This document shows positions 1 through 39,455 of a stretch of DNA of 39,455 nucleotides, piece by piece (within the stretch, counting starts at the first letter, position 1; the number at the start of each line of letters is the position of its first letter). The stretch is from Pseudomonadota bacterium. Its GTDB lineage: Bacteria > Pseudomonadota > Gammaproteobacteria > Burkholderiales > Burkholderiaceae_C. Location of the stretch: NCBI GenBank assembly GCA_018240985.1, contig JAFEER010000244.1:1-39455 (forward strand), written 5' to 3'. Position numbers and translations under genes: made by a program. The notes below the pieces were generated by a model that was given only the letters and a program-made list of their open reading frames with translations, was not told where the DNA came from and made no database searches.

Positions 1-174
1 CAGGCGCTGGCCCAGGTGGAGCGCCTGGTGACGCAGCAGGCCTTCACGCTGGCGGCCAACGATGTGAACTGGGCGTCTGCGCTGCTGTTCCTGGCGCTGG
101 TGCCGCTGGTGTGGCTGGCGCACCCCATGCGCGGGTCGGCCGGCGGTGCCGAGGCTGCCGCGGGGGCGCATTAA
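1..174 (+). CDS. DHA2-family MFS drug efflux transporter, C-terminal fragment
   Basis: Only the last 57 residues are inside the window; the gene begins upstream. The frame reads from base 1 to a TAA at 172-174. The segment QQAFTLAANDVNW followed by a hydrophobic helix (ALLFLALVPLVWLA) and a short polar tail matches the end of 14-helix DHA2 / EmrB-QacA permeases, where a motif of this type precedes the last transmembrane segment. Such proteins expel drugs with proton antiport across the inner membrane, often with an EmrA-type partner. Substrate and partner cannot be judged from this fragment. It is convergent with the hydrolase gene that follows. The assignment rests on a short stretch, so family is likely and subfamily tentative. 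Confidence 0.7.
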   Translation, partial: QALAQVERLVTQQAFTLAANDVNWASALLFLALVPLVWLAHPMRGSAGGAEAAAGAH

Positions 175-216
175 AAACGATAGCTGCTTGCGCTTTATCA
201 GCAAGCGCCAAAGACC
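175..216 (+). repeat. Copy of the Comamonadaceae-type interspersed repeat, between convergent genes
   Basis: The core GATAGCTGCTTGCGCTTTAT and the following GCAAGCGCCAAAGACC form an imperfect hairpin (GCTTGC pairs with GCAAGC). Related copies occur at 18754-18812, 19959-20014, 26588-26649 and 38527-38565 of this window. The copy sits in the 44-bp gap between two convergent genes, where it could act as a bidirectional transcription end. Family recognition is from memory of similar sequences in Acidovorax-like genomes. Confidence 0.65.
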
Positions 217-218
217 AA

Positions 219-905
219 TCAGCCCACATGCCGGGCCAGAAAGGCCAGCGTGCGCTCGCGCGCCAGCTTGGCGGCGGCTGCGTCATGGCTGCCGCGCTGG
301 TCGCAGTTGAAACCATGGTCGGCGGCGTAGACCTCGACCTGCACCTCGGGGTGGGCGCGGGCAAAGGCCTGCACGCTCTCTTGTGAAATCCAGTGGTCGC
401 GCGCGCCAAAGTGCGCCAGCACCGGCACGCGCGGCTGGCGTGCCACCTCGGCCTGCGTGGTGATGCCGCCGCCGTAGTAGGGCACGGCGGCCGACAGGCC
501 ATGCGCCAGGCAGGCCGCGCGCCAGGCGAGCAGCCCGCCCCAGCAGTAGCCGACGATGCCCACCTTGCCGTTGTGGCGCGCGGCGTAGTCGATGGCGGCC
601 TGGATGTCGGGCAGCACGCCGGGCGCGGGCAGGGCCTCCACTGCGGCCTTGAGCGACCTGCCGGTTTTCCCGTCCTCCTCGCCGTAGCCCAGATCCACGC
701 CCTGTTGCACGCGCGCAAAGGTGGACGGCGCCACCGCCAGGTAGCCATGCGCGGCATACCAGTCGGCCACGGCGCGGATGTGGCTGTTGACGCCAAAGAT
801 CTCCTGCAGCACCACCACCGCGCCGCGCGGCGCGCCATCGGTGCGCGCCACCCAGGCGGGGAAGGTGAAGCCATCGTCCGCCGTCAAATCTACCCACTGT
901 CCCAT
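219..905 (-). CDS. Dienelactone hydrolase family protein
   Basis: 228-aa alpha/beta hydrolase of the dienelactone hydrolase (carboxymethylenebutenolidase) family, close to the usual ~235 aa. The Cys-His-Asp triad is visible: nucleophile C121 in GYCWGG, D170 in GARDHW and H197 in ADHGFN; E35 in LQEIFGVN is the family Glu that interacts with the resting Cys. These enzymes hydrolyse dienelactone in chlorocatechol breakdown, but many chromosomal homologues act on other esters or lactones. No catechol-pathway genes are nearby, so the substrate is unknown. No signal peptide, hence cytoplasmic. The start is supported by GGGAG eight bases upstream of the ATG. Monocistronic by spacing; convergent with the efflux transporter. 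Confidence 0.9.
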   Translation of the reverse strand: MGQWVDLTADDGFTFPAWVARTDGAPRGAVVVLQEIFGVNSHIRAVADWYAAHGYLAVAPSTFARVQQGVDLGYGEEDGKTGRSLKAAVEALPAPGVLPDIQAAIDYAARHNGKVGIVGYCWGGLLAWRAACLAHGLSAAVPYYGGGITTQAEVARQPRVPVLAHFGARDHWISQESVQAFARAHPEVQVEVYAADHGFNCDQRGSHDAAAAKLARERTLAFLARHVG

Positions 906-1037
906 GCCGCGATCTCCCGAATACGAATGTTGCGCGAAATGCCCTGCAAACCTTTTGCAATGCGCGATTGTTTCAGGAGTCGCGCGCTGATGGCAAAGAT
1001 TGTCCTGGCGGGGCGCTGAGGCAGCGCGCCGCCACGC

Positions 1038-1787
1038 TCACCTGCTGTTGCCGCGCGACCCGGTGTCGCGGTCATTGGGGTAGCGCGAGCGCTGCGGAAA
1101 CCCGAAGTTGAAGAAGATCGGAACGTCACGCGTTGTCGACGACGTAGTGCGGTTGCGGTAATACAGCGTCCATTCGATGGACTGGCGCACGGTTTCTTCG
1201 GAGACCTGGTAGGGTTTGCCGCCGGCCAGTATGGCGCGGCTGTTCACGTCTATGCGCCAGTTCGCAGGGGCCTCGGCGATCGCCGGCTGCAGGGTGCGGG
1301 CCTTGCCCTCCACCACGGTGATTTGCACATAGGGCCCGGCCGGCATGACGGCGTAGACGACCTTGCTGAACTGCTGGCTCTTGGTGCCCAGCGATTCGAT
1401 GCAGGCATCCGACTTGTCCACGAAGATGCGCCCGCTGCGAAACAGGCTCACCACCAGGCAGCCCAAGTCCTGGAACAGGCTGGGGTCGGTGTTCTCGTCC
1501 AGCTCGATGGCGCCGCCGCTGCGGAATTCGATTTTCATGCGCGTGCCCGGGCCGGTATAGAAGCGGTCGCCGGCCAGCAGGGTCTGGCCGTTCTGGGCCG
1601 GCCGCGCCGCGCCGCTGTTGCCCGGGTCGACGAAGGCGTTGCGCCCCTCGATGGACGTAATCCGGCCTATCCACGGCGGCGCGCCCGGGCCGGTTTCGGG
1701 CTGCAAGGGTGCGCAGGATGCGGCGAGCGCAAGCAGCGCTGCCGAGCCGATGCGGCCAGCCAGCCGCCGGATGTTTGACGTGCTCAT
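1038..1787 (-). CDS. FecR-like domain lipoprotein, function unknown
   Basis: 249-aa protein beginning MSTSNIRRLAGRIG with a lipoprotein signal whose lipobox ends AASC (Cys25). The mature part from about residue 40 has a FecR-like beta pattern: a GRITSIEGRNAF strand, a GDRFYTGPGTRMKIEF segment and GGAIELDENTDP. FecR-like domains are found in sigma-regulator proteins and in many envelope proteins, where they probably bind ligands or partners. The start codon overlaps the stop of the upstream membrane-protein gene (ATGA, 1784-1787), so the two are translationally coupled and probably work together. There is no sigma factor or TonB receptor beside it, which argues against iron signalling. The last ~40 residues are rich in Arg and Thr and have no recognised fold. 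Confidence 0.7.
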   Translation of the reverse strand: MSTSNIRRLAGRIGSAALLALAASCAPLQPETGPGAPPWIGRITSIEGRNAFVDPGNSGAARPAQNGQTLLAGDRFYTGPGTRMKIEFRSGGAIELDENTDPSLFQDLGCLVVSLFRSGRIFVDKSDACIESLGTKSQQFSKVVYAVMPAGPYVQITVVEGKARTLQPAIAEAPANWRIDVNSRAILAGGKPYQVSEETVRQSIEWTLYYRNRTTSSTTRDVPIFFNFGFPQRSRYPNDRDTGSRGNSR

Positions 1788-2752
1788 TTCATGCCCCCTT
1801 CCGGGTGGGAAAAAAGATTGTCCTGGCCGATGACCTGGATGGTCGTGATCGAGTCGCTCGGGTACCACATGGCCTTGCGTTCGGCGGGCAGCCACAGCAA
1901 GACGTTCTTGTCGTTGCGCGCCATCAGGTTGCCCCTGGCCACCGCGCCGCCCTTGAATTCGAGGCTGGCCACCGGATACACCGCGGCGCGCACCAGAATG
2001 CCGAAATCGACCGGCAGCAAAAGCGTGTAGACCATGCCGTACACCGCCAGCATCACGCGAAAGGCCCGCGCCAGCACCTGCGGCCTGATGAGAGGCGCCA
2101 GCGAAAACGACAGGCTGATGGCAATCAGCAGCACCAGATAACCGTCGAGCAGACGCCTGAATTCGCCCAGCAGCAGGTTGCTGCAGCGCTCGCCCTGCAT
2201 CAGCAGCGAGGCGGCCACCGCGGGCGTCAGGCCGATGTCGGCCAGCGGGATCAAGGCCCGGCAGTCGGCGACGGGCGGCCCGCTGCGAAACAGCAGGCTG
2301 TCGATGCGCCCCAGCGCCAGCAGCGGGTAAAAAAAGCGCCCGGTGTGCGCGATCAAAAGCAGCACCAGCAGGGCGAGCAGCAGCGTGCTGGTAAGCGTTG
2401 GCCGCGCGGCGCCGAAGGCAATGCGGCGCGCATTGAAGCCGTCGGCAAGGCGGCCCCAGCCCCGGCGCAGCGGCCCGATTTCGCCCAGCAGCGCCCATAG
2501 CACGAGCAGGCTGACCAGACCGGCGCCCAGCGCCAGAATCATTTGCAGCAGGTGGGCGGTGACCACGAAGAAAAAGCGCGCCCCCTCGAGCAGCATTTCC
2601 TCGTGCTTGAAATCAACGACCTGCCCCAGCCCGAGCATCGTCAGGTGGGCGTGAAACGAGTAGTAGCCGGTGGCGTAGCAGATGGCCGTCAAGGCGGCGA
2701 GCGCGCCGCCAAGCCAGGCGATGGCTTCCTTGAGTCGCTGCAACAATTCCAT
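1784..2752 (-). CDS. Multi-pass membrane protein, function unknown
   Basis: 322-aa inner-membrane protein I do not recognise. Hydrophobic segments are visible near residues 12-32, 60-90, 120-140 (LLLALLVLLLIAHTG), 203-225 and 235-260, so about five or six helices. The central loop after the third helix holds two Cys (VADCRALIP and GERCSNLL) that could form a periplasmic disulfide. The C-terminal ~65 residues are soluble and contain KNVLLWLPAERKAMWYPSD, a beta-rich stretch that could meet the FecR-like partner encoded immediately downstream. It is first in a two-gene unit and is divergent from the cytochrome operon across a 464-bp spacer. Function cannot be inferred. Confidence 0.65.
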   Translation of the reverse strand: MELLQRLKEAIAWLGGALAALTAICYATGYYSFHAHLTMLGLGQVVDFKHEEMLLEGARFFFVVTAHLLQMILALGAGLVSLLVLWALLGEIGPLRRGWGRLADGFNARRIAFGAARPTLTSTLLLALLVLLLIAHTGRFFYPLLALGRIDSLLFRSGPPVADCRALIPLADIGLTPAVAASLLMQGERCSNLLLGEFRRLLDGYLVLLIAISLSFSLAPLIRPQVLARAFRVMLAVYGMVYTLLLPVDFGILVRAAVYPVASLEFKGGAVARGNLMARNDKNVLLWLPAERKAMWYPSDSITTIQVIGQDNLFSHPEGGMK

Positions 2753-3216
2753 GCCGCCTCCTCTGTGCCCTGGTGCCCGGAGGTCTGCTGCCGTGATGGA
2801 CTGGTCGGTGCATCGCCGCTGGCGGCCTGCGGAGCAGGTTCTCCACCTGACTCTATACCGGCAAGGGCTGGATGGCTGCTTTTTCAGCGCCGGAAAGTCT
2901 CTGCAAAAGAGTAACTGGTGTTGCGTGGAGAAGGCTTATTTAGCTTTCCGACAAGTATTCCCGGGCATGGCCTCAGCATGGCAATTGCGCTGGCCTGGCC
3001 GGAGTGCGAGCGGTGCGGCCGGCGTGAGCGACCGCAAATGTAAGGGTCTGTGCAAAGCGAGACAACGCTTTTTATGAGCGCTACACTGAATTTCAGAAAG
3101 CCCCGGCGCAGTGGCGCCATGGACGGCACGCGCCGGCGAGCGCCGCAACCGTGCATGCCTCGAAGCAGTTGAGTTTCCTTTCGGTTATCCGCTATCCGTT
3201 CAAAGGGAGAATGGCC
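2753..3216. other. 464-bp divergent intergenic region
   Basis: This spacer separates the membrane-protein gene (- strand) from the cytochrome operon (+ strand). The part near 2890-3110 is richer in AT than its surroundings, as expected for a control region. A sigma70-like promoter facing the cytochrome operon is described separately at 3059-3087. An in-frame ATG at 3151 would lengthen the cytochrome by 22 residues but would bury the signal peptide, so it is rejected. I see no small gene or RNA in it. Confidence 0.5.
3059..3087 (+). promoter_or_regulatory. Candidate sigma70 promoter of the redox operon
   Basis: A -35 GAGACA (four matches to TTGACA) and a -10 TACACT (four matches to TATAAT) are separated by exactly 17 bases. 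They lie about 125 bp upstream of the chosen cytochrome start, within the AT-richer part of the divergent spacer. This is a pattern match only. Confidence 0.35.
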
Positions 3217-5745
3217 ATGATCCGGAATCGCTGGCAGAGGGTGACGTTGGTTCTCCTGTCTCTCGGAAGCTTGATCCTTGCGGGATGCTCCAGGCAGGCA
3301 CAGCCCGGCGCGGTGCTCGATGAGGCGAAGCTGGCCGGCCGAGACGGCGCATCCTTTGCGCACGCGTCGGAGGACTACTTCCACGACATGGATGGCGGCC
3401 TGGCGCTTACGCCGCAGGAAGTCGCCGGGCGCAACATGTGGCTGGTCTGGAGCGGCGGCAACGACCGCATGTGGGACGGCCTGACCAACTACACCTTCGG
3501 CGCCTTCGACCTGCTGAAGATGATCAGCTCCCACCCCAGCCAGGGCTATACGCGCGCCAGCCGCTGGGATTATTTCGGGCTGGTCAACGAGCCCTGCTTC
3601 GAGAGCGCCACTGGGCCCGATAAGAACCACCGCGGCCTGTGGCTGGATCAGCGGGCCAAGGACTGCGCACCCGACCCCTTCGAGGACCAGGCCAAATACC
3701 CGGGCGTGGCGATTGGCGCGCGCGGCAAGCCGCTGGGCGACGGCACGACGCAGCCCGTGGGCTCGTATTACGGCGAGGCCACCGGCATCCTCGGCCTGCG
3801 CCTGTTTCCGAACCCGGCCTTCGACGAAAAGGCGGCCAAGGCGTGGGACGCCGAGAAGTACTACACCGACCCGAAGTACTACAACCGCACGGATCTGGTG
3901 CGGCCCTACCGCGTCGGCATGTCCTGCGGCTTTTGCCACGTCGGCCCAAGCCCGGTGAATCCGCCCGACGATCCGGCGCACCCGAAGTTTGCCAACCTCA
4001 GCTCGTCGGTGGGCGCGCAGTACATGTGGGTGGATCGGCTCTTCATCCACAACGCCAACAAGCCCGAGGGCCAGAAGAACTACATGTTCCAGCTGGCCCA
4101 CACCTACCGGCCCGGCTCCATGGACACCTCGCTGATCTCGACCGACAGCATCAACAACCCGCGCACCATGAACGCGGTGTACGACTTCATGGCGCGCATG
4201 GGCAAGGCCAAGCAGCTGTGGCACGAAAAGCTCGCCGATGGCGAACTGGACAACAAGCAGTTCAACGACTTCGTCACCAGCGGCCCGCTGACCGAGTTTT
4301 ATGACAAGGCCAGCGCCACCGTCAGCACGCCCCATGTGCTGAAGGACGGCGCCGATTCGGTCGGCCTGCTGGGGGCGCTGAATCGCGTCTACATCAACAT
4401 CGGGCTGTTCAGCGAGGAATGGCTGCTGCACTTCAACCCGGTGGTCGGCGGCAAGACCATCACGCCGATCACGATCGCCTCGGCGCAGAAGAATTCCGGC
4501 TACTGGCAGGCCACCGAGGCGGGCACGCCGAACACGGCGCTGTTCTTCCTGAAGGCGGCCCAGCCCGACCGGCTGCAGGATGCGCCCGGCGGCAACAGCT
4601 ACCTGAACGCCGACAACGCCACGCTGGATCGCGGCAAGCAGGTGTTTGCCGACACCTGCGCGCGCTGCCACTCCAGCAAGTCGCCCAGGCCGCCGCCAGA
4701 CCTGAACCTGGAGCCGCAAAACTGCGCCGGTGCCAACTACCTGGGCTGCTTCAAGCGCTACTGGAAATGGACGCAGACCGACGGCTACAAGACGCAGATG
4801 CGCCAGATCGTGCAGGACAGCGACTTCCTGCAAGGCAACTACCTGTCCTCGGACGCGCGCATCCCGGTCACGCTGCTGCGCACCAACGCCTGCAGCCCGC
4901 TGGCCACGAATGCGCTGGGCGGCAACATCTGGGACAACTTCTCCTCGCAGTCGTACAAGCAGCTGCCCTCCGTCGGCACGGTCACGCTCAGCGACCCGTT
5001 CAGCGGCGAGCCCCGGCCCTACGCCATGCCCGCCGGCGGGCGCGGCTATACCCGGGTGCCCTCGCTGATCAGCCTGTGGTCTACCGCGCCCTTCCTGCTG
5101 AACAACAGCGTCGGGCCGTTCGACTCGAATCCGTCGGTGGCCAGCCGCATGAAGGTGTTCGACGCGTCCATAGAGCAGATGCTGTGGCCCGACAGGCGCG
5201 AGCGCGACAGCGTGCTGGGCAACAAGGTTCCGGGCACCATAGACCGCACCACCCAGCGCAGCGAGGTCGTCATCCCCGCCGGCTTCCTGCCCGAGGCCAT
5301 GCAGCCGCTGCAGGGCACGCTGCACCGCTGGCTGCCCTGGCTGGTGGGCGCGGGCGAAGACATCACGCTGGGCCCGATTCCCCAGGGGGTGCCGGTCAAC
5401 CTGATCGCCAACCTCAAGCTGCGCAGCGAAAGCGACGACCTGGGCGACAAGGCCGCGCAAGTGCGCGACGTGGGCGAGCTGCTGCTCAAGCTCAAGCTGA
5501 ACCTGGCCACCGCGCCCAAGGACGCCAGCGACCAGGCGCTGCGCGACCAGTTCGCCAACCTGAAGGAACCCATGCTGCGGCTGAGCAAGTGCCCCGACTT
5601 CGTGGTCAATCGCGGCCATTACTTCGGCACGGCCGAGTTCAACCAGCAAGATACCCTGAGCGCCGACGAGAAGGCCTTTGGCACCGAGCCGGTTCTGAGC
5701 GACGCCGACAAACGGGCGCTGATCGCCTTCCTGAAGACCTTCTGA
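3217..5745 (+). CDS. Lipid-anchored di-heme cytochrome c, first gene of the redox operon
   Basis: 842-aa protein with an N-terminal lipoprotein signal (MIRNRWQRVTLVLLS, lipobox LAGC) and two heme-c attachment motifs, CGFCH at residues 237-241 and CARCH at 481-485. The second lies in an ordinary cytochrome c domain (GKQVFADTCARCH). The stretch GYTRVPSLISLWSTAPFLLN near residue 610 resembles the region of cytochrome c peroxidase-like and RoxA-type di-heme oxygenases where an aromatic-rich loop follows the second heme. The protein is therefore exported and envelope-bound, either passing electrons from the GMC flavoprotein encoded next or oxidising a substrate itself. ATG 3217 is preferred over 3211 because AGGGAGA lies 6-7 bases upstream of it. 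The large size (typical di-heme peroxidases have 320-350 aa) is notable; RoxA-like identity is only a hypothesis. Confidence 0.8.
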   Translation: MIRNRWQRVTLVLLSLGSLILAGCSRQAQPGAVLDEAKLAGRDGASFAHASEDYFHDMDGGLALTPQEVAGRNMWLVWSGGNDRMWDGLTNYTFGAFDLLKMISSHPSQGYTRASRWDYFGLVNEPCFESATGPDKNHRGLWLDQRAKDCAPDPFEDQAKYPGVAIGARGKPLGDGTTQPVGSYYGEATGILGLRLFPNPAFDEKAAKAWDAEKYYTDPKYYNRTDLVRPYRVGMSCGFCHVGPSPVNPPDDPAHPKFANLSSSVGAQYMWVDRLFIHNANKPEGQKNYMFQLAHTYRPGSMDTSLISTDSINNPRTMNAVYDFMARMGKAKQLWHEKLADGELDNKQFNDFVTSGPLTEFYDKASATVSTPHVLKDGADSVGLLGALNRVYINIGLFSEEWLLHFNPVVGGKTITPITIASAQKNSGYWQATEAGTPNTALFFLKAAQPDRLQDAPGGNSYLNADNATLDRGKQVFADTCARCHSSKSPRPPPDLNLEPQNCAGANYLGCFKRYWKWTQTDGYKTQMRQIVQDSDFLQGNYLSSDARIPVTLLRTNACSPLATNALGGNIWDNFSSQSYKQLPSVGTVTLSDPFSGEPRPYAMPAGGRGYTRVPSLISLWSTAPFLLNNSVGPFDSNPSVASRMKVFDASIEQMLWPDRRERDSVLGNKVPGTIDRTTQRSEVVIPAGFLPEAMQPLQGTLHRWLPWLVGAGEDITLGPIPQGVPVNLIANLKLRSESDDLGDKAAQVRDVGELLLKLKLNLATAPKDASDQALRDQFANLKEPMLRLSKCPDFVVNRGHYFGTAEFNQQDTLSADEKAFGTEPVLSDADKRALIAFLKTF

Positions 5746-5753
5746 CCCTCCCC

Positions 5754-7610
5754 ATGAGCGATGCCGAAAGCCATGCCTGGGACTACATCATCGTCGGCGC
5801 CGGCGCGGGGGGCGGCACGCTGGCGGCGCGGCTGGTCGAGTCCGGCATGCGGGTATTTCTGCTGGAGGCCGGCGGCGACCCGCGCAGCGCGGCCAACCCG
5901 CGCCTGCCCGATGATTACGACGTGCCGGGCTTTCACGCCTTTGCCTGCGAGAACGACGCCATGAGCTGGAACTTCCAGGTTCGCCACTATGCCGACGAGG
6001 CCCTCCAGGCGCGCGACCCCAAGTACAGCGCGGCGCGGCGCGGCGTGCTCTATCCGCGCGCGGCCGGCCTGGGGGGCTGCACCGCCCACAATGCCATGAT
6101 CTTCATGCGGCCGCACGACAGCGACTGGAACCACATCGCCGCGCTGACCGGCGATGACTCCTGGGGCGCGCCGCGCATGCAGCGCCATGCCCGGCGGCTG
6201 GAGGCCTGCCACCACCGCCCGCTGTGGCGCGCCCTGAGCCGCTGCGGGCTTGATCCCACCGGCCATGGCTGGGATGGCTGGCTGCACACCGAGCGCCCGC
6301 TGCAGCTGGAGGCGCTGGGCGATGCGCAGATGGTGGAGCTGGTGGCCCGGACGGCGCGCGCCTTCACCGCCAGCCTGCCCCATCCCTGGCTCAGCGCCCT
6401 GCGCTGGCTGCGCGGCAAGGGCGACCCGAACGCCCGGCCCTGGGGCCGCGGCAGCTTCGAGGGCCTGTGCTACACGCCGCTGTCCAGCGCCGATGCGCAG
6501 CGCATGGGCGCGCGCGAGCGCTTGCTGCAGGCCGCGGCAAAACACCCCGGGCGGCTGCACATCGAGCTCCATGCCCTGGCCACGCGCGTGCTGCTGGATG
6601 AACAGGGCGCGGCCCGCGGCGTGGAATATCTCAAGGGCGAACGCCTGTACCGGGCCCATGCCTCGGCCAGCGCGGCGCCGGGAGAGCGCCGCCAGGTGCA
6701 GGCCGGCCGCGAGGTGATCCTGTGCGGCGGCGCCTTCAATACGCCGCAGCTGCTGCTGCTCTCCGGCATCGGCCCGGCCAGCGATCTGCAGGCCCTGGGC
6801 ATTGCGCCGCGCGTCGATCTGCCGGGCGTGGGGCGCAACCTGCAGGATCGCTACGAGGTCGCGGTGACGCACCGCATGCGCCAGCCCTGGCAGATGCTCG
6901 CCGGCGCGCGCTACGCCCAAGGGGATGCCCAGTGGCAGCAGTGGCGCGACCGGCGCACCGGCCTGTACGCCGGCAGCGGCGCGGCCCTTGGGCTCATCCG
7001 CCGCTCGGCGCCCACGCAGCCCGAGCCCGACATCTTCTGCATGGCGCTGCCCGTGCGCTTCGAGGGTTACGCGCCGGGTTTCTCGCAGCTGATCCGCCAG
7101 CACGCCGACCAGCTGACCTGGGCCGTGCTCAAGGCGCACACCGGCAACCGCGCCGGCACGGTCAGGCTGCGATCCAACGACCCGCTGGACATGCCGCTGG
7201 TCAACTTCCACTATTTCGAGGAAGGCGACGACGCGGCGGGCACCGACCTGCAAGCGGTGCTGCAGGCGATACGCTTCGTGCGCCGCCTGACCGCGCCCTT
7301 GCTGGCCAGCGGCCTGATCGCCGAGGAATGCGCGCCCGGGCCTGCCGTGCAGACCGACGCCGAGCTTGCCGACTACGTGCGCGACACCGCCTGGGGCCAC
7401 CACGCCTCCTGCTCCTGCCCCATAGGCAGCGCGGCGCAAGGCGGCGTGCTTGACAGCGGCTTCGCGGTGCACGGCACCCGCCGGCTGCGCGTGGTGGACG
7501 CGTCGGTGTTCCCACGCATCCCCGGTTTTTTCATTGCCGCCGCCGTGTACATGGTGGGCGAGAAGGCGGCCGAGGTGATCCTGAAGGATGCGGCCAACAC
7601 GGGGGCATGA
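5754..7610 (+). CDS. GMC-family FAD oxidoreductase with altered active site
   Basis: 618-aa glucose-methanol-choline oxidoreductase. The N-terminal FAD Rossmann motif is DYIIVGAGAGGGTLAARL (from about residue 10); GLGGCTAHNAMIF is the first GMC signature and GAFNTPQLLLLSGIGP the second. The C-terminus carries WGHHASCSCPIG with the catalytic His at 549 or 550. The usual second catalytic residue (Asn or His after Gly, as in SGNTNAP) is replaced: here the sequence is IPGFFIAAAVYM with Phe592. No signal peptide is visible. The gene starts 8 bp after the cytochrome stop, so the cytochrome may be its electron acceptor, although the two would lie on opposite sides of the membrane unless the flavoprotein is exported by another route. 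The substrate is probably an alcohol or sterol-like molecule; this is inference. Confidence 0.88.
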   Translation: MSDAESHAWDYIIVGAGAGGGTLAARLVESGMRVFLLEAGGDPRSAANPRLPDDYDVPGFHAFACENDAMSWNFQVRHYADEALQARDPKYSAARRGVLYPRAAGLGGCTAHNAMIFMRPHDSDWNHIAALTGDDSWGAPRMQRHARRLEACHHRPLWRALSRCGLDPTGHGWDGWLHTERPLQLEALGDAQMVELVARTARAFTASLPHPWLSALRWLRGKGDPNARPWGRGSFEGLCYTPLSSADAQRMGARERLLQAAAKHPGRLHIELHALATRVLLDEQGAARGVEYLKGERLYRAHASASAAPGERRQVQAGREVILCGGAFNTPQLLLLSGIGPASDLQALGIAPRVDLPGVGRNLQDRYEVAVTHRMRQPWQMLAGARYAQGDAQWQQWRDRRTGLYAGSGAALGLIRRSAPTQPEPDIFCMALPVRFEGYAPGFSQLIRQHADQLTWAVLKAHTGNRAGTVRLRSNDPLDMPLVNFHYFEEGDDAAGTDLQAVLQAIRFVRRLTAPLLASGLIAEECAPGPAVQTDAELADYVRDTAWGHHASCSCPIGSAAQGGVLDSGFAVHGTRRLRVVDASVFPRIPGFFIAAAVYMVGEKAAEVILKDAANTGA

Positions 7611-7658
7611 ACCGGTTTTGGTTTTTTTGACAGCGGGCAACCGCCGAAGGAGCTGATG

Positions 7659-8090
7659 ATGGCTTACGACGTAGCGCAACTGCTGGACATGACGCAGACC
7701 CAGCTCGACGATCTGTTCCGCGCCAGCCCTCCGGGCGACATTCCGGACGGCTCGGCCCAGGGCACGGCCATCATCGCGCCGGGCACCAAATACACCGAGA
7801 ACATCGCCCACATCATCAACATCTTCGGCTGGCAGGGCAAGGTGTTCGATGCGCAGAAGGGCGTGCTCAAGAACAAGGTTTCGCCCCTGGGCATCGAGGC
7901 CATCGTGGCGCGCGTCTACAAGGACAAAAGCTGGCTCGACGGCGCGGAATGCATCGTGCTGGACTACTCCAAAACCTCGCTGCTGGCGCACTACATCCGC
8001 GACGAAATCCGCCTCATCGATCCGGGCTTCTACCTGGGCAAGGTGTACTGGGGCAAGGACAGGCTGATCGACTTCTGCCTACGGTTCTGA
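7659..8090 (+). CDS. Conserved small protein of the redox operon, function unknown
   Basis: 143-aa soluble protein. It has an N-terminal helical stretch (AQLLDMTQTQLDDLFRAS), then mainly strands: IINIFGWQGKVFD, GIEAIVARVYKDKSWLDG, ECIVLDYSKTSLLAHYIRDE and GFYLGKVYWGKDRLIDFCLRF. The pattern of alternating strands ending in an aromatic strand suggests a small beta-barrel or lipocalin-like fold, possibly binding a hydrophobic ligand; this is inference. AAGGAG lies six bases upstream of ATG 7659 and three upstream of ATG 7656, so the second is preferred. It lies 48 bp after the GMC gene and 4 bp before the next gene, so it is co-transcribed. No signal peptide. Confidence 0.72.
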   Translation: MAYDVAQLLDMTQTQLDDLFRASPPGDIPDGSAQGTAIIAPGTKYTENIAHIINIFGWQGKVFDAQKGVLKNKVSPLGIEAIVARVYKDKSWLDGAECIVLDYSKTSLLAHYIRDEIRLIDPGFYLGKVYWGKDRLIDFCLRF

Positions 8091-8094
8091 AGCC

Positions 8095-9393
8095 GTGACG
8101 CCGCAATCGCATTTCATGGTGATTGCCCCGCTGGCCGCTGGCCGGGAAGCCGGCTTGCGTGCGCTGCTGCAGACCATGAACCTCAACCCCGGCATGGCCG
8201 ACCCGGCCGGCGCGCTGCTGCCGTTTGGCGCATTTGCACGGCTGCACTTTGCCCGCATGGTGCTGCTGGACGACGCGCTGCAGGCCGACCTGCAAGCCTA
8301 TGGCCTGCCGCGGCCGCAGCTGCCGACCTGCCTGGCCTTCATGGGCGACTGCGACGGCCCGGCGCGCAGCCTGCTGGCCGAGCTGGCACAGCAGGCGGGC
8401 GAAGGGCTGCGGCGCATCTTTGCCCATTGCGAGGGCTTTCGGGCCGACGGCGACCTGCTGGCCTGGATGCTGGTGCACGACAGGCCGCTGGCGGCCAGCT
8501 ATGTGAACTGGGTGGGGCGCAGCGTGCAGCAAATCCGGCAAGAGAGCGCCCTGCAGCGCGCGCTGTCGGCCCGGGTGGAGCGCGCGCCGCTGGCCAGCGG
8601 CGCAGAGGCGGTGCGCATGCACCAGGCGCTGCGCGCCTTCGTGGCGGACGAAACGCGCGCCGGCCGCCTGAGCCTGACACCGCCCGAGCCCACGCCGCTG
8701 GGCTGGCAGCTGGCAAAGCTGGTGCATTTGCTGCTCGTCCCGCTGATCGGCCTGCTGCTGCTGCCGCTGCTGATCGTGCTGCTGCCGCTGCTGATCTACC
8801 AGCTGCGCAGCCGCGAAAGCAGCGACCCCGAGAACTGCCCGCGGCCGCAGGCCGATGCGCTGCAGGCCCTGGAGGAGCTGGAGGATTACGACGTGAGCAA
8901 CCAGTACACCGCGCAGGGCCCGGTGAAGCCGGGGCTGTTCCGGCGCTGGCTGGTCACGGTGCTGCTGGTGCTGATCGACTATGCCTGCCGGCATGTGTTC
9001 ACGCACGGCTATCTGGCCCGGGTGCAGACCATACATTTCGCACGCTGGGCCTTCCTGGACGACAAGACCCGCGTGATCTTCACCAGCAACTACGACGGCA
9101 GCCACCAGGGCTATATGGACGACTTCATCAACAAGGTGGCCTGGGGCCTGAACCTGGTGTTCAGCAACGGCGTGGGCTGGCCGCGCACGCGCTGGCTGAT
9201 CCTGGGCGGGGCGCGCATCGAGCAGCGCTTCAAGTACTACCAGCGCCGGCACCAGCTCCCCACCCAGGTCTGGTACAAGGCCTATCCCGGCCTGAGCCTG
9301 GCCGATCTTCAGCGCAACCAGCGCATACGCGAGGGGCTGGAGCGCGCGCACCTGGATGAGGCGCAGGCGCAGGCCTGGCTGGGGCTGCTATGA
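8095..9393 (+). CDS. Membrane-anchored protein with duplicated HFAR domain, function unknown
   Basis: 432-aa protein with two related soluble halves joined by a strongly hydrophobic stretch (about residues 213-240, LLLVPLIGLLLLPLLIVLLP) and a weaker one near 282-300. Half one has HFARMVLLDD at 51-60, then LAFMGDCDG and an EGLRRIFAHCEGF helix; half two repeats the order as HFARWAFLDD at 314-323, IFTSNYDG and WGLNLVFSNGVGWP. The repeated strand-helix pattern suggests two ferredoxin-like (dimeric alpha-beta barrel) units, the fold class to which DyP peroxidases also belong. The start is a GTG four bases after the previous stop; ATG 8116 is the alternative. The 3' end overlaps the DyP start by 4 bp. 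It may tether the peroxidase or present substrate at the membrane; the function is unknown. Confidence 0.72.
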   Translation: MTPQSHFMVIAPLAAGREAGLRALLQTMNLNPGMADPAGALLPFGAFARLHFARMVLLDDALQADLQAYGLPRPQLPTCLAFMGDCDGPARSLLAELAQQAGEGLRRIFAHCEGFRADGDLLAWMLVHDRPLAASYVNWVGRSVQQIRQESALQRALSARVERAPLASGAEAVRMHQALRAFVADETRAGRLSLTPPEPTPLGWQLAKLVHLLLVPLIGLLLLPLLIVLLPLLIYQLRSRESSDPENCPRPQADALQALEELEDYDVSNQYTAQGPVKPGLFRRWLVTVLLVLIDYACRHVFTHGYLARVQTIHFARWAFLDDKTRVIFTSNYDGSHQGYMDDFINKVAWGLNLVFSNGVGWPRTRWLILGGARIEQRFKYYQRRHQLPTQVWYKAYPGLSLADLQRNQRIREGLERAHLDEAQAQAWLGLL

Positions 9394-10916
9394 GCACCGC
9401 ACCCGCACCCGCACCCGCCACGGCAGTGGAACTGGACGACATCCAGGGCCTGGTGCGCTTTGGCTACAAATACCACACGCAATCCTGTTTCTTGCTGCTG
9501 CGCGTCAAGGACTCCGGCGCGGCGCGCGCCTGGCTGGCCAGCGCGCCGGTGAGCAGCGCCGCCACGACCGCGTCGCCGCCGCCTACCGTGCTGCAACTGG
9601 CCCTGAGCAGCGAGGGCTTGCGCGCCCTGGGCGTGGCCGGCGACATCGTCGAGGCCTTCTCGGCGGATTTCGTGTCCGGCATGGGCAGCGAGCCCAGCCG
9701 CTCGCGCCGGCTGGGCGACATGGGCGCCAACGCGCCCGGCCAATGGCAATGGGGCACGGGCGCGCGCCTGCCGCATGTGCTGCTGCTACTGTACGCCTTG
9801 CCGGGCCGGCTGGACGAGTGGCAGCGCCAAATCGAAGCGCAATGCGCGGCGGGCTTCGACACGCTGGCCCGTCTGACCTGCGGCGACAGGCTGGGCTTCG
9901 AGCCCTTCGGCTTCGTTGACGGCCTTTCCCAGCCCCAGCCCGACTGGGGCCGCGAGCGCCCGGCGCTGGATGCCGAGCGGCCCGACTACGGCAACCTGAC
10001 CTGCCTGGGCGAGTTCTTGCTCGGCTACCCCAACGAATACGGCGGCTACACCGACCGCCCCCTGCTGGCGCCCGAGCGTGATGCCGGCTCGCTGCTGCCG
10101 CGTGCCGAGGACGCCCCCGAGCTGGCCGACCTGGGCCGCAACGGCAGCTACCTCGTGCTGCGCCAGCTGCAGCAGGACGTGCGGGGTTTCTGGCAATACC
10201 TGGATCGGCAGGCGGGCGGCGACCCGGCATTGCGCGAAAAGCTGGCCGCCGCCCTGGTCGGCCGCACGCTGCAGGGTGTGCCGCTGGAGCCGCTGGATCA
10301 GGCCGCGCCGCCGGCCGCCGACGCCGCGCCCGACCTGAATGCCTTCGACTACCAGGCCGATCCGCGCGGCACCCGCTGCCCGCTGGGCGCCCATGTGCGG
10401 CGCGCCAATCCGCGCAGCGCCGACCTGCCGCCGGGCGAGGCCGGCCTGCTGTCGTGGCTCAAGCGCACGCTGGGCTTCGACGCGCAGGCGCGCGGCCTGG
10501 ACCTGGTGGCATCCACCCGCTTTCACCGCCTGCTGCGCCGTGGGCGCGCCTATGGCGATGCCGTGCCGCCGGCACAGGCGCTGGCAGCTGCCTCCACTGG
10601 TGCCGACACCGGGCTGCACTTCATCTGCCTGGGCGCCAGCATCGCGCGCCAGTTCGAGTTCGTGCAGGCCGCCTGGCTCAATTCCACCCATTTCAACGGC
10701 CTGCAGAACGAGAGCGACCCGCTGCTGGGCACGCGGCTGCCCACGCCGGACGGGCAGGCCACCGACGGCTTTTCCATGCCGCAGGCGCAGGGCGCAGACC
10801 AGAAGCTCGCGGGGCTGCCGCAGTTCGTCACGGTGCGCGGTGGCGCCTATTTTTTCCTGCCCGGCATCCGCGCCCTGCGCTACCTGGCCGGCGCCGCCCA
10901 AGGAGGCTCACCATGA
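9390..10916 (+). CDS. DyP-type heme peroxidase
   Basis: 508-aa dye-decolorizing peroxidase. The hallmark GxxDG motif is GFVDG at residues 174-178 with the catalytic Asp177, and the proximal heme ligand is His335 in CPLGAHVRRANPR. The conserved Arg region FHRLLRRGRAYG follows at about 380. DyPs use hydrogen peroxide to oxidise dyes, phenolics, Mn(II) and other bulky substrates. Length and the extended loops between motifs fit the longer class C/D-like group rather than the ~310-aa class B enzymes. No Tat or Sec signal is seen, so the enzyme is cytoplasmic or held at the membrane by its neighbour. Its start overlaps the previous gene and its stop overlaps the next (ATGA both times), indicating coupled translation with the HFAR protein and the catalase-like protein. 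Confidence 0.92.
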   Translation: MSTAPAPAPATAVELDDIQGLVRFGYKYHTQSCFLLLRVKDSGAARAWLASAPVSSAATTASPPPTVLQLALSSEGLRALGVAGDIVEAFSADFVSGMGSEPSRSRRLGDMGANAPGQWQWGTGARLPHVLLLLYALPGRLDEWQRQIEAQCAAGFDTLARLTCGDRLGFEPFGFVDGLSQPQPDWGRERPALDAERPDYGNLTCLGEFLLGYPNEYGGYTDRPLLAPERDAGSLLPRAEDAPELADLGRNGSYLVLRQLQQDVRGFWQYLDRQAGGDPALREKLAAALVGRTLQGVPLEPLDQAAPPAADAAPDLNAFDYQADPRGTRCPLGAHVRRANPRSADLPPGEAGLLSWLKRTLGFDAQARGLDLVASTRFHRLLRRGRAYGDAVPPAQALAAASTGADTGLHFICLGASIARQFEFVQAAWLNSTHFNGLQNESDPLLGTRLPTPDGQATDGFSMPQAQGADQKLAGLPQFVTVRGGAYFFLPGIRALRYLAGAAQGGSP

Positions 10917-12139
10917 ACTCCAACACCAGCCGTCCGGTGCCGCCGGCCAACACCGGCTCGGCCCTGCTGAACTGGCTGTCCGACAGCCTGCTCGCGCTGG
11001 TTCAGCTGGAGCGCCGCTTCGACCCCTTCCTGCGCCCGGCCTTCGACGCGGTCTTGCGCGAGCCGCTGACGCGCCTGACCACGGCGCTGATCAACGCCCA
11101 GCGCCCCAACGAAGGGCTGAAGATCGCCGAGGAGCGGCTGCTGCCCGGAGAGGAGGAATTCGTCGACTCCATCATTTCCAGCTTCCAGCAGCAGATGCGC
11201 GGGCTGTGGAAGCCCGGCGGCTTCGAGCGCGGCGGCAACACCAAGACGCAGGGTGTGGTGCGCGCCGAGTTCATCGTGCATGAGGGCCTGCCGGCGGCAC
11301 TGCGCCACGGCATCTACGCCCAGCCGCGCAGCTACCCGGCCTGGGTGCGTTTTTCCGGCCCCGGCCCCTATGTCACGCCCGACATCGACGATGTGGGCTT
11401 CATGAGCATCAGCGTCAAGCTGATGGACGTCCCCGGCCCCAAGCTGATGGATGAGGAGCGCTTCACCCAGGACATGTTCGGCGTGTCGCCGCCCACCTTC
11501 GTCACGCCCGACGTGCGCGCCAACGCCCAGCTGCAGCAGGAAAGCCTGAAGAACGCGTCCATCTTCTACTTCCTCAATTTCCATAGGCCGCACCTGCTCG
11601 ACCTGGTCATGCAGGGGCTGTGGATCAAGACCCAGAGCAGCCCCTTCGAGGCGCCTTACTTCAGCTGCGTGCCCTACCTGCTGGGCGAGGGCCAGGCGAT
11701 GCAGTACTCCTTCTGGCCCAAGACCAGCAAGCGCACGCCCATTCCGCGCCTGCCGCTGCGCCCGCCCGACGACTACCTGCGCAATGCCATGGTCGCCGCG
11801 CTGGCGGAGGGCGATGTGGAGCTGGACGTGCGCCTGCAGCTGCAGACCGACCCCCACCTGATGCCGATTGAAAACGCCGCCGTGCTGTGGCCCGAACGCC
11901 TCTCGCCGCGCCTGTCGGCCGCCACCCTGCGCATGCCGCGCCAGAAGTTCGACTCCCAGGCGCAGATCGACTTCGCCCGGCGGCTTTCCTACAACCCCTG
12001 GCACAGCATTGCAGAGCACCGCCCGCTGGGCAACCAGAGCCGCGCCCGGCGGCGCATGTACCTGGAGCTGTCCAGGCTGCGGCACGAGATGAATGCCGTG
12101 CCCCACTTCGAGCCGACCGGCGACGAGGTGTTCGACTGA
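10913..12139 (+). CDS. Catalase-like heme protein, last gene of the redox operon
   Basis: 408-aa protein of the catalase-related group. The distal catalytic His is His123 in FIVHEGLP, equivalent to VHARG of catalases, followed by WVRFSG (catalase VRFS). DIDDVGFMSISVKL corresponds to the catalase region DPRGFAVKF. Near the end, RRLSYNPWHSIAEHRPLGN aligns with RLFSYPDTHRHRLG, giving the heme-ligand motif R356-x3-Y360. The catalase Asn after the VKF region is not evident (FGVSPPTFV). Proteins of this type include catalase-related enzymes that transform fatty-acid hydroperoxides instead of dismutating peroxide, which would suit this operon. GGAGG lies eight bases upstream and the start overlaps the DyP stop. 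No signal peptide. Confidence 0.85.
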   Translation: MNSNTSRPVPPANTGSALLNWLSDSLLALVQLERRFDPFLRPAFDAVLREPLTRLTTALINAQRPNEGLKIAEERLLPGEEEFVDSIISSFQQQMRGLWKPGGFERGGNTKTQGVVRAEFIVHEGLPAALRHGIYAQPRSYPAWVRFSGPGPYVTPDIDDVGFMSISVKLMDVPGPKLMDEERFTQDMFGVSPPTFVTPDVRANAQLQQESLKNASIFYFLNFHRPHLLDLVMQGLWIKTQSSPFEAPYFSCVPYLLGEGQAMQYSFWPKTSKRTPIPRLPLRPPDDYLRNAMVAALAEGDVELDVRLQLQTDPHLMPIENAAVLWPERLSPRLSAATLRMPRQKFDSQAQIDFARRLSYNPWHSIAEHRPLGNQSRARRRMYLELSRLRHEMNAVPHFEPTGDEVFD

Positions 12140-12201
12140 GCCACGGCACAAACGGCAGTGCTTAGGTGCGTTGGACAAGAGCGTCTCAATGGAGGTATTT
12201 A

Positions 12202-12303
12202 ATGCGTGCATTCAAACATGACGACGATGTGCGCAGTGCGCTGCAGGGCCAGGGCGTGAATGCCGACGCCGCCATGGCCCGCGTACAGGCCATGTCCGAC
12301 GCG
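12202..12303 (+). pseudogene. Fragment of a PA2779-like gene at the island's left edge
   Basis: About 34 codons starting at an ATG behind GGAGG read DDDVRSALQGQGVNADAAMA then RVQAMSDAG. This resembles the segment of PA2779-family proteins in which xxVxxxLxxxGVxxxxAxARVxALSD recurs. The similarity stops at about 12303, where the frame runs into the antisense 3' end of the helicase gene. No signal peptide or C-terminal membrane segment remains. I read it as a remnant truncated by insertion of the island, or a rearranged scrap; the short length limits confidence. Confidence 0.4.
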
Positions 12304-12305
12304 GG

Positions 12306-14510
12306 TCAGGGCCGACTATCAAAGGCCATCTGTCGCACCCACGCCAGCCCTTCATCCAAATCCAAGTACAGACTGGCATAGGCCTTGCACAGCAGCGCAT
12401 CCGGCAAGGCCCAGTCCCACTTCTCCCGTGCCAGATTCTTCACGTCCGCCAACAGGACGTCCAAAGGCGGCGTGTCGCTTGCAGCAATGTCCGCCAAGGC
12501 ATTCAGGATGTCCTGGGTGGAGTGCTCCCCCTTCACCACCTCGACCCCGGGGCCCGAAGGGAAGGCCACGAATCCGCGAGAAATCAGCAGGCAAGCAATT
12601 GCCTCGTTAGCTGCATCGCCCAGCCACGTCATGAGCATCAACTCTTTACCTTGGTCTAGGGCAAACTTCGACGCAAGCTGAAAGCGAGAGTACGCGGCAC
12701 GCGCTTCCGTCAAGAATCGCTGCGCCATCGCGTCCAGGAAAGCCAAGGAAGAGGTCTCCTCCAGCAATTCCCGCATCCGTTGGCGCACCTTCGTATGCGT
12801 GCGTCCGACCCCACCCGAGAACATCGGAGGAGCGCCGCCCTGGGCCCGGGTGACGTAGATGGCCTTCTGCTGCTCGTCCACTTCATCAACGTGCCAGGTT
12901 CGCCCTGCAAAAAGAATGCGCTGCCCCGGCAGCAGCATCTGGTCAACGGGAAGGGAACCCAGCGTTTTACCGCCCGCGACCACCCGAAACTCCTCTTCCG
13001 ATGCGAAGGCCGCATAGAAGCTGTAATGGTTCACGAACTTCTCGCCCACACGTCCGTGCAGGAGCGCTCCGGATGAGTCTTGGGTCAGCAGCTCTTTATG
13101 GCCCAGGTGCCGCAACAGGTCTACAAACTCCTGCTTCGAGAGGCCCGTGAAAGGGGCTCCCGGCCCGCACAAGAGCCCAAAAGCCTCGCCTGCCGTGACA
13201 CCACTGCGCTGGGCAATGGCCGAGAGCAGCTGCTGCACCAGCGTGGACAAGTGCACGCCCTGCACCCGGGGCGGCTCGAACCACTTGTCGATGAGCAGAG
13301 AAATCATGGCCGCCATCTGCACGGTATCCAGGCGCAACTTGTCTCGCAGACAGGAGCGGGTGCCTAGAGCATCCTCGACGCAGTAGCCGCGCAAAATCGC
13401 CGGCTCCCCCTTGCGTCGGCCGGAGCGGCCCAGGCGCTGACGCAGGCTCGCGACCGAGGGCGGAGGTCTAATCTGCGCCACGCACTTGACTGCGCCAATA
13501 TCGATGCCAAGCTCCAGGGTGTTGGTGCAGAGGGCGGTCGCGGGCAATTCCTTCTGCTTGAGGGCCGCCTCGGTCTCCGCACGAATTTCCTTGGAAAGGC
13601 TGCCGTGGTGAGGCCAGAACTCGTTGGGAACCCGCTCGCGTTCGCACATCTTGGTCAAAAGATGCGTGTATTGCTCCACTTGTCGCCGAGAGTTCGGGAA
13701 GACGAGATTGTTCGCGCCTCGAAGGACCTTGAAGAGATGCGCTGCCACCTGACCGGGCGTGACGGGTTCCGACTCTTCCTCCTCGTCGCTCCCAGACTTC
13801 ACCACCAAGGGCTCTTCATAGCCCTTTACGAGGACCTTGAGCTCCGTGCCCGCGGCCGCCGAATTGACCTGCGCGGGCTCCCCGCCCGGGCGCAGGAACT
13901 GCCCCGCAAGGCGCATATCGCCCAGGGTGGCCGAGAGGCCAATGCGGGGCACCTTCCGGTCTAAGGCGCGCTCGATGCGGTGCATCAGGGACTGCAGTTG
14001 CTTGCCGCGCTCCGAACCGATAAAGGCATGCAGCTCGTCAATCACGAAGAACGTAACGCGCTCGAAGACGGAGCCTACGGAGGACCCGCGGTTGCACAGG
14101 AGGGCCTCCAGTGATTCCGGGGTGATAAGAAGTACGCCATGGCGCTTGGTCAGAAAACGTGTTTTTACACTCGCCGATACATCCCCATGCCAGGGCCAGA
14201 CCGGAATCTCCAGCTGTGCGCACAGCCGCTCCAGCCGCCCAAACTGGTCGTTGATGAGGGCCTTGAGGGGGCTCACATAGACGATGAGGCCTTCGCCGTC
14301 TGCGGAGAGCAGGTGTGTGAGGGCCGGAAAAAACGCGGCCTCGGTCTTTCCTGCGGCGGTGGCCGCCGCGATGATGACGTCCTGCTCGGCCCCCACGATG
14401 AGCGGGATGGCCTTTTCCTGCGCGTCACGCAGCTCCTCCCAGCCTTCGGCCCAGATGAAGCGCTGAATGCGCTCATCCAGGAGATGAAACGAGGAGCTTT
14501 CGCCGGCCAT
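12306..14510 (-). CDS. Lhr/BrxHI-like DEAD/DEAH-box helicase
   Basis: 734-aa superfamily-2 helicase. Motif I is AATAAGKT at residues 49-56, motif Ia YVSPLKAL at 78-85, motif II DELH at 158-161, motif III SATLGD, and motif VI lies in LRQRLGRSGRRKG. After the two RecA-like lobes come a helical region and a C-terminal domain with WHVDEVDEQQKAIYV, a layout shared with Lhr-type helicases and the BrxHI helicase of type 2 BREX. It would translocate on DNA or remodel it with ATP. The ATG at 14510 has GAAGG five bases upstream and starts eight bases after the ATPase stop; longer starts would read back through the ATPase gene. It is the third gene of the TerB-ATPase-helicase unit. Its stop codon lies within a few bases of the left island junction. 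Confidence 0.88.
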   Translation of the reverse strand: MAGESSSFHLLDERIQRFIWAEGWEELRDAQEKAIPLIVGAEQDVIIAAATAAGKTEAAFFPALTHLLSADGEGLIVYVSPLKALINDQFGRLERLCAQLEIPVWPWHGDVSASVKTRFLTKRHGVLLITPESLEALLCNRGSSVGSVFERVTFFVIDELHAFIGSERGKQLQSLMHRIERALDRKVPRIGLSATLGDMRLAGQFLRPGGEPAQVNSAAAGTELKVLVKGYEEPLVVKSGSDEEEESEPVTPGQVAAHLFKVLRGANNLVFPNSRRQVEQYTHLLTKMCERERVPNEFWPHHGSLSKEIRAETEAALKQKELPATALCTNTLELGIDIGAVKCVAQIRPPPSVASLRQRLGRSGRRKGEPAILRGYCVEDALGTRSCLRDKLRLDTVQMAAMISLLIDKWFEPPRVQGVHLSTLVQQLLSAIAQRSGVTAGEAFGLLCGPGAPFTGLSKQEFVDLLRHLGHKELLTQDSSGALLHGRVGEKFVNHYSFYAAFASEEEFRVVAGGKTLGSLPVDQMLLPGQRILFAGRTWHVDEVDEQQKAIYVTRAQGGAPPMFSGGVGRTHTKVRQRMRELLEETSSLAFLDAMAQRFLTEARAAYSRFQLASKFALDQGKELMLMTWLGDAANEAIACLLISRGFVAFPSGPGVEVVKGEHSTQDILNALADIAASDTPPLDVLLADVKNLAREKWDWALPDALLCKAYASLYLDLDEGLAWVRQMAFDSRP

Positions 14511-14518
14511 GCGCGCCT

Positions 14519-15832
14519 TCAGAGCTTGAAGGATGCGAGCTCGTCGTCCTCGTCGACACGCAGGTCTGCGGCGCCCGCCGTGTCCGGGACAACCTCCAGC
14601 CCCCCCAGGAGCCGCTGCCAGTCCGTGCCTGGGTTCTGCTCCAGCACCGCCAGCATGTTCACGAAGGAAGTGATGGTTGTGCGCGGCGTGCGGAAGTAGG
14701 TGTCGCCGATACGGTTGGCGCAATGCTCCATGAAACTGAAGATGCCCTGGTCGGGCAGCAGGTGTTCGGTGGCGTCGCCCAGGGCGTAGACATGGCGAAT
14801 CTTTTGCAGCAGGACATAGAAGTCCTCCGGCGTCAGGCTGGAAAGTCGTACCACCGGCCCACTGAAGTCCACGAGGCCGTCCGCGGCGAAGGTGTTCTGG
14901 GAGAGCCGGCTTTGCAGGGCCGAGTAGCTGTAGAGGCCGCGGCGAGTATCGAGGAGGAACTCCGGTGTGCCGCCCAGAATGAAGCCCAACCCCACCGCCG
15001 TGCCCTGCAGCGAGTCGTTCAGGATGCGCAGAATCTGCTCGTAGTTGGAGTTGCGGGACTGGGCGTTGGCCAGCTTGTAGAGGTTGACCAGCTCATCGAG
15101 ATTCACCAACAGCCCAGAGAAACCCGCCAGCCGGACAAAGCGCGCCATCAGCTTGAGTTGGTCGAAGACCGCCGCGTCATCGACGATGGTGCGCACGCCC
15201 AGCGCCGCGCGGGCGTCTGTCTTGGTGCTGAACTCCCCGCGAAGCCAACGGATGGCATCCGCCTTGAGCTGCTCGTTGCCCTCCTCGAAGCCGCGGCAAT
15301 AGGCGGCGATGACATCGGCGAAGTCAAAGCCGTTAACGAGCTCCGTGAGATGCTCCAGTTTCTGGCGGATGACCGCCTCGATGGGCACGCCGGCAGCCTT
15401 AGCTTCCGCCTTGGCCGTGGCGATGAACTTCTCCACGATACCGCCGAGCGCTCCGCCGTCCGGCTTGGTGCGGGTGGCAATGTTGCGCATCAGCTCCGCG
15501 TACAGAGACCGGGCCTGGCCGCCACTGGCGTGCAGGCGGCGATCCGGGTTCAGGTCTGCGCTGGCCACCACGAGCTTCTTCTCCAAGGCAACGGCGCGCA
15601 CCAGGTTCAGAAAAAATGTTTTGCCGGCGCCGTACTCGCCAATGACCAGGCGAAATGTGGAGCCGCCGTCTGCAATCCTGTCGATGTCGCCGATGAGCGT
15701 CTCGATTTCCCGGGTGCGGCCTACCTGAATCAGGTGCTGCCCCGAACGGGGCACAACACCGGCACGAAGTGACTGAACGACCGCGTCCCGGTCTCTGGGG
15801 CGGATGGATGGGGCAGCAGCGGGGGCGTTCAT
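14519..15832 (-). CDS. BrxD-like P-loop ATPase (BREX ATP-binding family)
   Basis: 437-aa ATPase. Walker A is GEYGAGKT at residues 65-72 and Walker B is LLVNLDEL near 240-248; GGTPEFLLDTRRGLYSY and the region FADGLVDFSGPVVRLSSLTP follow, as in the ATP-binding proteins named BrxD in BREX systems. The region between the Walker motifs is long and helical (about residues 110-230), typical of this family. In type 2 BREX, brxD lies next to an Lhr-like helicase, as here. Its ATG overlaps the TerB-protein stop (ATGA, 15829-15832) and its own stop lies eight bases before the helicase start. It probably forms an oligomeric ATPase that loads or licenses the helicase. No methylase, PglZ or BrxL gene is present. 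Confidence 0.85.
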   Translation of the reverse strand: MNAPAAAPSIRPRDRDAVVQSLRAGVVPRSGQHLIQVGRTREIETLIGDIDRIADGGSTFRLVIGEYGAGKTFFLNLVRAVALEKKLVVASADLNPDRRLHASGGQARSLYAELMRNIATRTKPDGGALGGIVEKFIATAKAEAKAAGVPIEAVIRQKLEHLTELVNGFDFADVIAAYCRGFEEGNEQLKADAIRWLRGEFSTKTDARAALGVRTIVDDAAVFDQLKLMARFVRLAGFSGLLVNLDELVNLYKLANAQSRNSNYEQILRILNDSLQGTAVGLGFILGGTPEFLLDTRRGLYSYSALQSRLSQNTFAADGLVDFSGPVVRLSSLTPEDFYVLLQKIRHVYALGDATEHLLPDQGIFSFMEHCANRIGDTYFRTPRTTITSFVNMLAVLEQNPGTDWQRLLGGLEVVPDTAGAADLRVDEDDELASFKL

Positions 15833-18252
15833 GTGGGTTGACTCTCCAAGAGGTCTCGATTGATGGTGATGGGGTCGTCGCCCTCGGTCAGCGGGCCGTC
15901 ATGCGCATCGAACGCAGCCTCGTTGACGCGTTCCAGCGCGCCGTCGAGCATGAGGTCTAGGTCCGACGCCAGGTCGAGGAGTTCCTCGCGTGTCCACTGC
16001 GGCCGAGAGAGGAGCTGATGCACGAAGGCAGTATGCGCGGCATCCAGGCCCCGCAACCCCAAGGGGGCCTCGGGGAGGTGCTCTTCAGGCTCAGGCGCCG
16101 CAACAGCGGCGGGGGCAGGAGGCTGCGCCTCCACGGGTTCTTCGGTAAAGATATTGGACAGCAGTGCCGAGACCTTGTCCGTGTCGTGCTGCAGCGCCGC
16201 GATGCGGGCGGCGTCGAGTTGAAAACCAGCAGCTGCAGGCTTGGGCGCGATCGGAGATACGGTCTGAGCGGAAGGCGTGCCCGTGGGGGCGGCGGCCACC
16301 GCATGCACGTCCCCGAAAACCTTCTGGGGATCCACGCCCAATGCCTTGTAGACCTTCTCCAGCATCTTGATTTCTGTAGGCGAGACGGTTCCGTCCGCCT
16401 GGGCCACCGTCACCATGAACTTCGCGAGGGCCTCCTTCGCAGGCGCGGCAAGAGGTTCGAGCTTCTTCTTGAGCGATGCAAGCGAAGGCGGCACGGCCAT
16501 CAGGTATCGCATGTGCGCACGCAGCCGCTGCTGGTGCGCCGCCGTCAGGTGCGTCCAGCCTTCGATGTGCTGGCGCAGGTGCTTGAATTCCTCGGCCCCA
16601 AAGTCCCCATCCGCGCTGGCCACGGCAATGGCCAGTTGCACCGTCAGTGCGGCGGATTGGTAAGGGGCGCTGTTGCGGTTCACGCTCTCACCGGGAGGCA
16701 CGGAGAACAGGACCAAGGTCTCTTCGGGTTTGGGCGTCCTCGCGCCGTTGAGCACGTCCGGTTCCATGCCGACGTGGAGGCCCTCGAAAACGCGTGCCAA
16801 GCTGGTCACCGTGGCGCGCTCCAGACGCTGCGCTGTTCCCAGGCAAGCGGCTACCTCTTGCAGCTGCAAGGTCACCATCCCGTCGGCGATACGGGCCAGA
16901 AGCGCATCGAGCTTCTGCCGAGCATCGGAGGGCCATAGGTTGAGAGGTAGCAGGAGAAGGCCTTCAAGGGCATCGGCGGCCTCGGGAGAACGCCCCAGAA
17001 AGCGGCTGTAGGCATCCAACTCGCTGGTTGTGACATCCACTACCTCCTGAAGCTTCTCTACCGGCCCGGTGAGGACTGTCACATCCGGCGTGTCGCCGAA
17101 GGTTACCTTGATTTCTCCATGCGCCACGAGGGCGGCAGACGCCGCGCGGTAGAGGAATTTCAGTTTTGTCTTGTTTCTGGGAAGCACCAACCCGCCATTG
17201 AGCAGTGCGGCGTACCTCTCGTGAAACAGCTTCTCGAATTGTTCCGCGCAGCGCGTGGCGGGGGTTCGCAGGTAGATGTTCGGGTCTCTGCGCACCCAGG
17301 CGAGTGCTAGGGGTGCGGGGACCGGAACGTTGGCCATGGCGCACTGCCCCAGCGCCAGCCGCAGGTAGAGGGGGAGCTCGTAGCTGTCTGGAAACTCGGG
17401 CAGGGGCCGCGCGTAGAGCTTGTCCGAGTAGGTATTGAGCTCCACGACGGTGAGCAAATCGGTGGCGTACCGTTGGAACGAACCGCTTTGGCTGCCGTAG
17501 GTGCTCAAAAGCCTGCGAATCTCCTGCGCGATGGCCGGACGGTCTGCTTGAGCGGCCTTTGCCTCCTCTCCCTCGCCACTACCGTCAAGAATGACGCGAC
17601 GCTCCAGGCCGTAGAAAAACAGGAACACATAGCCGATGTCCGCCGTGGGGTCCTGGCGGCCCCCCGCCGACCATTGCAGGTAGGCCCGGCGGGCTTCGGG
17701 AGTGATGTCCGAGTAGCTGGGCCAATAGTCCATGCCGTTACGGTCACTGTAGTCGCCGCGTGCCGCCACCTTCTTGGACGGGTCAATGAGCGACGGGTCA
17801 GGTCGCCCTGACGGGGTGCGTAGCGAGGTTCCCACATAGACCAGGCCCCCGGGGATGACCGTATCCGCGATGGTGATGGGCTGACCCGAAGGAAGCCAAG
17901 TGGCGGCGCCATATCCCGCGGGAGGGGTTGGGACTTTGTGGCTGCGGGGAGCAGGCGCGTCGCGGTATACGGAGACGGGCTCCTGCGTTATTGACGCTTC
18001 TCGTTCGGCCACAGCCGTCCTGCGTGGCTCTGCCACGGGTGAAGCCTGGGAGAAAGCCCCAGAGGGAAGGGGCGTTGAACTCCAGGGCTTCTCCTTTTTG
18101 CTCTTGTTTTGACTGAAGATGTACACGGCAGCACCTATCGCGGCCACTATTGCCAAAGTAATCCAGACCGCTTTAGGAATCGAGGCCAGCAAGGCAACGG
18201 CTCCTATCAGCAATACGAGGCCGACGCCCCCTCCCCCTGATTTCTTCGCCAT
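15829..18252 (-). CDS. Membrane-anchored TerB-N/TerB/TerB-C domain protein
   Basis: 807-aa protein. Two N-terminal transmembrane helices (about residues 9-25 and 28-47) are followed by a low-complexity linker. A TerB-N-type domain covers roughly 120-330 (GGLVYVGTSL, YWPSYSDITPEARRAYLQW, IGYVFLFFYGLERRVI). A TerB-like helical domain lies near 530-635, with two acidic metal-binding-type motifs SADGDFGAEEF and QADGTVSPTEIKMLEKVY. A TerB-C end (REELLDLASDLDLMLDGAL, EGDDPITINRDLL) closes the protein. TerB domains are linked to membrane-associated stress and defence complexes; here the anchor would place the ATPase and helicase at the membrane. First gene of the three-gene unit, translationally coupled to the ATPase. 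It is not evidence of tellurite resistance, because no other ter genes are present. Confidence 0.85.
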   Translation of the reverse strand: MAKKSGGGGVGLVLLIGAVALLASIPKAVWITLAIVAAIGAAVYIFSQNKSKKEKPWSSTPLPSGAFSQASPVAEPRRTAVAEREASITQEPVSVYRDAPAPRSHKVPTPPAGYGAATWLPSGQPITIADTVIPGGLVYVGTSLRTPSGRPDPSLIDPSKKVAARGDYSDRNGMDYWPSYSDITPEARRAYLQWSAGGRQDPTADIGYVFLFFYGLERRVILDGSGEGEEAKAAQADRPAIAQEIRRLLSTYGSQSGSFQRYATDLLTVVELNTYSDKLYARPLPEFPDSYELPLYLRLALGQCAMANVPVPAPLALAWVRRDPNIYLRTPATRCAEQFEKLFHERYAALLNGGLVLPRNKTKLKFLYRAASAALVAHGEIKVTFGDTPDVTVLTGPVEKLQEVVDVTTSELDAYSRFLGRSPEAADALEGLLLLPLNLWPSDARQKLDALLARIADGMVTLQLQEVAACLGTAQRLERATVTSLARVFEGLHVGMEPDVLNGARTPKPEETLVLFSVPPGESVNRNSAPYQSAALTVQLAIAVASADGDFGAEEFKHLRQHIEGWTHLTAAHQQRLRAHMRYLMAVPPSLASLKKKLEPLAAPAKEALAKFMVTVAQADGTVSPTEIKMLEKVYKALGVDPQKVFGDVHAVAAAPTGTPSAQTVSPIAPKPAAAGFQLDAARIAALQHDTDKVSALLSNIFTEEPVEAQPPAPAAVAAPEPEEHLPEAPLGLRGLDAAHTAFVHQLLSRPQWTREELLDLASDLDLMLDGALERVNEAAFDAHDGPLTEGDDPITINRDLLESQPT

Positions 18253-18416
18253 TAGTCCATCCTTTTGGTTCGTGGCTTCTCGCCCGCATGACGCGGGAAC
18301 AACGCGACCGGTTCTGACGCAGGTGGGATGTTACCAATCGCATCAAGAAGACACGTCCGTGTAATCGCCATCCCCGATGTATAGCGCAGGCATCATGCCC
18401 GCAGAGGGGCATATGC
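18253..18416. promoter_or_regulatory. Upstream region of the TerB-ATPase-helicase unit, with a small dyad
   Basis: The 164 bp before the TerB-protein start is the only non-coding space that could hold the module's promoter. I found no convincing -35/-10 pair on the - strand. A small dyad ACACG-TC-CGTGT at 18351-18362 lies about 100 bp upstream of the start and could be an operator; with five-base arms it may also be chance. The right island junction must lie in or just beyond this stretch. Confidence 0.3.
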
Positions 18417-18604
18417 TTACGGCAAGACGTTAACGGGGGTGGTTTTGTCGGCCGTCGTGCCATCGCCGAGCTGGCCGTAGGTGTTACGGCCCCAGCACTT
18501 TGTGCCACCAGCCGCGGTCATCGCGCAGACGTGGGTGCCGTCACCCCCCCCCCCGTCGAGAGACTCACGACCTCTGCCTTGAGCCCAGTAACATCTACCG
18601 GAGA
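18417..18604 (-). pseudogene. RCC1-repeat protein fragment, frameshifted at an 11-base G tract
   Basis: On the - strand the sequence reads [20 protein letters not shown] in one frame and then [19 protein letters not shown] and [20 protein letters not shown] in another, ending at a TAA. Both pieces are consecutive halves of one RCC1 / alpha-tubulin-suppressor type repeat (VDVTGL...HVCAM...[16 protein letters not shown]). The frame break falls in a run of 11 G (18544-18554 as C on the + strand); 9 or 12 G would join the halves. The upstream part of the gene is missing, as the sequence passes into a ferric-reductase fragment near 18600. It is a remnant with no start. Confidence 0.65.
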
Positions 18605-18770
18605 ACGTCTGCGCACCACGGTGCCCGATTGGTTGCAGGCCGATGCCTGGTTCTGCGGCCCCGCCGCCTTTGGCGATGCGCTGGGCGAACACCTGGTAGC
18701 GTATGGCCTGGCGCCCGGCAACTTCCACAGCGAGCTGTCCAAGATGCGTTGGATGCTATATTGTTTATAG
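18597..18770 (+). pseudogene. C-terminal fragment of a ferric-reductase-like oxidoreductase
   Basis: About 50 codons read [20 protein letters not shown], then [17 protein letters not shown] and FHSELSKMR. This matches the end of the NAD(P)-binding domain of ferric-reductase-like / ferredoxin-NADP reductase proteins, where WFCGPxxF and a closing FHxELFxMR are typical. The frame then continues for seven extra codons into an interspersed repeat and stops. The transmembrane and FAD domains are absent and the upstream sequence is the unrelated RCC1 remnant on the other strand. Hence it is a broken gene end and not expressed as a working enzyme. Confidence 0.65.
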
Positions 18771-18812
18771 CCATAAGCAACTATCCATAAAGCATTAGAT
18801 CCATTTTTAAGC
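18754..18812 (+). repeat. AT-rich copy of the interspersed repeat
   Basis: TGCTATATTGTTTATAGCCA followed by TAAGCAACTATCCATAAAGC and ATTAGATCCATTTTTAAGC lines up with the repeat family described at 26588-26649 and 19959-20014, with many G/C to A/T changes. It separates the ferric-reductase remnant from the hemerythrin gene and supplies the last codons and stop of that remnant. Confidence 0.45.
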
Positions 18813-18818
18813 ATAAAA

Positions 18819-19325
18819 CTATCCACCCGCCTGCCCGGCCACGGGTTCATCGCAGCCCATGGCGCTGGCGCCGCCCCAGCCCTGCAGGGGCTCCTGCGGC
18901 AGCGCCTCGGGGTGGGCGATGTGGCCGCTGGCCGGGTCGAAGCCGACCTGGCGCAGGTGGTAGGCCAGGCCCGCGTCCATGGCGTCGATGTGATGCGGCA
19001 GCCACACGGCCAGCTCATTCGCCATCAGGCGCAGCTCGCCCAGGCGCCCCTGGCGCGCGCGCTCGGTGCCGCCCTGCATGATCTGCAGCACCTGCTGGTG
19101 TTGCGTGCTGTGGCAGTTGCCGGCGGCAAAGCGCGTGGCCTGCATCCAGGCGTCTTCCTGGGCGAAATGGGCCTCGGTGTGCGCCAGCAACTGCTCCCAG
19201 GCGGCCATGATGTGCTCGTCACTGGCGCCCTGCACGGCGCGCACCAGCGCCACCGATTCCTGGTGCGTGGCGTCCATCTGCGGCATGTCGATGCCCATGC
19301 CCTCAGACCATTGCATTTCGGCCAT
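18819..19325 (-). CDS. Bacteriohemerythrin
   Basis: 168-aa hemerythrin-domain protein. All seven di-iron ligands are visible: H21 (DATHQES), H53 and E57 (HFAQED), H72 and H76 (CHSTQH), H112 and D117 (HIDAMD). The domain occupies residues 1-125; a Gly/Pro/Ala-rich tail of about 40 residues with one Cys follows, and no signalling domain is attached. Such proteins bind oxygen reversibly or sense oxygen and NO in the cytoplasm. AGGAAA lies six bases before the ATG. It starts only 18 bp after the auxiliary lipoprotein of the lipid transporter, so it is probably the last gene of that operon, an unexpected partner. Confidence 0.9.
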   Translation of the reverse strand: MAEMQWSEGMGIDMPQMDATHQESVALVRAVQGASDEHIMAAWEQLLAHTEAHFAQEDAWMQATRFAAGNCHSTQHQQVLQIMQGGTERARQGRLGELRLMANELAVWLPHHIDAMDAGLAYHLRQVGFDPASGHIAHPEALPQEPLQGWGGASAMGCDEPVAGQAGG

Positions 19326-19343
19326 GGTGCATTTCCTTTCTTG

Positions 19344-20015
19344 TCAACGCCCTTGCTGGCGCAGCCAGTCGGCCAGCTCGTCGGCCACCTGCGCCGCGGC
19401 CAGGGCCAGCGCCTTGGCACCGCCGGCGGCATCGGGCGTGGCGGCGGGGCGCCGGGCCGTGAACAGCTGCTGCGCCACCACGGTCTCGCCGGTCATGCCG
19501 GCATCGGCCAGCACGACACGCAGGCGCAGCACGCCGCTGCTGGCGTTGGCAGCATCGAAGACCTGGCTGAACTCCTCCAGCTGCACGCGCAGCACGCCGG
19601 GCAGGCGCCCGTCCTTGGGTTTTTGCAAGGCGGCCTGGTTGGGCGAGAACACGATGCGCTCGCGCGCCAGGCGCTCGCGCAGTGCCTGCTGCACCAGGGC
19701 CGCCGGCGGCTGGCTCCAGCGCGCCAGGCTGTAGGGGCGCAGCTCTTGCGCGTTGGCGTAGGCCAGGCGGTACTGCAGGGCCTGGCGGCCATCATGGATG
19801 TCGGGCGCATCCACCAGCACCAATGGCGGCAGGGCCATACCTTGAGGTGCGGGCGCCGCCGGCACGGCGCCAGGGCCGAAGTCGTACACGGTGGCGCGCT
19901 GGGGTGGCTCGGGCAGGGCGGAGCAGCCCGCAAGCAGCGCCAGAAATATCGAGCCATACAAGGCTTTTGCGCCCGTCTGGCAAGCGCGAGCAGCTATTTT
20001 TTTGATAGTTTTCAT
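19344..20015 (-). CDS. ABC-type transport auxiliary lipoprotein (PqiC-like) of the MCE transporter
   Basis: 223-aa lipoprotein with signal MKTIKKIAARACQTG and lipobox LLAGC, then a PqiC/YmbA-like domain: YDFGP, PPLVLVDAPDIHDGRQALQY, LARWSQPPAALVQQALRERL and VLRVQLEEFSQVFD. Such proteins assist MCE transporters at the inner face of the outer membrane, probably in lipid passage across the periplasm. The start at 20015 is chosen because AGAGG lies six bases upstream; ATG 20036 would overlap the MCE stop but lacks a ribosome site. The first ~17 codons coincide with an interspersed repeat copy (19959-20014), so the signal peptide is repeat-derived. Fourth gene of the operon. Confidence 0.85.
   Translation of the reverse strand: MKTIKKIAARACQTGAKALYGSIFLALLAGCSALPEPPQRATVYDFGPGAVPAAPAPQGMALPPLVLVDAPDIHDGRQALQYRLAYANAQELRPYSLARWSQPPAALVQQALRERLARERIVFSPNQAALQKPKDGRLPGVLRVQLEEFSQVFDAANASSGVLRLRVVLADAGMTGETVVAQQLFTARRPAATPDAAGGAKALALAAAQVADELADWLRQQGR
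19959..20014 (-). repeat. Interspersed repeat copy inside the lipoprotein signal-peptide codons
   Basis: Read on the - strand the copy is AAAACTATCAAAAAAATAGC followed by TGCTCGCGCTTGCCAGACGG and GCGCAAAAGCCTTG. This is a close match to the family core (ATAGCTGCTNGCGCTT ... GCGC) and is the least decayed copy in the window. It encodes KTIKKIAARACQTGAKAL of the auxiliary lipoprotein. Confidence 0.7.
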
Positions 20016-20035
20016 GGCCATCCTCTGCTGTTCCA

Positions 20036-21013
20036 TCAGGGTTGCGCCGCCGGTGCCGCAAAACCGGGCTCGCCCGGCCCGGCCGCGCCACGGCCGGGGC
20101 CGTAGATGAGCGCCTGCGGGTTGTCGCTGATGCCGCTGGCGGTGCGGCCCAGGCGGCGCGCCGCCTGCGCGGCCTCGTCGGCGGCGATGTTCACGCGCGG
20201 CAGGGTGACTCGGCCAAAGCGATCCACGGCCACGGCCAGCGACTGGGTGCTGGTGCGGATATCGGTCAGCAGCCCGTCATCGGCCTGCAGCGCACGCAAG
20301 ACGCCGCGCACCTCGTCGGCCGCGCCGGCGGTGCTGGCGCCGGCCTGGCGCAGCGCCCGCAGGCTCTGCTGCGCGTCCTGCGTCAGGGCGGGCAGGCCGG
20401 CCAGGGCCGGATCGAGGCGGGTAGCGACGGTGTTGTCCAGACGCTGCACCAGCCGGTTCATGCTGGTTGCGGCCGCGCCCAGCTGCCGCAGTGCGGTGCC
20501 GAAGCTCTGCTGGTTCTCGTCCCCCAGCAAGCTGCCCAGGCGTGCCATGACGTCCTGCACCTGGCCCATGATGGCCGGCCCCTGCTCGGCGATCTGGCTG
20601 AGGGGCGAGCTTTGCAGCGGCAGCCGCGGCAGGCCGTCCGGGCCGCGCGGCAGCGGGGGCAGCGCCGTGCCGGCATCGTCGAGCTGCACATGGGCCAGCC
20701 CGGTCACGCCCTGGTAGCCCAGGGTGGCAAAGGTGGTGGGGCTGATGGGGGCGTCGGTGTTCACGGCGATGCGGATCAGCACGTTGCCCGAGGCCTGCGG
20801 GTCGAAGCCGATGGATCTGACCTTGCCCACGGCCACGCCCTTGTAGCGCACCGCCGCCTGGGGCTGCAGGCCGCTCACGCTTTCCTTGCTCGACAGCTCG
20901 TAGAGCCGATAGTCGGTCTGGTCGCGCGTGAGCCACATGGCCAGGCCCGCCAGCAGCGCCGCCACGATGATCACGAACAGGCCCGCGGCCAGGGCATGGG
21001 ACTTGTTTTCCAT
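20036..21013 (-). CDS. MlaD/MCE-family lipid-binding protein
   Basis: 325-aa MCE protein with one N-terminal transmembrane helix (about residues 9-29, LAAGLFVIIVAALLAGLAMWL in part) and one MCE domain at about 40-120: YRLYELSSKESVSGLQPQAA, VRYKGVAVGKVRSIGF and GYQGVTGLAHVQL. The rest is a long helical region that in this family builds a tube or needle in the periplasm. It is the substrate-binding subunit that moves phospholipid or another hydrophobic compound between membranes. Its ATG overlaps the ATPase stop by one base (TGATG-type junction), and its own stop sits immediately before the lipoprotein. Similar to Mla/Pqi components, but the single-MCE, lipoprotein-partnered layout does not contain mlaC, so I give no mla symbol. 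Confidence 0.9.
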   Translation of the reverse strand: MENKSHALAAGLFVIIVAALLAGLAMWLTRDQTDYRLYELSSKESVSGLQPQAAVRYKGVAVGKVRSIGFDPQASGNVLIRIAVNTDAPISPTTFATLGYQGVTGLAHVQLDDAGTALPPLPRGPDGLPRLPLQSSPLSQIAEQGPAIMGQVQDVMARLGSLLGDENQQSFGTALRQLGAAATSMNRLVQRLDNTVATRLDPALAGLPALTQDAQQSLRALRQAGASTAGAADEVRGVLRALQADDGLLTDIRTSTQSLAVAVDRFGRVTLPRVNIAADEAAQAARRLGRTASGISDNPQALIYGPGRGAAGPGEPGFAAPAAQP

Positions 21014-21813
21014 CAGGCCTCCTTGAGCGGGGCGGCGGCGCCCGGCGGCGGCGCCATGGCGCGTTGGCCGCGCCCCCCGGAAAAATAATGTTGGATGAAG
21101 GGGTGGTCGAACTGCGCCACCTGCTGCGGCGTGCCGGTGGTGATGACGCGCCGATCCGCCAGCACCGCCACGCGCGTGGACAGGGCAAACAGCGTATCCA
21201 GGTCATGCGTGACCATGATCACCGTGAGGCCCAGGGCCGCGTGCAGCTCGCGCAGCAGGTCGCAGAATTCGTCCGCGCTGTTCGGATCCAGCCCTGCCGT
21301 GGGTTCGTCCAGCAGCAGCAGCGGCGGATCCATGATGAGCGCACGCGCCAGGGCCGCGCGCTTGACCATGCCGCCCGACAGGTTGGCCGGCATGCGCGTG
21401 GCGTGCTCGGGCTTCAGGCCCGCCAGCTGCAGCTTGACCATGGCGGCGTCATCGACGAGCGCTGGCGGCAGCGTGCCCAGCTCGCGCAGCGCGAAGGCAA
21501 TGTTGTCCAGCACGTTGAAGGCCGAGTACAGCGCGCCCTGCTGAAACAGCATGCCGACGCGGGCGCTGGCGCCCTCGCCCATCATCTCGGCCGCGGGCCG
21601 GCCCAGCACCGTCACGCTGCCGCGCGTCGGTTGCGTCAGGCCCAGGATATGGCGCAGGAGCACCGTCTTGCCCGTGCCCGAGCCGCCGACGAGCGACAAA
21701 ATCTCCCCGCGCTTCACGCTCAGCTGCAGGTTCTCGTGCACGGTGAAGGCGGCGTCGCCCTGGCCAAACACGGTGGCCAGGTCGCGGATCTCAACCACGT
21801 TGTCGGTATCCAT
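21013..21813 (-). CDS. MCE-type ABC transporter ATP-binding protein (MlaF-like)
   Basis: 266-aa ABC ATPase. Walker A is GGSGTGKT at residues 43-50, the signature is LSGGMVKRAALARAL, Walker B is LLLLDEPTAGLDP and the switch His is in VTHDLDT. The methionine and lysine in LSGGMVKR are typical of MlaF/Ttg2A-type ATPases that energise lipid transport. It lies three bases after the permease stop and overlaps the MCE gene. It acts on the cytoplasmic face as a dimer with two permease subunits. The C-terminal ~20 residues (GRGQRAMAPPPGAAAPLKEA) are an unstructured extension. Confidence 0.93.
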   Translation of the reverse strand: MDTDNVVEIRDLATVFGQGDAAFTVHENLQLSVKRGEILSLVGGSGTGKTVLLRHILGLTQPTRGSVTVLGRPAAEMMGEGASARVGMLFQQGALYSAFNVLDNIAFALRELGTLPPALVDDAAMVKLQLAGLKPEHATRMPANLSGGMVKRAALARALIMDPPLLLLDEPTAGLDPNSADEFCDLLRELHAALGLTVIMVTHDLDTLFALSTRVAVLADRRVITTGTPQQVAQFDHPFIQHYFSGGRGQRAMAPPPGAAAPLKEA

Positions 21814-21816
21814 GGC

Positions 21817-22935
21817 TCAGAACCCCACGCTGCGGAAGGCCACGGCGAACACAGCGTCCACGATGATGACCATGGTGATGGCGCTGACCACCGAGGCCGT
21901 CGTGCCCTCGCCCAGGCTCTGCGTGTTGGGCTTGACGCGCAGGCCCCAATGGCAGCCGATGAGCGCAATGAACACGCCGAACACCACCGATTTGCCCATG
22001 GCCAGCCACAGGTTGGAGACCCTGACCGCGGCCGGCAGCATCTGCACGAAATAGGCCGATGACACGCCCATGGTCAAGTCGGCCGCCAGCATGCCGCCGG
22101 CCAGCGCCGCCAGCGTGGTCCACAGCGCGATCAGCGGCATCGCCAGGCCGAGCGCGATGGCACGCGGCATCACCAGGCGAAAACCGTGCGGGATGCCCAT
22201 GACGCGCATGGCGTCGAGCTCCTCGGTCACGCGCATCACGCCGATCTGCGCCGTGATGGCCGAGCCCGAGCGCCCCGCCACCAGGATGGCGCCGAGCATG
22301 GGCCCGAGCTCGCGGATCAGCGAGATGCCGAGGATGTTGACGATGAAGGCCTCGGCGCCGAACTGGCGCAGCTGCAGGCTCATCAGATAGGCCAGCACCA
22401 CGCCAATCAGAAAACCCACCAGGGCCGTGATGGGCAGGGCGCGCGCGCCCATCTGGTAGAGGTGGCCGGAGATGTCGCGCCAGGGCGCGCGCAGCGGGTT
22501 GCGCGCCAGGCGCAGCAAGTCGAGCACCAGTTGGCCTATGAGCAGCACCAGGCGGCGCCCATGGTCGAGCCCATGCAGCACCAACTCGCCCAGGTGATCC
22601 ACCTGATCGGACAGGCGCCATGGGGCCGGGGCAGCGGCGGGGACGGAAAACTGCGCCACACGCTCGAGCATCTCGCGCTGGGCCGCGCTGAGCTCGACCT
22701 GCGCCGGCCAGGCCTGGCCCCAGTGGTTCCAGAGGATTTGCGCCCCCACATGGTCGAGCTTCCCCACGCCCTGCAGGCTCCAGGCATGGCCACTGGCGCA
22801 GGCCTTGAGCTGCCCGGACAGCAAGCGCCAGGCGCTGCGCTCGGCAAACGCGGCCGCCACCCAGTCGCCCTGCAGCAGCGCGCGGGGCTCTACCTGGCCG
22901 TCTTGCGTGACCGAGGGCGGGGTGAGAGTGGACAT
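21817..22935 (-). CDS. MlaE-family ABC permease with N-terminal STAS domain
   Basis: 372-aa protein. Residues 1-100 form a STAS-like domain (RLLSGQLKAC, WSLQGVGKLDHVGAQILWNH), comparable to MlaB fused to the permease. Residues ~120-372 are the MlaE/YrbE permease, with the conserved segments MGARALPITALVGFLIGVVL, ELGPMLGAILVAGRSGSAIT and EELDAMRVMGI. With the ATPase and MCE protein encoded downstream it forms the inner-membrane lipid transporter; fusion makes a separate MlaB gene unnecessary. First gene of the operon. The ATG shown has no clear ribosome site upstream, but the STAS domain begins close after it. Direction of lipid movement cannot be deduced. Confidence 0.92.
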   Translation of the reverse strand: MSTLTPPSVTQDGQVEPRALLQGDWVAAAFAERSAWRLLSGQLKACASGHAWSLQGVGKLDHVGAQILWNHWGQAWPAQVELSAAQREMLERVAQFSVPAAAPAPWRLSDQVDHLGELVLHGLDHGRRLVLLIGQLVLDLLRLARNPLRAPWRDISGHLYQMGARALPITALVGFLIGVVLAYLMSLQLRQFGAEAFIVNILGISLIRELGPMLGAILVAGRSGSAITAQIGVMRVTEELDAMRVMGIPHGFRLVMPRAIALGLAMPLIALWTTLAALAGGMLAADLTMGVSSAYFVQMLPAAVRVSNLWLAMGKSVVFGVFIALIGCHWGLRVKPNTQSLGEGTTASVVSAITMVIIVDAVFAVAFRSVGF

Positions 22936-23036
22936 GTGGTGTTGGCTGTCAAAAAGTGCGACAAGTGCGGCACATCATTTCACACAATGCGCACGGTCAT
23001 GGTCACCAATGTGAAAAATGCATCAAGACAGCTTGA

Positions 23037-23048
23037 CTATGTACATAG
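23037..23048. promoter_or_regulatory. Perfect palindrome CTATGTACATAG, candidate operator
   Basis: The twelve bases read the same on both strands. The site is about 100 bp upstream of the permease start, between the operon and the palindromic repeat element, a place where a dimeric regulator could act. No family-specific operator is recognised. Confidence 0.35.
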
Positions 23049-23057
23049 CGCAGAGGC

Positions 23058-23219
23058 CCCTCACCCCTCCCGGGGGCTGCAGCGAGACGCTGCGCTCTTC
23101 AGGCTGTCCAGTTGCACACGGGTGCAACTGGAGCCGCAGCCTTCAGCCCCAAAGGGGCGAGGGCGATCGGTTGCGCCGGTATTTCCCCCTCTCCCACTGG
23201 GAGAGGGTGGGGGTGAGGG
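23058..23219. repeat. Composite palindromic intergenic element
   Basis: The element is bounded by a 10-bp inverted repeat (CCCTCACCCC at 23058-23067 and GGGGTGAGGG at 23210-23219). Inside are a perfect 10-bp hairpin CCAGTTGCAC-acgg-GTGCAACTGG (23108-23131) and a tight palindrome CTCTCCCA-c-TGGGAGAG (from 23189). Sequences of the CCCTCTCCC...GGGAGAGGG and GGGTGAGGG kind are common dispersed intergenic repeats in Beta- and Gammaproteobacteria. It lies downstream of the LysR gene and could end its transcript. Confidence 0.6.
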
Positions 23220-23308
23220 CCCACGGCTTGATCTGAGATATGTTGCTCATCAAGCAAGACAGGCCTGCAACCCATGACAACCAATAGTTGGCAGCTACAA
23301 CTCTCGAT

Positions 23309-24184
23309 TCAAACCATCAGCCCCGCTGCCAGCGCTTCAAACACCAGCCGAATCCGGCGCGAGGTGCGCAGTTCGCGGTGCGTGACCAGCCAGATGGGAA
23401 AGCGCACCGGCGGCACGTCGTTCAGCACGCGAACCATGCCGGGGGTCTCGCGGGCGATCTCGTCCATCATGGCGCCGATGCCCAGGCCCTGGCGTACCAG
23501 TGCCCAATGGGCGACGGTGTGGTCGGCGTAACAGCTGAAGTTGTCCTCGCACAGGTTCAGGCCGTACTGGCGCAGGTATTGCAGGTATTGACCGGAGCGA
23601 TCCGAACCTACAAACGGCAGACGGGCCGCGTCCTCCGCGCTGCGCGGATGGCCATGGGCCTTGACCCAGGCTTCAGACGCATAGAAGCAGGCCTGGGCCT
23701 CGCGCACCAGGCGTGCGATCAGGTCTGGCTGATCAGGCTTGACGTGGCGGATGGCAATGTCCGCCTCGCGGCGCAGCAGGTCGCTCAGGGCGTTGGATGC
23801 GATCACCTCGACGGCAATGCCCGGCTCCTGCTCGCGCAACTGCTGCACCAGCGGGGGCAGCAGATAGGCGGCCACGGCGTCGCTGGCCGACACCGAAACG
23901 ACGCCCCCCACCGCCTGCGAGCGGCCGCTGGCAGCCAGGCCCAGCGCTTCGGCGGCTGCGCCCATGGCGCGGGCGTGCTCCAGCAAGTCCTGCCCTGTGG
24001 GGGTGAGCGCCATGGCCTTGCCCACGCGCTCGAACAGGGTCACGCCCATGTGCTGCTCGATGGCGGCCACCTGGCGGCTCAACGTGGGCTGGGTCAGGCC
24101 CAGCTTGCGGGCCGCAGCCGACAGCGAGCCGGTCTGGGCCGTTTGCAGAAAGGCTTTTAACTGATTCCAATCGAGGTTATCCAT
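23309..24184 (-). CDS. LysR-family transcriptional regulator
   Basis: 291-aa LysR regulator. The N-terminal winged helix-turn-helix covers residues 4-63 (LDWNQLKAFLQTAQTGSLSA, ARKLGLTQPTLSRQVAAIEQ, LFERVGKAMALTPTG). The effector domain from about residue 90 has the usual two-lobed pattern (GVVSVSASDAVAAYLLP, ADIAIRH, LVGSDRSGQYL-like region near 180). It is divergent from the methyltransferase gene and shares a 111-bp start-to-start spacer with dyads at 24178-24244, so it probably controls itself and that gene. The inducer is unknown. Confidence 0.92.
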   Translation of the reverse strand: MDNLDWNQLKAFLQTAQTGSLSAAARKLGLTQPTLSRQVAAIEQHMGVTLFERVGKAMALTPTGQDLLEHARAMGAAAEALGLAASGRSQAVGGVVSVSASDAVAAYLLPPLVQQLREQEPGIAVEVIASNALSDLLRREADIAIRHVKPDQPDLIARLVREAQACFYASEAWVKAHGHPRSAEDAARLPFVGSDRSGQYLQYLRQYGLNLCEDNFSCYADHTVAHWALVRQGLGIGAMMDEIARETPGMVRVLNDVPPVRFPIWLVTHRELRTSRRIRLVFEALAAGLMV

Positions 24185-24244
24185 ACATAAACGTATATGT
24201 TCACTGCAATTTACCGCAGTTTCCTGCGCTTCAATGTATGGATA
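24178..24244. promoter_or_regulatory. Divergent LysR operator region with nested dyads
   Basis: An 11-bp perfect inverted repeat, TATCCATACAT (24178-24188) and ATGTATGGATA (24234-24244), encloses two smaller dyads: ACATA-N6-TATGT (24185-24200) and ACTGC-N8-GCAGT (24203-24220). LysR proteins usually bind T-N11-A dyads between divergent genes, and the ACTGC/GCAGT site has that general form. The left arm of the large repeat contains the LysR start codon. Confidence 0.45.
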
Positions 24245-24295
24245 GCATCCAGGCGTTGTTCAATGCGTTTCAGCACTTCACTTTATCTGCCCCCG

Positions 24296-24994
24296 ATGCC
24301 GTCCCCCCACATTGCTCCCGTCTCCACCACCTTGCCCTCGTCCGCGGCCGGTGCGGCAACGGCGTCCAAGGCGCTGTTCTGGAACCGCATCGCGGCCAGG
24401 TACGCGGCCGCCCCGATTGCCGACATGGGGGGCTACGAGACGACATTGCGGCGTGTGCAAGGGTTGCTGTCCACCACACATGACGTGCTGGAGATTGGCT
24501 GTGGCACGGGCAGCACCGCGCTGCGCCTGGCGCCCTTTACCCGACGCTTGCTGGCGACCGATGTGTCCTCCGAGATGATCGCCATCGCCCGCCAGCGGCT
24601 GGCCGGACAACCCTCGCCGCAGCTGAGTTTTGCCGTGGCAGACGCCGAAGCCACGGCCTTCGGGCAGAGGGCGTATGACGTGGTGCTGGCCTTCAACCTG
24701 CCGCACCGCGCGCGCGCCCTGGACGTTGCGCTGACGCAGGTGGCGCAGGCCCTGCGGCCGGGCGGCCTGCTCATCTCCAAGACACCCTGCATTGCCGAGA
24801 TGAACCCGCTCATTGCCTACCTCGCCGTGCCACTGCTGCGGGCCAGCGGCATAGTCCCGCGCGTGTTGTGCCTCAACCAGCAGCGGCTGCAGTCGGCCAT
24901 GGTGCAGCAAGGCATGCAGATCGTCTGTGCCGAGCGGCACGGCACGCGGGGCAAGGACTTTCGAGCCTTCATGGTGGCCCGCAAGCCGGGCTGA
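24296..24994 (+). CDS. Class I SAM-dependent methyltransferase
   Basis: 232-aa methyltransferase. Motif I VLEIGCGTGS is at residues 64-73, followed by LLATDVSSEMIAIAR (motif Post I), LSFAVADAEATAF and YDVVLAFNLPHRA (motif II), and LRPGGLLISKTP (motif III). The layout fits Methyltransf_11/25-type small-molecule enzymes. The C-terminal part (LAVPLLRASGIVPRVLCLNQ) may hold the substrate. The start at 24296 is chosen as it begins just before the helix leading to motif I; ATG 24263 and ATG 24197 are in frame, and none has a clear ribosome site. Divergent from the LysR gene and likely its target. Substrate unknown. Confidence 0.83.
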   Translation: MPSPHIAPVSTTLPSSAAGAATASKALFWNRIAARYAAAPIADMGGYETTLRRVQGLLSTTHDVLEIGCGTGSTALRLAPFTRRLLATDVSSEMIAIARQRLAGQPSPQLSFAVADAEATAFGQRAYDVVLAFNLPHRARALDVALTQVAQALRPGGLLISKTPCIAEMNPLIAYLAVPLLRASGIVPRVLCLNQQRLQSAMVQQGMQIVCAERHGTRGKDFRAFMVARKPG

Positions 24995-25196
24995 TTGTCT
25001 TCTCATCCACCACAGCGTGCGGCCCTTTTCCGGGTCGCGGGGCCATGTTTTGCCCGTCCGTTTTCAACATGTCGCCTTGTTATCGCTTTTGCTCATCCCG
25101 TTGATCCAACGGATCCTCATGCCTGCTTTGACACCCGTTCCCACTAAGAGCTGCTTTACCCGTTGAACTCCACCCCACCCCTGAAACCACGACGCC

Positions 25197-25631
25197 ATGA
25201 AACCCCTGAATATTCGTACGCACCTGCTGTCCGTTGCCCCCGCTTCGGCTGCCCTTGCCGCCCTGGCGCTCCTCACAGGGTGCGCGTCCACGCTCGACCA
25301 GAATGGCCTGGAGCAGCGCACGGCGCAAGCCATCGGACGACCTACTGGCCAGTTCTCCATCACCGATCGCCAGGAGGAAACCGGTGGCCGCATCACCTAC
25401 ACCGTCAACACACGCGATGGTGCTACCTACCAGTGCTATCTGTACGGCGCCACGGGCTTCCAGAAGGCCATGAGCTTTGGGCAGACGCCCCATTCCGACG
25501 CCATCTGCACGGCCATGGCAGGCAGCCAGGGCCGCAGTGGCACCCCGGCACCTGCGGCCGCCCCTGAGCAGAGGGGCCGCGGCGCTGGCAAGGAATGCAA
25601 CGCGCTGCTGCGCGCTGCGGGGCGCTGCTGA
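25197..25631 (+). CDS. Small lipoprotein, function unknown
   Basis: 144-aa protein with a Sec signal and lipobox LLTGC (Cys about residue 29). The mature part has a short beta-rich core (GQFSITDRQEETGGRITYTV, TYQCYLYGATGF) with two further Cys (YQCYLY, DAICTAM), and a Pro/Ala/Arg-rich tail ending in ECNALLRAAGRC, again with two Cys; disulfides are likely. No family recognised beyond lipoprotein. It precedes the hydrolase lipoprotein by 79 bp on the same strand and the two may be co-transcribed. Confidence 0.75.
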   Translation: MKPLNIRTHLLSVAPASAALAALALLTGCASTLDQNGLEQRTAQAIGRPTGQFSITDRQEETGGRITYTVNTRDGATYQCYLYGATGFQKAMSFGQTPHSDAICTAMAGSQGRSGTPAPAAAPEQRGRGAGKECNALLRAAGRC

Positions 25632-25710
25632 ATACTGCGCCCCTGAGCTTCAGCGCCATCAACCCTCAACCGCCCTTCGGGGCATCACCCACCACCACGA
25701 GCAAGACGAA

Positions 25711-26529
25711 ATGAAAAAATGGCAGTTGGCAGGTGTGTTGTTGTCACTTCTGCTGGGCGGTTGCGCGAAGGTACCGGGCGCGGCCATCAGCACCGTGGGC
25801 GAGCGCAAGGTGGAGTACGTCCTGGCGGGCCAGGGGGCGCCGGTGGTCGTGTTCGAAAATGGCCTGGGTGCCACGCTGGACTGGTGGGCCAAGGTCTGGC
25901 CAGAGGTCGTGGTGCAAACCCAGTCATTGGCTTACAACCGCGCAGGCTATGGACACAGTGAACCGCCCCCACAGCCACGTGACGGTGCGCATGTGGTGGA
26001 GGAACTGAGGGCATTGCTCAGGGCGCGCCAAGTGACGCCGCCGTATGTACTGGTGGGGCATTCCCTGGGCGGTTTGTACATGCAGCTGTTTGCACGCAAA
26101 TATCCGAACGAGGTGGCGGCGCTGGTGCTGGTGGACTCCACCCATCCGGATCAGGTGAAGGGCGCTGGCAACCCCGACAGTTGGCCGACATGGCTGAAAG
26201 TGGCCTTCCGCCTGGCGACCTCCGACACCGCCAAGCAGGAACTGGCGGCTCTCGATGCAACGGGGGATGTTGTATCAAGCCTGCAGGTGGATCCGTCCGT
26301 CCCCGTGTTTGTGCTGAGTGCGCTTCGCGCCGCGGGTGCGCCCTCCACGTTGGCTGATGACGCGGACAAGAAGCGGGCCGATCTCGCCCGTCTATATCCG
26401 GGCTCCATCCAAGTGTGGGTGGACAGCGGCCACGGTATTCCTCTGGAAAAGCCCGAGGCGGTGGTGCAAGCAATTCAAGAGGCTGTGCGCGCGGCCCGTG
26501 CGGCCCTCTCTTTGCACCCGGCGCAGTAA
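25711..26529 (+). CDS. Alpha/beta hydrolase, predicted lipoprotein
   Basis: 272-aa alpha/beta hydrolase with a short signal MKKWQLAGVLLSLLLGGC (lipobox LGGC, Cys18), so it is probably anchored in the periplasm or outer membrane. The nucleophile elbow is GHSLGG with Ser118, the oxyanion region ENGLGATLDWW, and the catalytic His is His241 in DSGHGIPLEKP. The segment YNRAGYGHSEPP is typical of esterase / haloperoxidase-like members. Substrate unknown. The start is the only ATG that keeps the signal peptide intact. It follows the small lipoprotein gene in the same direction. Confidence 0.85.
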   Translation: MKKWQLAGVLLSLLLGGCAKVPGAAISTVGERKVEYVLAGQGAPVVVFENGLGATLDWWAKVWPEVVVQTQSLAYNRAGYGHSEPPPQPRDGAHVVEELRALLRARQVTPPYVLVGHSLGGLYMQLFARKYPNEVAALVLVDSTHPDQVKGAGNPDSWPTWLKVAFRLATSDTAKQELAALDATGDVVSSLQVDPSVPVFVLSALRAAGAPSTLADDADKKRADLARLYPGSIQVWVDSGHGIPLEKPEAVVQAIQEAVRAARAALSLHPAQ

Positions 26530-26587
26530 CTTTTTGCCCAGGACACGGGGCCCGGCGGGGGGGCGGAGTGCAGTTCGTTCCAAGCCT

Positions 26588-26649
26588 CAAGCAAAAACAG
26601 CCTTCTCCTTTACCCATCAAGCGCTGCAAGCAATCAAAACAATAGCATT
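26588..26649 (-). repeat. Interspersed repeat copy downstream of the hydrolase gene
   Basis: Read on the - strand it is CAATGCTATTGTTTTGATTG followed by CTTGCAGCGCTTGATGGGTA and AAGGAGAAGGCTGTTTTTGC. It has the family pattern TGCTATT...AT(A/T)GCTGC...GCGCTTGATGGGTAA...GGCTGTTTTTG that I recall from Comamonadaceae intergenic regions. Confidence 0.65.
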
Positions 26650-26747
26650 GGGCACTTTCCCTATCGACACTCGTGCGGCGATCCGCACAATCGGCGCCAA
26701 CAGCACGCATCGATTGACACCGCCCACGACGTTTTTCCTCATCCACC

Positions 26748-28442
26748 ATGAGCGACACCACCTTCGACTACATCATCATCGGCGGCGGCACGGCCGGCGC
26801 CCTGCTCGCCAACCGCCTGAGCGCCGATGCGCAAAAGCGCGTGCTGCTGGTGGAGGCCGGGCGCAAGGATGACTACCACTGGATCCACATCCCCGTGGGC
26901 TACCTGTACTGCATCGGCAACCCGCGCACCGACTGGCTCTACAACACCGAGCCCGACGCCGGCCTGAACGGCCGCACCCTGCGCTACCCGCGCGGCAAGA
27001 CCCTGGGCGGCTGCAGCAGCATCAACGGCATGATCTACATGCGCGGCCAGGCGCGCGACTATGACCAGTGGGCCGACATCACCGGCGAGCCGGCCTGGCG
27101 CTGGAGCAATGTGCTGCCGGCCTTTCGCCGCCATGAGGATCACTGGCGCCTGGACCAGCCCGGCGGCGCGAGCGAGGCCTTCAAGCAGCTGCACGGCAAC
27201 AAGAGCACCGGCAGCACCGGCGAATGGCGCGTGGATCGCCAGCGCCTGCGCTGGGACATCCTGGACGCCTTTGCCCAGGCGGCGAGCGAGGCGGGCATTC
27301 CCGCCACCGACGACTTCAACCGCGGCACCAACGAGGGCGTGGGCTACTTTGAGGTGAACCAGAAGGACGGCTGGCGCTGGAACACGGCCAAGGCCTTCCT
27401 GCGCCCGACCTGCTACGGTCGGCCCAACTTCGAACTCTGGACCTCGGCCCAGGCCACGCGCGTGCTCACCGAGCGCCTGCCCGAAGGCGGCTTGCGCTGC
27501 ACCGGCGTGCAGGTGTGGACGGGCGAGGAGATGGTCACGGCACAGGCGCGCGATGAGGTCATCCTGAGCGCCGGCGCCGTGAACTCACCGCAGATCCTGC
27601 AGCTGTCGGGCATAGGGCCGGCGGACTTGCTCAAGCAATACGGCATCGACGTGGTGCTGGACCTGCCCGGCGTGGGCGCCAACCTGCAGGATCACCTGCA
27701 GATCCGCGCCGTGTACAAGGTCAAGAACGTGGCCACGCTCAACACCCTGGCCAATAGCCTGGTCGGCAAGGCCAAGATCGGGCTGGAATACCTGTTCAAG
27801 CGCAGCGGCCCCATGAGCATGGCGCCCTCGCAGCTGGGCGCCTTCACGCGCAGCCGGCCAGACCTGCCCTACCCGAACATCGAATACCATGTCCAGCCGC
27901 TGTCGCTGGAGGCCTTTGGCGAGCCGCTGCACAGCTTCCCGGCGTTCACGGCCAGCGTCTGCAACCTGAACCCGACGAGCCGCGGCAGCGTGCACATCAA
28001 GAGCCCGGACTTCTGTGCAGCCCCGGCCATCGCGCCCAACTACCTGTCCACGCCCGAGGATCGCCAGGTGGCCGCCGACAGCCTGCGCATCACGCGCCAC
28101 ATCGTCAGCCAGCCGGCGCTGGCGCGCTACCAACCCGAGGAATACAAACCCGGCCTGCAATACCAGAGCGACGAAGAGCTGGCGCGTCTGGCCGGCGACA
28201 TCGCCACCACCATCTTCCACCCCGTGGGCACCACGCGCATGGGGCGCATGGACGACCCGCTGGCGGTGCTGGACGCACAGATGCGCGTGCGCGACGGCCG
28301 TGGCGGCGTGATCCGGGGCCTGCGCGTGGTGGATGCGGGCGCCATGCCCACCATCACCAGCGGCAACACCAATGCGCCCACGCTGATGATGGCCGAGATG
28401 GCGGCACAGTGGATCATCGAGGCCTCGCGCACCAAGATGTGA
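26748..28442 (+). CDS. GMC-family alcohol / choline-type dehydrogenase
   Basis: 564-aa GMC flavoprotein of normal family length. The FAD motif is DYIIIGGGTAGALLANRL near residue 6; the first signature is GKTLGGCSSINGMIYMRG and the second GAVNSPQILQLSGIGP. The catalytic pair is canonical: His491 in FHPVGTTRMG and Asn540 in TSGNTNAP. It resembles choline dehydrogenase-like and AlkJ-type alcohol dehydrogenases that pass electrons to the respiratory chain. No signal peptide. It stands alone, preceded by a repeat and followed by a hairpin region, with no betaine aldehyde dehydrogenase beside it, so a general alcohol dehydrogenase is more likely than betaine synthesis. Confidence 0.9.
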   Translation: MSDTTFDYIIIGGGTAGALLANRLSADAQKRVLLVEAGRKDDYHWIHIPVGYLYCIGNPRTDWLYNTEPDAGLNGRTLRYPRGKTLGGCSSINGMIYMRGQARDYDQWADITGEPAWRWSNVLPAFRRHEDHWRLDQPGGASEAFKQLHGNKSTGSTGEWRVDRQRLRWDILDAFAQAASEAGIPATDDFNRGTNEGVGYFEVNQKDGWRWNTAKAFLRPTCYGRPNFELWTSAQATRVLTERLPEGGLRCTGVQVWTGEEMVTAQARDEVILSAGAVNSPQILQLSGIGPADLLKQYGIDVVLDLPGVGANLQDHLQIRAVYKVKNVATLNTLANSLVGKAKIGLEYLFKRSGPMSMAPSQLGAFTRSRPDLPYPNIEYHVQPLSLEAFGEPLHSFPAFTASVCNLNPTSRGSVHIKSPDFCAAPAIAPNYLSTPEDRQVAADSLRITRHIVSQPALARYQPEEYKPGLQYQSDEELARLAGDIATTIFHPVGTTRMGRMDDPLAVLDAQMRVRDGRGGVIRGLRVVDAGAMPTITSGNTNAPTLMMAEMAAQWIIEASRTKM

Positions 28443-28609
28443 CCCCGCTGCGACCACGATGACTGATTGCGGGAAATCACCAATGTCCCATGCGCGACTA
28501 GTACCGTAAAGTCTCGCCACTCGACGCGCGCCTCGGCTCGCCAAACGAGGGGACCGAGGAGACAAACCCCAACAGCAAGAATATCCACATTAAAACGGCA
28601 TCCGCAATG

Positions 28610-28652
28610 AGGTGCCGCTTCACAAGGCACCTGCAACCCAGGTGCCTTTTTT
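28610..28652 (+). terminator. Intrinsic terminator with a competing upstream hairpin
   Basis: AGGCACCTG (28625-28633) pairs perfectly with CAGGTGCCT (28639-28647) and is followed by a run of six T, a strong intrinsic terminator. A third segment AGGTGCC at 28610-28616 can pair instead with GGCACCT at 28626-28632, which would break the terminator stem. This is the layout of an attenuator, lying 47 bp before the TauE/SafE exporter start and 168 bp after the GMC gene stop. Confidence 0.75.
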
Positions 28653-28698
28653 CTTGCCTTCCAGGTCCACCCTTCGATCCAGTAGGACAATCCGCGCC

Positions 28699-29457
28699 AT
28701 GGAATGGATCATCGTCTCGCTGGCCTCGCTGCTGGCCGGTTTTGTGGATGCAATTGTGGGGGGCGGCGGCCTGATCCTGGTGCCGGCGTTGTTTGCCACC
28801 TTCACCAGCGCCCCGCCAGCCACCCTGCTGGGAACCAACAAAAGCGCCTCTGTCTGGGGTACCAGCATGGCCACCTGGCAGTACAGTCGCCGCGTGCAGA
28901 TGCCGTGGCGCGCCATGCTGCCCGCTGCGGCTGCGGGCTTTAGCGGCTCATTTGCCGGCGCCTGGGCGGTCACGGTGATGTCTGGAGATTTCCTGCGCAA
29001 GCTGCTCCCGCTGATCCTGTTGGCGGTGCTCATCTACACCCTGGCCAGGAAGGATTTGGGGCGCGAGCACCAACCGCGCTTTGCAGGTCGCGCAGAGGTC
29101 TTGCTGGCTTGCCTGATTGGCCTGGTCATCGGCTTCTACGACGGTTTTTTCGGCCCCGGAGCCGGTAGCTTCTTCGTATTCGCGTTCGTGCGCCTGCTGG
29201 GCTACGACTTTCTGAACGCCTCGGTGTCGGCCAAACTGCTGAACCTGGCGACCAACAGCGCCGCCATCATCCTGTTCGCCATGAAGGGCCATATCTGGTG
29301 GCATTTCATGGTGCCGCTGGCCATTGCCAATGTGCTGGGCAGCTTGCTCGGCACCCATATGGCCCTGCGCCACGGCACGGGCTTTGTGCGCGCCATCTTC
29401 ATCCTGGTGGTGAGCCTGCTCATCCTCAAGACCGGCTACGACGCTTTCCTGCGTTGA
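28699..29457 (+). CDS. TauE/SafE-family membrane exporter
   Basis: 252-aa integral membrane protein with about eight helices. The two TauE/SafE half-repeats are visible: GFVDAIVGGGGLILVPALFA at residues 14-33 and GLVIGFYDGFFGPGAGSFFV near 146-165. The family includes sulfite or sulfoacetate exporters and many anion carriers of unknown substrate. It lies 11 bp before the arginase gene, whose ribosome site overlaps its stop, so the two are co-transcribed and possibly coupled. No sulfur metabolism genes are near. An attenuator-like hairpin lies just upstream. Confidence 0.88.
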   Translation: MEWIIVSLASLLAGFVDAIVGGGGLILVPALFATFTSAPPATLLGTNKSASVWGTSMATWQYSRRVQMPWRAMLPAAAAGFSGSFAGAWAVTVMSGDFLRKLLPLILLAVLIYTLARKDLGREHQPRFAGRAEVLLACLIGLVIGFYDGFFGPGAGSFFVFAFVRLLGYDFLNASVSAKLLNLATNSAAIILFAMKGHIWWHFMVPLAIANVLGSLLGTHMALRHGTGFVRAIFILVVSLLILKTGYDAFLR

Positions 29458-29468
29458 AGGAGTCCATC

Positions 29469-30380
29469 ATGCCCGAGCTGACCCTGATCGGCGCGCCCAC
29501 CGACATCGGCGCCAGCGTGCTGGGCGCCAGCATGGGGCCGGATGCGCTGCGCATCGCCGGCATCGCGCGGGCGCTGCAGAACCTGGGCCTGCAGGTGCAG
29601 GACGCGGGCAACCTGAGCGGCCCGGGCAACTCGCAGGCGGCGCCCCACGGCGGCTTTCGCCATCTGGCCGAGGTGACGGCCTGGAACCAGGCCGTGTTTG
29701 TTGCCGCGCTGGCGGCACTGAGCGCCGGTCGCCTGCCGCTGCTCATGGGCGGCGACCATAGCCTGGCCATAGGCTCGATCAGCGCCGCGGCGCAGCATTG
29801 CCGCACGGTTGGCAAGCGCCTGAAGGTGTTGTGGTTCGATGCCCATGCGGATGCGAACACGCCCACGTCCTCGCCCAGCGGCAACCTGCACGGCATGCCC
29901 GTGGCCTGCCTGCTCGGCCATGGGCCGCAGCAGCTCACGCAGCTGGCGGGTGCCGCGCCCGCGCTGCAGGCACAGCAAATCACCCTGGTCGGCGTGCGCA
30001 GCGTGGACGCCACCGAAAAGCGCTTCGTCAACACCCTGGGCATCGAGGTCTACGACATGCGCAGCATCGACGAGCTGGGCATGCGCGCCGTGATGCAGGC
30101 GGCACTGGCCGACGTGGACGAGAGCACCCACCTGCACCTGAGCTTCGACATGGATGGCCTGGACCCAACGATCGCCCCCGGCGTGGGCACGCCGGTGCGC
30201 GGCGGCCCGAGCTACCGCGAAACCCAGCTGTGCATGGAAATGCTGGCCGACAGCGGCGCCCTGGGCTCGGTGGACATCATGGAGTTGAACCCGGCCCTGG
30301 ACATCCGCAACCAGACGGCCGAGTTGGCGGTGGACCTGCTGGAGAGCCTGTTCGGCAAATCGACATTGATGAGGCCGTGA
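29469..30380 (+). CDS. rocF: Arginase
   Basis: 303-aa ureohydrolase of arginase size. The manganese ligands are visible: His97 in GGDHS, Asp124-His126-Asp128 in DAHAD, Asp227 and Asp229 in SFDMDGLDP. SGNLHGMP and the closing MELNPALD fit arginase rather than agmatinase. It converts arginine to ornithine and urea in the cytoplasm. AAGGAG, overlapping the TauE/SafE stop, lies six bases before the ATG. The transcript should end at the strong hairpin 30385-30440. Agmatinase or another guanidino hydrolase cannot be wholly excluded, but the N-terminal LIGAPTDIGASVLGASMGP favours arginase. Confidence 0.88.
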   Translation: MPELTLIGAPTDIGASVLGASMGPDALRIAGIARALQNLGLQVQDAGNLSGPGNSQAAPHGGFRHLAEVTAWNQAVFVAALAALSAGRLPLLMGGDHSLAIGSISAAAQHCRTVGKRLKVLWFDAHADANTPTSSPSGNLHGMPVACLLGHGPQQLTQLAGAAPALQAQQITLVGVRSVDATEKRFVNTLGIEVYDMRSIDELGMRAVMQAALADVDESTHLHLSFDMDGLDPTIAPGVGTPVRGGPSYRETQLCMEMLADSGALGSVDIMELNPALDIRNQTAELAVDLLESLFGKSTLMRP

Positions 30381-30384
30381 AGAA

Positions 30385-30440
30385 GTTGAGCGTTTTGCGT
30401 TGGGCGCTTGGCGTGCGCCGCTCAACGCAAAACGCTCAAC
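30385..30440. terminator. Long perfect hairpin between convergent arginase and mrdA
   Basis: GTTGAGCGTTTTGCGTTG (30385-30402) pairs without mismatch with CAACGCAAAACGCTCAAC (30423-30440), and the loop carries a second stem GGCGC/GCGCC. Such an 18-bp stem would stop transcripts from both sides. There is no long T run on either strand, so termination may need Rho, or the element mainly blocks transcript decay. Confidence 0.65.
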
Positions 30441-30452
30441 GCTCAACCTCTC

Positions 30453-32396
30453 CTACGGTTCTGGCCCCACATTGACCTCATCGGCGCGCCGGGGTGCGCC
30501 GATGGGTGCTGCGGCCTGGCCCTTGGCAACGGCGGCCAGGTCTTGCTCGTTCGGGTACTGGCCCAGCAGCCAGTAGTCGAACACGCGCCGCACGATGGGG
30601 GCCGCAGCAGCGGCGCCAAAGCCGGCGTTTTCCACGATCACGGCCACGGCCACCTTGGGGTCTTCCACCGGCGCGAACGCGGCGAACAGCGAATGGTCGC
30701 GCTTGTGCTCCTCCAGCAGCCTGGCGTTGTACTTCACGTTCTGCCCCAGGCTCACCGCCTGGGCCGTGCCGGTCTTGCCGGCCGAGGTGTAGGGCGCGCC
30801 CAGAAACACGCGCCGGCCCGTTCCGGCCTGATTCACGGCCATCAGGGCGTTGTTGATGATGGCCACGTTCTTCGGGTTGAAGCCCAGGTTCTCGCCGGGC
30901 GGTTGCTGCACCTCGGTGACCTGGCCCGTGACCTGGTCCTTCACCGCCTTGATGAGGTGCGGGCGGTGGCGCGTGCCGCCGTTGGCCAGCGTGGACTCGG
31001 CCACGGCCAGCTGCAGCATGGTGAAGCTGTTGTAGCCCTGGCCAATGCCCAGCGACACCGTCTCGCCCGGGAACCAGCGCTTCATCTCCGGGCGCTTGTA
31101 GGTGCTCCGCTTCCACTCGGTGCTGGGCAGCACGCCGCGCACCTCGCCGCCTAAGTCGATGCCGGTGATCTGGCCGAAGCCCAGCGGCTTCATGAAGTCG
31201 TGGATCGCGTCCACCCCCATCTCCACGCCCAGCGAGTAGAAATAGGTGTTGCTTGAATGCTGGATGGCGCGGTGCATGTCCACGCCGCCCAGGCCCCCCT
31301 CGTGGCTGCGGAAGGTGCGCCCGCCGTAGTTGTAGAAGCCCGGGTCGTTGATGACCAGCGTGGGCGAGCGTTTTTTCAGCTCCAGCGCCGCCAGGGCCAT
31401 GAAGGGCTTGTAGGTGGAGCCGGGCGGATAGGTGCCGCGCAGGGCGCGATTGAGCAGCGGCTTGTTGATGGACTCGTTGAGCGCCTGCCAGTTTTCCTGG
31501 TCTATGCCCTCGACGAACAGGTTGGGATCAAACGTCGGCTTGGAGACCAGGGCCAGCACCTCGCCGTTGCGCGGATCCAGCGCCACCAGGGCGCCGCGGC
31601 GCTCGCCGAACATGTCCTCGATGAGTTTTTGCAGCTTGATGTCCAGCGACAGCATGACCGTATTGCCGGGCGTGGCCGGGTGGCTGTTCAGGCGCCGCAC
31701 GGCGTGGCCGCCGGCCGAGGTCTCCATGCGCTCGAAGCCGGTCTGGCCGTGCAGCGTGGGCTCGAAGCTCTGCTCCACGCCGAGCTTGCCGATGTAGTCC
31801 GTGCCGCGGTAATTGGCCGCGTCGTCCGAGTCCTCGATGCGCTCCTTCTCGCGCTGGTTGATGCGCCCGATATAGCCGATGGCGTGGCTGCCCACCTCGG
31901 CCAGCGGGTAGTTGCGAAACAGCCGCGCCTTGATCTCGACACCGGGAAAGCGGTAGCGCTGCGCGGCAAAGCGCGCCACCTCCTCGTCGGACAGGCGCGT
32001 GCGTATCGGCAGCGAATCAAAGCTGCGCGACTCATCGCGCAGGCGCTTGAAGCGGCGCCGGTCGCGCGGCTGTATGTCCACGATCTTGGCCAGCTCGTCG
32101 ATGGTGTCCTCGAGGTCGATGGCGCGGGACGGCGTGATCTCCAGCGTGTAGGCCGAATAGTTGGTGGCCAGGATCACGCCGTTGCGATCCATGATCAGGC
32201 CGCGGTTGGGCACGATGGGCACGATGGCGGTGCGGTTGCTCTCGGCCTGCTCGGCCAGGTCTTCGTGGCGCTCCACCTGCAGCACCAGCAGGCGCGCCAC
32301 GATGAGCCCGAAGGCCAGCAGCACCACCAGGCCGAGCACGAACACGCGCAGGCGAAAGCGCCAGATATCGGCCTCCACATTGCGCAGCTCGGTCAT
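30453..32396 (-). CDS. mrdA: Penicillin-binding protein 2 (peptidoglycan transpeptidase)
   Basis: 647-aa PBP2. An N-terminal transmembrane helix (about 15-38) is followed by the dimerisation domain with NRGLIMDRNGVILA, and the transpeptidase domain has all three motifs: S327-x2-K330 (GSTYKP), S381-S-N383 and K541-T-G-T. It cross-links lateral-wall peptidoglycan with the MreBCD elongasome. It is the fourth gene of the mre operon, 12 bp after mreD. RodA, its usual glycosyltransferase partner, does not follow: the next gene is a convergent arginase. The C-terminal tail of about 30 residues is Ala/Gly-rich. Confidence 0.95.
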   Translation of the reverse strand: MTELRNVEADIWRFRLRVFVLGLVVLLAFGLIVARLLVLQVERHEDLAEQAESNRTAIVPIVPNRGLIMDRNGVILATNYSAYTLEITPSRAIDLEDTIDELAKIVDIQPRDRRRFKRLRDESRSFDSLPIRTRLSDEEVARFAAQRYRFPGVEIKARLFRNYPLAEVGSHAIGYIGRINQREKERIEDSDDAANYRGTDYIGKLGVEQSFEPTLHGQTGFERMETSAGGHAVRRLNSHPATPGNTVMLSLDIKLQKLIEDMFGERRGALVALDPRNGEVLALVSKPTFDPNLFVEGIDQENWQALNESINKPLLNRALRGTYPPGSTYKPFMALAALELKKRSPTLVINDPGFYNYGGRTFRSHEGGLGGVDMHRAIQHSSNTYFYSLGVEMGVDAIHDFMKPLGFGQITGIDLGGEVRGVLPSTEWKRSTYKRPEMKRWFPGETVSLGIGQGYNSFTMLQLAVAESTLANGGTRHRPHLIKAVKDQVTGQVTEVQQPPGENLGFNPKNVAIINNALMAVNQAGTGRRVFLGAPYTSAGKTGTAQAVSLGQNVKYNARLLEEHKRDHSLFAAFAPVEDPKVAVAVIVENAGFGAAAAAPIVRRVFDYWLLGQYPNEQDLAAVAKGQAAAPIGAPRRADEVNVGPEP

Positions 32397-32408
32397 GCCT
32401 TCGCTTCC

Positions 32409-32930
32409 TTACAACGGACGATTGTCGTCCTGATCGGGCGGGCGGCGCTGCGGCGCCAGCAATATCCAGCTCGCCAGCGGCCAGATGGCGGCCTCCAGCA
32501 GCGGCGCCGCAGCCGCCTCCGGGCCAGGCAGCAGGCCACCGCTGGCCAGCACGCGCAGGGCCAGTTCCACCACATGCGCGGCAAAGAACAGCGGCAACAG
32601 CTGCAGCGCCTGCAACAGCGGGCCGAACCACAGCAGGCGCCGGCTGGCCTGCTGCGCGCCGAACACCAGGCCGGCGTAGACCAGCGCATGCTGGCCCAGC
32701 AGCGCCGACTGGCTCACGTCGATGCACAGGCCCATCGCAAAGGCCACGCCCAGCCCCACGCGCTGCGGCTGGTGTATGCCCCAGAAGGCCAGCAGCACCA
32801 TGAGCCAGTCCGGCGTCCAGACCACGCGGCCCAGGGGAAGAATATCCAGCGCCAGGGCCAGCACCAGGCTGGCAACGATGAAGGCAGGGTTCACGGGCAG
32901 CAGCAGCTGCTGGCCCTTGGGCATGATCAT
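32409..32930 (-). CDS. mreD: Rod shape-determining protein MreD
   Basis: 173-aa membrane protein with about five helices, of the expected size for MreD. Recognisable segments are FIVASLVLALALDILPL, PDWLMVLLAFWGIHQPQRVG and FAMGLCIDVSQSALLGQHAL. It is part of the MreBCD complex that directs cell-wall elongation. The start ATG overlaps the mreC stop (ATGA); a second ATG six bases later would also keep the protein intact. Identification rests on the helix pattern and gene order. Confidence 0.92.
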   Translation of the reverse strand: MIMPKGQQLLLPVNPAFIVASLVLALALDILPLGRVVWTPDWLMVLLAFWGIHQPQRVGLGVAFAMGLCIDVSQSALLGQHALVYAGLVFGAQQASRRLLWFGPLLQALQLLPLFFAAHVVELALRVLASGGLLPGPEAAAAPLLEAAIWPLASWILLAPQRRPPDQDDNRPL

Positions 32931-33844
32931 TTGCGGCCTCCACGTTTTTGCGCCGCCGGCTCGGGCGCGGGCCGCGGCGGCAGCTCGTCCACCAGGGGCT
33001 TGAGCACCATCACATGGCGTGCACCGTAGACCTGGGCCAGGGGCGCGCAGTAGATGCGCGCAAAGGTGGAGTCGGCGCGGCGCTCCACGCGCACCACGCG
33101 CGCCACCGGCAGGCCGGGTGGATACAGGCCGTCCACGCCGCTGGTGCTGAGCACATCGCCCTCCTGCACGTCGGCATTGCCGGGCGTGAAGCGCAGCTCC
33201 ATGCCGCCGCCCAGGCCGGCCACCGGGTCGCCATAGGCCACGCTGCGCGCGCCGGTGCGCAGGTTCAGCACCGGAATCGCCTGGTCGCGGTCGATGAGCA
33301 GGGTGACCTCGCTGAGCATGGGATAGACGCGCGTGACCTGGCCCAGCACGCCGGCGGCATCGACCACCGGGGAGCCTGGCTCCACGCCGGCCAGCTGGCC
33401 GCGGTCGAGCATCACGCGCCGGGTATAGGGGTCTGCCGTGTCGTAGATCACCTGCGCGGCCAGGGCCGGCGTGGTGAGGCGCTGGCGCAGCTCCAGCAGC
33501 TGGCGCAGCTCGGCGTTTTCGCGCAGCAGCTGATCGGTCTCGCCGGCGCGCATGGACATCTGCGCCATCTTTTTCTGCGCCTCGTCCATGCCTTGCTGCG
33601 CGGCCTGGAGCGACTGCAGGTAGCCCGCACCCTTCTCGGCGAACTCCACCGGCTGCAGCATCAGCCACTGCAGCGGGTACAGCACGGTGGCCACGGCCTT
33701 GCGCAGTGGCTCGGTAACGTGAAAGCGCGCATCGGCCACCATCAAAAACAGCGCCAAGGCGCTGTACAGGGCAAGGCGGGACAGCGCTGACGGCCCATGC
33801 TTGAACAGCGTGGGCGCCGTGCGATCCAGGGTTCCCAGTGGCAT
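32927..33844 (-). CDS. mreC: Rod shape-determining protein MreC
   Basis: 305-aa bitopic membrane protein. A transmembrane helix near 24-42 (LYSALALFLMVADARF) is followed by a coiled coil (about 65-115, QQGMDEAQKKMAQMSMRAGE and onwards) and the beta-barrel MreC domain (VIYDTADPYTRRVMLDRGQL, GVLGQVTRVYPMLSEVTLLI, GMELRFTP). It links MreB to PBP2 on the periplasmic side. Second gene of the operon; about 180 bp with a repeat separate it from mreB. A Pro/Ala-rich tail ends in QKRGGRK. Confidence 0.94.
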   Translation of the reverse strand: MPLGTLDRTAPTLFKHGPSALSRLALYSALALFLMVADARFHVTEPLRKAVATVLYPLQWLMLQPVEFAEKGAGYLQSLQAAQQGMDEAQKKMAQMSMRAGETDQLLRENAELRQLLELRQRLTTPALAAQVIYDTADPYTRRVMLDRGQLAGVEPGSPVVDAAGVLGQVTRVYPMLSEVTLLIDRDQAIPVLNLRTGARSVAYGDPVAGLGGGMELRFTPGNADVQEGDVLSTSGVDGLYPPGLPVARVVRVERRADSTFARIYCAPLAQVYGARHVMVLKPLVDELPPRPAPEPAAQKRGGRK

Positions 33845-33954
33845 GCGGCGAATCAGCTATCCGTTGCGCAACGCTCTGCCCGCAGCGCCTGGAACTGGCA
33901 CAACCCAGGCCAGCAACCGCCGCGCAAGGGCCGCCCCGCCGCGCTGAGCAAGTG

Positions 33955-34016
33955 CCCCCTTCCCGCGGCGCGCAGCGCTGCGAGAGAAGGGGGAAGCGGC
34001 GCAGCCGCTCAGGGGG
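33955..34016. repeat. GC-rich hairpin repeat between mreB and mreC
   Basis: CCCCCTTC pairs with GAAGGGGG and is followed by AGCGGC-gca-GCCGCT and a closing AGGGGG. On the - strand it begins CCCCCTGAGCGGCTGCGCCG, a hairpin motif I recognise as frequent in Comamonadaceae intergenic DNA. Lying between two genes of one operon, it may attenuate transcription into mreC or stabilise the mreB transcript. Confidence 0.55.
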
Positions 34017-34023
34017 TTGTCCT

Positions 34024-35067
<1,044 letters not shown>

Positions 35068-35162
35068 TCAGGAATCCTCTGGGGGCACGGCATGCGCTTC
35101 GGCCTGCCATCGCCGGGTTTTACAGGGTGTTTGTGGGATTTTTTCGCACGATGACCGGCAAT

Positions 35163-35192
35163 GTGAAGGTCTTGCGGCAAAGGCGGGATAAT
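35163..35192 (+). promoter_or_regulatory. Weak candidate promoter of gatCAB
   Basis: A -10-like GATAAT (35187-35192) is preceded 18 bases upstream by GTGAAG, a poor -35. It lies in the 216-bp mreB/gatC divergent spacer, about 90 bp before gatC. Only the -10 is convincing. Confidence 0.25.
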
Positions 35193-35283
35193 AACGCATC
35201 CCCTGTGAATAACTCTCCCCCAGGGCATGCCGCGGATGTTTGTTTACATACCGTTGCGCGCGCCTCCCCCTCCTTTTCCCCTT

Positions 35284-35583
35284 ATGGCACTGACACCCCA
35301 GGACATAGCCCGCATCGCCCATCTGGCACGGCTGGAGCTCAACTCCGACGAGAGCGGGCGCATGCTCACCCAGCTCAACGGTTTTTTCAGCATCGTGGAC
35401 AAGATGCAGGCCGTGGACACCCAGGGCATACGCCCGCTGCCCCATCCCGTGGCCGCCATCCAGCCGGTGCAGCTGCGCCTGGCCGACGATGTGGCCAGCG
35501 AGCCGAACCAGCGCGAGGCCAACCAGCAAAGCGCCCCGGCCGTGGAGCGCGGGCTGTTCCTGGTGCCCAGGGTCATAGAGTGA
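35284..35583 (+). CDS. gatC: Asp/Glu-tRNA amidotransferase subunit C
   Basis: 99-aa GatC. The N-terminal [20 protein letters not shown] and the central [20 protein letters not shown], then [17 protein letters not shown], are the family pattern. GatC stabilises the GatA-GatB complex that converts Asp-tRNA(Asn) and Glu-tRNA(Gln) to the amidated forms. The start is set by the family N-terminus; no ribosome site is visible before it, and an upstream ATG at 35227 would add 19 residues of unlikely sequence. It is 10 bp ahead of gatA. Confidence 0.93.
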
Positions 35584-35593
35584 GGGCCAGGCC

Positions 35594-37087
35594 ATGACGC
35601 ACAAAACCGATCTGCACGACCTGGGCGTGGCCCAGCTGGCTTCCGCGCTGCGCGACAAACAGGTTTCAGCCGTCGAGGCGGCCCAGCATTTCCTGGCCCG
35701 CGCCAAGGCGCACCAGCACCTGGCTGCCTACCTGGCCATCGACGAAGACGTGACGCTGGCCCAGGCGCGCGCCCAGGACGCCGCCCTGGCGGCCGGCCAG
35801 GCGGCGCCGCTGGCCGGCCTGCCGATTGCGCACAAGGACGTCTTCGTCACGCGCGGCTTTCCCACCACTGCGTCCAGCAAGATGCTGGCCGGCTACCGCT
35901 CGCCGTTTGACGCCACGGTGGTCGCGCGCCTGGCGCAGGCCGGCTGCGTGACGCTGGGCAAGCTCAGCTGCGACGAGTTCGCCATGGGCGCCAGCAACGA
36001 AAAGGCCGCCGTCGCCCCGCTGGGCTTTAACGCGGCCGAGCCCGCGCGCAACCCCTGGAATCTGCAGCATGTGCCCGGCGGCTCCTCGGGCGGCTCGGCC
36101 GCGGCCGTGGCGGCGCGCCTGGCGCCGGCCGCCACCGGCACCGACACGGGCGGCTCGATCCGCCAGCCGGCCAGCTTCTGCGGCATCACCGGCATCAAGC
36201 CCACCTATGGCCGCGCCAGCCGTTACGGCATGATCGCCTTCGCCTCCAGCCTGGACCAGGCCGGCCCCATGGCGCGCAGCGCCGAGGACTGCGCGCTGCT
36301 GCTGAGCCAGATCTGCGGCCCGGATCCCGAGCGCGATGCCACCAGCCTGGACTACCCGGCCGAGGACTTCACGCGCACGCTGCAGGACTCCATAGCCGGC
36401 CTGCGCATCGGCGTGCCGGCCGAGTTCTTCAGCGACGGCCTGCAGGCCGACGTGCGCGCCGCCGTCGAGGCAGCCTTGAAGGAATATGAAAGGCTAGGCG
36501 CCAAGCTGGTGCCCATCAGCCTGCCGCGCACCGAACTGGCGGTGCCGGTGTACTACATCATCGCGCCGGCCGAGGCATCGTCCAATCTGTCGCGCTTCGA
36601 TGGCGTGCGCTACGGCCACCGCGCCAAGGAATACACCGACCTGCTCGACATGTACAAGAAGTCCCGCGCCGAGGGCTTTGGCGACGAGGTCAAGCGCCGC
36701 ATCATGATCGGCACCTATGTGCTGTCCGAGGGCTATTACGACGCCTACTACCTACAGGCGCAGAAGATTCGCCGCATGATCGCCGACGACTTCCAGGCCG
36801 CGTTCCAGCACTGCGACCTGATCGCCGGCCCGGTGGCGCCCACGGTGGCGCCCAAGCTGGGCGCGCAGACCGACCCGGTGACCAGCTACCTGGCCGACAT
36901 CTACACCCTGCCGGCTTCGCTGGCCGGGCTGCCGGGCATGAGCGTGCCCGCGGGCACCGGCGCCGGCGGCCTGCCGGTAGGCCTGCAGCTGATCGGCAAC
37001 TACTTCCAGGAGGCCAAGCTCTTGAACGCCGCCCACCGCCTGCAGCAGTCAACCGACTTCCACCTGGTCAAACCCGAAGGCATCTGA
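35594..37087 (+). CDS. gatA: Asp/Glu-tRNA amidotransferase subunit A
   Basis: 497-aa amidase-signature enzyme. The Ser-cisSer-Lys triad is visible: Lys81 in PIAHKDVF, Ser164 in PGGSSGGS and nucleophile Ser188 in [14 protein letters not shown]. It releases ammonia from glutamine, which is channelled to GatB. Size and motif order are standard for GatA. It lies between gatC and gatB with gaps of 10 and 2 bp, so the three subunits are made from one transcript. Confidence 0.96.
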
Positions 37088-37089
37088 CC

Positions 37090-38535
37090 ATGAGCGCAAC
37101 ACTCATCCATGGCTACGAGGTCGTGATCGGCTTCGAGACCCACACCCAGCTGGCCACCCACAGCAAAATCTTCAGCCGCGCCAGCACCGCCTTTGGCGCC
37201 TTGCCCAACACCCAGGCCTGCGCCGTGGACTTGGCCCTGCCCGGCACGCTGCCGGTGATGAACCGCGAGGCGGTCGCCTGCGCTATCAAATTGGGACTGG
37301 CTCTCGGCTCCCACATTGCGCCAGAGAGCATTTTTGCGCGCAAGAACTACTTTTATCCAGACCTGCCCAAGGGCTACCAGATCAGCCAGTTCGAGATTCC
37401 GGTGGTGCAGGGCGGCGAGGTCAGCTTCTACCTGGGCGAGGAAAAGAAGACCGTGCGCCTGGTGCGCGCGCACCTGGAGGAAGACGCCGGCAAGTCGCTG
37501 CACGAAGAATTCCATGGCATGAGCGGCATCGACCTGAACCGCGCCGGCACGCCGCTGCTGGAGATCGTGACCGAGCCCGACATGCGCGGCACCGAGGAGG
37601 CCGTGGCCTACGCCAAGGCGCTGCACCAGGTCGTCACCTGGATCGGCATCTGCGACGGCAACATGCAGGAGGGCAGTTTCCGCTGCGACGCCAACGTGTC
37701 CGTGCGCAAGCCCGGCCAGCCCCTGGGCACGCGCCGCGAGATCAAGAACCTGAACAGCTTCAAGAACATGCAGCTGGCGATCGACTACGAGATCCGCTGG
37801 CAGATCGAGCAGCTGGAGGACGGCCACAAGATCCAGCAGGCTACCGTGCTGTTCGACCCCGACACCGGCGAGACGCGCGCCATGCGTACCAAGGAGGACG
37901 CGGCCGACTACCGCTACTTCCCCGATCCGGATCTGCCGCCGCTGGTCATTGCCAGCAGCTGGATCGAGGACATCCAGGCCCACATGCCCGAGCTGCCACG
38001 CGCCATGGCGGCACGCTTCGTTGAGCAATACGGCCTGCCCGAATACGACGCCACCACGCTCACGCAAAGTCGCGCCATGGCGGCCTACTTCGAGGCCGCT
38101 GCCAAGGGCTGCGGCGCACCGAAGCTGGCCAGCAACTGGGTCATGGGCGAGATCTCGCGGCGCCTGAATGCCGAGGAAATCGGCATGGACGCGGTCAAGG
38201 TCACGGCCGGCCAGCTCGCCAGCCTGATCGGCCGCATCCAGGACGGAACGATCTCCAACAACGCCGCCAAACAGGTGTTTGACGCGCTGTGGAGCGGCGA
38301 AGGCAGCGACGTGGACGCCGTCATCGAGGCCAAGGGCCTCAAGCAGATGAGCGACACCGGCGCGCTGGAAAAAATCATCGACGAGGTGATTGCCGCCAAC
38401 CCCGCCAACGTGGAGCAATACCGCGCCGGCAAGGACAAGGCCTTCAACGCCCTGGTCGGCCAGGTGATGAAGGCCAGCAAGGGCAAGGCGAATCCCCAGC
38501 AGGTCAATGAGCTGCTAAAGGCCAAATTGGCCTGA
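37090..38535 (+). CDS. gatB: Asp/Glu-tRNA amidotransferase subunit B
   Basis: 481-aa GatB. The N-terminal kinase-like domain begins [20 protein letters not shown], and includes [19 protein letters not shown] and [18 protein letters not shown]. The C-terminal YqeY-like tail ends [17 protein letters not shown]. It activates the misacylated tRNA by phosphorylation and amidates it with ammonia from GatA. The last codons and stop overlap the beginning of an interspersed repeat (38527 onwards). Confidence 0.96.
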
Positions 38536-38565
38536 AACGCTTGCCAGCAAAGCACTGGCAGCTAT
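38527..38565 (-). repeat. Interspersed repeat copy overlapping the gatB stop codon
   Basis: Read on the - strand it is ATAGCTGCCAGTGCTTTGCT followed by GGCAAGCGTTTCAGGCCAA, a variant of the family core seen at 175-216. Its GGCCAATTTGG end overlaps the final codons of gatB. Confidence 0.55.
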
Positions 38566-38597
38566 AAAAATAGGGCTCCTTACGGAGTCTTATTTTT
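38566..38597. terminator. Bidirectional intrinsic terminator between gatB and the DUF4124 gene
   Basis: AAAAATAGGGCTCC (38566-38579) pairs with GGAGTCTTATTTTT (38584-38597) allowing two G-U pairs, with a TTAC loop. A and T runs flank both sides, so it can end transcripts from either direction. It overlaps the stop codon of the convergent gene at 38590. Confidence 0.8.
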
Positions 38598-39288
38598 GCC
38601 CCGGCGCCGCCGCAGGGGGCGCACCCCATTGCGTGGACGAGGCGCGCTGCGCCGTCCACAGCTGGCGCAGCTGGGCCAGCTCGGTATCGAAGCGCTGGTG
38701 GATGCGGCTCTTTTCCAACTCCTGCCGGGCCAGAAAGCGCTGCTGTTCGACCTGATCCGCCTCATTCTCGGCAACCTGGCGCTGCAGCTTGGCGGGCGCC
38801 TTGTGCACGTCGCCGCGGTAGAACTCCAGCTCGGTATCCAGGCGTTTGCGCTCGGCCTTCAGCGCCTGCTGGCGCTTGAGCGCCACGACGATGACCTCCT
38901 CCACCTGGTCGATGGCGGCATCGCGCTCGGCCTGGTGCGCGGCCTCGTCGGGGTAGCGCGCCATGAGCACGCGCTCGCGCCGGCGCTCCTCGACGATGCG
39001 GGCGCGCTCCTCGGCCTCCTTGCGGCGCTGCACTTCCTGCGCGGCGCGCTCGTGCTCCGTCAGGGTGGGGCCGATGCGGCGGCGCTCGGTGCCCATGTTG
39101 TCCAGCACGCGCTGCTCGCGGTCCACGCAGTCGGCAATCGGCCGATCGGAGGTGATGCGCCGGCCATGCCGGTCGATGCAGGTATAGACCTCCTGCGGCT
39201 TGGCCTGTTGCGCCCAGGCCGGCACGCCCAAGGCCAGCAATGCCCCTGCCAGAAAACCACCCGCAACTGCGCTTGCGTTCACGCCCAT
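38590..39288 (-). CDS. DUF4124-domain periplasmic protein with coiled coil
   Basis: 232-aa secreted protein. A signal peptide of about 26 residues (cleavage after AWA) is followed by a DUF4124 segment, EVYTCIDRHGRRITSDRPIA with a second Cys in DCVDRE; the two Cys probably form a disulfide. The remaining ~150 residues are charged and helical (ERAAQEVQRRKEAEERARIV and LKRQQALKAERKRLDTELEF), a predicted coiled coil. DUF4124 proteins are common in Beta- and Gammaproteobacteria and their role is not known to me. It is downstream of pyrE on the - strand, with an 18-bp gap, and convergent with gatB. Confidence 0.8.
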   Translation of the reverse strand: MGVNASAVAGGFLAGALLALGVPAWAQQAKPQEVYTCIDRHGRRITSDRPIADCVDREQRVLDNMGTERRRIGPTLTEHERAAQEVQRRKEAEERARIVEERRRERVLMARYPDEAAHQAERDAAIDQVEEVIVVALKRQQALKAERKRLDTELEFYRGDVHKAPAKLQRQVAENEADQVEQQRFLARQELEKSRIHQRFDTELAQLRQLWTAQRASSTQWGAPPAAAPGQK

Positions 39289-39306
39289 GCCCTCCCCAAC
39301 CTGGTC

Positions 39307-39455
39307 TCAGTCGTCCACACCATAGCGCTGACGGTAGGCCAGCACGCGCTCGTGGTGGGCGTGCATTTGCGCGTCGCCCCCGGCAGCCTGCAGATATTGC
39401 AGCAAATCGGCCAGGCGCGCGATGGCACAAACCTCCATGCCCAGCGCGCGGCGCA
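39307..39455 (-). CDS. pyrE: Orotate phosphoribosyltransferase, C-terminal fragment
   Basis: The last 49 residues of a gene that runs off the right edge. The sequence EVCAIARLADLLQYLQAAGG, then HERVLAYRQRYGVDD, matches the end of proteobacterial PyrE, where AIAxLxDLLxYL and AYRxRYGV are typical. PyrE attaches orotate to PRPP in pyrimidine synthesis. The catalytic part is outside the window, so the call rests on the tail. Confidence 0.65.
   Translation of the reverse strand, partial: RRALGMEVCAIARLADLLQYLQAAGGDAQMHAHHERVLAYRQRYGVDD

Follow-up and report, generated by a model that had tools for sequence, protein, structure and literature searches.

A TerB protein, ATPase and helicase operon from a Burkholderiales bacterium matches the Shango anti-phage system

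A compact operon of three minus-strand genes lies at positions 12306–18252 of contig JAFEER010000244.1 (assembly GCA_018240985.1, Burkholderiaceae_C), raising the question of whether it constitutes a new defence system or one already described. An initial annotation of the window, i.e. the entire 39,455-nucleotide stretch analysed, had proposed a candidate phage-defence module built from a TerB protein, a BrxD-like ATPase and an Lhr-like helicase. All three open reading frames are present at the positions given in Table 1. The three proteins were scored against 5027 PADLOC models, and in each case the best model was that of Shango (366 bits for SngA, 601 bits for SngB and 893 bits for SngC). 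SngA gives the weakest of the three matches, with residues 80–803 aligning to 24–521 of the 528 model positions, and it matches the SngA model alone, with no BREX model matching. The features that define Shango were all found: SngA contains TerB_N, TerB and TerB_C domains, SngB an intact Walker A motif and SngC is a DEAD/DEAH helicase, while the three genes are adjacent on one strand in the order A-B-C. The block is almost certainly a complete Shango operon, sngABC.

Shango has already been named and phage-tested in other bacteria, and the operon described here is not a new system; the original E. coli paper is reportedly that of Millman and others, 2022. The Shango system of Pseudomonas aeruginosa PA14 is described as a TerB-like protein, an ATPase and a DEAD/DEAH helicase. 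When present in PAO1 it lowered the plating of many phages by 10–100-fold, with some tested phages unaffected, and it also shielded liquid cultures (PMC10250203). The E. coli report, as cited there, concerned ~10-fold effects on two phages. The suggested role in phage defence was thus in the right field, the operon corresponding to a system phage-tested elsewhere (PMC10250203), while the claim of novelty falls with the PADLOC identification of a known, named system of identical composition. Judged from its sequence, the present copy is likely to act in phage defence. Reading of the raw sequence did recover a genuine defence operon, one already named and phage-assayed.

Table 1 Coordinates of the sngABC genes, selected regions of SngA and features of the right flank
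Feature	Position	Strand	Evidence
sngA: TerB_N / TerB / TerB_C protein, 807 aa	15829..18252	(-)	PADLOC, Pfam
sngB: BrxC/BrxD-type ATPase, 437 aa	14519..15832	(-)	PADLOC, Pfam, NCBIfam, motifs
sngC: Lhr-like SF2 helicase, probably 734 aa	12306..14510	(-)	PADLOC, Foldseek, motifs
Two predicted membrane helices of SngA, residues 7-50	18103..18234	(-)	Hydropathy peaks; predicted helices 10-23, 27-50
TerB domain of SngA, residues 538-644, with two 'ADG....E'-like acidic motifs	16321..16641	(-)	Pfam, conservation
Truncated fragment, resembles end of RCC1-repeat protein	18417..18556	(-)	Translation
3' tail of gene intact in same-genus L099	18597..18752	(+)	blastn to L099, L101, 81% identity from 18597; frames

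As the initial annotation had noted, the genes overlap or lie within 8 bp of each other. A 4 bp overlap (ATGA) joins sngA and sngB, and with ATG 14510 taken as the sngC start, 8 bp lie between this gene and the sngB stop. In the sngC frame, codons 1 to 90 offer no start codon besides this ATG and the listed TTG at 14723. The TTG is unlikely to be used, because it would place 71 extra residues within sngB; the true start is probably the ATG and the helicase is 734 aa rather than 805 aa long. The GC content of the operon is 63.3%, compared to 68.1% and 67.0% for the parts of the window to the left and right respectively, which bears out the lower-GC block described earlier, the difference being modest.

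The Pfam matches of SngA are to TerB_N (206 bits), TerB_C (123 bits) and TerB (54 bits). Together with the hydropathy peaks and predicted helices (Table 1), these agree with the proposed two-helix membrane-anchored TerB-N/TerB/TerB-C protein. A hydrophobic segment occurs within the first 100 residues of 64 of the 77 SngA proteins compared, with two segments in 49 and none in 13, counts that rest on mechanically chosen start codons. A putative N-terminal membrane anchor is therefore usual among SngA proteins; the 13 proteins devoid of a segment may indicate that the anchor is dispensable or may have wrongly assigned starts. The TerB domain binds metal, and the acidic residues of its two motifs in SngA are nearly invariant across 51 sequences (D548, E555 and D620 in 49/51 each, E627 in 51/51). 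The predicted SngA structure has a mean pLDDT of 81.8, and its best Foldseek matches, 2h5n and 2ou3, correspond in size to about a single TerB domain, with E values of 5.6e-3 and weaker. The sequence profile matched no solved structure at E 0.01, and the Foldseek search of the model gave none beyond the TerB domain. No nuclease was found in SngA, where every credible structural match is of TerB type and none reaches an E value of 0.001 (the best being 5.6e-3); a hidden nuclease may have escaped this search.

SngB matches the Pfam family BrxC_BrxD with 508 bits, and contains a Walker A motif (GEYGAGKT) at residue 65 and a DE motif at residue 246. The Walker A motif is kept in all 80 SngB relatives, and no solved structure was matched by sequence at E 0.01. 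In the source genome, PF10923 (BrxC/BrxD) exceeds its cut-off at this locus only.

SngC contains the DEAD and Helicase_C Pfam domains and the helicase motifs GKT, DELH, SAT and QRLGRSGR. Its sequence profile has helicase 5v9x as best solved match, and the predicted model (pLDDT 85.6) likewise has this structure, the Lhr helicase of M. smegmatis, as top Foldseek hit (TM 0.66/0.63, 21% identity, over an alignment of 819 columns including gaps for 734 and 772 residues). The predicted fold is hence closest to Lhr, as the initial annotation had it. No nuclease domain was seen in SngC by Pfam or by Foldseek, the best 50 of 1750 Foldseek rows all being helicases or helicase-bearing complexes. Among 78 SngC proteins with a strong hit, the GKT, DExH and SAT motifs are kept in 77, the exception being locus L060, where the matching frame begins late; motif VI is kept in 75, and the three exceptions (L020, L046 and L086) are short or cut helicase frames. 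SngC, BrxHI, DruE and DpdJ have been grouped as defence helicases of a single, perhaps separate clade (PMC12278908).

A genome scan found 269 stretches encoding SngB relatives, of which the best 80 were kept. All three genes occur on the same strand in the order A-B-C in 76 of these 80 loci, a locus being counted as complete with SngA >300 bits and SngB and SngC >200 bits each; in some of the 76 the helicase runs off a contig end, and in L060 it seems to be broken. The incomplete loci include L044 and L070, which end in or before sngC, and L085, where the sngA frame is broken. The fourth, L035 from a Hydrogenophaga MAG, encodes sngB and sngC and no full sngA, with a TerB_C-only ORF (11449–12759) between the two genes, and is possibly a reduced Shango variant as judged from these frames. 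In L028 (Rubrivivax MAG), a Schlafen/AlbA_2 ORF (11315–12481) lies between sngB and sngC. L004, which had no plus-strand hits, was left out of the locus analysis; its coordinates fit those of L048. The short contigs L019 and L020 are labelled Armatimonadota and Saccharibacteria and carry almost the same operon, with SngB proteins 98% identical to that of the window. The other close relatives of the operon are mostly from Proteobacteria, and these two contigs are probably mis-binned.

At E 1e-30, SngB was detected in 2 of 99 genomes, the window's own and G037. Matches to SngB occur in 682 plasmid records, 540 of which are typed conjugative (449 of the 682 are from Klebsiella and 144 from Salmonella), and among the matches listed the Klebsiella and Salmonella proteins have ~58–59% identity. 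The lowest plasmid match listed has 29% identity and is annotated as a BREX ATP-binding protein, so some of the 682 matches are not Shango. The full triple was found on both plasmid loci examined (L103 and L104, one from Klebsiella and one from Salmonella, typed conjugative). That SngB relatives are found in hundreds of plasmid records from enterobacteria is relevant to the spread of defence systems. A phage-borne system was also considered and rejected after a search of 50,697 phage records yielded nothing for SngB at E 1e-10.

To place the operon among defence genes, up to two ORFs on each side were collected for 77 of the 80 loci (282 ORFs), from which 146 were drawn at random, ORFs >900 aa being left out and 73 loci represented. 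These 146 ORFs matched 120 PADLOC families at E 1e-15, a count of families rather than proteins, as several families can match one protein. The 25 of 120 families listed include Gabija, JetA, STK/PP2C, reverse-transcriptase and AbiEii models. Among the 73 control ORFs, mad3 was the only family matched, with two members; it is also found in two Shango neighbours and hence is uninformative. The controls are few, come from other genomes and are partly duplicate (L099, L101 and L010 overlap in content), with ORFs called mechanically, and the defence-type neighbours are thus taken as support rather than as a measured enrichment. A Pfam scan of the 146 neighbours is led by EAL, GGDEF and GAF domains (four each), therefore many neighbours are not defence genes. 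In the window itself, the 88 other ORFs of at least 130 aa, shadow ORFs included, gave PADLOC matches at E 1e-10 to mad3, mad2, mad8 and AriA, one member each. The mad3 model matches control ORFs as well, and we take all four to be housekeeping look-alikes. Gabija, JetA and AbiE-type models are matched near other Shango loci; among the 88 ORFs of the window, no other convincing defence gene and thus no defence island was seen.

The broken genes said to flank the block are borne out on the right. Of a gene that L099 carries intact (8082–9431), with a presumably reductase-like product, only the 3' end is left in the window, and next to it lies a truncated fragment that we take to resemble RCC1 repeats. 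A run of ~12 C at about 18545–18560, near this fragment, could be a weak spot of assembly or sequencing. On the left there is just a short ORF fragment (~12202–12309) of uncertain origin. Same-genus G003 and G006 are 81–86% identical to the window from 18597 onward, and in G003 the intact gene of which the window retains the tail ends there. In G002, window stretches 218–906 and 18847–22936 lie only 51 bp apart (L100 positions 7550 and 7602), therefore the whole of 907–18846 is missing there. The operon is located at the right edge of this 18-kb block absent in G002, an edge at which G003 has different genes. The 25 of 37 Pfam families listed for the window are metabolic, cell-wall, Mla and regulatory, with no integrase or transposase among them. 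Among four regions compared, 8881–12140 matches G072 only. This region encodes a protein that weakly matches DyP peroxidases in Pfam and, at 10880–12139, a 419-aa protein with no Pfam match, which of 39 genomes only its own and G072 have.

The resemblance to BREX calls for an alternative, namely that the ATPase–helicase pair is what remains of a type 2 BREX system in degenerate or minimal form, a brxD–brxHI pair that survived loss of the other genes. The BrxD and BrxHI models do match SngB (155 bits) and SngC (383 bits), in line with the similarity remarked upon initially and with the Pfam result for SngB, and in type 2 BREX the two proteins occur as a tight dyad (PMC12839542). However, both PADLOC scores are far below those of the Shango models, and the NCBIfam BrxD model gives SngB only 152 bits, under its curated equivalog cut-off of 350. 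No PglX, PglZ, BrxC or PglW was found beside the pair, and no BREX model matched any of the 88 other window ORFs, confirming the reported absence of BREX partners. Furthermore, the TerB partner is retained in the same order in 76 of the best 80 of 269 loci, which points to a stable unit and no remnant. The remnant reading was rejected on the model scores and the conserved three-gene unit, and we consider its probability negligible. It is also very improbable that the operon serves DNA repair or tellurite/metal stress instead of defence. Lhr helicases act in DNA repair, TerB is named after tellurite resistance, and the window holds no other convincing defence gene among its 88 other ORFs, all of which would fit such a function. 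Against this, the distribution is patchy (the two genomes of 99 include the window's own), SngB relatives are frequent on plasmids, the majority of these typed conjugative, other Shango loci have defence-type neighbours, and the same triple is phage-protective in published work (PMC10250203).

With Shango as the preferred identity, the remaining question is how the operon might act. In a 2026 review the mechanism of Shango is entered as 'Unknown' (PMC12926258), and no mechanistic study was found in the open-licence literature naming Shango. A 2026 BREX survey assigns BrxD to the ORC/Cdc6-type AAA+ ATPases, describes winged-helix, beta-barrel and Lhr-type C-terminal DNA-binding parts in the helicase BrxHI, and suggests that the first may serve to load or activate the second (PMC12839542). 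Since SngB and SngC are homologous to BrxD and BrxHI, this division of labour is our first choice. By analogy, we tentatively propose that SngB, as an AAA+ ATPase of the BrxC/D family, would oligomerise and so load the Lhr-type DNA translocase SngC onto phage DNA or activate it there. The N-terminal helices of SngA would keep this protein at the inner membrane, its TerB domain acting as a metal-sensing gate that tethers or gates SngB–SngC. Incoming or replicating phage DNA would then be stripped or unwound, and phage multiplication would fall. A more specific and rather doubtful version has SngA as a membrane-anchored metal-responsive switch, whose TerB acidic motifs might read divalent ions or membrane disturbance as phage DNA enters and release an Lhr-type helicase that SngB loads on this DNA; if true, Shango would be a helicase-only defence without a nuclease, active at the injection site. 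It is similarly unlikely that SngA itself acts as effector, for instance as a membrane disruptor set free once SngB–SngC meet phage DNA, with abortive infection as the outcome. The frequent N-terminal hydrophobic segment (64/77 loci) and the lack of a recognised nuclease in SngA or SngC by Pfam and Foldseek favour such a role, whereas the two short helices presumably resemble an anchor and not a pore, and are missing in 13 of the 77 proteins. Concrete residues with which to probe the Shango mechanism are provided by the commonly present anchor, the TerB motifs with their conservation, and the predicted Lhr fold.

Comparison to known systems places the operon closest to published Shango. The domain set is the same as in PA14, the three genes are adjacent, and the best PADLOC model for each protein is that of Shango. 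Identities were obtained with the copy of P. aeruginosa PA7 (L092), which is different from the phage-tested PA14 copy, and amount to 43% for SngA, 76% for SngB and 56% for SngC over the best tblastn segment. Type 2 BREX has a homologous ATPase and Lhr-like SF2 helicase encoded by adjacent genes, as in SngB–SngC, but here a TerB_N/TerB/TerB_C partner replaces the BREX partners and the BREX scores are well below those of Shango. Unlike Lhr helicases, SngC belongs to a three-gene operon with SngA and SngB. A TerB domain or homologue is common to Shango and two other defence systems, Bunzi and Dionysus, a likeness drawn from their descriptions; TerB is listed for both Shango and Bunzi (PMC10952713). 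Relative to published Shango, the present copy differs in sequence distance only.
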